DNA of 45,931 nt from a virus. The notes beneath the pieces were generated by a model. That model was not told the DNA's origin and searched no databases. It saw only the letters and a list, made by a program, of their open reading frames with translations. Location: positions 1 through 45,931 of the IMG/VR virus record IMGVR_UViG_3300049212_000020; one strand, given 5' to 3'. How positions within the stretch are numbered: position 1 is the first letter of the stretch; the number at the start of each line of letters is the position of its first letter. The translations under genes and the position numbers were made by a program. Positions 1 through 45,931 of this stretch are shown here, piece by piece.

Positions 1-14
1 CACCACCAGCGAGC

Positions 15-140
15 CAGCCCTGACGAGCCGCTGTTCCTGGACCCGCGTACAGGCAAGGGCTGGCTCGCTGGTGGTGTTCGATGCGCTCCCACCCAATGGT
101 GGCACGCCCACATCGACGGCCGCGTCGGCAAGGGCTTCTA
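15..140. repeat. Terminal direct repeat (left copy): circular contig overlap
   Basis: Bases 15-140 are identical to 45806-45931. A 126-bp exact repeat at both contig ends, lying inside one open reading frame (the integrase), is what a circular molecule or a circularly permuted assembly gives. The unit length is therefore about 45,791 bp. Bases 1-14 do not match the sequence before the right copy; bases 1-19 are the exact reverse complement of 58-76, which looks like a fold-back artefact at the contig end. Confidence 0.9.
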
Positions 141-306
141 CAATCTCAAGTACGAGTCCGTCTCCGACAAGTTCGACGCAGGACTGACGCCGCAGGAGAT
201 CATGGACTTCACTGGCCACCTCAGCATGGCCCAGGTCATGGAGTACTCGCGCAGCAATGAGGAACGGCAGCGCCTTGCGATCGAAAAGCTCGCCCGTGCA
301 CGCTGA
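15..306 (+). CDS. int: Tyrosine recombinase integrase, 3' part (starts at 45042)
   Basis: C-terminal end of the integrase begun at 45042, with bases 15-140 duplicated by the circular overlap. It carries the catalytic C-terminal boxes: the aberrant Y-N-L-K box, the TGH motif and the nucleophilic tyrosine in MEYS, and ends at TGA 304-306. The frame is open back to base 1, but bases 1-14 appear artefactual. A strong inverted repeat (312-364) and the tRNA-like attP segment (384-427) follow directly, the usual int-attP arrangement. Confidence 0.88.
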
Positions 307-311
307 CCATC

Positions 312-364
312 TGGGAGGCGGTTTTCGAAGCAACTCGCTTGCTGCTCAGCCCAACCGCCTCCCA
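312..364. repeat. 12-bp perfect inverted repeat with nested hairpin between int and attP
   Basis: TGGGAGGCGGTT at 312-323 is the exact reverse complement of 353-364. Inside the 29-base loop, AGCAA (329-333) pairs with TTGCT (339-343). The structure starts six bases after the integrase stop and ends 20 bases before the attP core. There is no T-tract, so it is not a textbook intrinsic terminator. It could end int transcription, form a cruciform, or hold arm-type recombinase sites; the sequence does not decide. Confidence 0.6.
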
Positions 365-383
365 TCCGCAAGTCATAAGTATA

Positions 384-427
384 TGGCCCCAGGCGGAATC
401 GAACCGCCGACACGCGGATTTTCAATC
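384..427 (-). other. attP: attP core: 3' half of a tRNA-Phe(GAA) gene
   Basis: Read on the minus strand this is the 3' part of a tRNA: anticodon loop TTGAAAA (anticodon GAA, phenylalanine), the 3' side of the anticodon stem, variable loop GTGTC, a perfect T-arm (GGCGG TTCGATT CCGCC, plus-strand 392-408), acceptor strand TGGGGCC and discriminator A at 384. The 5' half is absent: upstream bases do not pair with the anticodon stem and no matching acceptor or D-arm is present. A tRNA 3' half beside an integrase is the classic attP identity segment, restoring the host tRNA after integration. No CCA is encoded. Phe identity is inferred from the anticodon. Confidence 0.75.
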
Positions 428-603
428 GGTAGGATAGGGGTCCGCCACATACCGTCTCGTTCTAAACCACTGCAAATACATGATCGGGCACATGCAAAAA
501 TCGGCTCAGATACCCCGGGAGATGGCTACCGACTCCCAATTTCCTCCCAGACGTTTTCGCGTTCTGATGCGGTATACTCCTCTCACCACGCACGGGGGAT
601 GAC

Positions 604-789
604 ATGAGTGAACCAGAGAAGAAATCGCCGGCCATGAAAGCGTTCATCCTCGCGTCCTCACTGGTGGGGGTGTTCACGGTGATCGCATGCATGTCAGGCA
701 GTGGCGTGAGCCTGGTCGGTGCCCCGGCTGTATTCGGGGTCGTCTTCGCTTTCGGCTATTACGCCTACCGCAAAGAGGGCGCGCCGTAA
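604..789 (+). CDS. Small two-helix membrane protein, unknown
   Basis: A 61-residue protein with a short charged N-terminus, two hydrophobic stretches (about residues 12-30 and 35-54) and a basic C-terminal tail, so probably an inner-membrane hairpin. I do not recognise a family. It stands alone on the plus strand between attP and the 3' end of the late operon, overlapping the convergent gene at 765 by 25 bp. Its position at the prophage edge and a possible own -10 (TATACT, 573-578; weak -35) suggest a gene expressed in the lysogen, for example for superinfection exclusion, but a holin-like role cannot be excluded. The ribosome site is poor (GGGGG seven bases before ATG). Confidence 0.55.
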   Translation: MSEPEKKSPAMKAFILASSLVGVFTVIACMSGSGVSLVGAPAVFGVVFAFGYYAYRKEGAP

Positions 790-3746
790 GCCTTCTTGGA
801 CTTGGGGACACCCAGCAGATCTTCAGCGGCAGCCATCTCGCTGTCGGTGGCAGGCCAATGCGACGGCGGCTCAACTCCATGCTTCGCCCGATAGGCCTTC
901 CTGGCCTGGTCGGTGAAGTCTGAGGCGCCCCTCTTCGCCTTGACCCTGCCCTTGGCGTCCTGGTACTGCTGCATCAACTCGATCGCCTCCGGATCCCGGT
1001 GCGGGGAGTAGAAGCTCTGGTACCTGAGAATGTCCGGGTTTCGCATCAGCTCCTGCTGTAGCTGCTGCTGGAGCGCCAGGTCCGGATCGACGCTGGCGAT
1101 GTTGATGCCAGTGAGGGTATCTGCGAGCCGCTCGGCTACCCCATGCCGTTCGTCAGTAGCGTCGCCCAGGAGCCTCAGGATCGAGTCTATGGGCTGGATG
1201 AGGCCTGTGCCAGCAAGCTTGTTGTAGGCCCGCCCCACGTCGCCAGCAGACCCTATGCCGGGGATCTTGTCGTAGCTGCCATACGGAGTCTCGAAGTAGG
1301 GGTCCTCGCCTGACACTGCGGCGAATGCAGACTTAAGAAGCGGGTGGCTAGAGCCGACCAGATTCTTCTGAACGTCGCGCCCGAAGTTCCCGAGATCATC
1401 GGACAGATTCGGGACCATGTTCAGGGCCTCGAAGGGTAGCCCGAGGCCAGTGATGTACTGGTCCTCCCCCTGCTCATCGCTTCCGATGGGGATGTTGGTC
1501 TTCCCCTCCATCCACGGGTACACGGGATCGCCCCGGTCCTGCATGACCTGCGACAGTCCAACCGCCATCGCCGGGTTCTTGGCGAGGAACTTGGACTGCT
1601 GCCTGACCGATCCCGAGGCGAAGGCCGCGAACGGGATGATGTCGCGCAGCGTCCGATTCTTGGACGATGTGATCTGGTAGTCCAGCAGGCTATCGCGCAT
1701 CAACTGCGCAGACTCCGCACCCGGACGACCACCGCGTAGCTGCTCCAGGAAGTTCCCCAGACGGGCCCGCAGTTCCACTCCCTGGAAGATTGCGGACGGC
1801 GCGTCGTAGATGTCGAAGAACTTCTGCTTCCACCATGGGCTGCCCGCCGACTTCTTCATGATCTCCTCGGTGGAGACGAAGCCTTCGAGCACGTTGTGCC
1901 GCACTGCCTCTGCGAGGTCGGGCCGGTTGATCCCCTCCAAGAACTGCATCACCCCAGCCTCGGCACCACGTGACTGAGCGAATGCCTGCTCGATCAGAGC
2001 GATGTCGTTGGTAATCTCGCCGGGTTTGATGCGTTTCAGGCCGAATGCCTTGACCAAGCCATCGTTGATCGAGTCCCACATCCGGCGCGGGGACCGGCCC
2101 AGGTTGTTCAGCGCAGCCTTCGGCCCCTGCTCGGACAGGATCTGCCAGCTGGTGCCCAGGTCGTTACGAACGATCGACCCCATCTTGGGGATGATGACGC
2201 CGTAGACGGCAGCCGGCTTGAAGTACCGGTTAGCCTTGGCCAATAGCTCCAGCACCGGACCACGAGCTTCCATCCCCTTGTACATGTTGGCGAGAGCGCG
2301 GGCCGACTCCGGGTCCGTCTTCGCCATCGTCTCTAGTGCCTCGTCGACCGCGGCGTTGACTGACTTGTCGTAGATCATCCCGCCGTTATCGGTCGTCTTG
2401 TAGACACCGTCGACGAGGTTCTTGAAACGGTCGCCCAGGACGTGCCGGGCAATGGTTGCCTTCTCAAGCATGCGCCCCTGTTGCTGCGACCGGGTCAGCA
2501 GGCGCTTGTAGGCGTTGCGCTCGTAAGTCTTCCCTGATGCCGGATCATTGAGCGCCGCTGCCAGCTCCTCGTCCGTCCTGTACTTGCGGGACTTCAGCGC
2601 ACTCGTCCCTGAGCCCATGGCAGCGGCCTCGGCATCGTCTGCTTTCTCGTACATGCGCGCCAAGTAGTTGCGAGGCGACGCATTCGTAACGTCCACCTCC
2701 TGCATGGTCAGACCACGGCCTTTGACGTAGTCGTCAAACCGGCCGGGATCGACATCTTCTAGGCCAGTCTCCTTTTTGTAGACATCCTTCAGGTCGTCCT
2801 GCATGAAGCGCTGCCCAGACGCATCGGTGTACTGCTTGGGCTTCGCCATCGCGCCGTGCTTGAGGTCATCGAGGTACTGGGTGTGGGAGAGCTTGATGCT
2901 ATCGGCAATCACGCTGTCGAGCCGGGACCGTGTGGCATCATCGAGTCCGGCATACTCCGGATGGGCCATCATCCGTTCGCGCAGATTCCTGATCTGCTGA
3001 TCAATCGACTCGATGGCCCCTGATGCGCGACCAGGCTCTGGTCGAAGCACCTTCACTCCATCGTCACCATGCCGCAGATTGTCGATCACGTCGCCAACCA
3101 TCACCTGCAAGTTCTCCGGCAGCGCCCCCATGATGCGCTCAGCTTCGGCCTGACCTGCTCGTGTCGCACGGGACCGCAATGCGGTCCCAGTCGCCAACGC
3201 CTGCTTGGACTTCGGCGCAGGGTTGAGCCATCCCAAGGTATCCTTGGTGGCCAGCGCAGCGTTCTCAGCGTACGTGCGGGCTCCCTTTGGCAGCATTCCA
3301 TAACCAGCCTTGACCGCGCCCTTGGCAGCGCCGATGGCCTTTGCGCTCCCCGGTATCTCCACCGCCGCCTTGGTGAAAGGGATGCCAACCTTGGCCGCCG
3401 TGCCTGCGCCCTTGAGCGCGGCCGATGCCCCGAACGTCAGGTAGGTCAAAGGATCGGTCAGCGTACCGATGCCTACGTCGCCCAAGAATCCAAGGACTGG
3501 ATGCTCCTCCTTGTCGAGCCCAATCAGGTCGCTGCCAGAAACCTTATCTTCCTCGCCGGCAAGCTCAGGAATCCAATCCCCCGGCAAGAACGCATCGATC
3601 GCATCGAGCCCGAAGTCGCCTAGGTTCCTGAGCGCACCGGCGAAGTTTCCTTTGAGCGTATTCCTGACCACCTGGCCGGGCTTATCCAGCCAGTCCAAAG
3701 CGGACAGGAAAGCCCCCTGCGGTTCAGGAGAGAAGGCGTCGCCCAT
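765..3746 (-). CDS. Large internal virion (DNA-ejection) protein
   Basis: A 993-residue protein, the last and among the largest of the late operon. Placement after the tail-tube, fiber and two smaller internal proteins, its size, and Ala/Gly-rich amphipathic stretches near the N-terminus (about residues 100-160) followed by a long helical charged body match ejection or internal core proteins of podoviruses, which leave the capsid with the DNA and form a channel across the cell envelope. I see no lysozyme or transglycosylase motif. The ATG directly abuts the TAG of the upstream gene (TAGATG), so translation is probably coupled. Assignment rests on context and composition, not a recognised domain. 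Confidence 0.65.
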   Translation of the reverse strand: MGDAFSPEPQGAFLSALDWLDKPGQVVRNTLKGNFAGALRNLGDFGLDAIDAFLPGDWIPELAGEEDKVSGSDLIGLDKEEHPVLGFLGDVGIGTLTDPLTYLTFGASAALKGAGTAAKVGIPFTKAAVEIPGSAKAIGAAKGAVKAGYGMLPKGARTYAENAALATKDTLGWLNPAPKSKQALATGTALRSRATRAGQAEAERIMGALPENLQVMVGDVIDNLRHGDDGVKVLRPEPGRASGAIESIDQQIRNLRERMMAHPEYAGLDDATRSRLDSVIADSIKLSHTQYLDDLKHGAMAKPKQYTDASGQRFMQDDLKDVYKKETGLEDVDPGRFDDYVKGRGLTMQEVDVTNASPRNYLARMYEKADDAEAAAMGSGTSALKSRKYRTDEELAAALNDPASGKTYERNAYKRLLTRSQQQGRMLEKATIARHVLGDRFKNLVDGVYKTTDNGGMIYDKSVNAAVDEALETMAKTDPESARALANMYKGMEARGPVLELLAKANRYFKPAAVYGVIIPKMGSIVRNDLGTSWQILSEQGPKAALNNLGRSPRRMWDSINDGLVKAFGLKRIKPGEITNDIALIEQAFAQSRGAEAGVMQFLEGINRPDLAEAVRHNVLEGFVSTEEIMKKSAGSPWWKQKFFDIYDAPSAIFQGVELRARLGNFLEQLRGGRPGAESAQLMRDSLLDYQITSSKNRTLRDIIPFAAFASGSVRQQSKFLAKNPAMAVGLSQVMQDRGDPVYPWMEGKTNIPIGSDEQGEDQYITGLGLPFEALNMVPNLSDDLGNFGRDVQKNLVGSSHPLLKSAFAAVSGEDPYFETPYGSYDKIPGIGSAGDVGRAYNKLAGTGLIQPIDSILRLLGDATDERHGVAERLADTLTGINIASVDPDLALQQQLQQELMRNPDILRYQSFYSPHRDPEAIELMQQYQDAKGRVKAKRGASDFTDQARKAYRAKHGVEPPSHWPATDSEMAAAEDLLGVPKSKKAYGAPSLR

Positions 3747-5036
3747 CTAGCGAAGCCCCTGGAATAGCGCCATGGTCTTATCGGCGTCCCAGTCGTCCAA
3801 CCAATCGGAGCCCTGGTTGCTCTCCTTCGCTATTGCCTCGAAGTCGGCCATGGCTTGCTGCTTCGCCAAGTCCATGTTTCCGCCGTTATTGGCAGCATAC
3901 GACTGGACCAACTGCTGGAACAGCGTCTTCAGACCAGCCGCATCGGCATCGCTTGGCTCATCGGGGCCTGATAAGGCACCGGCAATGCCCCCGCCAATTC
4001 CACCAAGGATTCCTCCCCCCACGGCTCCGGGGCCAGCGCCGATTCCACCAAAGAACGCTCCTGCGCCGGCGCCAATACCAGCACCGCCAACCGCACCGGC
4101 ACTGGCGCCCTTGGTGGCTCGACTCCACGCGCTCTCAGTGTCGCGGTTGATGAACCTGGGAAGCTTCTGCCGAATCACAGAATGAAGCGACTCAGGCTTC
4201 GGCGTGATCTCGAACGTGTCGGTCTCCTTGTTGTATTTGCCGCCACCATGTTCAGCGTTCGCCCGTGCAATGTCCCGCTTGAGTTGCGCTATCTCAATCT
4301 TCAGCTGATCGGCCTTGGCCTTCTCCAGGTCTGGGTTCCCTCCAGTCAGGATGGTTAGGAGATCCTTCTCCCTGGAGAAGTCCGGAGCTGCCGGAGCGGG
4401 CGCGCTCGGCATCGCGTACGGCACGCCCTTGAAATCCCCCTGGCCACCAAAGATGTCAATCTTACCCAGGCCTCCTTGCGGAGAAGGGGCTGCCGGTGGT
4501 GGCGCGCTGCCAATCCTCTTGATAAGCTCAGCCTTCATGGTGCCGATAGCGTTCCTGTTGCGCAGTTCTTCGTCTTCAAGCCCTCGGCGTCCAGCAAGCT
4601 CCTTCCACTGACGATCCTCCTGCGCTATCTCTGCATTGCGCGGCGCCATTTGAAGCTCGCGATCCTTGAGCACGCGCTGGGTGTGCATGTCCTCAATCTG
4701 CTTCGCAAGATCAGACTCTTTGTTGAAGATCGTATTGCCGCGTTCCCAGCCTGCCTGCTCGGCGTTGGCGCGTCGCTGCAATGGATCGGGCGCGCCGAAG
4801 TACCCCTGCGACTTCGCCTGGGTCATCGCATCGAGCGGCACGCCGAACTCGTCGGCTGGTCCACCGCCACCACTGGTCGCTGACTGCGCCCGACGCATAG
4901 CGTCCGACTGCTCCTTGAGCATCAGCATCTGCTGATGCCGAGCGTTGGCCCGTGATTCATTTTCGGCACGGAACCTCTCGCCCTGGCTGACCAGATCGCG
5001 TTGCACACCAAACGGGGAAATGCGGTCGTACGGCAT
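3747..5036 (-). CDS. Internal virion protein with glycine-zipper segment
   Basis: A 429-residue protein. The first ~270 residues are polar, Gln/Arg/Glu-rich and predicted helical. A run at about residues 310-355 is made of Gly/Ala with regularly spaced glycines (GAGIGAGAGAFFGG type), a glycine-zipper membrane segment as seen in pore-forming ejection proteins; the remainder is acidic. It lies between two other presumed internal proteins in the late operon (9 bp after the start-proximal gene, abutting the 993-residue gene). The likely role is membrane insertion or channel assembly during DNA ejection; this is inferred from composition and gene order. Confidence 0.6.
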   Translation of the reverse strand: MPYDRISPFGVQRDLVSQGERFRAENESRANARHQQMLMLKEQSDAMRRAQSATSGGGGPADEFGVPLDAMTQAKSQGYFGAPDPLQRRANAEQAGWERGNTIFNKESDLAKQIEDMHTQRVLKDRELQMAPRNAEIAQEDRQWKELAGRRGLEDEELRNRNAIGTMKAELIKRIGSAPPPAAPSPQGGLGKIDIFGGQGDFKGVPYAMPSAPAPAAPDFSREKDLLTILTGGNPDLEKAKADQLKIEIAQLKRDIARANAEHGGGKYNKETDTFEITPKPESLHSVIRQKLPRFINRDTESAWSRATKGASAGAVGGAGIGAGAGAFFGGIGAGPGAVGGGILGGIGGGIAGALSGPDEPSDADAAGLKTLFQQLVQSYAANNGGNMDLAKQQAMADFEAIAKESNQGSDWLDDWDADKTMALFQGLR

Positions 5037-5044
5037 GGTGACTC

Positions 5045-5953
5045 CTATCGTCCGGCTAGAGAGCGGAGAATGCTGTTGGCAAATGCAGGATCGTATTCGG
5101 GGTTCCCAAAGCTCATCTGGGCCTGGCGCTGCCCGGTGCCCTGTTGTTGGGTTGCCAGCGGCGCGCCCTGTGCCTGCGGTTGCTGCGGGGCAGCCGCCGG
5201 CTTGGGGGACGCCATCATGCTCTGGGCTGGTGCTCGCGCGGCCTGCGTCTTGGGTGCTGCGGCCTGCTGCTGCATCGCTGGGTTATAGGCCGGCATCAGC
5301 ACACCTGCGGCTGGCATCGATCCGCCCTGTCCCGCCGGCACTTCCTGAAACCGCTGCGCCTGGTAGCCAGCGCCAGCAAGGCCGAGCTGGTTGATCATGC
5401 TGTTCTGCGCTTGGTTGACACCAGCCAGGGCGCCTGCGGCATTCTGCCGAGCGTTGAAGTTCTGGAGGGCCGCCTGCGTGTTCAGCTGCCCGCCATAGTC
5501 GAGGTTCTGCCCCTGACGCTGGGACATCAGTTCTCGCTGCGACGCCTGGTAGCTGGGGTCGTAGATCGATCCGCCGGTCGCACCCAGGCTCTCGCGTAGC
5601 TGCTGCATCTGCGCACCCTCGGCCGTCGCCGTCTGGCGCCCGTGCTGGGCCTGCAGCGCATTGAGCACCTGATCGTTGTATGGCTGGCTCTGCCCTTGCA
5701 GGACGCCCTGCAGGTACTTGATGACTTCGGCCTGGACCGGGTCCTTGCGCAGCTCATCGGCACGGCCTTCGGTCAAGCGCTTGATCGGGTCGTACATGGC
5801 GTCGGACGTAGACTGCCCAGCCCCCGGAGCCGGTGCTGGCGCGGCAGGCGACGACGATCCACCGCCGAACGGGTTACCGGATTTCCATACGTCCGCAAAC
5901 AGCGGATTGTACTGCCCGGCGCGGTACGTCTTGACTGGTTCGAAGATGGCCAT
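5045..5953 (-). CDS. Putative internal virion / ejection protein, Gln/Ala-rich
   Basis: A 302-residue protein of low complexity: an Ala/Pro/Gly linker at about residues 33-50, a helical Gln-rich middle, and an Ala/Pro/Gln-rich C-terminal third. No domain is recognised. Its place between the fiber protein (ends 5963) and two larger probable ejection proteins makes it the first of a three-gene set typical of podovirus internal proteins. The start ATG 5953 is nine bases after the preceding stop, with an AGGAT-type ribosome site. Confidence 0.5.
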   Translation of the reverse strand: MAIFEPVKTYRAGQYNPLFADVWKSGNPFGGGSSSPAAPAPAPGAGQSTSDAMYDPIKRLTEGRADELRKDPVQAEVIKYLQGVLQGQSQPYNDQVLNALQAQHGRQTATAEGAQMQQLRESLGATGGSIYDPSYQASQRELMSQRQGQNLDYGGQLNTQAALQNFNARQNAAGALAGVNQAQNSMINQLGLAGAGYQAQRFQEVPAGQGGSMPAAGVLMPAYNPAMQQQAAAPKTQAARAPAQSMMASPKPAAAPQQPQAQGAPLATQQQGTGQRQAQMSFGNPEYDPAFANSILRSLAGR

Positions 5954-5962
5954 GGTGATCCT

Positions 5963-6778
5963 TTATTGGAGGCGGACCCAGTTGCTGACACCGTCGGAGA
6001 CGAAGGCGTTGGTCACGTTGGCGGCGTAGGTGACTCCGGTGTTATTGAACACGGTCTCGCTGGCGTTGTTGGCCGACACTGTCACCTGCACACCGCCCGG
6101 GTGGCAGCTGATGATGTAGAGCTTTCCATCGCGCCCCGTCACCGTCGGAAGGGTGACCGTCGTTGTCCCGCAGGTGACAATGACCACGTCAGCGTCAGCG
6201 GCACTGATGCTGCTGTTGGTCGTACGTACCGGGAATCGGATACCGCCACCGAACTGCGTGCCGCTGCCAACGCTCAGGTTGGCCGTCAATGCCAGCGCAT
6301 TGAACGTCGGCGCGTTGGCGCTCGACAGCCCGATATTCTGCCGCGCCGTGCCCGCGTTGGTGACATCGGACAGATTGTTCGCCGGCAAGAGCACGCCGGT
6401 GGTCGTCAGCAGCGCCGCACTGCCCAGCCCCAGGTTGGTCCTGGCTGTCGCGACGCTGGCTACGTCCGACAGGTTGTTGGTCGACAGGAGCGCCACGCCA
6501 CCGTTCGAGCCCGCGTTGGACGGCTCCCAGTTGTTGCGCGCCTTCGAGTACAACAGGGTCGCCTGATCGCTAGGGGGCGCGGTTGACACGTTCACGCCAC
6601 GGATCTTCGTCGCATTGGCAGCGTTCTCGCCCGCCTGTGTGGCTTCCTGCGTCACTTCCTGGGACTGTTGATTCAGATCGTTCGACCCACCGCCAACGAG
6701 CAGCGACAGCCTCCGCACATCCGCGACCAGGGCCGCGAAGCCTTCCTCGTTGAACGGTACGCCGTAGCCGGACAGCAT
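5963..6778 (-). CDS. Tail fiber-like structural protein
   Basis: A 271-residue protein. An N-terminal helical part (to about residue 50) is followed by two or more copies of the NLSD(V)..A.(T)AR.N(L/I)GL motif, a repeat common in phage tail fibers, then a beta-rich Ser/Thr/Val region. I place the start at ATG 6778, which overlaps the stop of the tail gene by one base (TAATG); an upstream in-frame ATG at 6898 would lie inside that gene and encode unrelated sequence. It probably trimerises on the tail as a receptor-binding or appendage protein. No enzymatic motif is seen. Confidence 0.7.
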   Translation of the reverse strand: MLSGYGVPFNEEGFAALVADVRRLSLLVGGGSNDLNQQSQEVTQEATQAGENAANATKIRGVNVSTAPPSDQATLLYSKARNNWEPSNAGSNGGVALLSTNNLSDVASVATARTNLGLGSAALLTTTGVLLPANNLSDVTNAGTARQNIGLSSANAPTFNALALTANLSVGSGTQFGGGIRFPVRTTNSSISAADADVVIVTCGTTTVTLPTVTGRDGKLYIISCHPGGVQVTVSANNASETVFNNTGVTYAANVTNAFVSDGVSNWVRLQ

Positions 6779-9081
6779 TACTCGTTCTCCACCTTGCGGA
6801 TCGACCGGCCATCCTTGTAGATGAAGTCGATGTCCAGGATCTTGAGCAGATCCTTGGGCCGCGTGCTGGTGATCTGGACCGCAATCGCCCGGTGCCATTC
6901 CGCCGGCAACGGCACGAACACCACCCCGTCACCGCTGCCACCGTCCAGGTCGATCGTGACGTTCGAACTACCGTTGGTGATCGACACGCCGTCAGGATCG
7001 GTATCGCCCGAGCCCTTGGTGTAGGTGTACGCGCTGGTGGCGTAGTCGAGATAGATGGTAACGACCGCCTTGCTGGTCGAGGTCGCCCCGGGCACCATGC
7101 GGACAGCGCAGTACGCCGGGCGCTTCTTGGCATCGAGCGAATCCGCGACCACCCACTTGGTGCGGATGGCGAAGTCGATCTGCCCGAGGAAGATCTCCGC
7201 GCCAGCACTGGGCGCCGACGAGAACGCGGACGACAGCGTGATCGCGCTGGCCGTGTTCGACGCGATCACCCGCGACACGCCGCCCGTGGTCGTGGCCATG
7301 ATCCCTTGCAGCCCACCGGTCCCGGTCGGCAGCGACTCGGACACGCTGAACGTGGTGGCGTTACCGGTGGTCACCGTCACCACGCCACCGCTCATCGCCG
7401 TCGGTACCCCGTCGAACCGGTCCAGCGTCAGGTACCAGCTGTAGCCGTTGTGATCGGCCAGGAGCGCCCGGGTCAGGCTATTGTCGCCACCCGTGGTCAG
7501 CGTCGACGCGCGGATCCCCTGCTTGAAGGTGCGGATCGACCAGTTCTCGCTGTCGAGGTCGTAGGCGATCGCGTGCTGCGGATAGTCCTCCGACGAGGTC
7601 ATGTAGAACCAGCTGATCACCCGCTCACGGGGATCGTACACGCCGTGGAACGCCTCGCGGTCGCTGATGTCGAACGTATGGCTGGACGACGCATCGGTCC
7701 CGTCGATCGCGCCATCGATGGGCTTCGAGATATGCACGGGCATGAGCCCACGGATCACCCACGCACCCGAGCGTCCCCACCCGAACAGCTTGCCGTCAGC
7801 CTCCACCAAGCAGCGCTTGTTCCACAGCCCCATCTCGGTGGGGATGGTGATGAGCGACCCGGTTGCCGGATCAGCAGCATAGTCTAGGGCGCGAATCGTC
7901 CGTTGACCAAACAGCCAGAGCGTGTCGTTGTATGACGCCATCCCCGCAGGGGTGTCGGATTGGTTCTGAAGGACACGTCTGGCGAAACTCGTTGGATGCC
8001 ACGACTCCGGGAATCCGGCGCGCGACCAGTACAGCATGTCCGGTGTGGCTGAATAGATCACAGCCCCGGTCTTCACGCCCGCCGTTCCGGTGTAGGCCTC
8101 CGACAGGACGGCCAACGCGGTACCCGACATCGTCGTGATCCGGTACCCCTTGGTGTCGCTACCCAGGCGAATCAGCCTGCCGGCCCAGTTCGACGACATG
8201 GTCGACCCAGTGACGCTGATCGTGCTTCCGGTTCCTGCCGTGATGCCGGTAATGGTGTAGACCGTGGATCCCCAGCCGAACACCCGCGCGCGGTGCTCCT
8301 GGATCATGCTGCACAGCGGCGCCTGCTGATGACCGAAATCGCCATCGCGCGCCGCCGTGGTCTGCGTGCGCAGATCGGTGTCCGCCAGGTTGACCGTGGT
8401 TCCGGTCAGCGTCTGGTTGACCGTGGCCGCACGGTAGAACGTCGACGAGCCTGCGTCCGTCATCTCGATGATGACCTGATCGACCTTGGTGTCCTGGCTG
8501 CGCAGGATGTTCTCGGTGCCGGTACCGATTGAGAAGGTCAGTGTCGCTGCGCCTGCCAGGGTCAGGTCGTACTGTCCGCTCGGATCGGACACGTACAGCG
8601 ACTTCGAATCGAAATAGCGGTAGCGCAGGCCATGGATGCCAACCGTGACCACGCCGGTGGTGGCAAAGGTCGGTGCCCCGATCGTGCCGGTCGGCGCCGC
8701 GATGCCCACGGTTCCCGCCGTCTGGTCGCCACGCTCGATCCGCACCATGGCGTCGAAATCGTTGACGAAGTACAGCCGTCCGTTGGACTTCGCGTAGCAG
8801 CCGCGATTGGCGGTGTTGAGCGACGATGCGATCGTGGTCTCGGTCGTGTCCGACACCTTGACCGTCTTCAGCGATCCGGCGCCGGTGTTGTAGACCAGAT
8901 AGCCGCTGCCGAACGGATCGGTCCACTCGGTGACTAGCGTGCCGGCTTCGTCAACCCGATCAGCGAACCCCGGACGGCGACGGATCTCCCCATCGATGGC
9001 GTAGCTGAGGTTGGTGGCCGTAGCCAGACCGTCCTCTGCGACATCGGAAATATCCTCGCGGAGGCCTTGCCATTCCCTCAC
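6778..9081 (-). CDS. Tail tube / DNA-stabilisation protein
   Basis: A 767-residue beta-rich protein starting on GTG at 9081, overlapping the previous stop (GTGA). The N-terminus is typical of podovirus tail-needle/tube and stabilisation proteins (P22 gp10- or T7 gp12-like): a conserved stretch with NLSYAIDGEIRRRPGF at about residues 25-40, followed by repeated beta-strand blocks. It sits directly after the head-tail adaptor gene, as in podovirus modules. The likely role is to form the tail nozzle that closes the portal channel. The family call is from motif and context. Confidence 0.65.
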   Translation of the reverse strand: MREWQGLREDISDVAEDGLATATNLSYAIDGEIRRRPGFADRVDEAGTLVTEWTDPFGSGYLVYNTGAGSLKTVKVSDTTETTIASSLNTANRGCYAKSNGRLYFVNDFDAMVRIERGDQTAGTVGIAAPTGTIGAPTFATTGVVTVGIHGLRYRYFDSKSLYVSDPSGQYDLTLAGAATLTFSIGTGTENILRSQDTKVDQVIIEMTDAGSSTFYRAATVNQTLTGTTVNLADTDLRTQTTAARDGDFGHQQAPLCSMIQEHRARVFGWGSTVYTITGITAGTGSTISVTGSTMSSNWAGRLIRLGSDTKGYRITTMSGTALAVLSEAYTGTAGVKTGAVIYSATPDMLYWSRAGFPESWHPTSFARRVLQNQSDTPAGMASYNDTLWLFGQRTIRALDYAADPATGSLITIPTEMGLWNKRCLVEADGKLFGWGRSGAWVIRGLMPVHISKPIDGAIDGTDASSSHTFDISDREAFHGVYDPRERVISWFYMTSSEDYPQHAIAYDLDSENWSIRTFKQGIRASTLTTGGDNSLTRALLADHNGYSWYLTLDRFDGVPTAMSGGVVTVTTGNATTFSVSESLPTGTGGLQGIMATTTGGVSRVIASNTASAITLSSAFSSAPSAGAEIFLGQIDFAIRTKWVVADSLDAKKRPAYCAVRMVPGATSTSKAVVTIYLDYATSAYTYTKGSGDTDPDGVSITNGSSNVTIDLDGGSGDGVVFVPLPAEWHRAIAVQITSTRPKDLLKILDIDFIYKDGRSIRKVENE

Positions 9082-10592
9082 TGCGTCAACCTCGGGTCAA
9101 TGGGGCCGCGCGAGCGCCAGACGCCCAGCGGTCCTGCCAGGGAAATCGGGCTCTTGTCGTTGGGCGCACACCGCGTCAACGCCTCCTGCAACCGCTTCAT
9201 GCACTTCTCAGGATCGCCTGCGACACAGGTCTCGAAGCGAATGGCGATCTGGTAATCGATCGCGCGGTGCAAGAGTTCCAGGTGCAACGGATCGCAGTCG
9301 ACCGTGTCGTTGGCGTTGACCAAGGACGCCGGCTTGCGGTAGTACCAGTACGCCAGCAGCTTGTCCTCGCTGCCCGACGGATACGGCCAGAACAGCACCT
9401 TCGCGGTATTGCCGCTGCCGTGCACCGCGTAGGCGCTGGGATAGGCCTCCCCGATGATCTGGCTGTTCTGCAAGCGCAGCACTTCCGCGAACGAGGTCGG
9501 AGCGCCGCAGCTGCCCCAGCCAGGACCCGGGAGCGGCTCGCCAAAGCGCAGGCAATCCGACGCCAGGCTGTACTCGTCCTGGAACAGCGTGTAGCTCGTG
9601 CCCGATTCGGTGTCCTCAGCCCATGCCGTAGCAAGGACCAGGGTCGTACCGTTGGTCCGTGACGAGATCCGGTAGACCTTGTTGCCGATCTTGAGCTTCC
9701 CGGACGCGGCCCAGGTCGGGAACGTCGTACCGCTGCCGGTCACCGTGGTCGATGCGTTGGTGAGCGTCAGCGTCCCGGTGTCGTACGGCTCGCGCAGGGT
9801 GAAATCGCCGTAGGTCTTGTAGTACTCCCAGGTCTTGGCGGTCGCTACCCAGGCCACGGAGTCGTTGACCGCCTGCTGGATGATCGAATCCGACTGCGAC
9901 CCCGAGGCGTTGCGCGCCTGTATCCGCGCGTAGCTGGTCAGGTCGCTGTTCAGGATCGAGTTCGAGCTGGTGACGCTGGTCAGCGCAACATCGGTTGCGG
10001 GACCGGTCGCCGTGGTGCCGGCCACCGTGATCGAGTTGGAGTTGTTGACCGAATACCCGGACTTCTGCGCCACGATCGTGACGGTCGCGTCCAGGAACAC
10101 CGGACCCCACAGGCCCGATGCGTCAGTCGTGGTCTGCGCGACGATGGTCGAGGCGCTATTGAGCAGGCGCACCGTTGCGCCCGTCAGCGGGCTCGACCCA
10201 TCGGTGATTCGCCCATCGCTCGCCGTCGCCGTGAACCGTGCAGCACCTGAGGATCCCTCAAAGGTGCCGTCAGACGTGAGCAGGATGGTCTGTTCAAAGG
10301 TGTAGTAGTTGTCCGCCGTCAGCCGTACCGTGATATGGCACTTGCCGGCGGTCGTACTGGTGAAGCTGTTCGAGCCCGAGGCGACAAGGTCGTAGGCGCC
10401 TGGGTTGTTGGTGCCGTCGACCTCGGTGATCGTGATCCCGGTGGTCGCCAGGTTGCCCGTGGTGGCGCGCGACACCTGGACGGTGAAGTCGCCCTGGACT
10501 TTGCCGGTGATCGGTGCATCGGTGGACTTGTTCTTGAGGTAGAACGTGTCCTTGTAGTTGGTCCCGACCTTGACCGGAAACGGGGTGCTCAT
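9078..10592 (-). CDS. Head-tail adaptor with N-terminal BppU-like and Ig-like domains
   Basis: A 504-residue composite protein. Residues ~1-105 resemble the N-terminal domain of baseplate upper proteins (BppU-like); ~115-205 look like a carboxypeptidase-regulatory/Ig-like beta domain; ~215-504 resemble a podovirus head-tail connector or tail tubular protein, with an alpha-helical start and a YYKTYGDF-type core. The order, just before the tail tube gene and after the capsid genes, agrees. The start ATG 10592 overlaps the preceding stop (ATGA). Extra surface-exposed domains on an adaptor may serve as decoration or binding modules. Domain limits are approximate and from reading only. Confidence 0.6.
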   Translation of the reverse strand: MSTPFPVKVGTNYKDTFYLKNKSTDAPITGKVQGDFTVQVSRATTGNLATTGITITEVDGTNNPGAYDLVASGSNSFTSTTAGKCHITVRLTADNYYTFEQTILLTSDGTFEGSSGAARFTATASDGRITDGSSPLTGATVRLLNSASTIVAQTTTDASGLWGPVFLDATVTIVAQKSGYSVNNSNSITVAGTTATGPATDVALTSVTSSNSILNSDLTSYARIQARNASGSQSDSIIQQAVNDSVAWVATAKTWEYYKTYGDFTLREPYDTGTLTLTNASTTVTGSGTTFPTWAASGKLKIGNKVYRISSRTNGTTLVLATAWAEDTESGTSYTLFQDEYSLASDCLRFGEPLPGPGWGSCGAPTSFAEVLRLQNSQIIGEAYPSAYAVHGSGNTAKVLFWPYPSGSEDKLLAYWYYRKPASLVNANDTVDCDPLHLELLHRAIDYQIAIRFETCVAGDPEKCMKRLQEALTRCAPNDKSPISLAGPLGVWRSRGPIDPRLTQ

Positions 10593-10828
10593 TGCGGGGC
10601 CTGTCCCTGGTAGGCGTCGAACACGCCTTGGGGGTCGAGCGTCATCGACAGGTTGCCGCGCTCAATCATGTCGAGCACGGCAACCGTCGAATGACCGAAC
10701 CGCTGGTTGTGCAGCACAAACCCGCGCCACTGCACCGGTAGCTTGCGGTACTGCTCAGGCGTACAGCGGAACACGTCCCGACTGTACGATGGCAGATCCA
10801 AAGCAGCCGATGCAAGGCGCGGTGTCAT
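10589..10828 (-). CDS. Small hypothetical protein, head-tail region
   Basis: A 79-residue protein with no recognised family, between the putative decoration protein and the adaptor; its stop overlaps the next start by four bases (ATGA). The size and position fit small head-completion or neck proteins, but nothing in the sequence proves that. Confidence 0.65.
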   Translation of the reverse strand: MTPRLASAALDLPSYSRDVFRCTPEQYRKLPVQWRGFVLHNQRFGHSTVAVLDMIERGNLSMTLDPQGVFDAYQGQAPQ

Positions 10829-10831
10829 GCG

Positions 10832-11398
10832 TTACTCCCGGAACGGAGCGAGGTAGCGGACCACGCCCGACACCGCAGCAATGCCGGTGTCAGCCGTCAG
10901 CGAACGACCAGGACTGGTCGAGAACTGCTTGACCACCAGCGCAACACCCGACGCAGTCGAGGTGAGGCCAGTGACCGGGTCAGCACCGGTCAGGATGTTG
11001 AGCAGATCCGCACCGCTACCGGTGGTCAGATCCGAACCAACAGCCATTGATCCGGTCAGCGCACCGCGAATCAGCAACACGTGCTGAGACGAGCTACGCA
11101 GCGCCGGGAAGTACGCGCCCGAGGCAATCGCCGCGGTGTGCGTCCAGGGAATCGCGCCGCAACACAGGTGATCGCCAATGCCAGTGGCAAGGCTCACAAC
11201 CCAAGATGCAACGCCCGAGGAGAGCGCTGTGACCAGCTGCTTGCCGTTCGAGCCGGAAGCGATGGCCACACCCGCCTGCACCATGATGAACGTCTCTTCC
11301 TGGTTTTGCCACGGACGGCCCAACCATGAGGAGAAGTCACCGCTGTCGGACTGCCCGACCGGAAGCGGATTCATTAAAGAAGCATTCGTGCCTGTCAT
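10832..11398 (-). CDS. Putative capsid-associated (decoration/head fiber) protein
   Basis: A 188-residue protein, Gly/Ser/Thr/Ala-rich with no long helices, following the major capsid gene at 12 bp. Genes of this size immediately after the coat protein are often decoration or head-fiber proteins. A cysteine pair (CC) lies about residue 81. No homolog is recognised, so the role is inferred from position. Confidence 0.45.
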   Translation of the reverse strand: MTGTNASLMNPLPVGQSDSGDFSSWLGRPWQNQEETFIMVQAGVAIASGSNGKQLVTALSSGVASWVVSLATGIGDHLCCGAIPWTHTAAIASGAYFPALRSSSQHVLLIRGALTGSMAVGSDLTTGSGADLLNILTGADPVTGLTSTASGVALVVKQFSTSPGRSLTADTGIAAVSGVVRYLAPFRE

Positions 11399-11410
11399 GT
11401 GTGTTTCTCC

Positions 11411-12529
11411 TCAACCGAACGCCAGGAACTTGCCCTGGTAGCGCGGATGGAATCGCAGTTGCGCTCGGAAGTTCACGCGCACCAGAACTCCGTTGGTGGT
11501 AATGTCCTCTTTCACCAGGACTTCGAACATGTCGTCCTTGCCGCTTGAACCGCCGCCAGGGATCTTGCCGGCTGCCGGGGCCTCAGGGACCGCCAGCACA
11601 TCCAGATAGATGTGGTTGAAGTTGAGCAGATGGCCGACGTTCGCAGTCTGATCGTTGTCGAAGATGTATTCGACGCCGTCGTACTCGACCCCGCCTGGGA
11701 TACCCAGGCCGATGTTCGAGTTCGCCTGGGGCGAACCGTTGACGATGAGGCGCTGGCTTGAGGCCAGAACATCCTTCATGGTCGAGAACATCGTGCGGTC
11801 GAGAATCCCGAGATCCGGGCGCTCGCTCGCTTCGTTGCCTTTCGTGGCACGATCGTGAGCAAACGTCAGGACTTCGCGCAGGTTCGCACGCCAGCTGACG
11901 CCGGTCGTATTCCAACCGGTTGAGCTGTAGTTGATGATCTGCGGGGTCCAGGCATCCGGCTCCACGTTGTCCACATTGGTAATGCCACCCGACGCCGTCG
12001 AAATGTTGGCGTAGGTGTCATTGCCGCCGGGACGGTTGGTGCCGGCGCCGGTTGAACCGGTGTTCGACAGGAACGTCTCGGTGCCGTGCAGCACGTTGGT
12101 GCCGACAGCATTTCCATCCTGCGTCAGCGCCTGCGCGTTGATGCGAGTCTGGAAGTTCTTGCGCATCCGCTCCAGCATGTCCTTGTTGACACGTCTGAGA
12201 GCCGTCTCGCTGCCAGCCATCGCGATCTCGTCGCGAGTGATGGCATCCGACACGGTCAGGAACGCCCACGGGAGCGTCGCCTGGACCTCATGCTTCTTGC
12301 GGGTGATGTTAATCACTTCCGCATCATCGTACGCGTCCATCGAGTGACGGCCGACGTTGATGTTCCACACCAGGTTCTGACCGGTCAGGCCAGACTCGAT
12401 GTGTCCGCGTTTCTTAAGGGCCATGAAAAATGGCCGGTGATTGGTCGTTCCTTCCCACACTTCGTTGAGGAAGTAGTGAGAAATAACGTTGGTCGAGATA
12501 CGACCGTAATACGTTACTCCGGTAGCCAT
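11411..12529 (-). CDS. Major capsid protein
   Basis: A 372-residue protein that lies after portal, zinc-ribbon and scaffold genes, the standard slot for the coat protein. Length and composition (mixed alpha/beta, many Asn/Thr/Gly turns) are in the range of HK97-fold coat proteins of podoviruses. It starts at ATG 12529, 26 bp after the scaffold stop. It is followed by a probable decoration protein. I rely on context and general sequence character rather than on a conserved motif. Confidence 0.75.
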   Translation of the reverse strand: MATGVTYYGRISTNVISHYFLNEVWEGTTNHRPFFMALKKRGHIESGLTGQNLVWNINVGRHSMDAYDDAEVINITRKKHEVQATLPWAFLTVSDAITRDEIAMAGSETALRRVNKDMLERMRKNFQTRINAQALTQDGNAVGTNVLHGTETFLSNTGSTGAGTNRPGGNDTYANISTASGGITNVDNVEPDAWTPQIINYSSTGWNTTGVSWRANLREVLTFAHDRATKGNEASERPDLGILDRTMFSTMKDVLASSQRLIVNGSPQANSNIGLGIPGGVEYDGVEYIFDNDQTANVGHLLNFNHIYLDVLAVPEAPAAGKIPGGGSSGKDDMFEVLVKEDITTNGVLVRVNFRAQLRFHPRYQGKFLAFG

Positions 12530-12555
12530 GGAGTTAGTCCTTGTGTGCTAAGGGC

Positions 12556-13653
12556 TCAAAGCGCGCCCTCAGCGTCGAGTTCAAAGAGGAGGTCAGCGAA
12601 CTGGCGGCTGTTCTTGACACCACGCTCTTGGGCGATCGCTCTGGGATCGACCTTTTTGCTGGCCTTCGGATTTCTCGCGATCGGCGCAGCGGCGTTGCCT
12701 TGCAACAGGCGCTCTTTTTCCTCGGCGGACTGCTTGGCCTTCATGGCGTCAGTGCTCTGAGACTTCCAATAATCGCGCTCAACGATCGATGACGCGAGTT
12801 GAAAGGGCATCCCCGACTCCATATGGGTCAGGATCTGCTTAATCGACTCGGGATTCGCGATCGTCTGGTTATCCTTGATCCACTTCTGAACCTCGCCGCG
12901 GGCCTGCTCAGTTTGCTGATAGGTCTGCGACACGTTCTGCAGGGATTCCCGGATAACCGGTTGCGCCTCCTTCTGGATCAGCTTGCGATAAAAGGCTTCC
13001 GGGTTGTTCTGCCGTTCCCATTCCTGGCGGCGAACATCGGCTTGCCAATCACGCAGAGTCTTGATGCCTTCCGGTCCCACTTCGTCGCGCATCTGCTGGG
13101 CCAGCCATTGCTTGGTCTGGTCATCAGGCGCGCGGTTCAGCAGATTGGTGTAGTGGTCATGCGCGCGTCTCAGCTCCAGGAACTGCTGGTGCTGCTGATG
13201 CTGCGAATCCCACATCTTCACCGACTGTGAAGCGCGGAAAGCCTCAATGTCCTGCGGCTGGATCCCCTGATACTGCTGCTCGTAGCTCTCCAGACGTTTC
13301 TGGTACTGAGCTAGCTGCTGCTGAAAGCTCGCGGCGCGGTCGCGCTCCTGTTGCCAGGATTTCTGCGCACCCACGAAACGGGCCTTGTAATCAATCTCAG
13401 GAGTCGCGGCTGACTGAGGATTGGTCGTCTCGGCACTGGCTGTCAAAGACCGTGCGCCGTCTTGCTGCTGAGTATCGGCAGTGGCCGAGTCAGTCTCGCC
13501 CGAGGGTCCGCTTGCCGAGGAAGTGGTAACGGCTTGAGTATCTGAGGCCTCAATGGTCGAGGCGACAGAGTCGACGTTGCCAGTATCCGAACTCGGCTCG
13601 GAACTAGTGGTAGATGTACTTTGTTCAGCGGTTGCGTCAACGCTTTCCTGCAT
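12556..13653 (-). CDS. Scaffolding protein
   Basis: A 365-residue, highly charged protein. Residues 1-115 are Ser/Thr/Ala/Glu-rich and probably disordered; ~120-345 form long Gln/Glu/Arg-rich coiled coil with QQ-rich stretches, and the C-terminus is basic. This matches phage scaffolds, which direct coat assembly and are removed at packaging. It lies between the portal/zinc-ribbon pair and the coat gene, the usual order. No protease is seen nearby. Confidence 0.7.
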   Translation of the reverse strand: MQESVDATAEQSTSTTSSEPSSDTGNVDSVASTIEASDTQAVTTSSASGPSGETDSATADTQQQDGARSLTASAETTNPQSAATPEIDYKARFVGAQKSWQQERDRAASFQQQLAQYQKRLESYEQQYQGIQPQDIEAFRASQSVKMWDSQHQQHQQFLELRRAHDHYTNLLNRAPDDQTKQWLAQQMRDEVGPEGIKTLRDWQADVRRQEWERQNNPEAFYRKLIQKEAQPVIRESLQNVSQTYQQTEQARGEVQKWIKDNQTIANPESIKQILTHMESGMPFQLASSIVERDYWKSQSTDAMKAKQSAEEKERLLQGNAAAPIARNPKASKKVDPRAIAQERGVKNSRQFADLLFELDAEGAL

Positions 13654-13668
13654 AGTTTTCCTTGTTGG

Positions 13669-13995
13669 TTAGTCTTTTTCGACCGAGTCGTAGCCGCGCC
13701 GTTTGAACTTATCGATCGCATCGGAACGACTTTTCGCGTAGGCGTCGGGATTCAGTTTCGTCTTGGTGTGCGGGTCCAGGTAGCGCCGGCCGAGCTGCGG
13801 GCAGTAATGACCAGCGCCGCCGTTCTCCTGCTCCCAGCCTTGATCAGCAGCGGGATGGAACGCAACACCGGCGCTGAACACGCGCCCGAAGTCGAGCCCC
13901 TTGCAGGTCGGACAGCGCTTGGGCGCAGGGTCGTTCATGCCCTTGAAGATCTCGAACGGTCCGCACTCCGCGCAGACGTACTCATAGAGCGGCAT
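13669..13995 (-). CDS. FmdB-type zinc-ribbon protein
   Basis: A 108-residue protein whose N-terminus is an FmdB-like zinc ribbon: MPLYEYVCAECGPFE opening, C8 and C11, and a second CxxC (CPTCKG) about 20 residues on. The C-terminus is basic and hydrophilic. FmdB-like ribbons occur as small regulators and in some phage head operons, function unknown. ATG 13995 overlaps the portal stop by one base (TAATG), so the two are coupled. Confidence 0.75.
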   Translation of the reverse strand: MPLYEYVCAECGPFEIFKGMNDPAPKRCPTCKGLDFGRVFSAGVAFHPAADQGWEQENGGAGHYCPQLGRRYLDPHTKTKLNPDAYAKSRSDAIDKFKRRGYDSVEKD

Positions 13996-15791
13996 TAGTA
14001 TCCCCCCGCGCTGGCCGGTTCCTGGGCTGGCGCTTGTTGTCCCGCCATCTGCTGCATGGCCTGGGCTTGCAGCATCGCCTGTTGTCGCAGGTACGCGGCG
14101 GTCTGAGCGAGTTCCTGGACTGCCTTGTCGGTCGCACCAATCGCCTCCGCGTATTCCGCCATGATGTCGTAGGCCACCGCCTGCACGTTCGGATCAGGTG
14201 ACTGCAACATCACCGGCACCGTGGTGTTCATCAGCTCCTTGAGCGCATCGATCTTGGTCTGGATGTCGTGCCGGCGCATCGAATCGGACTCGATCGAGTA
14301 ATCGCACTCCAAGAACCACTGCTGGTAGGACACCGCCATCGGGTTCATGGCCGCTTCCTGCGGTGGCATGATCTGGCCCCAGATCTGGCCAGTCCCATCG
14401 CCCAGGATGACGTTGATCTGCTCAGGAGTGTGGATGAAGCGGGCCACCATCGCCTCTTTGCGCGCGACCTTGCTCTGCCACTTCTTCACCCGGTCGGCGC
14501 GGTAGTTGATGCGCGTCTTGGCCGTCTTCTCCTTGAACTGGGTCGCGGTCGCTGAGCGGTCCTGCGTCTCACCCTCGCCGTAGTGCAGGATGTCGTAGAG
14601 CCCCGAGTGCTGCTCGAACTCGCGCTTGATGATCGCGTGCGCCTTCTCGAACTGATCGAGCCCGGCGTCCAGGTTCAGCTGCTGGAACACGTCCGAGATC
14701 TTGGCGTTGTCCTGCACCGACTTGATCGACAGGAACGGCATATCGTCCCACATCGTCGCTGCCGCTTTCGAATCGGCCTCCAGGTCGGTGCCGGGAATGT
14801 CGAGCACCGCGAACAGCGAGCGCGAACAGAACCGGATCTTGGTCAGGTAGAAGATGTAGAGCCAGTTCAGCGCCTTCTGGAACGGCAAGGACGCCCGCAT
14901 CGGCGAGATCGGCCAGATGCTGTCCTCATCGTCGACGTAGGACAACATTTCGCACGGCCACAGGTTGTCGAGGAACAGCGGCGCTTCCCAGGTGGTCTCC
15001 TTGAGCAGGCGGCCCTCGTCGCTGATCAGGAACTTCCGCGGCTGATCGGTGTACTCGATCGGAATGCCGGTCTTCTCATCGACCTGCGGCAGATTGCCGC
15101 CGATGTAGCGATGGATGCCGACGCGCAGCCAGACTTCGTAGTACGAGATCAGGTCGTTGTTCTTACGGCTCGACTTCGACGACTTGGTCGGCTGCAGCGC
15201 CATGATCTGGGTCGCCGCTTCGGGCATCTCATCAAGGAGTTCCCAGCGCTTCTTCTCACGCCGTCGCGCGATCCAATTGGCGCGATCGAGCGAAATCGCA
15301 TCGGGATCGCATTCCAGCTCATCGATCGAGCCGTACACCGAATGGACGATGCCCTTGCGCTCGTCGTACCCGGTCCACAACAGCCCTGCCCCGTAGACCT
15401 GCGACTGATTGATGGCGCGCACCGATTCGCCGTACAGATCGGTCTCGTCCGGGGTGAAGTTCAGGTACTCCGTCATCAGCTGATTGCGCGCCTGCGACAG
15501 CTGCTCCAACAGCGGATTGGCAAAGTTGTGCTTCCTGACCGTCCCACAGCGGTACGGGTTCGACGGGTACAGATACGGGCACATCAGATCGATGGCCTGC
15601 GCCGTGAGCGCCACCGTGGTCTTGAACCACAGGTCCGCCTGCACATCCAGCTGCTTGATGATCTTGTCGGAATCAGCGACGTGGCTGAAGGACTTGACCT
15701 CCTCACCGACCTTGCAGAACGTCTTCTTCTCCTCTTTCGAGGCGTCGATGAGTTCCTTCAGCACTTTGCCCTTGAGGTCGTTGAGGTTCAT
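13995..15791 (-). CDS. Portal protein
   Basis: A 598-residue protein with the features of podovirus portals: N-terminal Lys/Glu helices, an aromatic central part with a DETDLYGES / NQSQVYGAGLLW region, and a Gln/Ala-rich C-terminal barrel (MLQAQAMQQMAGQQ). It would form the dodecameric ring at one capsid vertex that receives terminase and the neck. I choose ATG 15791, which overlaps the preceding stop (ATGA), rather than GTG two codons earlier. It lies upstream of the scaffold and coat genes, in the standard order. Confidence 0.8.
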   Translation of the reverse strand: MNLNDLKGKVLKELIDASKEEKKTFCKVGEEVKSFSHVADSDKIIKQLDVQADLWFKTTVALTAQAIDLMCPYLYPSNPYRCGTVRKHNFANPLLEQLSQARNQLMTEYLNFTPDETDLYGESVRAINQSQVYGAGLLWTGYDERKGIVHSVYGSIDELECDPDAISLDRANWIARRREKKRWELLDEMPEAATQIMALQPTKSSKSSRKNNDLISYYEVWLRVGIHRYIGGNLPQVDEKTGIPIEYTDQPRKFLISDEGRLLKETTWEAPLFLDNLWPCEMLSYVDDEDSIWPISPMRASLPFQKALNWLYIFYLTKIRFCSRSLFAVLDIPGTDLEADSKAAATMWDDMPFLSIKSVQDNAKISDVFQQLNLDAGLDQFEKAHAIIKREFEQHSGLYDILHYGEGETQDRSATATQFKEKTAKTRINYRADRVKKWQSKVARKEAMVARFIHTPEQINVILGDGTGQIWGQIMPPQEAAMNPMAVSYQQWFLECDYSIESDSMRRHDIQTKIDALKELMNTTVPVMLQSPDPNVQAVAYDIMAEYAEAIGATDKAVQELAQTAAYLRQQAMLQAQAMQQMAGQQAPAQEPASAGGY

Positions 15792-16006
15792 TGCCACATC
15801 CAGTTGTTAAGGCCAAGGCCGAGACCGAGGGACGGCCACTCGCGTGCGGATTGGGACGAGCTTGAGGACGGCAGGTCTTCCGTGACGTACGGCGTGCCGC
15901 GGGCGACGTAATCGAGCGACTTGGTGTCGGCAGTCGAGAAGTCCGCGTACGGACGACCGCGCGAGACGTAGTCCAGCGTCAGCTGATTGGTTTGCGTGAT
16001 CGCCAC
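15788..16006 (-). CDS. Small protein with two copies of LDYVxRGxPY
   Basis: A 72-residue protein of unknown function. It contains two copies of a ten-residue motif (LDYVSRGRPY and LDYVARGTPY) about 21 residues apart, then a serine run and a Gly/Leu-rich C-terminus ending in WMWQ. The start is inferred to be GTG at 16006, one base inside the TAG stop of the upstream gene (TAGTG), with no clear ribosome site; an in-frame ATG at 16060 inside that gene is the alternative. The stop overlaps the portal start (ATGA). It may be a minor virion or adaptor peptide; this is a guess. Confidence 0.55.
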   Translation of the reverse strand: MAITQTNQLTLDYVSRGRPYADFSTADTKSLDYVARGTPYVTEDLPSSSSSQSAREWPSLGLGLGLNNWMWQ

Positions 16007-17994
16007 TAGGACACCACGAGTGTCGAGAAGTACGCGCTGTGCGTCGTGCCACCGAAACACTCAGCGTAGAAGTCCGCCACGCCGGACACGGCTGCCGTCA
16101 CGGTGATCGACACGTCGTTGAACTGTCCGGTCGAGCCGGTGTCGCTGGCCGACTGCGCCGTCGTGACCACCGAGCCCTGGACCGGACACACCAGACGGGC
16201 TGTCAGTGCGCTATTCGAACGCTGCACCTTGACCGTGAAGGTGGCTGCGGTCGCTGCCGTCAGATAGCGCCGGAACAGCAGGATCCGCGCCGGATAGTCG
16301 GTGTTGCAGTACGTCGAGTTGAGCGGACGACCGCGCCAGGACCTGGTCGCACCGGTCGCAACCGTCCCCGTATCGGTGTCCCACCGCCAATCCGATCCGA
16401 TGACCGACACCGCGCTCTCGACCTGGTCGTGGTTGGTCGATACCAAGAGATGGTCGTAGCCAGCCGATGACGAGATCTCGGTCGACTCGCTGAACAGGCA
16501 GTGGTTCGCCAGGATGTGGCCCGAGTCAACGTCGGTGGCCAGGATGCTCGCGGTCGCGCTGCCAGCAAAGGTGCAGCGATCGAACATGATCTCATCGGAA
16601 ACCGATGTGTAGATCCGCGCGCCGACCGTTGAGCAGTTGATGAAGGTGCAGTTCGTGAACCGGCACATCTGATTAGCGTACACGCCCGGTCCCGAGGCGT
16701 TACCGATCGCATCGCAGGCATCGAGGATGACCCGACCAACAGGCGCAGCGCAGGAAAAGATCCCGCTCGATACGTTTGCGCCGTTGCCGTGGCAGCGTGT
16801 GGCCGTGATGGTTCCATCAGCGCCGTTACCAAACTCGTACGACCGCGTCGCCATAGCGACGACATAGCAATCAGTCAGCTTCTGGTTGTTGCCGGCAGTC
16901 ATCTCAAAGCCCATGTTGGCGAACGTCGCGCCAAACTTCTCGATCGAGATATAACTGAGCGAGCATCCGAAGATGCGGCCGGTGCCGTTGGGCGTCGTCA
17001 CCCAGGTCTCGCCGTTCTGGGTCGTCATACTGTCGGCGGTGTCCCAGCCTCCTGAGAATGTGGTCGGACTCCCCGCCGATCCAGCCTCCTGCACGTCATT
17101 GAGGTACGACGATGTCGCCGTGACTGGCGTCAGCACGATCGGTTGGCGTACGTAGGTCGACACGGTCTGTGTCGATTCCGAGTACGTCCGAGCGTCAGTT
17201 GGTCCCGCGCTCGGGTATGCTTCGATGGTCAGCGTGGTTCCGCTCACTGACTGCACGAGGTACCAGTGATTGCGTCCGCTTGGCGCGTTCGACGTGGCGA
17301 CCAGGGAATGCAGCGTCAGGCAGTCTGCCGATGCAGGCGCCTTCGAGACAAAGAAGTTGTCGACCAGGATCGTCGCGGCTCCGGGGTCGAGCAGGGCCTG
17401 GATGTTGATCGAGTTGATGGTCCCACCGAGGGCAGAGCCGTTGTCGAGCACGATCTTGTGCCAGGTGTTGGCTGGATTGATCGCGATGTTGACCGTGAAC
17501 GAGTTGACTGGCGTCGCTCCCAGCGCGTCGCTACACAAGTCGACGCGGAACGTATTGGCGACAACCGTGATGCTCGACTGGATCCAGAAGCACAACTGCT
17601 GATAGCTGGAGCAGTCGAGGGTTGACCCCAGCGTTTTGTACGCCACCTGACCGGTGGTGAATCCACCGGCGATCGCCAGCGACAGCGATGTCGACCCTTG
17701 CTTGCGAGTCGCGCTGGTCGATTGGGACACGTTGGCCGAAACGGCAGTCCACGTCGCTTCGCACGTCTCGATGTCCAGGATCGTGTTGGCAGGAATCGTG
17801 ATAGCGCGCGACGCATTGGTCCAGGTGCACGAGCCGAGCACGGTGGGGTCCAGACTCTTGGCGTAGCGAATCACATCCCCAGGCGCGATGCGAGCGGCGG
17901 TCGCCCCACTGGTCCAGTCCTTGAACCTGAGCGCGTAGCTCGTGCCTGCGTTGGCGTTGTTGCCGTCTGCGAAACTGCCGAAGATGGTCGCCAT
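16006..17994 (-). CDS. Beta-helix virion protein, possible tailspike
   Basis: A 662-residue protein. The middle (about residues 370-530) has short repeating turns rich in Asn, Cys, Gly and hydrophobics with 20-25 residue spacing, like a right-handed parallel beta-helix; the flanks are beta-sandwich-like and Ser/Thr-rich. Such proteins serve as tailspikes or depolymerases that bind or cleave surface polysaccharide. No catalytic residues can be assigned by eye. It is placed unusually, between the terminase/appendage block and portal. High Ser/Thr content makes it one candidate acceptor for the phage's glycosyltransferase (inference). Confidence 0.55.
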   Translation of the reverse strand: MATIFGSFADGNNANAGTSYALRFKDWTSGATAARIAPGDVIRYAKSLDPTVLGSCTWTNASRAITIPANTILDIETCEATWTAVSANVSQSTSATRKQGSTSLSLAIAGGFTTGQVAYKTLGSTLDCSSYQQLCFWIQSSITVVANTFRVDLCSDALGATPVNSFTVNIAINPANTWHKIVLDNGSALGGTINSINIQALLDPGAATILVDNFFVSKAPASADCLTLHSLVATSNAPSGRNHWYLVQSVSGTTLTIEAYPSAGPTDARTYSESTQTVSTYVRQPIVLTPVTATSSYLNDVQEAGSAGSPTTFSGGWDTADSMTTQNGETWVTTPNGTGRIFGCSLSYISIEKFGATFANMGFEMTAGNNQKLTDCYVVAMATRSYEFGNGADGTITATRCHGNGANVSSGIFSCAAPVGRVILDACDAIGNASGPGVYANQMCRFTNCTFINCSTVGARIYTSVSDEIMFDRCTFAGSATASILATDVDSGHILANHCLFSESTEISSSAGYDHLLVSTNHDQVESAVSVIGSDWRWDTDTGTVATGATRSWRGRPLNSTYCNTDYPARILLFRRYLTAATAATFTVKVQRSNSALTARLVCPVQGSVVTTAQSASDTGSTGQFNDVSITVTAAVSGVADFYAECFGGTTHSAYFSTLVVS

Positions 17995-17995
17995 A

Positions 17996-18319
17996 TCAGT
18001 AGTCCACGACCAAGGTATTGGTGGCGTAGGCGGCGAGCGCGGTGCGCAGTTGCGCCAGCGTCAGCCCGGCTTGATTGGCGGCGAAGTCGAGCAGGTCCTG
18101 CTTGACCGTGCTGCGCTTGGTCGGCAGCGGTGTCGGGTTGTCGTACAAGGCGATGATCCGGTCCCTGGCATCGTTCCGGTCAGCGACCGTTGGGACGTGA
18201 TCCCACTTCAGGTAGATGGTCCGCTGCTCCGTCCCCTGCGAGAACGTGTGGAACGACGCATGCCAGCCCGGACGCGGCAGTGGCCCAGAATAACCGGAGC
18301 TGACGTGCGTCCACGCCAT
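17996..18319 (-). CDS. Hypothetical protein of the appendage block
   Basis: A 107-residue protein, no recognised family. The N-terminal half is aromatic-rich (W3, W19, W39), and the C-terminal half looks helical. Its ATG overlaps the stop of the upstream 139-residue gene by one base (TGATG). It lies one base before the beta-helix protein. It may be an appendage component or assembly factor. Confidence 0.65.
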   Translation of the reverse strand: MAWTHVSSGYSGPLPRPGWHASFHTFSQGTEQRTIYLKWDHVPTVADRNDARDRIIALYDNPTPLPTKRSTVKQDLLDFAANQAGLTLAQLRTALAAYATNTLVVDY

Positions 18320-18738
18320 CAGATGATCCTTCGCGCAACGCGGTCCATCGCCTGGATGACCTTGTTCATCTGCTGCGTCAGCGCGGAAATCTGCGCAACG
18401 TTCTGCGCGTTAGTGGCACCGGTCAGAGCCAGATACGTGGTGTTGCCGCTGATCGCTGCCGGGGCCTGATCGCGCAGCGTGGCCAGGAACGGTTCGACCG
18501 AATCCTTGGCCGTTTGCAGCGCGGCTTGCATGGCAGGCCTGAAGGTTCCGTTGTACCAAGCGTCGTAGGTTGCCTGGCGCGCAGCGCGGTACGCCACGTA
18601 TTCTGCCGCCGTCATGCGTGACGCATTCGTGGTCGCAGCGGCGTTGTCTGCCACTTCGAGCACGCGAGCTGGCCAGTCTGCCGGCTGGACCCCCTCCGGG
18701 TTGGCTTCGGTCTGATAGGTGAGCACGTCGAGCTTCAT
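18319..18738 (-). CDS. Hypothetical tail-appendage protein
   Basis: A 139-residue Ala/Thr-rich, mainly helical protein starting at ATG 18738. No domain recognised. Central residues ~40-70 contain AAEYVAYRAARQATYDAWY-type amphipathic sequence. Its place between a lectin-like fiber protein and a beta-helix protein suggests a chaperone or virion linker, unproven. Confidence 0.65.
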   Translation of the reverse strand: MKLDVLTYQTEANPEGVQPADWPARVLEVADNAAATTNASRMTAAEYVAYRAARQATYDAWYNGTFRPAMQAALQTAKDSVEPFLATLRDQAPAAISGNTTYLALTGATNAQNVAQISALTQQMNKVIQAMDRVARRII

Positions 18739-18741
18739 GCG

Positions 18742-19542
18742 TTACCTCGTCAGCCCAGAGGCGCGGCATTCGACCCAATCAGCAAGCATTTCGCGCTCGG
18801 TGTTGCCTGCGGTTTTGGCGATCTTGAGAATCGGACAGCAGAACTTCCCGTCGACTGGAATGTTGGTCGCTATGGTTCCCTTGGAGACGTTATCGATAAA
18901 GAACTCCACTGATGTCTGAGCCGCATTCACGACGAAACGCATCTTGTACCACGTGCTCGCGACGAAGCTCAGGCCGGTGTCGATCGCAGTACGCGAACCG
19001 CTATTCGCGCACTTCCCTTCCCACTTGCCGCTGTTGGTGCCGTGGGCGTAGCGGAAGTAGATGCCGTTGGACTGATCGGTGGCGCCGGTGAGCTGATCCC
19101 CCCACCCGGCATACAGCGCATAGGACGTGGTGCCGTCAGAGGCAGCGTCCGGGGTCATGATCGACCATTCGCACGACATGCCGCCGTGCGCCTCCAGGCC
19201 TACTTCCAGATGCGATATGCACCCGGTGTTTGTCCCGGACAGCGTGGTTCCGCTGTTCACGCGAACGATGCCGTAGCGCCCTGGATAAGAGACGCTGTAC
19301 TTCGGACCGACCAAACCGCTGGCGATGGTCTTCGTCCACCCAGCCACCGAGCCGCCGGTAGCGTCCGAGCAGTTGATGAAGTCGTCGATGAACACGAAAT
19401 CGGTCTCGCGGTCCGCCTCGCCAATGACGCCGAGCGCAGTCCTAGCAGCCGATGCTGACGTGGACGCAGTCCCGCCTTGAGCGATAGACAGCGGCAGCGA
19501 TACGCTCCCCGATTCAGACCCAGCAGCGCCGTAGATCGGCAT
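18742..19542 (-). CDS. Fiber protein with concanavalin-like (lectin/glucanase) domain
   Basis: A 266-residue protein. The first ~40 residues carry the fiber-like IAQGGT.STSASAARTALG motif; the rest resembles a concanavalin A-like beta sandwich, with the WYKMRFVVNA / VEFFIDNV strand pair (about residues 203-225) typical of LamG/ConA-type folds. The likely role is carbohydrate binding on the tail fiber. ATG 19542 is three bases after the preceding stop. Confidence 0.65.
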   Translation of the reverse strand: MPIYGAAGSESGSVSLPLSIAQGGTASTSASAARTALGVIGEADRETDFVFIDDFINCSDATGGSVAGWTKTIASGLVGPKYSVSYPGRYGIVRVNSGTTLSGTNTGCISHLEVGLEAHGGMSCEWSIMTPDAASDGTTSYALYAGWGDQLTGATDQSNGIYFRYAHGTNSGKWEGKCANSGSRTAIDTGLSFVASTWYKMRFVVNAAQTSVEFFIDNVSKGTIATNIPVDGKFCCPILKIAKTAGNTEREMLADWVECRASGLTR

Positions 19543-19545
19543 GGT

Positions 19546-19905
19546 CTACTTCAGGATGCACACGGCAGTGGCCGTCTGTGTGCCCGATGCCGAGTTCTTG
19601 ACGTAGGTCATGCGGTGCCAGTTGACGCAGGGCTCGGAGACGTTCGATCCGGTCGTGACCGTCACGTTGAGCGTCCCGGTAGAGGCTCCGCCACCGTAGT
19701 GGTACGACGCGGTGTGGCCCTTGAGCATCACGCCGATGATCGAGTCGTAGTTGCCGGTCGTTGGGGTGGTGCTCGTCGCAGCGTCGGTGCCACTCAGGAT
19801 CAGGTTCCCGAGTAGCGATCCGTTGCCGGTCAAGGACGGCAGGGTCACCGTCACGTACATGACGCTGGTGCCGACGACGTAGTTCTGGGGAATGGGATCA
19901 GCCAT
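19546..19905 (-). CDS. Small beta-rich virion protein, unknown
   Basis: A 119-residue Ser/Thr/Gly-rich protein, predicted beta-strands throughout. I use ATG 19905 (MADPIPQ), which overlaps the previous gene by eight bases, rather than an upstream in-frame ATG at 19953 lying within that gene. No family recognised; position suggests a fiber or appendage component. Confidence 0.6.
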   Translation of the reverse strand: MADPIPQNYVVGTSVMYVTVTLPSLTGNGSLLGNLILSGTDAATSTTPTTGNYDSIIGVMLKGHTASYHYGGGASTGTLNVTVTTGSNVSEPCVNWHRMTYVKNSASGTQTATAVCILK

Positions 19906-20143
19906 TGGCTTTTGCTTTCTTCTCAGTGCGCCGGCCGTGCTTGTGGCCAGCAAATGCAGCGATGGCAGCGACGATGGCGCCGCCGATGGTGTCCCCGACG
20001 ATGGGCGGAAGGCCGAACACGGTGCCGGCTACTCCGGTCGTGGTGCGGACCACCTGCGCCTCCTCGTCGGTGAGCGCCCGTGCCTGGCAGGACATGGCCC
20101 CGCACAGCACAGAGAGCGCGATGATCACGGTTGCGAGTTTCAT
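19898..20143 (-). CDS. Small secreted or membrane-anchored protein, possible lysis component
   Basis: An 81-residue protein starting at ATG 20143 with a good GAGGTGAGG ribosome site. It has an N-terminal hydrophobic signal (residues 3-17) followed by a cysteine, a second hydrophobic segment (about 49-67) and a basic C-terminus. It overlaps by four bases (ATGA) a membrane-plus-coiled-coil gene, a pairing seen in lysis cassettes (spanins, holin/antiholin). The lipobox is not convincing, so an o-spanin call is uncertain. Confidence 0.5.
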   Translation of the reverse strand: MKLATVIIALSVLCGAMSCQARALTDEEAQVVRTTTGVAGTVFGLPPIVGDTIGGAIVAAIAAFAGHKHGRRTEKKAKANG

Positions 20144-20400
20144 TTCCTCACCTCTCGTAAGAGTTCCTTGATGTCGGCGCGCATTTCCTTCATGGCTTCC
20201 CACAGCTGCTCGCGCATCTCGTCGTTGTTCTTCTGCTGAGCCTGCAGCGTGGTGACCGACTTCTGGATATCGCGCATGTCCAGCCAGAGCGTCACCGACA
20301 AGCCAGACAACAGCGTCCACAGAATGCCAACCGTAATGATCATCGGCTTACTGCTCATCACGCGGAACAGTCCGGAATCAGTGTCAACGACCTCGCTCAT
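20140..20400 (-). CDS. Membrane-anchored coiled-coil protein, possible i-spanin or holin
   Basis: An 86-residue protein with one transmembrane helix (about residues 20-40) and a charged coiled coil behind it (45-86). This N-terminal TM plus periplasmic coiled coil plan is that of inner-membrane spanins (Rz) and some holins. The neighbours are other short membrane or soluble genes, and no endolysin is recognised nearby, so the lysis role is inferred only. It starts at ATG 20400 (ATGA overlap). Confidence 0.5.
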   Translation of the reverse strand: MSEVVDTDSGLFRVMSSKPMIITVGILWTLLSGLSVTLWLDMRDIQKSVTTLQAQQKNNDEMREQLWEAMKEMRADIKELLREVRK

Positions 20401-20576
20401 GGCAGTTTCTCGATGCGTTCGGTGGCTTCTTCTTCCTTGCGAGCGCGACGCGCCATCGCGTCAACAGCTGCACGTCTGAGGAGGTCGTAGGCTTCGTTCC
20501 ACCGATCGGCGTGATCGAGCGGCATGTGCGTAATGCAGAAATCAGCGACGAACTTGAGCGCGTCGAGTTCCTTCAC
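20397..20576 (-). CDS. Small hypothetical protein
   Basis: A 59-residue helical, charged protein if started at GTG 20576, which overlaps the previous stop by four bases (GTGA) as in most of its neighbours. An in-frame ATG at 20606 would add ten residues but overlap the upstream gene by 34 bp. Function unknown. Confidence 0.55.
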   Translation of the reverse strand: MKELDALKFVADFCITHMPLDHADRWNEAYDLLRRAAVDAMARRARKEEEATERIEKLP

Positions 20577-20911
20577 GGCAGCACGCCCGGATGCGCGTTC
20601 TTCCACGCCGTGATCTTGGCTTTGATCGCAGCGAGACGATCGCCTGAACCTGCGATCTCGCTGAACTCGCGACTGATGATGAACGCGATCAGGTATTCCT
20701 GGGCGATCTGCTTGAGCTTTTCCTGCCCATCGCGCTTGTCCGATGTCGTCGCGAATGTACTCAGGTACGCAGCTTGCTGCGCTGGCGTCGGAGCCGGTCC
20801 ATTGGCTGGATTCCAGTACGCGATGTACGGTCCTGCGCCGTCATCCTGACAGCGGAAGTCCTTGCCGTTGACCAGTCCAGTCGCCGCTTCGATGGCGTGC
20901 GCAAGGCTCAT
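20573..20911 (-). CDS. Small hypothetical protein, XkdW-like N-terminus
   Basis: A 112-residue protein. The N-terminal half (LVNGKDFRCQDDGAGPYIAYW) is reminiscent of XkdW-type tail-associated small proteins; the C-terminal half is helical. It lies between a fiber gene (ATGA overlap at 20908-20911) and a small helical gene. A tail-appendage accessory role is likely but not shown. Confidence 0.55.
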   Translation of the reverse strand: MSLAHAIEAATGLVNGKDFRCQDDGAGPYIAYWNPANGPAPTPAQQAAYLSTFATTSDKRDGQEKLKQIAQEYLIAFIISREFSEIAGSGDRLAAIKAKITAWKNAHPGVLP

Positions 20912-21609
20912 CGCGAAACCCAGATCGCGTGCATGTAGGTGTTGACTGCGTCGCCAGCGATATTGCGGCTCGTGCCGTGGTCGTGGTGGACGTAATGCTC
21001 GATGTAATCGGTCGAGCCATTGACCGTCACGAGCGCAGAACAGGTCGTGCTGCGATTGACGCCCGTGCCAGCGATGGGTATGCGCACATACGCGACTTTC
21101 GAACCGGTCTTCCAGATCTGCGATTCCGCGTAATCGTTGGTGTCCAGGTTGACGAACTCGACAGCGGTAACGACGAGGAACGTCCCCGATACCGTCGGCG
21201 TCATCCGGTAATTGGTCACGCTGTCGAAGACGCCGTCGGCGTCTGCCAACTCGGTCGTGTGCTGGACTTTGACATCTGTGCCGGATGTAATCGACTGCGA
21301 CGAGCCGCCGCGATTCACCGATACGAATTGCCGAGCGGTCGTCGCATAGGAGTTGACCGTGCTGCCGGAATTGATCGTTGAGTTGACGATCGTCGCGCCC
21401 GACAGCGTCGATGAGAAGATGACCGCGCCCGAGACAGTGGTCGCAAGCAGCGTCGTGCCTGAGACCGTTCCGCCGAGGATCGTCGTACCGCTGAGCGTTC
21501 CGCCGACGAACGTGGAGCCCGAGATCGACGAATTGACGATCGTCGCGCCAGACAGTGTAAGACCGGTGAACGTTTGCCCGTTGCCCGGCGCCGAGGGCAC
21601 AAGGTCCAT
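20908..21609 (-). CDS. Fiber protein with SG(x)T beta-solenoid repeats and C1q-like head
   Basis: A 233-residue protein. Residues ~15-85 consist of seven or eight short repeats built on SG-(A/T)-T-(I/L), with period of about 10 residues, as in triple-stranded or solenoid fiber shafts. Residues ~95-233 resemble a C1q/TNF-like jelly-roll receptor-binding tip. It follows the large terminase by 64 bp; no ribosome site is obvious before ATG 21609. It is Ser/Thr-rich and so another plausible glycan acceptor (inference). Confidence 0.6.
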   Translation of the reverse strand: MDLVPSAPGNGQTFTGLTLSGATIVNSSISGSTFVGGTLSGTTILGGTVSGTTLLATTVSGAVIFSSTLSGATIVNSTINSGSTVNSYATTARQFVSVNRGGSSQSITSGTDVKVQHTTELADADGVFDSVTNYRMTPTVSGTFLVVTAVEFVNLDTNDYAESQIWKTGSKVAYVRIPIAGTGVNRSTTCSALVTVNGSTDYIEHYVHHDHGTSRNIAGDAVNTYMHAIWVSR

Positions 21610-21673
21610 GTCAAGGAAGTTTCGTAAGCGGGTGTATGCTTACAATGAAATACCGACAATAAGTGTCAGTGTC

Positions 21674-24229
21674 CTAGTTGCGGATACGGCGCTTAGAGAA
21701 GATAGCACTCGTTAACCTTGCCGAACGGATCAACTGTAACTGATAGTTCTCTTGGTCCTGGGTCAGCGCTTCGACCGGCGGTGGGACCGGGGGCGGTGGT
21801 TTCTCAGGAGTCAGCCAGCCCGGCTTCCCGCAGCCGCGAGGCACGTAGACCAGGCGGGTCCGACCGCCGTTCAAGCCCATGCACAGGTAGCGCAGGCAGT
21901 TGTGAACCAGGACGCCGTTGGCGAAGAACTCGTGCTCCCCCTCAACGGTCAGGTCGTGGACGTGAGCGCTGCCGGATGGTGCGACGAGTCGCACAGACGC
22001 GGGAACAGGTGAGCTTTCGCAGGTACTTGTTCTTCGTGAACGTCTTCCCGCACTCAACACAGGTTGCTGGGACATCGTCGACGCCCGAAAGATGGCGCGC
22101 TCTGGACTTGCAATATCCCGAACAGAACTTCGGCTTCCTGTCCCTGGTCTTGAACGGCTTCCCGCATCGCTGGCACTGGTATTCACGCGCTGTGCGCTTC
22201 TTCCAAATGTCCTTGCTATGCTCGACGTGCCACGCCCGGCCTTCGGGTGATCGATGCCAAGCGACTGCCAACCCCCTGATGGCATCCAGGTGGTCGAGTT
22301 TGCCTCCACCGTGCATGCGGCTGTGCTCTGAGGGGGAGATGGCTTCGAGATTGTCGAGAGAGTTGTTCCGGCAATTCCCGTCTCGGTGGTGAATCGCGCA
22401 GCCTTCCGGGATTGGTCCGTGTGCTGATTCCCATATTGCCCGATGCAGCAGCTTTCCTCGGCGGTTTCTGAAGTACCCAGCATTGGCGCCGCTGTACTCG
22501 TAGTACTTTCGCCCCTCGAATACGACGATGTTAGGCATGTCGCGACTATATCCGAGTACCGCAAGCTATCAAGGCGAGCCCAGCCCCGATTCTCGGTCCA
22601 GAACCGATGGCCTGCGGTGGCGGTTACGGCGTGACCATTCGAGGTCTCGACGGTGAACACCGGCTTGGGAGCCGTCGAGCGCCACGCATCAGTGACACGC
22701 CGATAGCCCTTCCGGGTCAGCACCATGTCGCCCACCGCGATGTCCTCAATCGGGCGGGGCCCCGTAGCGGTTTCGATCAGGGTGCCGCTCACAAGGCAGT
22801 CTGGCCCCTCGTCGTCTTTCTTCACCACCCCGCGCGCACCCTGGTAGACGCCCTCCTCGTACGAGCGGTAGGACAGCATCTGCTGCCTCAGGAGCTGCCC
22901 CCCGGATGCCTTCGAGGCGTTGATCTTGATGAGGCCATCATCGAGGTACGTCTGCACGCGGCGGATGCCGGGCTCGTGGCGGTTGTAGGGCAGGATGATG
23001 CCGCGGTAGGACTTGATCTCCTGCCGGGCCATCTCCTCCTTCATCTGCCAGGACAACGACTTGCCGGTGGTCTTCTCGGTCTTGTTCGAGGCGATGTCGG
23101 GGATGAAGCCCTCCAGCGTGCGCCCGCGCAGGTAGTGGGCGATGCGCTTGAAGTCGTAGGACAGGATCGTCCGGTTCATCCGGATGAAGTGCACGACCTT
23201 GATGAGGGTCGGCTGATCCTTCGAGATCGCGGCGAACAGGATGCCGGTGTCGTGCGACTCTTGGCCAGCGCCGCCCGGATCGTAGGCGCACCACAGGTTG
23301 TCATCCGGATGCACCTCGTAATCCGGCGCGATCATCACCCGCTGATCGTCCCAATGCTTGCCGTAGATCAGCAGCCGATCGGCATAATCCACGGTTCCGA
23401 GCATGCGCAGGTCGAAGTCTTCGTCCGAGAACGCACCGCGCAGGCGTTCGCGCTCGCGCTTGTCGGCCGCATCGCCATCCGCTTCCCCCATGCGGAAGCC
23501 TTCCCAGTCCGGCTCCTTGGGATCCTCGCAGGTCTGGATGAAGCGCATCAGGGCGACGTTGGCGGTCGTTGGGGTTGCGCCCCACAGCAGCCATCCGCCC
23601 CCCGCCTCGCGCACGATCTGCTCGTCCTTGTTGGCGTCGAGCAGGCGCGGGTAGAGCTCGTTGAGCAGGTTCAGGTCGCCCTCGGCCTCGTCCAAGATGA
23701 TCCAGGACAGGGCCTGGCCGGCGCGGCGTTTCCACGATTCGGGGTCTTTCGAGACGCCGAAACGGATGGTGTTCCCGTTCTTCATGTCGATCTGCTTGAG
23801 GGTCGGAGCGCCCGCGCCGTGCGTGTACCAGACCTTGGCGATCTCCTGGGCGGGGATGAACGGTCGACCCTCGAATCCGCGCAGCTCGCAGTCCTTCAGG
23901 AGCTTCTTCTCCCACGGATCCTGCAGCTGCTCGCGCGACGGCGCCAAAATCAGGCCGGTGGTGGGCTTCGAGACGGTGCGGGTCGGGTGGAGCCGCCTGG
24001 CTGCCGACGCGGCCTCGACGCCCAGGAGCGCCGACTTGCCCTTGCGGTTGGCGCCACCGATCCAGCGGTAGCGGGCCTTAGAGACGTAGCAACGATGCTG
24101 CGTCGGCCAGGGCGTGAAGTTGAGCACCGGGTCCAGCCGTCGCTGGATCAGGTAGTCCAGCTCATCTTCGTCAACGTTGGAGTTCGATTTCAACCGGTTT
24201 CGCCTGGAGGATTTGGTCGATCTGTTCAA
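21674..24229 (-). CDS. terL: Terminase large subunit, interrupted by an intein
   Basis: An 851-residue precursor; without the intein (residues 478-777) the terminase is 551 residues, normal length. The ATPase domain has a Walker A-like GGANRKGKS (residues 58-66) and Walker B IILDEAEGD (177-185). The RuvC-like nuclease begins at about 311, with D317 in AYDPGG. The intein sits between D477 and C778 in the DEGPD|CLRY motif, the site of a late catalytic aspartate of the nuclease. It cuts and packages DNA into procapsids with the small subunit and portal. The ATG at 24229 overlaps the small subunit by 59 bp; a TTG at residue 13 behind GGAGG is an alternative start. Confidence 0.85.
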   Translation of the reverse strand: MNRSTKSSRRNRLKSNSNVDEDELDYLIQRRLDPVLNFTPWPTQHRCYVSKARYRWIGGANRKGKSALLGVEAASAARRLHPTRTVSKPTTGLILAPSREQLQDPWEKKLLKDCELRGFEGRPFIPAQEIAKVWYTHGAGAPTLKQIDMKNGNTIRFGVSKDPESWKRRAGQALSWIILDEAEGDLNLLNELYPRLLDANKDEQIVREAGGGWLLWGATPTTANVALMRFIQTCEDPKEPDWEGFRMGEADGDAADKRERERLRGAFSDEDFDLRMLGTVDYADRLLIYGKHWDDQRVMIAPDYEVHPDDNLWCAYDPGGAGQESHDTGILFAAISKDQPTLIKVVHFIRMNRTILSYDFKRIAHYLRGRTLEGFIPDIASNKTEKTTGKSLSWQMKEEMARQEIKSYRGIILPYNRHEPGIRRVQTYLDDGLIKINASKASGGQLLRQQMLSYRSYEEGVYQGARGVVKKDDEGPDCLVSGTLIETATGPRPIEDIAVGDMVLTRKGYRRVTDAWRSTAPKPVFTVETSNGHAVTATAGHRFWTENRGWARLDSLRYSDIVATCLTSSYSRGESTTSTAAPMLGTSETAEESCCIGQYGNQHTDQSRKAARFTTETGIAGTTLSTISKPSPPQSTAACTVEANSTTWMPSGGWQSLGIDHPKAGRGTSSIARTFGRSAQRVNTSASDAGSRSRPGTGSRSSVRDIASPERAIFRASTMSQQPVLSAGRRSRRTSTCESSPVPASVRLVAPSGSAHVHDLTVEGEHEFFANGVLVHNCLRYLCMGLNGGRTRLVYVPRGCGKPGWLTPEKPPPPVPPPVEALTQDQENYQLQLIRSARLTSAIFSKRRIRN
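21899..22798 (-). mobile_element. Intein in terminase large subunit
   Basis: A 300-residue intein (TerL residues 478-777). Block A begins with C478 (CLVSGTLIETATGPRPIEDI), block B contains TATAGHRFWTENRGW (about residues 536-550), block F is VHDLTVEGEHEFF and block G ends VLVHN with C778 as the first extein residue. These are all residues needed for class-1 splicing. Between blocks B and F, about 195 residues are Ser/Thr/Arg-rich without any LAGLIDADG or HNH motif in this frame; the same DNA encodes an HNH endonuclease in a different frame (21942-22538). Insertion in a catalytic motif of a conserved enzyme is typical for inteins. Confidence 0.9.
21942..22538 (-). CDS. HNH homing endonuclease nested in the intein, other frame
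   Basis: A 198-residue protein on the same strand as TerL but in a different frame, wholly inside the intein. Residues ~25-76 are an HNH homing endonuclease domain: H50-H51, N59, N63 and H72 in the IHHRDGNCRNNSLDNLEAI context. Two C-terminal zinc ribbons follow (C122/C125/C139/C143 and C160/C163/C178/C182). Its ATG lies just after the intein's block B region; its TGA falls inside the codons for block F (TVE). The last ~9 residues (arginine/proline-rich) are an out-of-frame reading of the intein C-terminus. The ribosome site is weak. It would cut intein-free terminase genes to promote copying of the element (inference). Confidence 0.85.
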   Translation of the reverse strand: MPNIVVFEGRKYYEYSGANAGYFRNRRGKLLHRAIWESAHGPIPEGCAIHHRDGNCRNNSLDNLEAISPSEHSRMHGGGKLDHLDAIRGLAVAWHRSPEGRAWHVEHSKDIWKKRTAREYQCQRCGKPFKTRDRKPKFCSGYCKSRARHLSGVDDVPATCVECGKTFTKNKYLRKLTCSRVCATRRTIRQRSRPRPDR

Positions 24230-24815
24230 CCGGGACGTTGTGCTTGAGTGCGAGTCGTTGCTTGAGGTCGGTTATGGTCGGCCGTTTGTCGCCATCTCGC
24301 GCCAACTCCATCTTGTCGCGATGCTGCGCATCCGACTGCATGAGCCGCGCCCGCTCCTGGGTGATCGTGATCATGCGCTGTTCCTTCGCGGACAGCTGCT
24401 CGCGCAATTGTTGCAGAATCTCCTTCATCTCACTCAGGTGGTGGAACGACGAGTTCTGGAACTGCTGGATCTTCTGGAGAATCTTCCAGATTTCACCAGC
24501 CGCACCCACGCGATTGCCGGGAATCTCCCGAATCTTCTCTTTCATCTGCTGGATCAGCTCGTTCTGCTGCTCGTAGAGTCGGCGGTGCTCGAAGAACAGC
24601 TCCTCCTCGGGCGTGCTGAGGTAATCCACCTCCGCGCGCTCCTTGGTCCCGCCCTTCGCTGACGTGCGCTTGCAGAAGATCGCCATCTGTTCCAGGCGTT
24701 CCTTCATCTTCCGGTGATCTTTAGCGAGAGTCTTTATCTCATCCGTCATCTCAGCGATCGCGTCATCAGCGGTTTTATCGCTGTTTTCTGGGACCTGCTG
24801 TTGTTCTGCCATCAT
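24171..24815 (-). CDS. terS: Probable terminase small subunit
   Basis: A 214-residue (or 213; two ATGs in a row at 24815 and 24812) charged, coiled-coil protein directly upstream of, and overlapping by 59 bp, the large subunit. Residues ~20-165 are almost entirely Glu/Lys/Gln-rich helix. The C-terminal ~40 residues contain a TITDLKQRLALKHNV segment suggesting a small helical DNA-binding unit. Its role would be to recognise the packaging site and stimulate the large subunit. Assignment is by position and coiled-coil character. Its promoter would lie in the 27-bp gap shared with the divergent Maf-like gene, and the mRNA may be nearly leaderless. Confidence 0.6.
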   Translation of the reverse strand: MMAEQQQVPENSDKTADDAIAEMTDEIKTLAKDHRKMKERLEQMAIFCKRTSAKGGTKERAEVDYLSTPEEELFFEHRRLYEQQNELIQQMKEKIREIPGNRVGAAGEIWKILQKIQQFQNSSFHHLSEMKEILQQLREQLSAKEQRMITITQERARLMQSDAQHRDKMELARDGDKRPTITDLKQRLALKHNVPVEQIDQILQAKPVEIELQR

Positions 24816-24823
24816 TGACTCTT

Positions 24824-24837
24824 ATATTCCAGAATAT
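24824..24837. promoter_or_regulatory. Repressor-type operator in the terS/Maf divergent promoter
   Basis: ATATTCCAGAATAT matches the operators at the lysogenic switch (44214-44227, 44251-44264) over its 12-base core TATTCCAGAATA. It lies in the 27-bp gap between the divergent starts 24815 and 24843. A possible minus promoter (TTGCAT reading from 24848, 16-bp spacer, TATAAG ending at 24821) and a plus promoter (TTGTTC 24801-24806, 16-bp spacer, TATATT 24823-24828) both overlap it. Repression of both is inferred. Confidence 0.7.
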
Positions 24838-24842
24838 CTTGC

Positions 24843-26465
24843 ATGCAAACAGCGTTGGCTGATCCCCTGGCAGACTGCCGCACCTGCGCCAGTACGTTGA
24901 TCGTGATCGGGTTGGGTGTTGGGGGCCTGATCGAACGGATCGCGTCGGACCGGATGCTGAACACGAAAGACGTGCGCATTCTGTCCCTGCCGGGGGAGAC
25001 GGCACCGACCGGTGAGCTGCCGAAGAACATCATCATCACCATCGTCAACGACTACGTCGGCGTGCAGCAGTGGATCTGGGATTCATTCGGCGCGCACGAG
25101 TCGATCATCAAGCTGGCCGGTGCTGACATCGTCGACACACACGAGCTGTGCCCGCAAGCGGAAGCGTTCCGCGCCGAGCATCTGCCGCGCATCCGTAACG
25201 CGCTCGCTGATCGGCCGTGGGCGCTGGGTAACGACATCAACGACACCTTCATGGGATTGCACCATGCAGCACTTAACGCGCGAACTATCCTTCCATGTCC
25301 ATCAATTGGAAACGTGTCGGGCGTCTTTGGTCCAACTCCGGCAATCGCTATCGGAGCTGGACCGTCAGTTGGCGAACATCTTGACGCACTACGAGCTTTG
25401 CAAACCAAGTGCATCCTCGTCGCCTGTGACGCCGTCTACCCCGGCCTCATCGCAGCAGGCATCGTCCCGCACTTCGTGACGCCCTTAGAGCGCCTCAAGC
25501 AGCAAGCCCAATTCGTAGCCTGCGCCAAGGGCACGCGCACGATCTTCGCCGGCATTCCCGCCTGCCATCCATCGGTAGTCGAGCCCTTCGACGGCAAATG
25601 CATCTACCTGCACGCGATGGACCGGCTGTACAACTGGCTCGCACCCGCTGAGGAACTGGTCTGCACCACTGGTTCCTCGACCGGGGTTCTCTCATTTCTC
25701 GTTGCCGCCTCGCTCACGCGCGGGCCGGTCTATCTGGTTGGACACGATCTGGCAAAGGGAGCCAATGGGACGCACTGGCAAGCCTGCGACTTCGCGGCGA
25801 AAGCGCATGAGCACGAAACCAACAACGTCGGATCCTTCGGTGCCAACGGCTACGAAACCCGTTTTGTCCCTGGAAATGACGGCACGCTGGTCGAATCCTG
25901 CATGTGGTGGGACACCTTCCGCTTCGAGATCAGCTCGCAAGCCAAGCTCATCAGGGACAGGGTCTTCAACGTCAACGCGCACACCAAGCGATACGCCGTT
26001 ATCGAGCACACCCAATCTGGGCCACTCCCAGATCCGGCTTCTCTCAACGACCTTCCCGAAATCCGTCTGGAGCGGGGGCATGCGGTGCGGTATGACAGCT
26101 GGAAGGCTCGCGCAGCCCAGCTGCCTGCCGACTGCGAGCACTTCAAGCGACACATGGGCGAGCTGCGTACAGACCTGCGCGCAATGTGGGCGCAAGCACC
26201 GCACGCATGGAATCTTGACACCCTACTGTCGCGTATGCTCCCGGATGCTGGAGTTAGTCCGGGCAATCAGGCAGCCTTCCAGTACTTCCTCCGCAGCGCG
26301 GTCTACAACGAGCAGATGTACATGCACGCGCGCTCGCGGACGTACCAAGTCAAAGAGCAAGCGTACTGGCACACGATGCTCTCGCTCGACGGCCTCGCGG
26401 CGACGATGACGAGCGCCATCGACCACCTGCAACCGGTTCTGGAGGCCATCGCCCGTGACTGCTGA
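24843..26465 (+). CDS. Maf/DUF115-type glycosyltransferase
   Basis: A 540-residue protein resembling DUF115 / motility-associated factor (Maf) proteins. The diagnostic part is at about residues 170-215: AIAIGAGPSVGEHL followed by an (I)LVACDAVYPGLIAAGIVPHF stretch, the GxGPS nucleotide-binding signature of the family. Bacterial Maf proteins attach nonulosonic acids (pseudaminic, legionaminic) from CMP-sugars to Ser/Thr of flagellin. A phage copy beside terminase, in a genome with a cytidylyltransferase-amidotransferase sugar cassette, suggests O-glycosylation of a virion or surface protein. No ribosome site precedes ATG 24843; the mRNA may be nearly leaderless, or a downstream TTG/GTG is used. 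The more distant MptE relatives are an alternative. Confidence 0.7.
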   Translation: MQTALADPLADCRTCASTLIVIGLGVGGLIERIASDRMLNTKDVRILSLPGETAPTGELPKNIIITIVNDYVGVQQWIWDSFGAHESIIKLAGADIVDTHELCPQAEAFRAEHLPRIRNALADRPWALGNDINDTFMGLHHAALNARTILPCPSIGNVSGVFGPTPAIAIGAGPSVGEHLDALRALQTKCILVACDAVYPGLIAAGIVPHFVTPLERLKQQAQFVACAKGTRTIFAGIPACHPSVVEPFDGKCIYLHAMDRLYNWLAPAEELVCTTGSSTGVLSFLVAASLTRGPVYLVGHDLAKGANGTHWQACDFAAKAHEHETNNVGSFGANGYETRFVPGNDGTLVESCMWWDTFRFEISSQAKLIRDRVFNVNAHTKRYAVIEHTQSGPLPDPASLNDLPEIRLERGHAVRYDSWKARAAQLPADCEHFKRHMGELRTDLRAMWAQAPHAWNLDTLLSRMLPDAGVSPGNQAAFQYFLRSAVYNEQMYMHARSRTYQVKEQAYWHTMLSLDGLAATMTSAIDHLQPVLEAIARDC

Positions 26466-26700
26466 CAACACCATCTGCATCGTCCTGACCGACGGCATCA
26501 AAGCCCGCACGCTGGACCACAATCCCCTCAGGCACCACGTCGAGAAGAAAGCATCCCTGCACGCCAAGCTGATCGAGCGCCTGATCGAGGAGAAGCTGCT
26601 GGTCGAGGAACTGATCCCGGTCGCCGGCAGACCCAACGAGTACGTCATCCGCATCGCGCTGACGGTCATGAAACCGCAGCCTGAGAAGCTGCAGCGATGA
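26455..26700 (+). CDS. Small protein coupled to the Maf-like gene
   Basis: An 81-residue protein starting at GTG 26455, nine bases after GGAGG (26441-26445), overlapping the transferase by 11 bp. It looks like a small alpha/beta domain with an HHVEKKASLHAKLIERLIEEKLLVEELI helix followed by a strand pair; a winged-helix-like fold is possible. No family recognised. Tight coupling suggests it works with the transferase or the next gene. Confidence 0.65.
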   Translation: MTADNTICIVLTDGIKARTLDHNPLRHHVEKKASLHAKLIERLIEEKLLVEELIPVAGRPNEYVIRIALTVMKPQPEKLQR

Positions 26701-27368
26701 GTCAGGATACAGGCGACTCCGTCGCCGCGCCTCCGGCGCCCCCGCCCCCTCCTGAACAGGCATTCGCCCAGAAGTCACCGCAACAGTACTTCACCGAACT
26801 CAGACAATGGGTGCTCGACCACTGCGGCACCGGCAACGCCGTTCGCCAATCCGCCTACCAGATGTCCCTGACCGCCTACGTCCACCGCCTCATCAAGTAC
26901 GGCCCGGACGACAGCCTCAGCCACCTCACCAGCGTCGACCTCCTGCACCTACTCCTCTACACCAACGCTGAAACCGCTGAATGGCTGATGCGCGCAGCGT
27001 TCACCCGGTCGCTGATCGAGGGCCGGCAGGACATCGTCGACTACCTCGCCTCACTCCCCTTCATGCCCGAATGCACGACCTGGTACTGGAAACTCACCGC
27101 CGGCATCATCGGCGCCGCCGAAGACCCGGCTGAGACGACTGCGTGGCTGGACAGCATGCCTGCCGAAGAGAAGTCGATCGCGAGACTCCTCATCGCCCGC
27201 GTCTTCCCCGACACCGCACACATCGACTGGCTGCACGATGTTCCAGACACGCAACCACTCCTGGCCTACAAGCTCGCTGAACTGATCGCGACACAGCCCA
27301 AGTACAAGCACGCGGCTGAGTGCTGGGTCAGGGAACGACCGCTGGTGAGGAATCAGGCGTATAACTGA
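26697..27368 (+). CDS. Hypothetical helical protein with Pro-rich N-terminus
   Basis: A 223-residue protein, last gene of the plus-strand operon; ATG overlaps the previous stop (ATGA). Residues ~10-20 are a proline run; the rest is helical with many Trp/Leu/Ala pairs (for example AEWLMRAAF and TTWYWKL), perhaps a TPR-like or HEAT-like superhelix. Function unknown. Its association with a Maf-type gene could mean an acceptor-presenting or chaperone role, but this is only a guess. Confidence 0.65.
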   Translation: MSQDTGDSVAAPPAPPPPPEQAFAQKSPQQYFTELRQWVLDHCGTGNAVRQSAYQMSLTAYVHRLIKYGPDDSLSHLTSVDLLHLLLYTNAETAEWLMRAAFTRSLIEGRQDIVDYLASLPFMPECTTWYWKLTAGIIGAAEDPAETTAWLDSMPAEEKSIARLLIARVFPDTAHIDWLHDVPDTQPLLAYKLAELIATQPKYKHAAECWVRERPLVRNQAYN

Positions 27369-27933
27369 GAACGACAAACCCCCGCCGTGAAGCGAGGGCT
27401 GGCGTGTGTCCCCTTCGTGTCCCCTTGCGGACGCTCTACCATCAGGGGGAACTTTTTGACGGAGGGGAGCTAGATCATAGGAATCGTCGCGCTGGGGCCC
27501 TACCCCCGGACCCCTGCCATCCCCCCTGTGCTTAGCTCGATCGTTGTCAAGCTCCGCCCGTATTCCTCCCAGAGCTAAGCTATAACCTATTGTCTATACT
27601 AGTATGTATGACTAGTACGCAGCGGATTCACTATCCGTTGCTGTATGTGAGCGGTGGGGTGTTTCGCTGTTTGGCTGACTTTACACGTGTTCTGCTACAC
27701 CAGGGGAACCCATCTCATCCCCATCTCCCATCGCTCTATGCCGATGGTCCGCTGTATATGCTGCTGTGTCGGCTAGATAGCTGAACGCTTCGCTCTGAAG
27801 TGACGCTCAGCGGCTATCGCATCTCCGGGGCATCGATGCTCTAATCAGCTTACTTGGAGTGGTGACATTTCCTGTCACTCAGTCAAGCTTTGTTTTGAGT
27901 TATCCACAATTGGGTAGTCAATGAACTACCGTA
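27369..27933. promoter_or_regulatory. Control region without a convincing gene
   Basis: About 565 bp between convergent operon ends. I see: the weak terminator at 27379; a 9-bp perfect inverted repeat GCTTAGCTC (27530-27538) / 27572-27580; a perfect 7-7-7 palindrome TACTAGT-N7-ACTAGTA (27597-27617); GTGACA-N5-TGTCAC (27862-27878); one TTATCCACA, an exact E. coli-type DnaA box (27900-27908), with a one-mismatch copy at 27944-27952; and hairpin GGTAGT-N6-ACTACC (27913-27930). A 58-64 codon open frame at 27590-27784 has no good ribosome site or recognisable protein. Some of these may be regulator sites or a replication element. Confidence 0.5.
27379..27398 (-). terminator. Possible minus-strand terminator
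   Basis: On the minus strand, CCCTCGC and GCGGGGG form a six-of-seven base-pair stem with a six-base loop, followed by TTTGTCGTT. It would stop transcription coming from the minus-strand regulator at 27934 before it runs antisense into 27368. The T-tract is imperfect. Confidence 0.35.
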
Positions 27934-28212
27934 TCAGCCCGAGTTCTCCACAACATCTGCATCATTCTTACTGGTGTAGGGCTTGCGCCAGGGTTTGAGG
28001 CCGAGCAGCTCGTCGGTCGAGCATTTCAGCGTCTTAGCCAGGATGATCAGCCTCGGCAGCGTCGGCAGGTGCTTGCCGGTCTCGTAGTGGTTCACCATAC
28101 CGATGGTGCATTGCAGCTTGTCCATCAGCTCACCAGGTCCGATGCCTAGCTCGGTTCTGCGCTCCTTGATGCGCTGTCCCACAATCTTCGCTAGGTCATC
28201 GTCCTTCATCAT
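27934..28212 (-). CDS. XRE-family HTH regulator
   Basis: A 92-residue protein with a Cro/CI helix-turn-helix at about residues 10-65 (GQRIKERRTELGIGPGELM, then the TIGMVNHYETGKHLPT recognition segment and LIILAKTLKCSTDELLGL). The C-terminus is short, so it is a DNA-binding domain only. Two ATAG-N5-CTAT operators lie just upstream (28242-28254 and 28274-28290), one inside the promoter of the divergent gene at 28368; autoregulation and control of that gene are likely. It is a second regulator, separate from the repressor at 44331. Confidence 0.85.
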   Translation of the reverse strand: MMKDDDLAKIVGQRIKERRTELGIGPGELMDKLQCTIGMVNHYETGKHLPTLPRLIILAKTLKCSTDELLGLKPWRKPYTSKNDADVVENSG

Positions 28213-28241
28213 CGTGCTACGAGCATATGGGGCTTATGGAT

Positions 28242-28254
28242 ATAGCGCAACTAT
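28242..28254. promoter_or_regulatory. Operator ATAG-N5-CTAT, proximal copy
   Basis: ATAG CGCAA CTAT, an inverted repeat with a five-base spacer, 30 bp before the XRE gene start. It shares half-sites and spacing with the copy at 28274-28290; centres are 34 bp (about three helical turns) apart. Likely binding site of the XRE protein. Confidence 0.55.
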
Positions 28255-28264
28255 CAAGAAGCCC

Positions 28265-28293
28265 TTGCCTATGATATAGTGCTGCTATATAGT
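28265..28293 (+). promoter_or_regulatory. Promoter for 28368 with embedded operator (28274-28290)
   Basis: TTGCCT (28265-28270), 17-bp spacer, TATAGT (28288-28293; five of six to the -10 consensus). The perfect palindrome ATATAG-TGCTG-CTATAT (28274-28290) fills the spacer and enters the -10, a layout in which the bound XRE protein would block RNA polymerase. Confidence 0.6.
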
Positions 28294-28367
28294 CCCACCA
28301 ACCAAAGACCCTGGCGCTGCTGCTAACAGCCCAGGGTCAGCCACCAGCCGCTTTCAAGGAGCGACCA

Positions 28368-28601
28368 ATGGACCCACAGTCTCCAACCACCTACTACCTG
28401 TGCAACCCCGTCCGCCGGTACGTGCTCGCACCCTGGCCAGGCCGTGAGGACATGGTGCTCCTGCACGATGTCTGCGACGAGTTAACCATGCCCCTCTATG
28501 CCGTCCGCAAGAAGGACGTTGCCGCCATGTACGAGGAGATCGTTGCCCTCGGTAAGCGCCACGGCTTCTATGTCGAGGGCATCGGTGGCTCAGCCCACTA
28601 G
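28368..28601 (+). CDS. Small hypothetical protein under XRE control
   Basis: A 77-residue protein with a good AAGGAG ribosome site before ATG 28368. No family recognised; composition is that of a small soluble alpha/beta protein. It is transcribed from the operator-bearing promoter at 28265-28293 and converges on the last gene of the early operon, overlapping it by 12 bp. It might be an antirepressor or other switch effector; nothing in the sequence confirms this. Confidence 0.65.
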   Translation: MDPQSPTTYYLCNPVRRYVLAPWPGREDMVLLHDVCDELTMPLYAVRKKDVAAMYEEIVALGKRHGFYVEGIGGSAH

Positions 28602-29891
28602 CCCCTTCTCCTCCCACGCCTTCACATACCGCCACACCTGCTGAAACGGTAGGTCGTGGCGGTTGGCTATCTCTAGGACGCTCAAGCCCAGCTCATCCCG
28701 ATGCCCAAAGTACAGCGGCAGGCAATCCATCAGGTTGTTCCATCGCCTCGCCTCATCGCTGATCGTGCGCCTGTCAGGCATCGATGGATCCAACATAGGC
28801 TTGTAGAGGTCGATTCCCGGCCTACTGAGGCACACCAGGCCCCTAAACTTCCGTTGGTGCCGCTTGTCCTTGTCCATGTTCGATAGGGCCTCTACGGTCA
28901 CGGAAACGGCTTCCCTGAGGCGCTGCTCGTCCATCAGGTCTGCGGTATCGTGGCTGGTATGGTACTCACTAAAGGGAACCCGACTCAGGCTCACGGTAGC
29001 GATCTCATACCCTGCTGAATCCCAGCACGTCTCATCGTTGCCGACAACGCTCCTGAACGGTGCCTCCCTCCATGGGAACCCGGAGTCCTTCAGGGCTCGC
29101 ACGTAATACTGATCAATTGGTGCATCCCCTGTGAAGCTGTGCTGCAGGGCTAGGGGGCCTTGAGTACCCAGGCTCTCCAAGAACACCCCGCTATGCAGCT
29201 TGGTGTCCTGGAAGCGGTCCAGGTAGAAGATCGAGTGATAGTGCTCAGGTCCTATGATGAGCCTGTAGCCCAGCTCAGCCTCCTGGGTCATCAGCTGCCG
29301 CATCACCTCGATACCAATGGCCACGCCTGACAAGTCATCGTTGGCACAGCCCGGATGGCAGTTGTGGGCATTGATGAGGATATCGATGTCCTGCTTACCC
29401 GGCTTATGGAACTCCAACACCTTCATGGTGCCTGGCGTCTTGGTCGTCCTCAGCTCGATGTGGTATGCCTCACGGTCCTTGATGCTGTCATAGAACCGCT
29501 TGGTGACTGAGAACCCCCAGTCCTTGACCCAGTTCTTATACAGCCAGTCACAGTGGTAGATCAGCGCGTCATCGTACTCGGCACTGTAGTACAGGTGCTT
29601 CTTCAACTCCTCGCCACCAATGCCTGCAACGAATGGCTCGCTGTAGGCGCAGACTCCCAGCGGATGAGCGTTGCCGTCGTAGATCAGGTTGCCTGCGTTG
29701 TCGTGGATCGTGGCCTTCTGGCATTCCCACTTCTGCGGGAGCACCCAGCCATTGACCTCTGAGCCTGACTCAAACTCATGCACCTGGAACGGTAGCTCCT
29801 GGCACAGCAGCTCAGTCACCTTGTCCAAGCCATCGCACACAACGCCGCTGCGATAGGGGCTCAGCTTGCGGATCAGATCAACCATCGACAT
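28590..29891 (-). CDS. DUF4910 aminopeptidase-like protein (sugar cassette)
   Basis: A 433-residue DUF4910-type protein, a family found in polysaccharide and flagellin-modification loci with an M28-like zinc-peptidase fold. Visible metal-site candidates are H176, H179 and D185/D186 (INAHNCHPGCANDDLSG), an EHYHS segment near 215 and a GNDETCWDSAG segment near 280. The last ~50 residues look like a winged helix (LGLSVLEIANRHDLPFQQVWRYV). The reaction of the family is not established. ATG 29891 has a GGAGA ribosome site and overlaps the upstream stop by 14 bp. It is the last gene of the ~15.6-kb early operon. Confidence 0.8.
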   Translation of the reverse strand: MSMVDLIRKLSPYRSGVVCDGLDKVTELLCQELPFQVHEFESGSEVNGWVLPQKWECQKATIHDNAGNLIYDGNAHPLGVCAYSEPFVAGIGGEELKKHLYYSAEYDDALIYHCDWLYKNWVKDWGFSVTKRFYDSIKDREAYHIELRTTKTPGTMKVLEFHKPGKQDIDILINAHNCHPGCANDDLSGVAIGIEVMRQLMTQEAELGYRLIIGPEHYHSIFYLDRFQDTKLHSGVFLESLGTQGPLALQHSFTGDAPIDQYYVRALKDSGFPWREAPFRSVVGNDETCWDSAGYEIATVSLSRVPFSEYHTSHDTADLMDEQRLREAVSVTVEALSNMDKDKRHQRKFRGLVCLSRPGIDLYKPMLDPSMPDRRTISDEARRWNNLMDCLPLYFGHRDELGLSVLEIANRHDLPFQQVWRYVKAWEEKGLVG

Positions 29892-31446
29892 AGGCCGTCT
29901 CCAAGCACGAGAACCATACGTGTCCTTCCCACCCGTTCTTCCCCTTCAGCTGGTCATGCCAGATGCCATCGCATTCATAGCCTGCCTTCCTCAGCGCCTT
30001 GCAGCTGCCGACGTTGGACTCGTACGCACCAGCATGGATGCGGTGCAGCTTCAGCTCCTGGAACGCCAGCTTGGTCGCTAGTCGTATCGCTTCAGTGGCG
30101 AAGCCTCGACCCCATAGCTTCTTCTCGCCAATAAAGTATCCAACGTCTGCGTATCGGTGATGCCAGTTAATGCCACCCACCTTAATGTTGCCGATGTGAG
30201 TTCCGGACTCGTTCTCAAATATGCCCAGCAGATGGTTGGATTCGCTCCGCTGCATTCCCGAGACGAATCTCCTGATGCCGTCGAGCGTCTGGACATGAAA
30301 GCGTGACTCCAAGTACTGGTTGATCTCTGGGTCATTAAGCCAGTCCACATACCGCTCGGTGCAATCGCTGAGCGTTAGTGGACGCAGGCGCACCTTCTTG
30401 CCCTTGATGGTGAGCGTGGGCTTAGCTGGCGTATCCACGCCCATCGCCGTGTACTCAGGCGTATAGGTGATCGCTTGATGCAGCCGCTCGGGGCTGGTGA
30501 CAAACCGCATCCCAGGCCTCAGCTCCTTGTTGATCACCTTCCCATCGCACCACACCTCAGCGACCAGGACCGTGCCCGTATGGCTGGCGACAGTGATCTC
30601 GTCCTTGCTGATGCGTACAATCAGCCCATTGGCGTACGGGTGGAACGCGCCGTCGATCGAATCAGAACACCGCAGCTGCACCGTGCGCCCATTGATGGTC
30701 GTATGCGCCCCTGGATAGGGCTGGTCGAACGCATTGATGAAGTTGGCGATCTCGACTGAGCCCCAGTTCCAGTTCACCCACCCGTTCTCGCTGGTCTTGA
30801 GCCTCGGGAAGTACAGCGAGTCCTTCTCGGCAATGTCGCCAGGCAGGAAGATCGCGCCCTTCCTGATGGCGAGTAGGAACTCCTGGATCATCTCCAGCTC
30901 TTGCTTGCCGCAGTCCTCGAACCAGTGATCGGGATAGATCGCGGTGTAGCCCATGTCGTACGCCCGCTGCATGACGATAGCGCCGTTGTCGTACACACCC
31001 TGCTTGGTCTGTGGCGTCACCTGCTGCAGGCAGCAACCCCATTTGATCTCGCCATTCATAATCGCCCAGGTGTAGTGCGCTCCTCCACGGTAGCGTGGCA
31101 GTGGGATGCCCATCACATCGATCAGGCGCCCACCGAAGACATCCACGATCTCCGGGCTGAACTGCCAGGCTTCACCCAACCCAAGGCCCAGCGTGGTGGG
31201 CGTGATCTCCTCAAGCCCCAAGTCCCGATTGATGTCGTCGGTGACGTGGTACCAGTCCATGCCCGCTGCGACCAGATGCTGGCCAAGCGTCAGCTCGCCA
31301 TCGATCACCTCGGCCTCCTGCCGTGGGCTGGTGTAGATGTCCACATGCAGGTTCAGCTCTCTGAGGAGCTTCGCGACCTTGATCAGCAGCGGTGAGCCAC
31401 CGAACAGCATGACGTGGTCAGGATAGGGGATGGTCAGCGTGGTCAT
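29878..31446 (-). CDS. Formyltransferase-like / GNAT acetyltransferase fusion
   Basis: A 522-residue fusion. Residues ~1-215 resemble the N-terminal formyltransferase domain and ~220-310 its C-terminal barrel (methionyl-tRNA formyltransferase type, used also on sugar amines). Residues ~350-520 are a RimJ/RimL-type GNAT N-acetyltransferase (RLRPLTLSDC start, WGRGFATEAI acetyl-CoA loop). In the formyltransferase active site the usual Asn and His (N-x-H before PxLPRYRG) are replaced by D110 and M112, while the later Asp (D153 in YDNGAI) remains. It may therefore be catalytically altered. ATG 31446 overlaps the HisF-like stop (ATGA). Its likely role is N-acylation of an amino sugar. Confidence 0.8.
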   Translation of the reverse strand: MTTLTIPYPDHVMLFGGSPLLIKVAKLLRELNLHVDIYTSPRQEAEVIDGELTLGQHLVAAGMDWYHVTDDINRDLGLEEITPTTLGLGLGEAWQFSPEIVDVFGGRLIDVMGIPLPRYRGGAHYTWAIMNGEIKWGCCLQQVTPQTKQGVYDNGAIVMQRAYDMGYTAIYPDHWFEDCGKQELEMIQEFLLAIRKGAIFLPGDIAEKDSLYFPRLKTSENGWVNWNWGSVEIANFINAFDQPYPGAHTTINGRTVQLRCSDSIDGAFHPYANGLIVRISKDEITVASHTGTVLVAEVWCDGKVINKELRPGMRFVTSPERLHQAITYTPEYTAMGVDTPAKPTLTIKGKKVRLRPLTLSDCTERYVDWLNDPEINQYLESRFHVQTLDGIRRFVSGMQRSESNHLLGIFENESGTHIGNIKVGGINWHHRYADVGYFIGEKKLWGRGFATEAIRLATKLAFQELKLHRIHAGAYESNVGSCKALRKAGYECDGIWHDQLKGKNGWEGHVWFSCLETAYVDG

Positions 31447-32117
31447 CCATACCTCACGGGAATGCCCTTGTTGCGCAAATAGGCTCGCGCACGCAGGGGG
31501 TTCGAATCGGTGAAACAGAACATGGCTCCAGATGCACACGCATCAGCGCCAGCGTTGAAGGCGTCGACCATGTGCTGGTAGTGACCACAGCCACCCATGG
31601 CGATGATCGGGCACTTCAGGCTCTTTCGGACGTTGCTGATGGTCTGCACATCGTAGCCCTTGCGGATGCCATCGCGGTCCGTGGCATGCAGCACCACTTC
31701 CCCAGCGCCCATGTCCCCGAGCTCCTTAACGGGCTCGGCGTAGTCGTAGCACCACACCACAGCCTGTTGCCCGAAGTGCTCGGCAATCGCCGGGATCAGC
31801 TGGTACATGGTCCGGATCACCACCTTCTCAGCGCCGGCCTTGATCAGCGTGGCCGCATCCTCCTCGGTCCTGATCCCACCACCCACGGCCACGGGGATAA
31901 AGCACACCTTGCCGATCTCCTCGATGACATCGAGCAGGGGCTGGACGCCCTTGTCAGGCTGGATGTTCAGGATCATCAGCTCGTCAGCGCCGTTGTTGTT
32001 GTGGATCCTCGCTTGCGACACCGGATCACCCACATCTCTGGGGTTGGCGAACTGCGTGGTCTTCACCACACGGCCGTCCTTCAGCAGCATGACTGGGATC
32101 ACACGCTTTTTGAGCAT
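31443..32117 (-). CDS. HisF-like protein of sugar amidation (WbuZ type)
   Basis: A 224-residue (beta/alpha)8 protein aligned without gaps to the start of HisF (MLxKRxI...KDGRVVK) but shorter than histidine HisF (~250). The catalytic aspartate at HisF position 11 is L11 here, while the second one is kept as D147 (ATDRDG). Loss of D11 makes a histidine-pathway role unlikely and matches HisF homologs of O-antigen loci that pass ammonia to an N-acetyl sugar amidotransferase. The amidotransferase is the gene directly upstream, overlapping by 19 bp. The usual glutaminase partner HisH is missing. Confidence 0.85.
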   Translation of the reverse strand: MLKKRVIPVMLLKDGRVVKTTQFANPRDVGDPVSQARIHNNNGADELMILNIQPDKGVQPLLDVIEEIGKVCFIPVAVGGGIRTEEDAATLIKAGAEKVVIRTMYQLIPAIAEHFGQQAVVWCYDYAEPVKELGDMGAGEVVLHATDRDGIRKGYDVQTISNVRKSLKCPIIAMGGCGHYQHMVDAFNAGADACASGAMFCFTDSNPLRARAYLRNKGIPVRYG

Positions 32118-33256
32118 TCCCGATACCAGCTATCCCTGTCATGGGTTGGTTCTGCATCAGGCAGGTTGAAGTCTGGCTCGTGAGGGTAGATAGCGTGCTG
32201 TGCAACGATGGTGTTGAACTCAGCCTCGGAGATACCGACGTAGTCTAGGAAGATGTCGAGCGATGGCGGACGGCGCCCCTCATTGGCTGCGATCACAGCC
32301 CGCGCCTCCTCGGTAGTCATGCGCCCGTTGCGGATGTCGATGGCGCAGTTCTGGGACACACGCGAGTACCCGCGCTTGAGAAACTTGAGGTAGTCGCGAA
32401 CGCCCTGCATTGCGCATTCAACCTTATCGTAGGTCCAACGTCCGCTCGGCATGCCCTCCACAGCGTCACCCTTCCATCCAAGCTCTTGCTCGATGATCTT
32501 CACCTGCTCACGCACATCCCACTTGATGAACGATCCCAGGCACACAGACCTAACGCCCAGCTTCTGTAGCTCTGAGCGCGGCGGGTACTGGAACGGCTTG
32601 AGATCACGGTAGTCAAAGTCGAAGTCGTGCTTGATCATCCCAGCTATGTCGTCGGCCGTGATACCGAGGTTGATGAACCGGTTGAACCGTGTCTCGTCTA
32701 CGTTCTCCTCTTCATCGTAGCCGAAGTACGACGTGTAGTCGCTGGACCGTTCACCCCAGAAGATCAGCGGCACCTGAAACTTCAGGGCTATGTGCATCGG
32801 GAACGAAAATACACCTACGTGACACGACCAGCAGAAATCGGATTTGCGGATCAGCGCCTCAAGCATGGTCCGCTTCACCAGTTTCCAGTTGGCAGTGAAT
32901 GAGAGCGAGTCCACCCCTAGGCGCTTGATCGTCCGCTCCATATTCTTGTTCACGCCGTCGCGCATGAACCCGTGATCGTAGCGGACCACGAGCGGCTTGA
33001 TCTTGTAGTTCGTGACGAGGTACCAGAGGGCGAAGGTTGAGTCCTTCCCACCACTGAACGGAATAATGCAGTCGTAGTCGTGTCTGCCTCGGTACTGCTC
33101 GATCAGCGCGTCCAGGTCCTTCTTCTTGGCGTCCCAATCATCTGCTTCCTTGCGCTCGTGAGCCCTGCAGATGTTGCATACGCCGTCATGGCCAATCTCT
33201 AGCGTCTCGTAGGTGATAGGGAGCAGGCACCGGGCGCAGCGTTCCATGTCGTTCAT
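32099..33256 (-). CDS. N-acetyl sugar amidotransferase (WbpG/PseA family)
   Basis: A 385-residue PP-loop ATPase: SGGKDS at residues 68-73, with an N-terminal zinc-type cysteine set (C7, C10, C27, C30). This is the family that converts an N-acetyl group on a sugar or nonulosonic acid to an acetamidino group, using ammonia delivered by a HisF-like partner, encoded next. I start at ATG 33256, which overlaps the upstream stop (ATGA) behind GAGG, not at the GTG two codons earlier. Known relatives: WbpG (O-antigen), PseA and LegX-type (flagellin glycan). The exact substrate is not deducible. Confidence 0.87.
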   Translation of the reverse strand: MNDMERCARCLLPITYETLEIGHDGVCNICRAHERKEADDWDAKKKDLDALIEQYRGRHDYDCIIPFSGGKDSTFALWYLVTNYKIKPLVVRYDHGFMRDGVNKNMERTIKRLGVDSLSFTANWKLVKRTMLEALIRKSDFCWSCHVGVFSFPMHIALKFQVPLIFWGERSSDYTSYFGYDEEENVDETRFNRFINLGITADDIAGMIKHDFDFDYRDLKPFQYPPRSELQKLGVRSVCLGSFIKWDVREQVKIIEQELGWKGDAVEGMPSGRWTYDKVECAMQGVRDYLKFLKRGYSRVSQNCAIDIRNGRMTTEEARAVIAANEGRRPPSLDIFLDYVGISEAEFNTIVAQHAIYPHEPDFNLPDAEPTHDRDSWYRECSKSV

Positions 33257-34068
33257 GCCCACGTCCTCGGGTCGTTGTCTGTGCAGACGCCCATGTCGAG
33301 CATCGGTACGTACCGCTCGGTCCCCAGCGGTTCACGCTTGGCTATCTCTAGGCACTCATCCAGCTCGCTGATGGTGGTCGGCCCGATGATCACCATGTCC
33401 GTGGTCTCGTTCTCTAGTCCCGAGCGAAGGGCTAGTGTCTTGAGGTTTACACCGAATGCTGCGGCGACCTTCTCTGCCGCCTGGACACGCTGCTTGAGGG
33501 TATCGTTGGGGCATTCCTCGCCCGCTAGGACGCCCTGAAGCAGGGCGCTGCGCGCAATCCGTGTCTGCTTGGGGGCCCTTGCTTCAGGTCCATACCGGTA
33601 TGGATAGGGTGCATAGCACCTGCGCAGAATGTTCCATTCGTGCTGGATGTAGTCGAAGTGGATGAACGCTGCCGTCGCGCTGTCGCTGTCGTCGTGTTCG
33701 AAGTAGATCGATGCGCCACGGATCCAGTTGGCCGGCCAGCCGATGTGCCTGGTCCAGTTGTGGTAGAGGAACACCACATCCGCACGCTTCGGGTCGCCCC
33801 GCAGCAGATGCTGAATGCTCTGCGCCGCCTCAGCGACATCGCCACGTGTCTTCGTGAAGATGCGCGCAGAAAGATTGTTGCACTTGAGCACGTGCCCAAT
33901 GATGTTCTCGGCCTGGCCGTAGGTTGGGGCGGTGTCGAAGGTCCGAATGCCAGCGTCCCACGCATGCTTGATGAGCGCGATGGCATCCTCGGTGTTGACC
34001 TCACGCTTGTTGCGCCCATACGGCAATCCCCCCAGCCCAGCCGTCCCCAGGATCAGTTTCTCAATCAC
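33253..34068 (-). CDS. Aldo/keto reductase (sugar cassette)
   Basis: A 271-residue AKR-family oxidoreductase: catalytic tetrad candidates D45 and Y50 (FDTAPTYG), K73 (FTKTRGD) and H103 (LYHNW). Shorter than the usual ~310, as seen in AKRs of sugar and flagellin loci. The start is GTG 34068, one base inside the TAG of the aminotransferase (TAGTG), preceded by a perfect AGGAGG at 34074-34079 with five-base spacing; the in-frame ATG at 34104 lies inside the aminotransferase and is less likely. It probably reduces a keto-sugar or aldehyde intermediate with NAD(P)H. Confidence 0.85.
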   Translation of the reverse strand: MIEKLILGTAGLGGLPYGRNKREVNTEDAIALIKHAWDAGIRTFDTAPTYGQAENIIGHVLKCNNLSARIFTKTRGDVAEAAQSIQHLLRGDPKRADVVFLYHNWTRHIGWPANWIRGASIYFEHDDSDSATAAFIHFDYIQHEWNILRRCYAPYPYRYGPEARAPKQTRIARSALLQGVLAGEECPNDTLKQRVQAAEKVAAAFGVNLKTLALRSGLENETTDMVIIGPTTISELDECLEIAKREPLGTERYVPMLDMGVCTDNDPRTWA

Positions 34069-35291
34069 TAGTGCCTCCTGAACACAGCAGTGTTGATCTT
34101 GCACTCCAACCGCTTCTCGACCGAGTGATCGCTGATCGCCTCAGCGACAACGGCCATGGCGTCGTCGTAGGCCTTCATGGTCTGCTCCATGGCGTCCATG
34201 TGGTGCGACAGGCTGATGAACTGCCCCGATGCCAGCATGACCCCACGGCGCAGTAGCTCCTGGATGAACAGGGTCTGCCGGGCCGGGTTGTCCCATTCGA
34301 TACTGGTGTAGTGCGGTAGGCCGCGCATCCGGGTGTGGTCGGTGAGGTTGTGCGTGGTCGCAGCCTTGGTGTAGCCGTCGATCAGCGACTGCCCCACCAC
34401 CGCCTGGTTGTCCCAGAACCAACCATCCTCCATCTGCTCCAGGTTGTAGAGCGCCGCCTTCATCGCCGTGACTTCTGCGAAGTGCGTCCCCGACAGATGG
34501 GTCTCGCTCCAGCAGTCCATGATGTCCTTGCGCCCGCAGACCAGGCTGATGGGCCAGCCGTTGGCCAGAGCCTTGCCTGCCGTCGTCAGGTGCGGCGTGA
34601 CGTTGTACACCTGCTGCGCTCCACCCGGCGCCATGCGGAACATGGTGATCGTCTCGTCGAAGATCAGGACCGTCCCGGTATCCTCACAGAGCTTCAGCAC
34701 CCGCGGAAGGTACCAGTCATACGGCGCCGTCAGCGATACCGGCTCCAGGATGAACGCTGCCACATTCTTGTAGAGCAGGTGGTCCTCTAAGGACTCCATG
34801 TCGTTGTAGGGCACGGAGACGGTCAGGTCCCGCACGCACTGTGGTACGCCCTTCTTGTCGGCGTAGTCGGCATTCAGGAACACGTCCTGGTAGCCGTGGT
34901 AGCCGCAGCGGACGATCTTCTCGCGTCCCGTGTACGCACGCGCCAGACGCACCGCTGCACTGGTCGCATCAGTTCCCGTCTTCATGAAGCGCACGGCCTC
35001 ACAGGACGGGATCATCGACTGCACCTTCTCAGCCAGCTCGACCTCAGTCCACGACGGCAACGGCCATGCGATGCAGTCGCCAGACAAGCCGCGCTTGTGT
35101 CCCAGCGTGATCGCGCCCAGGCCCATGGTCCAATCGATGTACCACTTGCCATCAGAGCCCAGCACGCGGCATCCGTCACCGTCCATGATGAACTCGGGGC
35201 CAAATCCATCGCAGTAGCGGTAGCGGCCCTTGCTGCTGACCTGAGTCCCCATCGGGACCAAGCGGTCGTGCCGCTCGCGCATCGTCGTCAT
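34068..35291 (-). CDS. Class III aminotransferase (GSA-aminomutase-like)
   Basis: A 407-residue PLP enzyme of the glutamate-1-semialdehyde aminomutase/class III group: FDETITMFR at residues 211-219 (D212 contacts the pyridine), PLP lysine K240 in TAGKALANGWP, and the phosphate-binding TGTDAT at 105-110. Members of this subgroup recur next to SpsF-like cytidylyltransferases and AKRs in surface-glycan loci, where they aminate or isomerise a sugar intermediate; the haem-pathway role is unlikely in a phage. ATG 35291 overlaps the upstream stop by one base (TGATG). Confidence 0.85.
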   Translation of the reverse strand: MTTMRERHDRLVPMGTQVSSKGRYRYCDGFGPEFIMDGDGCRVLGSDGKWYIDWTMGLGAITLGHKRGLSGDCIAWPLPSWTEVELAEKVQSMIPSCEAVRFMKTGTDATSAAVRLARAYTGREKIVRCGYHGYQDVFLNADYADKKGVPQCVRDLTVSVPYNDMESLEDHLLYKNVAAFILEPVSLTAPYDWYLPRVLKLCEDTGTVLIFDETITMFRMAPGGAQQVYNVTPHLTTAGKALANGWPISLVCGRKDIMDCWSETHLSGTHFAEVTAMKAALYNLEQMEDGWFWDNQAVVGQSLIDGYTKAATTHNLTDHTRMRGLPHYTSIEWDNPARQTLFIQELLRRGVMLASGQFISLSHHMDAMEQTMKAYDDAMAVVAEAISDHSVEKRLECKINTAVFRRH

Positions 35292-36031
35292 CACTGCAAC
35301 GCCTCCATGTACTTGCGCCATCCTGCATTCACCCCGCACTTGCGGATTAGTTCAGCGCACCGCGCCAGGTCTGCTGGCGTATCGACTGAGAATTTGACGT
35401 TCTCCGTGGAACAGTACGACGGGTTAATGAAACCATTCATGCACTCGCGCATGTAGGTGGTCACATGTTCGCGCTGCCGTTGTTCTTTCGCCATCTCGTT
35501 TGAGCGCATGAGTGCATCGTAGCTAAATACCTCCACGTCCGATCCATCCGGATCATTCGTCTGGCCAACGTAGGCCATGCCGCTGCGGCGGAACGTCTGA
35601 AATAGCTCACCAATCAGCCAATGGTCAACGAGCGGGCAGTCACCGGTGATGCGGACAATGCCAGCCGTCGCGCCGTATTGAGCGAATGCCCACGTTGCTG
35701 CGTCCGAGAATCGCCTGAGCACATCCGACTCATTACCGCGGAACAAACGCACTGGGATTCGGAGTCGCGCCACCTGCCTGAGAAGGAGGCCATTCGCTAC
35801 GTCGTTCTTGTCTAAGCGCTCGAAGAGAGTCGGTTCATTCTCGATGTGGTGCGCAAGCGGGACGTTCTCTGGAGTGTCGGGAATGGCTACCACAACCAAC
35901 CTCGGGCCCGAATCCAGCACCCGATCAATCACATGCTCAATCACCGGCTTCCCACACAGATCCGCCAGCATCTTCCCCGGAAATCGCTTCGATCCCATGC
36001 GGGCCTGGATGATGACCGTTGCGTCAATCAT
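35291..36031 (-). CDS. SpsF-like cytidylyltransferase
   Basis: A 246-residue nucleotidyltransferase of the CMP-sugar synthetase/SpsF family: N-terminal ATVIIQARMGSKRFPGKM (residues 4-21), ITGDCPLVD around residue 120, and a VKFSVDTPADLA segment near the C-terminus. It would activate an acidic sugar as CMP-sugar for transfer. Start ATG 36031 overlaps the upstream stop (ATGA); an in-frame ATG at 36097 lies inside the upstream gene and encodes a non-conserved extension. It is the first enzyme gene of the sugar cassette. Confidence 0.88.
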   Translation of the reverse strand: MIDATVIIQARMGSKRFPGKMLADLCGKPVIEHVIDRVLDSGPRLVVVAIPDTPENVPLAHHIENEPTLFERLDKNDVANGLLLRQVARLRIPVRLFRGNESDVLRRFSDAATWAFAQYGATAGIVRITGDCPLVDHWLIGELFQTFRRSGMAYVGQTNDPDGSDVEVFSYDALMRSNEMAKEQRQREHVTTYMRECMNGFINPSYCSTENVKFSVDTPADLARCAELIRKCGVNAGWRKYMEALQ

Positions 36032-36435
36032 ACCGCTACCCGCTCCTTCGCTCGCGCCTCGGCGCGCTTGTTTGATTCTCTCCTGCAGGCTCGACACCGG
36101 CGCACGCCATTGGAGTTGAGGACATTGTCAGGCGTCAGCGCATGACCCTTGCGGCACACGTCCTGCCGCTCCCCAACCTTCGCGAAGGCCTCACGGAACG
36201 CTGACTGATTGGCCTTGTAGTCCTCAGCCAGAGCAAGCGCGCGGTCCTCAATCGTATGATGCAACCGCTCAAGATGACGCTTCAGGCCATCGATATACCG
36301 ATCGCGTTCAGACAGCTGATCCTCTAGCCGCTGAACAGTCTCGCGCAGCACCCACAGCTTCTGGCTATGAGATTGCACCTGCGAAACCGCATCGCGATAC
36401 TCCTGCTTAATCGCATCAGGCGTGCAGTCGGTCAC
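36028..36435 (-). CDS. Coiled-coil protein with HNH-like cysteine motif
   Basis: A 135-residue protein: residues ~5-85 form a charged coiled coil; ~90-118 carry CRKGHALTPDN...RRCRACR, the front part of the phage HNH/zinc-finger motif (C-x2-GH ... C-x2-C) but without a complete HNH core; the C-terminus is basic. It probably binds nucleic acid. It is joined to the sugar cassette by ATGA overlap and separated from the next upstream gene by 31 bp, so it links the replication genes and the cassette into one transcript. Confidence 0.65.
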   Translation of the reverse strand: MTDCTPDAIKQEYRDAVSQVQSHSQKLWVLRETVQRLEDQLSERDRYIDGLKRHLERLHHTIEDRALALAEDYKANQSAFREAFAKVGERQDVCRKGHALTPDNVLNSNGVRRCRACRRESNKRAEARAKERVAV

Positions 36436-36466
36436 TTTGTCCCCCTGCTTGCGGGAGAGGCGCTAG

Positions 36467-36889
36467 TCATGCCAACTTCCCCACCCCCGCCCCCTTGCCG
36501 TCGATGGCTGAGCTGTGGTAGATCGCCAGCATCTTGTCCCCGATGGCTTTCAGCGTATCGCGCTGCGCCTTGGACGGGCTGTCATAGATGATGCCGATGA
36601 GCGACAGCGTCCACTCGTTCAGCAGTGAGCGCGGTATGCACACATGGTCTGCGGGGATGGCGTGGAGAGCTTTGGCGGCTTCCTCTGCTGCGCGTTGAAT
36701 TGATTCTACGCACGATTCGCCGTGAGAGTCATTAGACCAGTCTTCGGTATTGTGATAGGCTTTCCCTGCTCCTGCTACCATGCCTAGAATGGCATCGATT
36801 GGTGCGCAGCCTGTTGGCTCGAAACTGTAATAGTACGCACAGAGATCAGCCTTTGGCTCCCGCAGCGCGTCGGGTGGTTGGGGGGTCAT
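36467..36889 (-). CDS. Hypothetical protein after the repeat gene
   Basis: A 140-residue protein starting at ATG 36889 within ATGA overlap of the Gly-rich repeat gene. A longer in-frame opening into the repeat would give only Arg/Leu/Gln strings and is not credible. The protein is mixed alpha/beta with Cys-containing N-terminal part (LCAYYYSFEPTGC) and a helical C-terminus. No family recognised; typical small early phage gene. Confidence 0.7.
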   Translation of the reverse strand: MTPQPPDALREPKADLCAYYYSFEPTGCAPIDAILGMVAGAGKAYHNTEDWSNDSHGESCVESIQRAAEEAAKALHAIPADHVCIPRSLLNEWTLSLIGIIYDSPSKAQRDTLKAIGDKMLAIYHSSAIDGKGAGVGKLA

Positions 36890-37200
36890 GATCTGCGCCT
36901 TCGACCTGATAGCGTGACAGTGCCGTAGCCGTTGCCGTTGCCGTAGCCGTAGCCGTTGCCGTCGCCGTTGCCGTAGCCGTAGCCGTAGCCGTAGCCGTCG
37001 CCGTAGCCGTCGCCGTTGCCGTAGCCGTTGCCGTCGCCGTTGCCGTAGCCGTAGCCGTAGCCGTAGCCGTCGCCGTAGCCGTCGCCGTAGCCGTTGCCGT
37101 AGCCGTCGCCGTAGCCGTCGCCGTTGCCGTAGCCGTAGCCGTCGCCGTAGCCGTAGCCGTTGCCGTCGCCGGTGCCGTTGCCGTTGCCGACAGGCTTCAT
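36886..37200 (-). CDS. Gly-(Tyr/Asn/Asp) repeat protein
   Basis: A 104-residue protein. After MKPV, about 87 residues alternate glycine with Tyr, Asn or Asp (GNG, GDG, GYG units); a short TVTLSGRRRRS tail follows. Both ends overlap neighbouring genes by ATGA (start 37200 in the stop of 37197-37499, stop in the start of 36889), which is strong evidence that this frame is translated. Such Gly/aromatic low-complexity chains can be disordered, aggregate or phase-separate; the Arg tail could bind nucleic acid. No homolog or function is recognised. Confidence 0.7.
   Translation of the reverse strand: MKPVGNGNGTGDGNGYGYGDGYGYGNGDGYGDGYGNGYGDGYGDGYGYGYGYGNGDGNGYGNGDGYGDGYGYGYGYGNGDGNGYGYGNGNGYGTVTLSGRRRRS
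36922..37189. repeat. Hexanucleotide tandem repeat GCCGT(A/T/C)
   Basis: About 268 bp of six-base units that vary only at one codon-position base (GCCGTA, GCCGTT, GCCGTC on the plus strand), encoding Gly-Tyr, Gly-Asn and Gly-Asp on the minus strand. A larger unit of 72 bp is duplicated in tandem: 36946-37016 equals 37018-37088 (71 bases). Unit gains or losses stay in frame. Confidence 0.9.
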
Positions 37201-37499
37201 GCCAAGCCCCAATCATCGGCAACCGGAATGCGGAAGATTTCCGCTTCGGCTGGAATGTCCACTGGCGTGTCCATCTTACGGATCGTCACCTTGTCAGATT
37301 TCGGCTTGGCAATGACGCCATCGAAGCCAACCGATTCCCACCGAAATACCCATACAGCGCGAGTCAGGGTGATGCGTCCGTTGGCTTCTGCTACGTCACC
37401 TGCGAATATCCAGCCACGGTCAACGACCACGACGGCCCGTTTCCCGTTCGGCTGTTCACGGCGATAGGTCACGCCGTCAATGGTTACTGAATCCTTCAT
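37197..37499 (-). CDS. Hypothetical early protein
   Basis: A 100-residue predicted beta-rich protein (VTIDGVTYRRE, VVVVDRGWIFAGDV, AVWVFRW strands). No family recognised. ATGA overlaps both neighbours. Likely an accessory early gene. Confidence 0.7.
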   Translation of the reverse strand: MKDSVTIDGVTYRREQPNGKRAVVVVDRGWIFAGDVAEANGRITLTRAVWVFRWESVGFDGVIAKPKSDKVTIRKMDTPVDIPAEAEIFRIPVADDWGLA

Positions 37500-37786
37500 G
37501 TGTTCTCCTTGGTGTGGTGTTGAGAAAGGTGTGCGGCGATTGCCAAGAGGTCGGCGGGGGTGAAGCCACCTTCGTAATGGTCCGGTATGTTAATGAACTC
37601 GCTGCCCTTCTCGTAGTACGGCACCGTCTGGCCCTCTTCGGGCATGCAGAACTCAATCCCCTCCGGCAGCCCATCCGCCGCGATCAGTTGCAGCAGGCGA
37701 TTGAGCACCGCGTCACGGTGATGGTGCAACGCGTACTGGATGGACATGTAGGACAGGTCCGGCGGTTCAACGGGTGGCGGTGTCAT
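37496..37786 (-). CDS. Hypothetical early protein
   Basis: A 96-residue protein with a Pro-rich N-terminus, a helical centre and an acidic/aromatic stretch; no domain recognised. Coupled by ATGA overlap to both neighbours. Confidence 0.7.
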   Translation of the reverse strand: MTPPPVEPPDLSYMSIQYALHHHRDAVLNRLLQLIAADGLPEGIEFCMPEEGQTVPYYEKGSEFINIPDHYEGGFTPADLLAIAAHLSQHHTKENT

Positions 37787-37977
37787 GGCTTCACCTCATG
37801 AAGTAATTCAAATGCTCGATTAATTCGGTTTTGGTAGTGTGCGGCGATCACGACACTGGTCTCTTCGGCATGGGCAAGCATTGCTCGGAGCCGTGAGTTT
37901 TCCGCCTTGAGGCGCTTCACCTGTCGGGCGAGCTTTACTTGGTGCTCCATGTTCACGGCAAGATGCTTGTCGCTCAT
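37783..37977 (-). CDS. Small coiled-coil protein
   Basis: A 64-residue, Lys/Arg/Leu-rich protein with a heptad-like leucine pattern (residues ~15-35), probably a short dimerising coiled coil. Coupled to both neighbours by ATGA. Unknown function. Confidence 0.65.
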   Translation of the reverse strand: MSDKHLAVNMEHQVKLARQVKRLKAENSRLRAMLAHAEETSVVIAAHYQNRINRAFELLHEVKP

Positions 37978-38771
37978 ACCCCCGTCCCTTCCGTGGTGGT
38001 GGGCGATGGGGTGAGGGCGGCCAGCGTGGCCTCTGCTTCTCGCAGCCAGTGCGCGACAACCTCATAGTTGGTGTTGCTGATCGACGGTCGTAGCTCGTAC
38101 TCAAATGCTCGCCATGAACCGTCAACCGCTGCTGTTAGCTTCCGCAAGACTTCCCGCGCCTTGTCGAGCTGGTTGCAGGAGTCGTTAGCCAGCCGCTGCA
38201 TGTCCGCGCATTGCGCCTCAGCCGCATCCCGTTCCCTGGCCATCTCCTCAAGCTGAGCCAACAGCTTCGCCTCCCGCGACCCGGACATTCCCAGCAGGCA
38301 GGCTTGCTCTAGGGACTCGGCTCGCCAGTGGTCGCGTTGTTCGGCCATAGTGTCCGAAATCGCGATGCGGTCCTCGATTCGACCCCGCAACCGCTCGGCC
38401 TCGGCTCGCCAGTGGTCGATCTGCGCATGCAGGACGTGGTATTGCTCGTCGCTCACCACCGCAATCGCCACGCCGGCTATCGTCTCGGCATCACTCTCGC
38501 ACACGAACGCAATGCGCCCGTCATCCTGGAGCGCGCGTATCGCCTTCGCCACTCGTTCCCGTAGCTGGTCGCTGGGGGCGGTCATGTAAGAATCCCCCTC
38601 CCGCTTTTGGGTCACTGGTGCGTCATCAAAGTATTCTGGATGGTCGCGACGGAGGCGGTCGTCGGCGGCGAGGATGCAATTGATGACGCCAATCTGCGCG
38701 CTGTTGGTAACGAACGCTGACCAGTGCGCGGACTCCATTGCGTGCGCGTGACGGGCGGGGTGGATGGTCAT
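37974..38771 (-). CDS. Coiled-coil early protein with possible internal start
   Basis: A 265-residue protein from ATG 38771 (ATGA overlap). An internal ATG at 38585 (residue 63, MTAPSDQLRERVAKAI) has a very strong GGGAGGGGG ribosome site eight bases upstream and would give 203 residues; both forms may be made. The C-terminal ~150 residues are Ala/Glu/Arg-rich coiled coil. The N-terminal 62 residues resemble a separate small domain. No function recognised. Confidence 0.65.
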   Translation of the reverse strand: MTIHPARHAHAMESAHWSAFVTNSAQIGVINCILAADDRLRRDHPEYFDDAPVTQKREGDSYMTAPSDQLRERVAKAIRALQDDGRIAFVCESDAETIAGVAIAVVSDEQYHVLHAQIDHWRAEAERLRGRIEDRIAISDTMAEQRDHWRAESLEQACLLGMSGSREAKLLAQLEEMARERDAAEAQCADMQRLANDSCNQLDKAREVLRKLTAAVDGSWRAFEYELRPSISNTNYEVVAHWLREAEATLAALTPSPTTTEGTGV

Positions 38772-38980
38772 GGCAGCCCCATCAGCTCACCAGCCAACCG
38801 TTCCCCCACCTCCATGATCATCTTCGCCGTCCTGAACTCATACGTGTTCTCGATATCCGTCACGTGCTCCAACTGGGCCATGGCATACGACACCTCATGC
38901 AGCCGCGGCAGCGCATCCAGCAGCCACAGGATCTTGCGCATGGTGTCATCGGATACTTCAAGACGAGCATGGCAGATCAT
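38768..38980 (-). CDS. Small helical early protein
   Basis: A 70-residue helical protein. I use ATG 38980, overlapping the replication gene's stop (ATGA); the longer frame upstream reads through that gene in the wrong frame. Function unknown. Confidence 0.65.
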   Translation of the reverse strand: MICHARLEVSDDTMRKILWLLDALPRLHEVSYAMAQLEHVTDIENTYEFRTAKMIMEVGERLAGELMGLP

Positions 38981-39738
38981 GCGGATTCCTTGGTGATGCG
39001 TTGGGTGGAACGCTTCTCGAACCAGTACTTCCACTCGTCGCCGTAGCTCTCGGGGAGGTTGCGGCTGTACCGCACCTGAAACCCGTTCTTCCGCGCCTTC
39101 CGGACGCACTCCCCCACGCACTCGCAGGCAAGCTGCCAGTCCTTGATGCCCAGCTTGCGCAGCCAGCCGATCCATTCGTCGACCGCCGACTCGTGCGTGT
39201 CGCAGCGGAGCGTGCCCAGGAAGGCGACGAAGTCCTCCCTGGACGTGGCGGTCTGTTTCCCCTCTGCACTCCCCTTCAGAGAAAGAGGAGAGGGAGAGTC
39301 TGTATCCTTGTCTTTATCTTGTAGGGTACTAGGTACCCTATCTGCTACCCTACTGGCTACTGTAGGGTAAGGGTTAGGTAAGGGTTCAGAGAGGTAGGGT
39401 TCCGCAGGAATCCCGTACCCCTCCAACAGCCCGAGCACCTGCTGATGAGGAGAGCACTTCCTGCTCAGCCCACCCGGGTACTGGAAGCGAATGAACTTGG
39501 TCAGGAACCACTTCCCGTTGGGAAGGATGTTGACGCGGCCCTCGAATACGTTCACGGCCAGCTTCCAGTCAATGGAAGTGCCGATCAGCATCTCAGCTAA
39601 CCGCTTGTTCGGATCCCACACACCGGCGTTGTCGCACTTGTCGCAGACAAACTGCCACAGTGCCTTCATCTCCAGGGGCAGCTCCATGAACCATGGGTCT
39701 TCCCACTTGTTGGCGTCGGTGAATCGCTTCTTGGTCAT
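38977..39738 (-). CDS. Replication initiator-like protein
   Basis: A 253-residue protein beginning MTKKRFTDANKWEDPWF, a start typical of phage replisome organisers and DnaT/O-like proteins with an N-terminal winged-helix domain. An acidic, low-complexity linker (DKDKDTDSPSPLSL) at about residues 140-155 separates it from a C-terminal helical domain that could recruit host helicase. The DNA of the linker region carries inverted iterons (39322-39369), as lambda's origin lies inside its O gene. Start ATG 39738 overlaps the RuvC-like stop. No helicase or polymerase is encoded, so host replication proteins must be used. Confidence 0.7.
   Translation of the reverse strand: MTKKRFTDANKWEDPWFMELPLEMKALWQFVCDKCDNAGVWDPNKRLAEMLIGTSIDWKLAVNVFEGRVNILPNGKWFLTKFIRFQYPGGLSRKCSPHQQVLGLLEGYGIPAEPYLSEPLPNPYPTVASRVADRVPSTLQDKDKDTDSPSPLSLKGSAEGKQTATSREDFVAFLGTLRCDTHESAVDEWIGWLRKLGIKDWQLACECVGECVRKARKNGFQVRYSRNLPESYGDEWKYWFEKRSTQRITKESA
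39322..39369. repeat. Iterons inside the replication gene: candidate origin
   Basis: Four exact heptamers: TAGGGTA at 39322-39328, TACCCTA at 39334-39340 and 39346-39352, and TAGGGTA at 39363-39369. The first three starts are 12 bp apart; the first pair forms GGGTAC-TAG-GTACCC. Near-copies continue to about 39400 (TTAGGTA, TAGGGT, GTACCC). A pyrimidine/purine-biased, AT-richer stretch lies beside them at about 39275-39320. This is the expected look of an initiator-bound origin. Confidence 0.55.
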
Positions 39739-40208
39739 GACACCTTCAACCGTTCTTCCCGGGTGTCGTGCCAGGTCACGGCCAGTGCGAGCGCAGCCCA
39801 CACGTCAGCCTTGACCCCATACAACGGACCGGGCGCCTTCTTCGTCCCGATCGCCCTCTCCTTCCCCGGTCCATACCGGTCGATCAACGCCTGCCGGATG
39901 CTGGCGTCGTTAGCCTTGGTGCTCTTGCACAGATGCAGCTTCACGTCCTGACGGAACAGGCGGTGGACGTTATCGCTAGCTGACTGATAGAAGCGCCCGA
40001 TCCAGAACACGGTCTCGAATACCTCGCGACCGACCGGCATGCCGTAGCTGGCGACCATCTCGATCACTACTTCTCGGACCCCACGACCAACCGCAGCCAA
40101 AGGCAGCAAGCCGGCATTGGGCCGCTTATCGAAGCTAACAATCTCGCCATCACGCATGGTGACGTACGCGCTCTCAACCGGCCCAGGATCGATCGCGAGG
40201 AGGAGCAT
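39735..40208 (-). CDS. RuvC-like Holliday-junction resolvase
   Basis: A 157-residue RNase H-fold nuclease: D7 in LLAIDPGPVESAYV, E50 in VVIEMVASYG and D135 in GVKADVWAALALAV are the expected catalytic acids of phage RuvC/RusA-type resolvases. It would cut branched DNA during recombination or before packaging. Start ATG 40208 overlaps the upstream stop by one base (TGATG); the upstream in-frame extension lies in that gene. ATGA overlap with the replication gene. Confidence 0.8.
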   Translation of the reverse strand: MLLLAIDPGPVESAYVTMRDGEIVSFDKRPNAGLLPLAAVGRGVREVVIEMVASYGMPVGREVFETVFWIGRFYQSASDNVHRLFRQDVKLHLCKSTKANDASIRQALIDRYGPGKERAIGTKKAPGPLYGVKADVWAALALAVTWHDTREERLKVS

Positions 40209-40696
40209 CAGCGGTTCGCCTCTGTCACCAGATCGAACATGTCGTTGTGGCGCCTCTGATGCGCCCGCTTCATCCTCTGCAGTTCGATCCTCTCGATGGC
40301 AACCTGCTTGGCGGCCCTGCAACGCTGAGTGTCATCGGCCCTGATACGCATGGCGCCGCGTTTGGCTGCCCAGAGAAGCCACGCCCCGTTGGGCTGGCCG
40401 TTCTTCTTTCGGCAGAACCGCAACGTCCAGTCACAGCGCGCACGATAGCAGTCGCGATCAACCTCATCGCGATCCTCGTCATCGGACAGCTCTGCAACCA
40501 GCTGGGCAAGCGGTTGGTCCCACCCAGTGTTGAAGTCAACGGTCCCTACCGAGACCACCTGATAGGCAGCTTTGGCGGCAGCTGCGATTCTCTGACTGCG
40601 TGGTGTCTGCTTCACGTCAGGCCTGCACAGACGCCGCTCGACGGCCTCCTGCACGTCCTGCTCGGTACCATGAATGCGCCAGTACTTATCCAGCAC
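40208..40696 (-). CDS. Hypothetical early protein
   Basis: A 162-residue Arg/Asp-rich protein starting at GTG 40696, five bases after GGAAGG, with 11 bp overlap with the upstream gene. It has a cluster of Cys and Arg in the centre (CYRARCDWTLRFCRKK) and a basic helical C-terminus, so nucleic-acid binding is plausible. No family recognised. An upstream in-frame ATG at 40780 lies inside the previous gene. Confidence 0.65.
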   Translation of the reverse strand: MLDKYWRIHGTEQDVQEAVERRLCRPDVKQTPRSQRIAAAAKAAYQVVSVGTVDFNTGWDQPLAQLVAELSDDEDRDEVDRDCYRARCDWTLRFCRKKNGQPNGAWLLWAAKRGAMRIRADDTQRCRAAKQVAIERIELQRMKRAHQRRHNDMFDLVTEANR

Positions 40697-41321
40697 GGCT
40701 ACCTTCCAAGTCTGCCAGCATGATCCGCAGTTCCTTGGCGCTGAGCTGAACGGGGCACTGCAGGATGTAGACGTGCCCACGAGCGGCGCGCCACTTCAGC
40801 GGCACATCCTCGGGCTCCTCCGGTTCGACCGTCTTGAGCGTCGCCTCCCACTCCTTACGTCGCTTAGCGTCCATCTCGTCCTGAGCGCGAGCGAACGCTG
40901 CCTGCTCCTCCACCCCAATCACCCTACCAGCCCTGTCGAGAACGCGGTTCAGCGTCTTCAGATCAATCAGGTGGGCCGGAACCATCCGGTGATCAGCGCC
41001 ACCAGTCCACACAGCGAAACCGCGTTCGAGCACTCGCTTCTGGTCTGGGATGGACATCTTCCCGAACAGGTGCAGGCCAACGCATCCACGCGCAACGATG
41101 TCCGGCAACAGAAGGCCAGCAGCCACCCGTTCGATTGCGTCCCAGAACCTTGACGGGACGGTTGGGAACTCCGCTTCGATGGCCTCACGCCACCCAGACG
41201 GGTCAGCGTCGTATCCCTTCTTGTAGCTTCCTGCCAGTTTCTGAACGGCCTGCGCCAAGTCGCCTAGGGCGGCGCGGATTTCAGCGAAGATCGCTTTGTT
41301 GGATAGAGTAGCTGTAGTCAT
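40686..41321 (-). CDS. Hypothetical early protein, recombination region
   Basis: A 211-residue mainly helical protein from ATG 41321, 12 bp after the ssDNA-binding gene. It has a charged segment at about 150-170 (RRKEWEATLKTVEPEEPED). No domain recognised. Its place between SSB-like and RuvC-like genes suggests a DNA-metabolism role. Confidence 0.65.
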   Translation of the reverse strand: MTTATLSNKAIFAEIRAALGDLAQAVQKLAGSYKKGYDADPSGWREAIEAEFPTVPSRFWDAIERVAAGLLLPDIVARGCVGLHLFGKMSIPDQKRVLERGFAVWTGGADHRMVPAHLIDLKTLNRVLDRAGRVIGVEEQAAFARAQDEMDAKRRKEWEATLKTVEPEEPEDVPLKWRAARGHVYILQCPVQLSAKELRIMLADLEGSRAG

Positions 41322-41333
41322 GTGTGCCTCAGA

Positions 41334-41777
41334 TCAAAATGGCGGTTCGTCAACGTCGGCCTGCGCCGGGATCGCTGGCTTCTTGGCCGTGATCTCGCCG
41401 TTCGGCTGATCGCCTGCGACGATGTAGTCCTTGATGGAGTTCCGGGGGTCGAAGCCCTCCTTGATCTCCTGGATGACGAGGCACTTGCCGGTGCGGCCGA
41501 CGCACTGCTCGGCAGTGATCGCCCCGGTGTCGTAGTCCTTGCCGAGGCCTACTGCGTAGGCGAAGTGGCGCAGCTTCCGCTCGAACGCGGGGAGGATCCA
41601 ATCCTTCATCCGGTAGCTGCGGTCAGCGCCGACGAACACGCGCAGTTCCAGCGCGATCATGTCGTTGCCGGACTTGCTGACCCGGTCCTCGGCCTTTGTG
41701 ACCTCGAACGGGTAATCGCCGGGTTCCAGCAGCATCGCCGCTTTAAGCTGGGCTTCGGTTTTGGGGGCGAACTTCAT
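41334..41777 (-). CDS. Phage single-strand DNA-binding protein (DUF669-like)
   Basis: A 147-residue OB-fold-like protein resembling DUF669-type phage SSBs: N-terminal ML(L)EPGDYPFEV, a KSGNDMIALELRV strand pair, and an acidic tail ending DEPPF, the hallmark C-terminal tip of SSBs. I start it at ATG 41777 with AGGAG eight bases upstream; an ATGA-overlapping ATG at 41819 is possible. It follows the RecA-like ATPase gene, a common recombination pair. Confidence 0.75.
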   Translation of the reverse strand: MKFAPKTEAQLKAAMLLEPGDYPFEVTKAEDRVSKSGNDMIALELRVFVGADRSYRMKDWILPAFERKLRHFAYAVGLGKDYDTGAITAEQCVGRTGKCLVIQEIKEGFDPRNSIKDYIVAGDQPNGEITAKKPAIPAQADVDEPPF

Positions 41778-41815
41778 CAAATGCTCCTGGGGTAGGTCTG
41801 GGTCGTAGATCGGGG

Positions 41816-42709
41816 TCACTTGGGTAGCTTGGCCGTGAGGTAGGCGAGACGCTTCTGCATCCCCTCCTGATCAAGGTCATCCAGGTCCGGGCAGTTGTCG
41901 TTCCACTTCTCCAGGACAGCGGGATCGATCTTCACCGCTTCCAAGAGCTGCTTGTACTTGGCGATCTGCTCGGGCGTCGCCAGCTCGGTAGCCTTGGCAT
42001 CGGCCTCCATGACCTCGCGACCGTACTTGTCAGCGAAGCCGGTGTAGGACCAGTCGAACAGCTCGGCGTCAGGGAACTCCTTGAGCCGGGACTTGGTGAC
42101 GCGCGCCTTCCGGGAAGGCCCGTTCTTGACGATGTTCAGCGCCAGATGCAGCTCGTACTCCAGCTTGTCCCAGCCGTCGAACGTCACGCCGATTTCCTTG
42201 CCGTCCTTCCAGAGCGACTTCTCGTGGCAGATCAGGATCACATTCATGTCGAGGCGATCGAACCACCGGATCATGCGCCTCGTCAGCGTCACGGCCTCCT
42301 TCTTCTCAGCCGCGAACGTGCGGGTGGCGTCGAACTCCTTGTTCTTCTCCTTCGCTTCCCTCGTCATGCGCTCCAGGGACTGGTCGACTTGGGTGTTGAA
42401 CAGCTTGGAGTAGCTGTCGATCACCAGGGTCTTGAACTTGTGCGGTGTCGTGGCGAGCGTGATGACTTCATCCAGCACCACCTGGAAGTCGTTCGATCCC
42501 TGATCGGGACCGAGGTACATCCCGCCCGACGCCTTCAGCTTGTCGGTATAATGCGCCAGGTCCGCGCCGCCCTCGGTGTCGATGTAGTAGACGCTGGGGA
42601 AATCCAGCGAGGCCCACGTCTTGCCGACGCCGGGCTTACCAAAGATCAGCATCTTCGGCTTGGACGGCGTTGCGGCCTTGGGGTCCGTTGCTTTAAGCGT
42701 CCTCGTCAT
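41816..42709 (-). CDS. RecA-like ATPase (Sak4/AAA_24 type)
   Basis: A 297-residue ATPase with Walker A GKPGVGKT at residues 24-31 and Walker B TLVIDSY at 94-100. The plan matches phage Sak4-like single-strand annealing/RecA-core recombinases, which work with an SSB, here encoded next. Start ATG 42709 overlaps the preceding gene by 17 bp; a longer frame upstream is not conserved in character. C-terminal ~80 residues are helical and charged. Confidence 0.8.
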   Translation of the reverse strand: MTRTLKATDPKAATPSKPKMLIFGKPGVGKTWASLDFPSVYYIDTEGGADLAHYTDKLKASGGMYLGPDQGSNDFQVVLDEVITLATTPHKFKTLVIDSYSKLFNTQVDQSLERMTREAKEKNKEFDATRTFAAEKKEAVTLTRRMIRWFDRLDMNVILICHEKSLWKDGKEIGVTFDGWDKLEYELHLALNIVKNGPSRKARVTKSRLKEFPDAELFDWSYTGFADKYGREVMEADAKATELATPEQIAKYKQLLEAVKIDPAVLEKWNDNCPDLDDLDQEGMQKRLAYLTAKLPK

Positions 42710-42968
42710 CGCTCTCGACTCCTGTCCCGCCGCAATCAGGGCAGGTCGTTGATTCGTAGATGCCCATGCCCGTACCGCTGCAGGTGATGCAGCCCTGCTC
42801 CTCGTCGGCCTCGTCGTCGTAGTGCCGCATGGCCTTGGAGAACGCCTCCTCGGCATCGTCGCAGTGCTGGCTGCGGTAGGCTTCGGTTCCGTCGCTGAGC
42901 ACGACGCCGATCCAGCCCAACGGGGTGTTGTGCACCTGTACGGACAGCAGGCCCTCCGCCTTACGCAT
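42693..42968 (-). CDS. Small protein with DnaJ-type zinc finger
   Basis: A 91-residue protein. Residues ~55-85 have two CxxCxGxG-like elements (CITCSGTG and CPDCGGTG), the DnaJ/zinc-finger motif, followed by an acidic tail. Start ATG 42968 overlaps the upstream stop (TAATG) behind GAGG. Possibly an RNA/protein-binding early regulator; function unknown. Confidence 0.75.
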   Translation of the reverse strand: MRKAEGLLSVQVHNTPLGWIGVVLSDGTEAYRSQHCDDAEEAFSKAMRHYDDEADEEQGCITCSGTGMGIYESTTCPDCGGTGVESDDEDA

Positions 42969-43255
42969 TAGAGCCTCAGGCTGGTGTTGGTGCACACCCG
43001 CACGCGCTTGTTGGTGATCTCGTCGCGGACCTTGCCGGTCTCGCAGAGGTATCCCTCGTCGATCATCTCGGTGATGCGCGGGCGGACACAGTTGGCGTCG
43101 GTGAATCCCAGCGCGGTCATCACGTCACGGTCGGTCAGGGACAGGCGGCTGGCGGCGTAGACCTCATGGATCGCCTTCCAGCGCGCCTTGCGGTTCAGCG
43201 ACTTGAACGCCTCCAGGCTGTTGGCGTGCATCTGATGGGCAGCGTGAACGCTCAT
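42968..43255 (-). CDS. Winged-helix DNA-binding protein
   Basis: A 95-residue protein that looks like a winged helix: helices around residues 12-40, a DVMTALGFTDANCVRPRITEM recognition region and a wing (GYLCETGKVRDEIT). Probably a small early regulator or replication accessory. ATGA overlap at the start (43255). Confidence 0.65.
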   Translation of the reverse strand: MSVHAAHQMHANSLEAFKSLNRKARWKAIHEVYAASRLSLTDRDVMTALGFTDANCVRPRITEMIDEGYLCETGKVRDEITNKRVRVCTNTSLRL

Positions 43256-43554
43256 GCCATGCCCCTGAGCAACCAGCCAACCGCGAGGAAGGCGACGGCC
43301 TGAAAGGTGAGCAGCCCTACAAGACCCAGCGGGAACTCCCGCCGCCGGCAGTAGCTCGGCAGCGAGATTTCACACAGCTCACCCGTGCTGAACTCGTAGA
43401 CGATGAACACCCGGCCATCGATGATCTTGGCAGTGACCGTGCGGCGGATGTCCTGCGGCTTGAAGTCGTAGGTGTCCCACTTGACCTTCGGGTTGGATAG
43501 GTCGAAGCGCACCATGCGCTCGGGGGTCCTGATCTCCTCCAAGGGAGCGATCAT
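43252..43554 (-). CDS. Small protein with C-terminal membrane helix
   Basis: A 100-residue protein with a soluble N-terminal part rich in charged residues and one C-terminal transmembrane helix (about 78-97). Start ATG 43554 overlaps the stop of the 56-residue gene before it (ATGA). Unknown; membrane-anchored early proteins in phages sometimes act on the host envelope or division. Confidence 0.65.
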   Translation of the reverse strand: MIAPLEEIRTPERMVRFDLSNPKVKWDTYDFKPQDIRRTVTAKIIDGRVFIVYEFSTGELCEISLPSYCRRREFPLGLVGLLTFQAVAFLAVGWLLRGMA

Positions 43555-43721
43555 GGCGCAGTCCTTTCGGGGTTGACGTGGACGACGTAGTGGGGCTGGG
43601 GCTTGAGCGCGTGGTGAGCGACCACCAAGGCCAGCATCACGTTCACGATCGCCGTCAGGGCGAACACGCAGGACCACAGACGGTACTTGTAGACCGCCGC
43701 TTTGATCGGGCTGATGCTCAT
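43551..43721 (-). CDS. 56-residue membrane protein
   Basis: A short gene with ATGA overlaps on both sides: start 43721 in the stop of 43718-43954, stop at 43551 in the start of the next gene. It encodes a basic N-terminus (MSISPIKAAVYKYR), one hydrophobic helix (residues 16-35) and a His/Pro-rich tail, so a single-pass membrane protein. The double overlap and filled gap in an otherwise continuous operon are the main support. Confidence 0.7.
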   Translation of the reverse strand: MSISPIKAAVYKYRLWSCVFALTAIVNVMLALVVAHHALKPQPHYVVHVNPERTAP

Positions 43722-43954
43722 GGGGCCACCAGGCGGAAGTCGTAGTTCAGGACCGGCGTCGACTTGACGGCCTCAGTCGGCAGGAAGCCACGCTCTTGCA
43801 GCAGCTGCACCGACCACCAGGTGGAGTGCTTAGTCTGCCGGATGATGCAGGAGGACAGGCGCTGATCTTCGAGGCGCCAGCGGTACAGGGTGTTGGTTCC
43901 CACCCCGAGACGGGCTGCCAGGTCAGTGGACTTGAGGATGGCGGGGCAGGTCAT
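43718..43954 (-). CDS. MerR/AlpA-like small DNA-binding protein
   Basis: A 78-residue protein with a helix-turn-helix (residues ~8-30: LKSTDLAARLGVGTNTLYRW) of the MerR/AlpA/excisionase-like type, then a strand-rich tail. A candidate excisionase or early regulator because it is the second gene of the early operon; not proven. ATGA overlaps on both sides. Confidence 0.7.
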   Translation of the reverse strand: MTCPAILKSTDLAARLGVGTNTLYRWRLEDQRLSSCIIRQTKHSTWWSVQLLQERGFLPTEAVKSTPVLNYDFRLVAP

Positions 43955-44199
43955 GGGCGACCCTTCGAGCCGGACTTCCGGTTCTTGGCGCGCTCAGCAG
44001 TAACTACCTCCTGAAGGCGCTTGGCCGACACGCCAAGGCGTTCTGCCAACAGGGGGATGCGTGAGGCCGGTGGCAGCGACTGCCCGCAGAAGTAGAGGTA
44101 ACTCGTTGCAACTGATACTCCGACCAGCGGAGCGGCCTTATAGGCCGTGATCCCCCGAGAGTCGCAGAACCTTTTGTAGACTTGGCTGAAGCGTTTCAT
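43951..44199 (-). CDS. Cro-like HTH protein, first gene of early operon
   Basis: An 82-residue HTH protein (helix-turn-helix at about residues 15-55: RGITAYKAAPLVGVSVATSYLYF) with a basic C-terminus. It is transcribed divergently from the repressor at 44331; the 131-bp gap holds two palindromic operators (44214-44227, 44251-44264). This is the position of Cro in lambdoid phages, where it limits early transcription and favours lysis. It begins the minus-strand operon that continues without gaps over 40 bp to 28590. Confidence 0.75.
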   Translation of the reverse strand: MKRFSQVYKRFCDSRGITAYKAAPLVGVSVATSYLYFCGQSLPPASRIPLLAERLGVSAKRLQEVVTAERAKNRKSGSKGRP

Positions 44200-44213
44200 G
44201 GTTGCGTATATAT

Positions 44214-44227
44214 CTATTCTGGAATAG
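44214..44227. promoter_or_regulatory. Operator O1, within the early promoter
   Basis: CTATTCTGGAATAG, a palindrome except for its two central bases. On the minus strand a TTGACT -35 (plus-strand 44232-44237; five of six to consensus) precedes it and AT-rich ATATATA bases follow, so the operator lies between -35 and -10 of the early promoter. Binding here would shut off the early operon. Confidence 0.75.
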
Positions 44228-44250
44228 GAATAGTCAAGGGGCTAGTTTGC

Positions 44251-44264
44251 CTATTCCAGAATAG
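44251..44264. promoter_or_regulatory. Operator O2, near the repressor promoter
   Basis: CTATTCCAGAATAG, the exact reverse complement of O1; centres are 37 bp apart. It lies between the early promoter and the repressor start at 44331, so it may control repressor transcription. Confidence 0.75.
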
Positions 44265-44330
44265 TACTTCCAATTGTGGAACAGCTGTCTAGCCTAGTGC
44301 AAACGATGCATCGATACGGAGTTGAGCTAT

Positions 44331-44762
44331 ATGGAAACGAACACTATGTTTACGGAGGTGAGACCATTCGCCGATTTTGCTGTCATGCTCAAAGCCTTGA
44401 TGGGCGACCGCACCACGACGGCACTAGCAGATCTGGCTGGCGTCAGTCAAAGTGCGATCTCCAAGGCGCTGAGCGGTCGTCCGCTTCCTGATGTGGCCGT
44501 GAAGCGACTCGCCAAAGCGTTCAGGCTCGACAGTGCGATGCAGGCTGCATTCTATGAATTGGCAGCAAGCGCACGCGCGAGAAGCTACCGATCGGTTCGC
44601 GAATACATTATGAAGGTCGAGCGCGAGCGCCGCGACATGGAGTCACAACTCCTCAAGATTGCCAGGGCTCTGCTCAAGCGTCGCAAGGACATTCCCGAGG
44701 ACATCATTGAAATGGCGCAGGCGATTATAGACGGCCTCGGCGGTGGCGAGAGCCCCCCATAG
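44331..44762 (+). CDS. CI-like phage repressor (short form)
   Basis: A 143-residue protein with an XRE/CI-type helix-turn-helix at about residues 25-65 (TTALADLAGVSQSAISKALSGRP...). The remaining ~75 residues are a Lys/Arg/Glu helix, probably for dimerisation; there is no S24 peptidase domain, so RecA-dependent autocleavage is not expected. Start ATG 44331; a TTG at 44322 and ATG 44346 are alternatives. Divergent from the Cro-like gene across two operators, and likely the protein that also binds the operator at 24824. Confidence 0.8.
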   Translation: METNTMFTEVRPFADFAVMLKALMGDRTTTALADLAGVSQSAISKALSGRPLPDVAVKRLAKAFRLDSAMQAAFYELAASARARSYRSVREYIMKVERERRDMESQLLKIARALLKRRKDIPEDIIEMAQAIIDGLGGGESPP

Positions 44763-44956
44763 CTCGTCGCCCTCTGACTTCTTAAGGCGCTGCGATCTGC
44801 CTGTTGGAATAATCATCGCTCCTAGGGGCGTAGGAACATAAGCATCAAGATGAGTCACATTCATATGTTACGCCTTCCAGGCTCAGCCGCAACCCTAACC
44901 GGTTATTCCTAAACTGTACGTACCGCAGGGTGGGAGCCGAGCCCAGCGGTTATATC

Positions 44957-44970
44957 CAGTTCTGGAATAG
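44957..44970. promoter_or_regulatory. Degenerate operator upstream of integrase
   Basis: CAGTTCTGGAATAG has 12 of 14 bases of O1 and lies about 70 bp before the integrase start, in the 279-bp gap (44763-45041) between repressor and integrase. No other clear promoter or terminator is visible in that gap. It suggests int transcription responds to the same repressor. Confidence 0.5.
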
Positions 44971-45041
44971 ACTTCCAGCGTGTATCACACTACTGCGCCA
45001 CATTTGGCACAAAATCACATCAGTCCGCTACGGAGATTCCG

Positions 45042-45931
45042 ATGGCATGGCTCGACAAGGTCAAGAACGGCGACGGGAAAGTCACCGGCTACCGCATCAA
45101 GTACATGGTCGCCGGGAAGGCCAGGCCATCCCCGACCTACGCTACCAAGGCCGAGGCGTCTGAGCAGCTGCCTCACTACAAGGCGGTGGAGGACAGCCAG
45201 CGTCCGATGACCGGCGTGCGCGAGTTCGCCCCCATGACGCTAGAGGAGCTGGCGATCCGCTACGTCGACTACCAGATCACCGAGAAGAAGAAGATCAAAG
45301 AGTTCTACCGCGATGAGCGCCTGCGCGAACTCAGGCGCGCCATCACGGCTGGTGGCTGGGTCCGCACGAGCGACATCACCGTCGGCTCAATCATGGCATG
45401 GCGTAAGAAGTTCCGGTCCAACGGCAGCGCCCGCCTGGGTGCCTACCTGCGAGCGATGCTCAGGTGGGCATCCGAGAAGCTGGACCAGCAGATCGACCAC
45501 CGCATCCTGGCTGAGCTACGCCCGCCCAAGTGGCAGAAGAAGTTCCTGCCCCGCCCGTCGATGGAAGAGGTGCAGGGATGGCTTGCCAAGGCGAAGCAGC
45601 ACGGCCCCAACACCGACGCCTTCGTGAGCGCAATCCTCGGTCAGGGCTGGCGCATGCTCATGGCAGCGCGCCTCAAGGTCCGGGACTACATTCCGGTCCC
45701 TGGGAAGATGCTCCTGCGAGGCGTGGTCGAGAAGAACGGGCGCGAGCGGGAAACGCTCCTGCTGCCCGAGGTCAACCGCAAGATCGCAGCCATAACCGAT
45801 GGCCGCAGCCCTGACGAGCCGCTGTTCCTGGACCCGCGTACAGGCAAGGGCTGGCTCGCTGGTGGTGTTCGATGCGCTCCCACCCAATGGTGGCACGCCC
45901 ACATCGACGGCCGCGTCGGCAAGGGCTTCTA
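45042..45931 (+). CDS. int: Tyrosine recombinase integrase, 5' part (continues at base 141)
   Basis: Phage integrase that would recombine attP with the host attB. The gene crosses the contig join: read on from 45931 to base 141 it ends at 306, giving 351 residues. In the joined protein I place box I arginine at R204 (GWRM), the beta-hairpin lysine near K231, the second-box histidine at H323 (TGH) and the nucleophile at Y332 (MEYS). Where the family usually has H-x-x-R, this protein has Y297-N-L-K300, a substitution at a normally invariant arginine. The start is ATG 45042 with a CGGAG ribosome site at 45031-45035; no earlier in-frame ATG or GTG is close. A degenerate copy of the phage operator lies about 70 bp upstream (44957-44970). 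The usual partner, an attachment site, follows the gene at 384-427. Confidence 0.9.
   Translation, partial: MAWLDKVKNGDGKVTGYRIKYMVAGKARPSPTYATKAEASEQLPHYKAVEDSQRPMTGVREFAPMTLEELAIRYVDYQITEKKKIKEFYRDERLRELRRAITAGGWVRTSDITVGSIMAWRKKFRSNGSARLGAYLRAMLRWASEKLDQQIDHRILAELRPPKWQKKFLPRPSMEEVQGWLAKAKQHGPNTDAFVSAILGQGWRMLMAARLKVRDYIPVPGKMLLRGVVEKNGRERETLLLPEVNRKIAAITDGRSPDEPLFLDPRTGKGWLAGGVRCAPTQWWHAHIDGRVGKGF
45806..45931. repeat. Terminal direct repeat (right copy)
   Basis: Second copy of the 126-bp end overlap (see 15-140). It lies within the integrase gene in the same codon phase, so joining the two ends restores one uninterrupted 351-codon gene. This supports a closed circle rather than true linear terminal repeats. 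Confidence 0.9.

Follow-up and report, generated by a model that had tools for sequence, protein, structure and literature searches.

Inteins are known that carry a nuclease in their own reading frame, that have none, or that are split. Fractured genes, in which a free-standing homing endonuclease lies between the parts of a split intein, were reportedly recognized by Dassa in 2009. AceL NrdHF is such a fractured gene, with a split intein and an intervening free-standing homing endonuclease (PMC7891396), while the inteins of mycobacteriophage terminase large subunits (TerL) are described by Kelley (2016; PMC5050341) as bifunctional: they are able to splice, their homing nucleases are active, and relatives with an empty site exist; no mention of an out-of-frame nuclease was found in the passages considered. 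The only out-of-frame precedent found in the full-text literature is the ShiLan insertion, an HNH gene within the DNA methylase gene of an actinophage (Arsenault, Gosselin & Gogarten, 2025; PMC11855218), which is mentioned in a genome announcement (PMC12613952).

The locus described here lies on the minus strand of a viral sequence of 45,931 nucleotides (IMG/VR record IMGVR_UViG_3300049212_000020; hereafter the window), in an ORF of 851 aa encoding TerL together with an intein (21674..24229). The N-extein (22799..24229, aa 1–477, ending in EGPD) matches the terminase large subunit family phrog_2 in a profile search (E = 8e-14) and is followed by an intein of 300 aa (21899..22798, TerL aa 478–777) and by a C-extein beginning with CLRYLCMGL (21677..21898). 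The intein matches the Pfam families Intein_splicing (E = 2.9e-13) and Hint_2 (E = 3e-8), and alignment of its junctions places it in the TerL nuclease motif D-x-x-D-A-x-R-Y (PD/CLRY, the solidus marking the junction). None of the splicing blocks is missing: C1, TxxH (aa 61–64), VHDLTVEGEHEFF and LVHN/C are all present. The Hint splicing domain is in two halves: the N-terminal one (22529..22798, aa 1–90) holds blocks A and B, the latter reading TAGH (T61 to H64, 22607..22618), and the C-terminal one (21899..22006, aa 265–300) holds blocks F and G; C1, T61, H64 and Asn300 are invariant over 32 relatives. With C1, TAGH, HN/C, a cysteine at position +1 and a predicted Hint fold, the window intein is, to judge from its sequence, complete and class-1-like. 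It is not a bifunctional (maxi-) intein, as neither Pfam nor AlphaFold places a domain in the own-frame spacer between the two halves (22016..22528, aa 91–261), and it is neither a split intein nor part of a fractured gene, TerL being a single open ORF. A 546-aa antisense ORF over TerL (22607–24247, plus strand) is probably just a side effect of GC-rich codon usage. Elsewhere on the minus strand, ORFs matching an acetyltransferase (phrog_1249) and an aminotransferase (phrog_2736) at 29881–35339 possibly form a sugar-modification cluster.

The spacer is the out-of-frame reading of a second gene, an HNH endonuclease ORF of 198 aa plus a TGA stop codon (21942..22538, minus strand), across which the intein frame contains no stop. 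Its ATG occupies 22538–22536 and its first base lies 1691 nt past the TerL start, an offset of +2 (the −1 frame) relative to TerL and the intein, while its stop codon (21944–21942) is spelled by the codons of block F (...TVE...). The protein matches HNH_3 (E = 4e-17) and phrog_15471 (E = 2.5e-37). The HNH_3 catalytic domain (22317..22454) scores above the curated cut-off of PF13392, and two zinc ribbons, each with a CxxC pair, follow: the cysteines of the first (C122, C125, C139 and C143; 22110..22175) are invariant in 28–35 relatives and those of the second (C160, C163, C178 and C182; 21993..22061) nearly so. Catalytic HH, N and H residues, like the CxxC residues, are invariant across the HNH relatives, in keeping with the family assignment by profile match. 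In the preliminary description, complete splicing blocks, the lack of an endonuclease in the intein's own frame, a shifted-frame HNH protein having two zinc ribbons and its own ATG, a stop within block F and an open, Ser/Thr/Arg-rich spacer had all been proposed from the letters of the DNA, and each of these points is upheld.

Structure prediction agrees with this partition. An AlphaFold model of the window intein, computed from an alignment of 32 nested inteins, has a pLDDT of ~95 for the two Hint halves (87–94 in the C-terminal half) and below 50 for the spacer, while that of the HNH protein reaches 95. The models are accordingly confident for the Hint fold encoded by one frame, apart from its disordered spacer, and for the HNH protein encoded by the other. 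Foldseek relates the intein model to the gp41-1, DnaB and RecA inteins (best E ~1e-6), and gp41-1 and NrdJ-1 are among the closest solved splicing domains. The nearest solved relative of the HNH by sequence profile is I-HmuI, although the Foldseek match of the HNH model to it is weak (E = 0.1). I-HmuI and the free-standing phage HNHs of phrog_15471 and HNH_3 belong to the same family as the window protein and combine an HNH with zinc ribbons.

The locus shares with the ShiLan insertion a zinc-finger HNH in a shifted frame, an open host frame and a patchy, mobile distribution; indeed, the positions stated for ShiLan (GTG at nt 18–20) correspond to the same +2 phase (PMC11855218). The ShiLan insert, however, has no splicing domain and is thought to be retained in the host protein, whereas here a complete intein, with its blocks and predicted Hint fold, is present in TerL, and the layout occurs in many phyla. 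As in fractured genes, the nuclease would be a separate product encoded between two Hint halves, and some relatives of the window HNH are arranged in that manner, but the host gene here is one unsplit ORF overlapped by the nuclease in another frame. Host gene and empty-site relatives are shared with the mycobacteriophage inteins, which differ in residing in the ATPase domain and in having themselves been tested for cleavage (Kelley, 2016; PMC5050341).

The family was surveyed with searches blind to the intein frame, namely tblastn of the HNH and scans with HNH alignments. Among GenBank phages, tblastn led to the terL genes of Tetrasphaera phage TJE1, Acinetobacter phage Highwayman and Rhodobacteraceae phage LS06-2018-MD07, as well as to an unannotated gut phage contig; in all four an unannotated HNH lies at +2 within an intact TerL intein, and in the three annotated phages TerL is the sole call at the locus. 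Published phage genomes in which the terL annotation conceals a shifted-frame HNH gene are seen at L003:1900-3948, L004:1819-4101 and L005:2338-4524. An HNH-alignment query was needed for IMG/VR, since the window HNH as a single-protein query returned one distant locus only; it gave 80 loci, of which 56 are nested, 12 split-like and 12 free, the nested and split labels deriving from profile hits. Together with the window and GenBank, this makes 61 nested loci, all at +2 and without a single intein-frame stop. A GTDB scan added 17 nested loci, including some from Frankia, Bacteroides, Rhizobium, Patescibacteria and Thermoplasmatales. All 78 loci returned by an intein-based scan are nested, although its ranking is biased towards inteins of equal length. 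Because N-block alignments proved too diverse for searching, a 28-aa C block was chosen as a query independent of the spacer; 68 of the 80 loci that it found are nested at +2 and eight are mini-inteins, and two initially classed as long without an HNH do carry one at +2.

In total, the nested layout comprises 164 distinct HNH sequences in 196 loci (the former being the safer count, as the loci include overlapping pieces of the same contig). They come from four GenBank phage records, from viruses of IMG/VR and from the genomes of bacteria and archaea, span 31–70% GC and have an offset of +2 in every case. Neither an in-frame HNH fusion nor an intein-frame stop was found in the 196 nested loci. 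Far from being a single oddity, the nested HNH-in-intein forms a large class that recurs, always in the +2 phase. In a single genome, two frameshifts could produce the same picture, and the nested ORF might then be a relic, left when two indels that compensate each other moved an HNH domain out of the intein frame, or merely an artefact of sequencing. Against an identical phase in 164 distinct sequences, zero in-frame fusions, an HNH with its own start and stop and the normal protein-level constraint on its frame described below, the probability of such an origin is close to nil, and the homologues already refute it. A sequencing frameshift, named beforehand as an observation that would undo the proposal, is excluded because many independent homologues have the identical phase, which likewise rules out sequencing error and a fused-frame origin of the layout; the fused homologues named alongside it are absent from the 164 distinct sequences. 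The suggested comparison with related terminase inteins found the +2 layout in every nested relative.

Split TerL inteins, with relatives of the HNH between separate TerL-IntN and IntC-TerL ORFs, are seen at nine loci (L023, L031, L034, L052, L054, L062, L075, L087 and L091). At least one further locus labelled split (L102:3937-5501) looks nested, with a 1-nt shift in block B separating the N half; it may be a split intein in the making or reflect an error in the sequence.

Across the family, chance does not account for the open intein frame. When synonymous codons were permuted within each HNH, preserving protein and codon usage, 269.9 intein-frame stops were expected in 140 distinct nested HNHs and none was observed; the sequences are related, so the trials are not independent, although they span 31–70% GC with a mean HNH identity of ~39%. 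The unused third frame of the same genes contains 2231 stops against 2314 expected, and the frame equivalent to that of the intein contains 74 against 74.9 in split relatives and 89 against 91.9 in free ones. Stop avoidance is therefore restricted to nested members and absent from free and split ones. For the window alone, only 1.55 stops are expected by synonymous shuffling (P(0) = 0.11), and an open intein frame at this one GC-rich locus is unremarkable, in contrast to the overwhelming depletion in the family. The constraint that the first frame must not stop, put forward in the preliminary description for this locus, is thereby substantiated for the family as a whole.

The two frames, whose comparison had also been proposed, evolve differently. 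Divergence at the three codon positions of the HNH frame is 0.44/0.39/0.65 in nested members and 0.43/0.37/0.65 in free and split ones; on this measure, the HNH frame evolves like that of a normal protein gene, alike in nested and free members. The amino-acid identity of the intein frame over the spacer is 0.207 in nested members, no higher than the 0.204 of equivalents in which that frame is untranslated, which indicates that the spacer is held only to the absence of stops.

The constant phase is most likely to be explained by survival. In phase 0, the stop codon of an intact HNH gene would terminate TerL, and in the +1 phase the gene would bring about three times as many stops: in free HNH genes, the mean number of stops is 4.9 in the phase equivalent to the host's and 15.0 in the remaining one, which would leave +2 as the survivable phase. 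Each free gene of phrog_15471 or HNH_3, unlike the nested ones, has 1–15 stops in the frame that nested members keep open. A different account, in which the layout arose once and the constant phase reflects inheritance, concerns the origin and not the mechanism. Besides the phase itself, the presence of one splicing-domain family at mostly one TerL motif and the correlated divergence of HNH and intein (Mantel r = 0.31, p = 0.001) speak for it, but the correlation is weak, the layout is found at further TerL sites too, Walker B among them, and well supported branches of the HNH tree force at least nine changes between the nested and other states; a single origin appears less likely than not. 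Within TerL nuclease motif III, the insertion points are spread over four or five neighbouring codons; in tandem inteins they lie at Walker B. Three TerL ORFs (L226:1547-4984, L236:385-3513 and L273:1-2685) carry two tandem inteins near Walker B, separated in L226 by four residues (CDEL), and the upstream intein of each pair also has an out-of-frame HNH match at +2. Nested inteins at TerL sites beyond nuclease motif III (for example G/CDVARFGDD and A/STPGG) are found at L178:5001, L201:3027 and L126:4744.

Since the tree intermingles nested HNHs with free and split ones, gains, losses and exchanges of the HNH probably all occur. At one and the same site, a mini-intein of 132 aa (L225:3689-4084) and a nested intein of 331 aa (L226:3092-4084) share N halves that are ~88% identical; the mini form still contains the HNH tail DNA, a sign that an in-frame deletion may have removed the HNH. 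Invasion of a mini-intein by a free-standing HNH gene, as originally envisaged, is likely but unproven, given the interleaving of states and a pair that resembles loss. A broader reading, held tentatively and at somewhat less than even odds, is one in which overprinting is a general route for intact homing genes into inteins and essential ORFs, was taken many times and likely forms a bridge from mini-inteins to split (`fractured') inteins. At +2, the one phase sparing both genes, the nuclease would keep its own start and stop, and host-frame stops would be fewest and, except for those after Met, synonymously removable.

The intein appears to be mobile, since the terL gene of Acinetobacter phage Highwayman carries one where its near-identical relatives Acba_21 and MRABphi22 have an empty site. 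The terL exons of Highwayman and Acba_21 differ at 15 of 1302 positions, seven of which lie within 12 nt on the 3′ side of the intein, where the native Leu codon has become Cys, and the first kilobase of the gene after terL is identical. This pattern fits a recent acquisition with a short co-conversion tract. Among 50,697 phage records, the DNA of the Highwayman intein occurs only in Highwayman's own, while most of its exon 1 occurs in 49, Highwayman included (the empty site was checked in two). In the Acinetobacter phage BP10 (Obolenskvirus), terL is uninterrupted and a free HNH with 51% identity to the nested HNH of Highwayman adjoins terS. The free relatives adjoin terS or terL in several phages, and HNH proteins are known parts of phage packaging machines (Kala, 2014, as cited in PMC12613952), so that the HNH could conceivably be a packaging cofactor placed in terL for co-expression and not a homing nuclease. 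Near-identical relatives of Highwayman that lack the HNH, mini-inteins without it, its location inside inteins at a conserved insertion motif and its closest solved relative by sequence, I-HmuI, leave very little probability for that role.

As regards expression, an ATG candidate lies near the HNH start in 69 of 78 nested members, and Shine–Dalgarno-like sites precede 44 of 80 candidate ATGs compared with 86 of 282 control ATGs (p = 6e-5). No clear Shine–Dalgarno site is present upstream of the ATG in the window, and a few nested members, such as L097, seem to lack a good start codon. The HNH stop typically arises within block F, where TAT-GAT or GTT-GAA supplies TGA and TAT-AAT supplies TAA. 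As the offset at every locus is exactly that of a −1 shift, the HNH might instead be made as a fusion to TerL and IntN by programmed −1 ribosomal frameshifting, but only 7 of 75 loci contain an in-phase slippery heptamer, HNH-frame stops lie close upstream, the N-terminus of nested HNHs aligns with free-standing genes having their own start, and the enrichment of Shine–Dalgarno-like sites favours internal initiation; frameshifting is consequently very unlikely. In the absence of a conserved slippery site among the 75 loci it was rejected.

The reading preferred here, to which we assign a probability of about 85%, is that of a mobile homing TerL intein with an endonuclease that is encoded by an overprinted gene and translated on its own. 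Translation in the TerL frame would yield TerL with the intein, the Hint halves (aa 1–90 and 265–300) of which would fold around a disordered spacer of ~170 aa and splice out to leave a working TerL. A second initiation, at the internal ATG of the same transcript, would start translation in the −1 frame and give an independent HNH protein that resembles I-HmuI and bears two zinc ribbons. This protein would cleave terL genes that lack the intein, at the nuclease-motif site (the target that we infer from the insertion position), and the break would be repaired by copying in the complete intein together with its nuclease. Selection for TerL function would keep the intein frame open while the HNH frame experiences ordinary protein-level selection. 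What can be read from the sequences is the layout, its phase, the avoidance of stops, the protein-level conservation of the HNH, the conserved splicing residues, the predicted folds and the empty-site polymorphism.

Nested inteins may be viewed as a common fourth intein layout that annotation pipelines have missed. If this is true, many `mini-inteins with long disordered linkers' would be mobile elements with a hidden nuclease. The family provides a large natural data set on overlapping genes, for which the free-standing relatives are a clean null, and a testable path to the origin of split inteins. For protein engineering, it offers natural evidence that a Hint domain may tolerate an unstructured insert of ~170 aa.

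Follow-up and report, generated by a model that had tools for sequence, protein, structure and literature searches.

The window, the whole 45,931-nt stretch of DNA analysed here, is IMG/VR record IMGVR_UViG_3300049212_000020, which carries the phage hallmarks terminase, capsid and tail genes. A run of 126 bases at its 3' end recurs near its start, consistent with a complete assembly. Seven intact ORFs, all on the minus strand, occupy positions 28590-36031 (Table 1); their families were assigned by Pfam and NCBIfam profiles. Overlaps occur at each of the six junctions within the cassette, and its first gene also overlaps the phage gene upstream. Each junction was read from the sequence, in agreement with the sequence-only reading of a same-strand cassette with overlapping genes. 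No promoter or terminator pattern above chance was found in the cassette interior. That reading also placed the cassette in an early operon, a label that derives from position only (downstream of a Sak4-like gene on the same strand).

Table 1. Genes and gene junctions of the cassette and its surroundings.
Feature	Position	Strand	Evidence or remark
Maf/PseD-like (MptE/DUF115) putative glycosyltransferase	24843..26465	+	PseD domain 6.8e-19; 5mu5 3.1e-6
81-aa ORF overlapping end of Maf-like gene	26455..26700	+	ORF listing
223-aa ORF, ATGA-coupled	26697..27368	+	ORF listing
HTH_3 repressor-like protein	27934..28212	-	Family match; between Maf-like operon and cassette
DUF4910/DUF2172 M28-like aminopeptidase-fold protein	28590..29891	-	DUF4910 1.9e-45; 3k9t match 5.9e-39
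Formyltransferase-fold + GNAT N-acyltransferase fusion	29878..31446	-	Formyl_trans_C 2.1e-13; GNAT 1.2e-24; one ORF
HisF/WbuZ-like barrel, 224 aa	31443..32117	-	His_biosynth/WbuZ 2.4e-60
N-acetyl sugar amidotransferase, WbuX/WbpG family	32099..33256	-	2.1e-96, 323 bits against cut-off 203
Aldo/keto reductase, 271 aa	33253..34068	-	Aldo_ket_red 5.3e-19
Class III PLP aminotransferase, 407 aa	34068..35291	-	Aminotran_3 9.2e-37; glutamate-1-semialdehyde-aminomutase-like 3.1e-82
Cytidylyltransferase, SpsF/CTP_transf_3 type, 246 aa	35291..36031	-	CTP_transf_3 1.1e-25; ATG at 36031
Phage gene just upstream of cassette, 135 aa	36028..36435	-	No family above cut-off; stop overlaps first cassette start (ATGA)
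Junction upstream phage gene/cytidylyltransferase	36031	-	ATGA (-4)
Junction cytidylyltransferase/aminotransferase	35291	-	TGATG (-1)
Junction aminotransferase/aldo-keto reductase	34068	-	TAGTG (-1)
Junction aldo-keto reductase/WbuX	33256	-	ATGA (-4)
Junction WbuX/HisF-like	32117	-	19 b overlap
Junction HisF-like/formyltransferase-GNAT fusion	31446	-	ATGA (-4)
Junction fusion/DUF4910	29891/29885	-	14 b overlap (or 8)

The gene families proposed earlier stood, with two amendments: the HisF-like protein is unusually short and the 'formyltransferase' departs from the canonical motif at its catalytic site. The cytidylyltransferase retains a QARMGSKRFPGK-type motif and is predicted to activate a nonulosonic acid (NulO)-type sugar with CMP; the record holds a putative form of the CMP-sugar cytidylyltransferase that a complete NulO locus contains. 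The conserved Lys240 is present in the aminotransferase, as are D45, Y50, K73 and H103 in the aldo/keto reductase. WbuX has the PP-loop SGGKDS and four conserved N-terminal cysteines.

The HisF-like protein matches the WbuZ profile with 204 bits, under the 300-bit equivalog cut-off. The match is split at a loop deletion, where ~25 residues of the beta-alpha-5 loop are missing. Its predicted model (pLDDT 90.9) contains all eight barrel strands, with the barrel intact in the model. No HisH glutaminase, the WbuY partner in WbuX/WbuY/WbuZ sugar amidation, was found by profile search of the whole record, including TIGR01855. A weak match of a HisH profile to the HisF ORF itself (1.3e-4) was rejected, as the TIGR01855 search finds no HisH.

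In the formyltransferase-fold domain the catalytic Asn-x-His is absent: the phage has DVMG where E. coli Fmt has NVHG. The His is also missing in most of 13 bacterial homologues from WbuX loci, and one of them (L085) retains NAHG. Since this motif is the mark of a 10-formyl-THF sugar N-formyltransferase, N-formylation is not supported. The DUF4910 protein is a candidate N-acyl-sugar deacylase by analogy to Cj1295, an aminopeptidase-like protein of Campylobacter flagellin glycosylation that is required for the C5 N-acyl swap on pseudaminic acid (PMC3068675). Both proteins are aminopeptidase-like, lack a signal peptide and lie in a NulO cluster, and they appear to be of the same type (the Cj1295 family is named PIRSF015244 in PMC3068675). 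Unlike Cj1295, the DUF4910 protein is phage-borne.

The WbuX relatives that matched best in bacterial genomes, 80 in number, were compared by locus, with up to 10 kb taken on each side. HisH occurs in 72 of the 80 loci, HisF in 70, aminotransferase and the sialic-acid synthase NeuB in 59 each. The Fmt/GNAT query has a match in 58 loci, 53 hold a cytidylyltransferase and 16 a DUF4910 gene. The gene order is CMPtr-AT3-AKR-WbuX-HisH-HisF-GNAT in L017 and CMPtr-AT3-WbuX-HisH-HisF-Fmt-GNAT-DUF4910 in L074; combined, the two give the phage order plus HisH. The phage order is the bacterial one with NeuB and HisH missing, two adjacent genes fused and HisF shortened. A similar set with NeuB is found in the O-antigen locus of Legionella pneumophila serogroup 6 (PMC3694923), which has in common with the phage a cytidylyltransferase, a GSA-type aminotransferase, an aldo/keto reductase, HisF and an acyltransferase. 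Compared with amidated-NulO loci of this type, the phage lacks DegT and a CapD-type dehydratase in addition to NeuB and HisH, and differs by the same Fmt-GNAT fusion and HisF shortening. An acetamidino NulO is attributed to non-1 L. pneumophila serogroups by a reference cited in PMC3694923. The survey and the serogroup 6 locus confirm that these families co-occur in bacterial NulO or amidated-sugar loci.

The sequence-only reading further suggested that the phage builds and attaches an unusual sugar. Building was not borne out. A profile search of the whole record found no NeuB, which a complete NulO locus requires, nor did the phage ORFs scanned include a dehydratase, a DegT aminotransferase or NeuC/PseG. 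With these backbone enzymes and HisH missing, tailoring and activation of a host-made precursor is the most that the phage could do. We consider it somewhat probable that the operon is a NulO tailoring and CMP-activation set, a compacted derivative of a bacterial NulO locus, that acts on a NulO or precursor made by host NeuB. In its favour are the bacterial gene orders with NeuB close by, the retained catalytic residues, a GC3 like that of other phage genes, and the precedents of Cj1295, Maf and EpaA/EpaB. The missing backbone enzymes would make the function of the cassette dependent on the host, which counts against this reading, as does the altered Asn-x-His site of the formyltransferase-fold domain.

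We infer the following steps for such tailoring. The DUF4910 protein would strip an N-acyl group, and the GNAT domain, possibly also the formyltransferase-fold domain, would add a different one. WbuX and the short HisF would turn N-acetyl into acetamidino. The aldo/keto reductase and the class III aminotransferase may alter a ring or side-chain carbon by epimerisation or amination, and the cytidylyltransferase would form the CMP sugar. The phage Maf-like protein or a host transferase could then place the altered sugar on a virion protein, flagellin or the cell surface, where it may change recognition by other phages or host defences.

CMP-NulOs are the substrates of Maf transferases (PMC11339370). 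The presence of a Maf-like protein in the phage is corroborated by its PseD domain, its 5mu5 match and a best Foldseek match to 5mu5 (5.6e-7, from a low-confidence model with a mean pLDDT of 51). It appears to have the MptE/DUF115 core of Maf/PseD flagellin glycosyltransferases, which are its best sequence and fold match (5mu5; PMC11339370); however, the similarity is distant, and no flagellin gene was recognised in the phage. Two observations count against a role in the proposed tailoring: identity to the bacterial relatives found is 16-24% in alignment, and the gene lies outside the cassette in a separate, opposite-strand operon. Attachment of the sugar by the phage, as suggested earlier, has this distant Maf-like protein as its one basis. 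A host prediction through this protein was abandoned, with only distant matches among 385 genomes of one bacterial class.

The same tailoring could instead target a NulO polysaccharide of the host, either LPS or capsule, with host transferases doing the transfer and the Maf-like protein unrelated; the receptor of the infected or lysogenic cell would be altered and rival phages excluded. This is a serious alternative, if an unlikely one. The EpaA/EpaB prophages do this with no transferase of their own (PMC12053666), the closest plasmid amidotransferase locus (L002) is surrounded by polysaccharide genes, and just 3 of the 80 loci from bacteria carry a Maf-like gene. The repressor-like HTH gene may point to a temperate or persistent lifestyle, but no tyrosine integrase was found in the record, and the best matches of the Maf-like gene are PseD and Maf.

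EpaA/EpaB of Acinetobacter baumannii prophages are the nearest functional precedent for the cassette. EpaA is a fusion of CTP_transf_3 and aldo/keto reductase domains; together with EpaB it modifies the pseudaminic acid that the host makes (PMC12053666), changing capsule structure. Compared by domain rather than by EpaA sequence, the two systems share these domains, phage carriage and a set without NeuB. They differ in that the phage has seven genes instead of two, with the two EpaA domains in separate genes, and adds amidation, the class III aminotransferase, acyl editing and the Maf-like protein. No EpaB-type SDR was found among the cassette proteins or the part of the other phage ORFs scanned. 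If the tailoring reading is correct, almost all of the tailoring half of a bacterial pathway for surface sugars can reside in a phage, with the backbone taken from the host. A 46-kb phage would then hold seven-gene, translationally coupled NulO editing with amidation and acyl exchange. Whether the host produces NulO would be expected to affect phage fitness in a testable way, and the cassette would offer a small group of enzymes with which to make sialic-like sugars in amidated or re-acylated form.

WbuX-type amidation also acts on sugars other than NulO, as in the Pseudomonas aeruginosa WbpG system. The substrate could be an amino sugar linked to UDP or CMP, or a small acid, whose synthesis needs no NeuB, and the phage set could be self-sufficient. 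The absence of NeuB from the phage fits this idea, as does the SpsF-type cytidylyltransferase, which is only distantly akin to CMP-NulO synthetases (PseF match 2e-6). We nevertheless regard it as quite improbable: 75 of the 80 WbuX-bearing bacteria encode a strong NeuB, either within the locus or at another place in their genome, and EpaA links a protein with CTP_transf_3 and aldo/keto reductase domains to NulO (PMC12053666).

The cassette is known from one genome. Searches of 50,697 phage records found no relatives of its WbuX, DUF4910, cytidylyltransferase and aldo/keto reductase; aminotransferase matches in 'phages' were rejected as phage relatives, many of these records being bacterial genomes or unannotated fragments. 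IMG/VR scans with WbuX, Maf-like, capsid and TerL queries returned no close phage relative (TerL gave a single distant match, L093). Phage records searched by tblastn with the connector-like protein and TerL held nothing close. The lack of relatives for most cassette proteins, and of a close relative of WbuX in IMG/VR, would suit a recently captured or decaying cargo, or a chimera with a bacterial contig, without a role in infection. This explanation is very improbable, since all seven ORFs are intact with catalytic residues retained, the first is ATGA-coupled to a phage gene, the cassette GC3 is within the range of the other phage genes and the record ends overlap. The fusion and compaction of genes also suggest selection.

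The earlier view that such families are not normally found in phage genomes broadly holds for the four families above, but has to be qualified by EpaA/EpaB and by other IMG/VR phages with related sets. Multi-gene sugar clusters with unproven roles are also found in the T4-like cyanophages P-SSM2 and S-SSM7, which carry LPS gene clusters (PMC3037559); their genomes are 232-252 kb as against 46 kb here, and NulO amidation genes are not shown there. A second, unrelated IMG/VR phage group (L005-L010 and L012) has a near-complete legionaminic-type pathway. Like our phage, it has WbuX with a similarly shortened HisF, and HisH is mostly missing; unlike our phage, it includes NeuB, and its WbuX is on another branch. 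The WbuX trees show that this WbuX was acquired separately. A HisF tree was set aside as evidence for a common origin of the short forms, as the phage row joins a long branch (V_L011) and is unreliable. The recurrence of short HisF in unrelated phages, usually without HisH and with separately acquired WbuX, hints at HisH-independent amidation. It is a tentative and rather doubtful extension that phages evolved such amidation at least twice, by WbuX and a trimmed HisF using ammonia directly or via a host glutaminase, and that here it serves host-NulO editing and attachment to a viral or host protein by the phage Maf-like transferase. Repeated HisH loss and HisF trimming could provide a handle on the ammonia source of the amidotransferase.

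All seven cassette genes are intact. They overlap at every junction and belong to the families that the sequence-only reading had named, as family searches confirmed, and the first shares ATGA with the stop of the upstream phage gene. The cassette GC content (0.59) and GC3 (0.68-0.85) are within or near the range of the remaining phage genes, and no promoter or terminator patterns above chance were found inside it. The amidotransferase WbuX was best suited as an anchor for origin, and we took the 80 relatives that matched it best among bacterial genomes (identity up to 64%). These loci, all selected for WbuX, span at most 10 kb per side and often end at a contig edge; within them WbuX lies near HisH, the glutaminase partner of HisF (72/80), HisF (70/80), the aminotransferase (59/80), the sialic-acid synthase NeuB (59/80), Fmt/GNAT (58/80), the cytidylyltransferase (53/80), DUF4910 (16/80) and the aldo/keto reductase (9/80). 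For the 21 loci lacking NeuB, the genome has a strong match elsewhere in 16 cases, weak matches only in 3 and none in 2, giving NeuB in locus or genome in 75 of the 80 bacteria. One locus (L017) reads cytidylyltransferase-aminotransferase-reductase-WbuX-HisH-HisF-GNAT and another (L074) cytidylyltransferase-aminotransferase-WbuX-HisH-HisF-Fmt-GNAT-DUF4910; combined, they give the phage order once HisH is dropped and Fmt and GNAT are fused. A comparable gene set, NeuB included, is known from the O-antigen locus of Legionella pneumophila serogroup 6 (PMC3694923). The shared families, their order and the NeuB of the bacterial loci indicate that the cassette is a piece of bacterial nonulosonic acid (NulO) machinery moved into a phage.

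For NeuB and for HisH, two profile searches each found none in the whole record, and no other backbone enzyme was present among the ORFs scanned. The earlier proposal that the phage builds its sugar is therefore not borne out, and our main correction is to replace building with tailoring and activation. We know of no route from UDP-GlcNAc to a NulO open to this gene set. The closest functional precedent, reliance on host-made NulO included, is EpaA/EpaB, an Acinetobacter baumannii prophage pair that edits pseudaminic acid (PMC12053666). This pair and the cyanophage sugar clusters (PMC3037559) are precedents for the cassette. Among 50,697 phage records there was no relative of WbuX, the DUF4910 protein, the Maf-like protein, the cytidylyltransferase or the reductase; IMG/VR was scanned non-exhaustively with a few short peptide patterns.

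Catalytic residues are retained in WbuX (PP-loop and four cysteines), the aminotransferase (conserved lysine), the reductase (Asp-Tyr-Lys-His), the cytidylyltransferase (N-terminal motif) and the DUF4910 protein (conserved His, Asp and Glu), which matches 3k9t. At the position of NVHG in E. coli Fmt, the formyltransferase-fold domain reads DVMG; NVHG is likewise not kept in most homologues from the bacterial loci, so this subfamily probably has a function other than classical formyl transfer. WbuX and HisF would convert N-acetyl to acetamidino, and our guess is that the aminotransferase aminates a keto sugar produced by the reductase. The aminopeptidase-like Cj1295 of a Campylobacter flagellin locus is needed for di-O-methylglyceroyl pseudaminic acid, and cleavage of the C5 acetamido group is the role that its authors proposed for it (PMC3068675). 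By analogy, the DUF4910 protein may perform such acyl removal, after which the GNAT domain would re-acylate the sugar.

The phage HisF has 224 residues, compared with 251-270 in about 70 bacterial counterparts; among the matches listed from 289 genomes of a single class, the one open frame as short as this was cut by a contig end. About 25 residues are missing from the stretch of the phage protein that follows barrel strand 5, and a few more from that following strand 4. Its AlphaFold2 model is a confident eight-stranded barrel (pLDDT 90.9), with no close viral relative in BFVD. Arg5, Glu46, Lys98 and Glu140 (phage numbering), which we take to be the ammonia gate residues of imidazole glycerol phosphate synthase, are all retained.

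The same loop is absent from the HisF (216-217 aa) of an unrelated group of IMG/VR records (L005-L010, L012), which are genuine phages (TerL, 6e-98; portal, 1e-33). HisH was not found in these records except L009, showing that short HisF and HisH can coexist. The group carries a putative legionaminic-type pathway: 4,6-dehydratase-like protein, DegT aminotransferase, hexapeptide acyltransferase, NeuC, NeuB, cytidylyltransferase, SDR, WbuX and short HisF. In the WbuX tree it clusters, fully supported, with a locus on a Rhodobacteraceae plasmid, and our phage lies on the opposite main branch, which indicates two separate acquisitions. We infer that the HisF trimming may be convergent; the HisF tree is indecisive because of long branches. 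Between WbuX and HisF, in the place of HisH in bacteria, the group has a 181-191-aa ORF whose start resembles a signal peptide (MKKLLIA...); the L005 copy has no Pfam match.

The Maf-like protein matches a Magnetospirillum Maf structure in sequence (3.1e-6), and the same structure is its best fold match (5.6e-7, from a poor model, pLDDT 51). Mafs transfer NulO from CMP-NulO to protein, and their donor use can be promiscuous (PMC11339370). Since the Maf-like gene lies in an operon separate from the cassette and no integrase was found in the record, the sugar may serve either protein glycosylation or surface conversion.

Features of the phage record and of the second phage group
Feature	Position	Strand	Match or remark
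Cassette, seven genes	28590-36031	-	
Maf-like gene	24843-26465	+	PseD, 6.8e-19
Large terminase			phrog_2, 5.5e-16
Terminase gene, carrying an intein	21674-24229	-	Intein_splicing, 2.9e-12
198-aa HNH endonuclease ORF	21942-22538	-	HNH_3, 4.2e-17
Major head protein			1.1e-15
Tail proteins; Sak4-like annealing protein			
Structural-region proteins	18742-19542; 16006-17994		lectin-like SO2946 C-terminal domain (3.3e-12); weak right-handed beta helix
GCCGTA hexamer tandem array	36922-37189 (within 36467-37222)		45 copies, 87% matches
Putative legionaminic-type pathway, example	L012:10004-19696		TerL, portal, capsid genes in L094-L096
181-191-aa ORF copies	L005:3086-3661; L007:11128-11673; L008:11128-11676; L009:6849-7394; L012:11131-11676		

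The stretch is one entire IMG/VR virus record of 45,931 bases, and its last 126 bases are a copy of bases 15-140. This repeat suggests that the genome is complete and either circular or circularly permuted, though the record has no such flag. The two structural-region proteins are candidate receptor-binding or depolymerising parts. The HNH ORF lies within the intein interior in another reading frame; the in-frame reading there appears low in complexity. The hexamer array is immediately upstream of the phage gene coupled to the cassette, and on the minus strand one of its frames gives a Gly/Tyr-rich repeat and another an Arg/Leu-rich one.

Follow-up and report, generated by a model that had tools for sequence, protein, structure and literature searches.

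Dispersed copies of an immunity-switch palindrome in a probable temperate phage suggest common repression of late, Maf-like glycosyltransferase and integrase genes

The window, meaning the whole stretch of DNA that was analysed, is the complete IMG/VR virus record IMGVR_UViG_3300049212_000020, with a length of 45,931 bases. Positions 15-140 are identical to positions 45806-45931, so that removing this overlap and an odd 14-base start leaves a closed circular sequence of 45,791 bp. These first 14 bases of the record resemble an assembly artefact. Since the genome closes to a circle, the counts of operator sites given below cover a whole phage genome. Coding and non-coding DNA were scored with gene tables hand-picked from the list of open reading frames, and by these tables 3.9-5.0% of the genome is non-coding.

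An integrase gene (phrog_1) runs over the contig join, with its 5' part at 45042-45931 and its 3' part at 1-306, both on the + strand, and the joined reading encodes 351 aa. Downstream of int, at 384-427 on the - strand, lies a probable attP core which blastn matched at 44/44 bp to positions 8495-8538 of record L020. This record holds phage G001, where the 44-bp core also directly follows the integrase gene. Judged by eye against the structure of tRNAs, the core looks like the 3' part of a tRNA-Phe gene (GAA anticodon); no whole tRNA was called by ARAGORN. The two phages have little other DNA similarity over the 14.9 kb compared, yet have these 44 bp in common. A 41-base part of the core had no exact match in the genome contigs, and a 37-base pattern of it had one exact match in the viral contigs. 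The closed genome, the integrase and the probable attP core together indicate that the phage is probably temperate and its genome probably complete.

The probable immunity repressor gene (44331-44762, + strand) encodes a 143-aa protein of the XRE/HTH_31 type. Its Pfam match to HTH_31 scored 28.2 bits against a cut-off of 27.0, and HTH_3 was also just above cut-off; besides these two HTH families the Pfam search gave only DUF2336, below cut-off, and no peptidase S24. The single-sequence AlphaFold model of the protein, of moderate confidence (mean pLDDT 75), has a helical C-terminal part. Residues 7-85 of the model resemble XRE regulators with Z scores of up to 7.4 (VIA), a range which the tool rates as common, and a Foldseek search of the fold returned no match at an E value of 0.001 or better. 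Facing the repressor gene across the switch gap is the first gene of the leftward early run, which encodes an 82-aa Cro-like protein with weak HTH matches (43951-44199, - strand). Further left lies the gene for a small HTH_17-like protein, below the Pfam cut-off, which is a possible excisionase (43718-43954, - strand). A divergent pair of HTH genes around operator sites is the usual repressor/Cro layout of lambda-type switches, and the 143-aa and 82-aa genes flank the gap as such a pair. An Rfam search returned no match.

The repressor/Cro gap contains two copies of a 14-bp palindrome, CTATTCyrGAATAG, starting at 44214 and 44251. O1 (44214-44227, CTATTCTGGAATAG) lies inside the spacer of a leftward early promoter-like sequence, and O2 (44251-44264, CTATTCCAGAATAG) is the O1 palindrome read on the opposite strand; with one flanking base, the two form a perfect 15-nt inverted repeat. 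The identical 12-base core recurs at 24824-24837 (ATATTCCAGAATAT), in the 27-bp gap between divergent late and Maf-like genes, and a 12/14 match in the int leader, at 44957-44970 (CAGTTCTGGAATAG), ends 71 bp ahead of the int ATG. Our analysis bore out all four of these sites, which had been described in the initial annotation. The accompanying statement that there are no other copies holds for matches of 12/14 or better; at 11/14 there is a weaker operator-like fifth site which that account did not contain, O3, also in the switch (44271-44284, CAATTGTGGAACAG). By the hand-picked gene tables, all five sites are entirely non-coding. With a position matrix trained on the two switch sites at 44214 and 44251 only, the best remaining positions were 24824 (score 16.3), 44957 (15.2) and 44271 (12.2), followed by a score of 9.6. 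The matrix scan that had been suggested thus placed 24824 first and 44957 second, and the many equally good matches that had been named as evidence against a common operator did not appear.

Promoter-like sequences were ranked among 180,280 candidates genome-wide using a matrix of E. coli frequencies, which may not fit the host. The top-ranked candidate falls inside the terminase/intein gene, and a stricter consensus scan gave no promoter in the switch region or in the 24824 region. The leftward early promoter-like sequence around O1 (TTGACT-19-TATATA, - strand, with the -35 box at 44237-44232 and the -10 box at 44212-44207) was fifth of the 180,280, and its -10 box TATATA ends 7 bases ahead of the Cro-like ATG. 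O2 overlaps the -35 end and the spacer of a weak rightward promoter-like sequence at 44247-44274 (rank 41). Around 44957 the best rank was 714, with no convincing sigma70-like candidate.

The leftward late (packaging/structural) run begins with a gene for a 214-aa protein (24171-24815, - strand). Leftward of 24815 there follow a terminase large subunit with an intein (21674-24178, - strand; Hint_2 and Intein_splicing domains), an adaptor-like protein, a major head protein and tail-like proteins, a content in keeping with a late operon. Divergent from this run is a gene for a Maf/PseD-like flagellin-type glycosyltransferase (24843-26465, + strand), which matched PF01973 (MptE-like) at 2.6e-21 and the PseD model NF050051 at 6.8e-19, the latter far under cut-off. 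Between the late-gene start codon (24815, - strand) and the Maf-like start codon (24843, + strand) are the 27 bp of 24816-24842. The Maf-ward promoter-like sequence (TTGTTC-16-TATATT, + strand, rank 4) has its -10 box at 24823-24828, which overlaps the operator in 5/6 bases, and the late-ward one (TTGCAT-16-TATAAG, - strand, rank 22) has its -10 box at 24826-24821, which overlaps it in 3/6; the two -10 boxes also overlap each other. The predicted RNA starts coincide with the two start codons or lie only a few bases from them, so that the late and Maf messages are predicted to be leaderless or nearly so.

Taken together, the switch, late/Maf and int sites probably belong to one dispersed-operator system governed by an immunity repressor. 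The 14-bp palindrome would be the operator of this repressor, for which a dimer of the 143-aa XRE protein is the likeliest candidate. The operator would probably be common to the 82-aa Cro-like protein, which could bind the same sites. Repressor bound at O1 would occupy the spacer of the leftward early promoter and silence the early genes. The sites O2 and O3, the latter weak, lie over a possible repressor promoter and could limit repressor synthesis, making O3 a candidate site for autoregulation. At 24824 the -10 boxes of both divergent promoters share bases with the operator, so that a single dimer there would block transcription of the late structural genes and of the Maf-like operon alike. 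Expression of int in the lysogen would be reduced by a dimer at 44957. From sequence features we infer the promoters themselves, the identity of the 143-aa HTH protein as the operator-binding protein, repression upon binding, and silencing of a sugar cassette which, as the distal part of the early run, would be shut off along with it. The proposed control of the early operon, the late genes and the Maf-like gene by the repressor is well supported by sequence, and that of int fairly supported.

The sugar cassette is of the nonulosonate type and encodes seven proteins at 28590-36097 on the - strand. Its matches were DUF4910, a formyltransferase with GNAT, WbuZ/HisF-like, WbuX, an aldo/keto reductase, an aminotransferase and a cytidylyltransferase, with WbuX above cut-off and the remaining family matches less strong. 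Among plasmids, WbuX matched 16 records, the best being a Rhodobacteraceae plasmid at 46.8%. Since the Pfam matches of the seven proteins include neither a NeuB-type synthase nor a HisH partner, the cassette may modify a host-made sugar.

Adjoining the cassette end is a second XRE module, in which a gene for a 92-aa regulator (27934-28212, - strand; HTH_3 at 6.1e-8) faces a 77-aa open reading frame (28368-28601, + strand) across the gap 28213-28367. A strong promoter-like sequence divergent from the XRE gene (TTGCCT-17-TATAGT, 28265-28293, + strand) ranked second genome-wide. The module has a repeat pair, GATATAGCGCAACTAT and GATATAGTGCTGCTAT, 34 bp apart, which was dropped as a distinctive operator because the matrix made from it scored 12.0 on itself and 11.0 at 24774; CTATATAGT was no more frequent than expected by chance. 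Two DnaA-box-like repeats at 27897-27953 (GAGTTATCCACAA and GAGTTCTCCACAA, 44 bp apart) may mark a replication origin. The best operator-matrix match in the second module was 9.3, at 27594. In the initial annotation, one repressor was proposed to silence the early genes with the cassette, int, the late genes and the Maf-like gene. That proposal is supported for the switch and late/Maf sites, fairly so for int, and for the cassette by extension from the early run only; the second XRE module falls outside it, as a module with no good operator copy means that a single repressor would not cover everything.

No operator accompanies the cassette, which lies at the far end of a 15.6-kb leftward gene run from 44.2 kb; its silencing with this run is only inferred, through dependence on readthrough. 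It may instead have its own promoter and be expressed in the lysogen as a lysogenic conversion trait, a reading compatible with a real repressor regulon elsewhere in the genome. An operator-free promoter-like sequence at 36732-36703 (- strand), third in rank genome-wide, does lie upstream of the cassette, but it sits within a coding gene, and promoter-like sites in 28000-44330 as a whole are no more numerous than in shuffled sequence (2 against 4.5, sd 2.6). Terminator-like sites are fewer there than in shuffles (3, all rightward, against 8.8), and no leftward one was found. The XRE module at the cassette end, with no good operator copy, would fit independent expression, as would the frequent high expression of accessory prophage loci described in the available part of PMC7067206; against it, the Maf-like enzyme, a possible user of the sugar, is under the operator. 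We give expression of the cassette from its own promoter a substantial chance, short of an even one.

For the operator sites themselves, the main concern is resemblance by chance, that is, that only the switch sites are true operators and that those at 24824 and 44957 are AT-rich promoter palindromes of similar sequence. The operator sites are AT-rich, as promoters are, and the 44957 site is mismatched at 2/14 positions and has no clear promoter. At up to 3 mismatches there were 7 matches (palindromes counted on both strands) against a shuffle mean of 1.26, and none of 100 shuffles reached 7. In 300 first-order simulations, the expected number of matches per genome was 0.003 at the 24824 score and 0.12 at the 44957 score. 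To allow for the higher A+T content of non-coding DNA (46.6% against 39%), the simulation was repeated with a non-coding model (1,765 bases, 3,000 simulations). Even at this composition the expectations were 0.002 for 24824 and 0.012 for 44957; for 44271 the expectation was 0.13, which leaves O3 only suggestive.

A control harsher than the composition simulations was provided by 419 distinct matrices with permuted half-sites. These had on average 0.18 matches at a score of at least 15, and none of the 419 had four such matches, the number found with the real matrix, two of them by construction. At least five matches at 12 or more were seen in 17/419, and five wholly non-coding ones in 1/419. 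Since two of the real matrix's matches are its training sites, the control was recounted on matches beyond those two; on this count the real matrix yields two at 15 or more, neither of them in coding DNA. At least two matches at this score were found with 12/419 permuted matrices, 5 of the 12 only by re-hitting 44214 and 44251, and these same five are the 5/419 with at least two that are wholly non-coding; outside the switch sites, no permuted matrix has two non-coding matches at 15 or more. At least three non-coding matches at 12 or more occurred in 8/419. Some match at 16 or more was seen with 23/419, so that a single match as good as 24824 is not rare. The sites at 24824 and 44957 are jointly well beyond chance, by their joint position more than by either singly.

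The comparison with G001 (record L020, 44,850 bp), the only relative found, bears on the same question. Its integrase is 32% identical to that of the phage studied here, and its gene order is an HTH_17-like gene (below cut-off), a gap, an HTH_31 repressor, the integrase and the same 44-bp core. The two repressors gave no meaningful BLASTP match and have only the HTH_31 family and their position in common. The 44,850 bp of G001 contain no TATTCyrGAATA at up to 2 mismatches. G001 has its own palindrome, TGTTCTCA-N4-TGAGAACA, found in two places at up to 3 mismatches, 6570-6589 in the switch gap and 7331-7350; since this 20-mer was derived by eye from exactly these stretches, finding it twice does not test it independently. 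The second copy ends 25 bases ahead of the integrase ATG at 7376, a start that we chose; the mechanical open reading frame starts at TTG 7304 and would place the palindrome inside the gene. The heptamer GAGAACA occurs 5 times in G001, 4 of them in the stretch that holds the switch and int; the fifth, at 25144, was considered as a late operator and dropped because it is inside the open reading frame 25017-25487. G001 thus repeats its own palindrome ahead of int, which supports the site before int as a real kind of arrangement, but it has no distant copy; with none at its late promoter, the late/Maf site is without parallel there. With the simulations, the recounted control and this parallel, we consider chance resemblance of the 24824 and 44957 sites improbable.

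An integrase alignment query of the viral contigs (196 pattern stretches) gave one relative, again G001. In the same contigs, the repressor and the 214-aa late gene as queries each gave 23 pattern stretches and no relative, the major head protein 7 and none, and the N part of the terminase one and none; the Maf query gave no pattern stretch. In the genome contigs, the repressor query gave 70 pattern stretches and no relative. Megablast of 20001-45000 against the phage collection gave no match, and tblastn against it gave distant partial matches only, for the terminase (9 records) and a Sak4-like gene (10 records), with none for the major head protein, the integrase part or Maf. The terminase alignment was dropped as a basis for comparison because it was too divergent. 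At E values of up to 1 the repressor matched none of 50,697 phage records, a set which may not include BPs. A paired-operator scan of the viral contigs gave 11 stretches, none of which was accepted as a relative; in 9/11 the core, which encodes YSGI, belongs to coding repeats of type GYSGISG or NLNYSG. The L010 pair, one of these nine, stands ahead of the earliest listed start codon, its frame continuing past the edge of the locus, and was judged coding by eye. Pairs of TATTCyrGAATA palindromes (TATTCCGGAATA, TATTCTAGAATA) at L008:124-159 and L006:774-808 resemble operator pairs of unrelated contigs, that of L006 lying between listed open reading frames and that of L008 beside a promoter-like sequence, under a mechanical 139-aa open reading frame.

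We also consider it improbable that another factor, such as the Cro-like 82-aa protein or a host regulator, is the main one to bind the palindrome, for lytic or host-responsive down-regulation rather than lysogenic silence: the 82-aa HTH-like protein begins directly beside O1, and the binding specificity of the 143-aa and 82-aa proteins cannot be read from sequence, but an early lytic protein would shut the late and Maf promoters exactly when they are needed, and the divergent HTH pair around the sites has the usual repressor/Cro layout.

If the palindrome is the dispersed operator of an immunity repressor, as we prefer, then sequence alone predicts lysogen-silent genes of an orphan temperate phage, and hence the timing of its nonulosonate and Maf genes. 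It is plausible that at least the Maf-like gene would then serve lytic growth and not lysogenic conversion, and the one operator common to the divergent late and Maf promoters would make them a compact control element. A wider proposal, which we hold only tentatively and think on balance unlikely, is that the repressor times the whole flagellin-type glycosylation system to lytic growth, the sugar being put on virion or flagellar proteins while particles are made and not on the lysogen. The early run would supply the sugar enzymes, and the promoter facing away from the virion genes would supply the Maf-like transferase. If true, this would overturn the common view that surface-sugar genes carried by phages serve lysogenic conversion. 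For the sugar system as a whole, a lytic role is nearer to an even chance. Among the publications listed for phage-borne Maf or pseudaminate genes, judged by titles and abstract openings, none concerned such a lytic system.

The proposed arrangement would be one already known from a few other phages, closest in kind to that of mycobacteriophage BPs, with which homology is not claimed. Phage phiC31 has three repressor isoforms, and its repressor gene is downstream of the virion genes. Lambda CI is not known to sit on the int or late promoters, and unlike lambda CI, with its RecA-stimulated self-cleavage, the 143-aa protein matched no C-terminal peptidase S24 domain. The three switch sites, one of them weaker, are like those of lambda OR and OL, a system touched on in the available part of PMC6550527. 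Multiple repressor sites dispersed over the genome are also found in phiC31, and for phiC31 and L5 together 18-30 sites are given in the available text of PMC4557955. The stoperators of the Cluster A mycobacteriophage L5 are likewise repressor sites spread over the genome. However, as described in the same part of PMC6550527, these are 20-30 sites of 13-14 bp that lack dyad symmetry, are oriented with transcription, lie mostly off promoters and are bound by a monomer, whereas the sites here are few (five), palindromic and none in genes. In P1, as in the system proposed here, one repressor, C1, has operators dispersed at lytic promoters; by the accessible portion of PMC8546580, P1 has 22 operators with an asymmetric 17-bp consensus and its late promoter is reached through the activator Lpa, whereas here there are five palindromic 14-bp sites and the operator would lie directly on the late promoter.

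In BPs, according to the available part of PMC4557955, the repressor gp33 binds five regions, comprising a 12-bp palindrome inside PR and four small intergenic regions, with three identical copies among the dispersed operators and one with two differences. Promoters P6, P27 and P55 of BPs are lowered in the lysogen, and the weakest is one without confident promoter elements (PMC4557955). As in BPs, the palindrome here lies between the -10 and -35 boxes of an early promoter, predicted in our case, within a divergent repressor/Cro gap, and the near-identical copies are confined to intergenic regions, with 5/5 sites non-coding here. In BPs each palindrome is accompanied, at 5 or 8 bp, by another half-site of variant sequence (PMC4557955), whereas here only 44251 and 44271 form a close pair, with a 6-bp gap, and nothing above a score of 3 lies so near to 44214, 24824 or 44957. 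The attP of BPs is inside its repressor gene (PMC4557955), and the probable attP core here is downstream of int. Unlike BPs, as far as it is described in that text, the phage studied here has a different operator sequence and one site that would serve two divergent promoters, for the late genes and for a glycosyltransferase.
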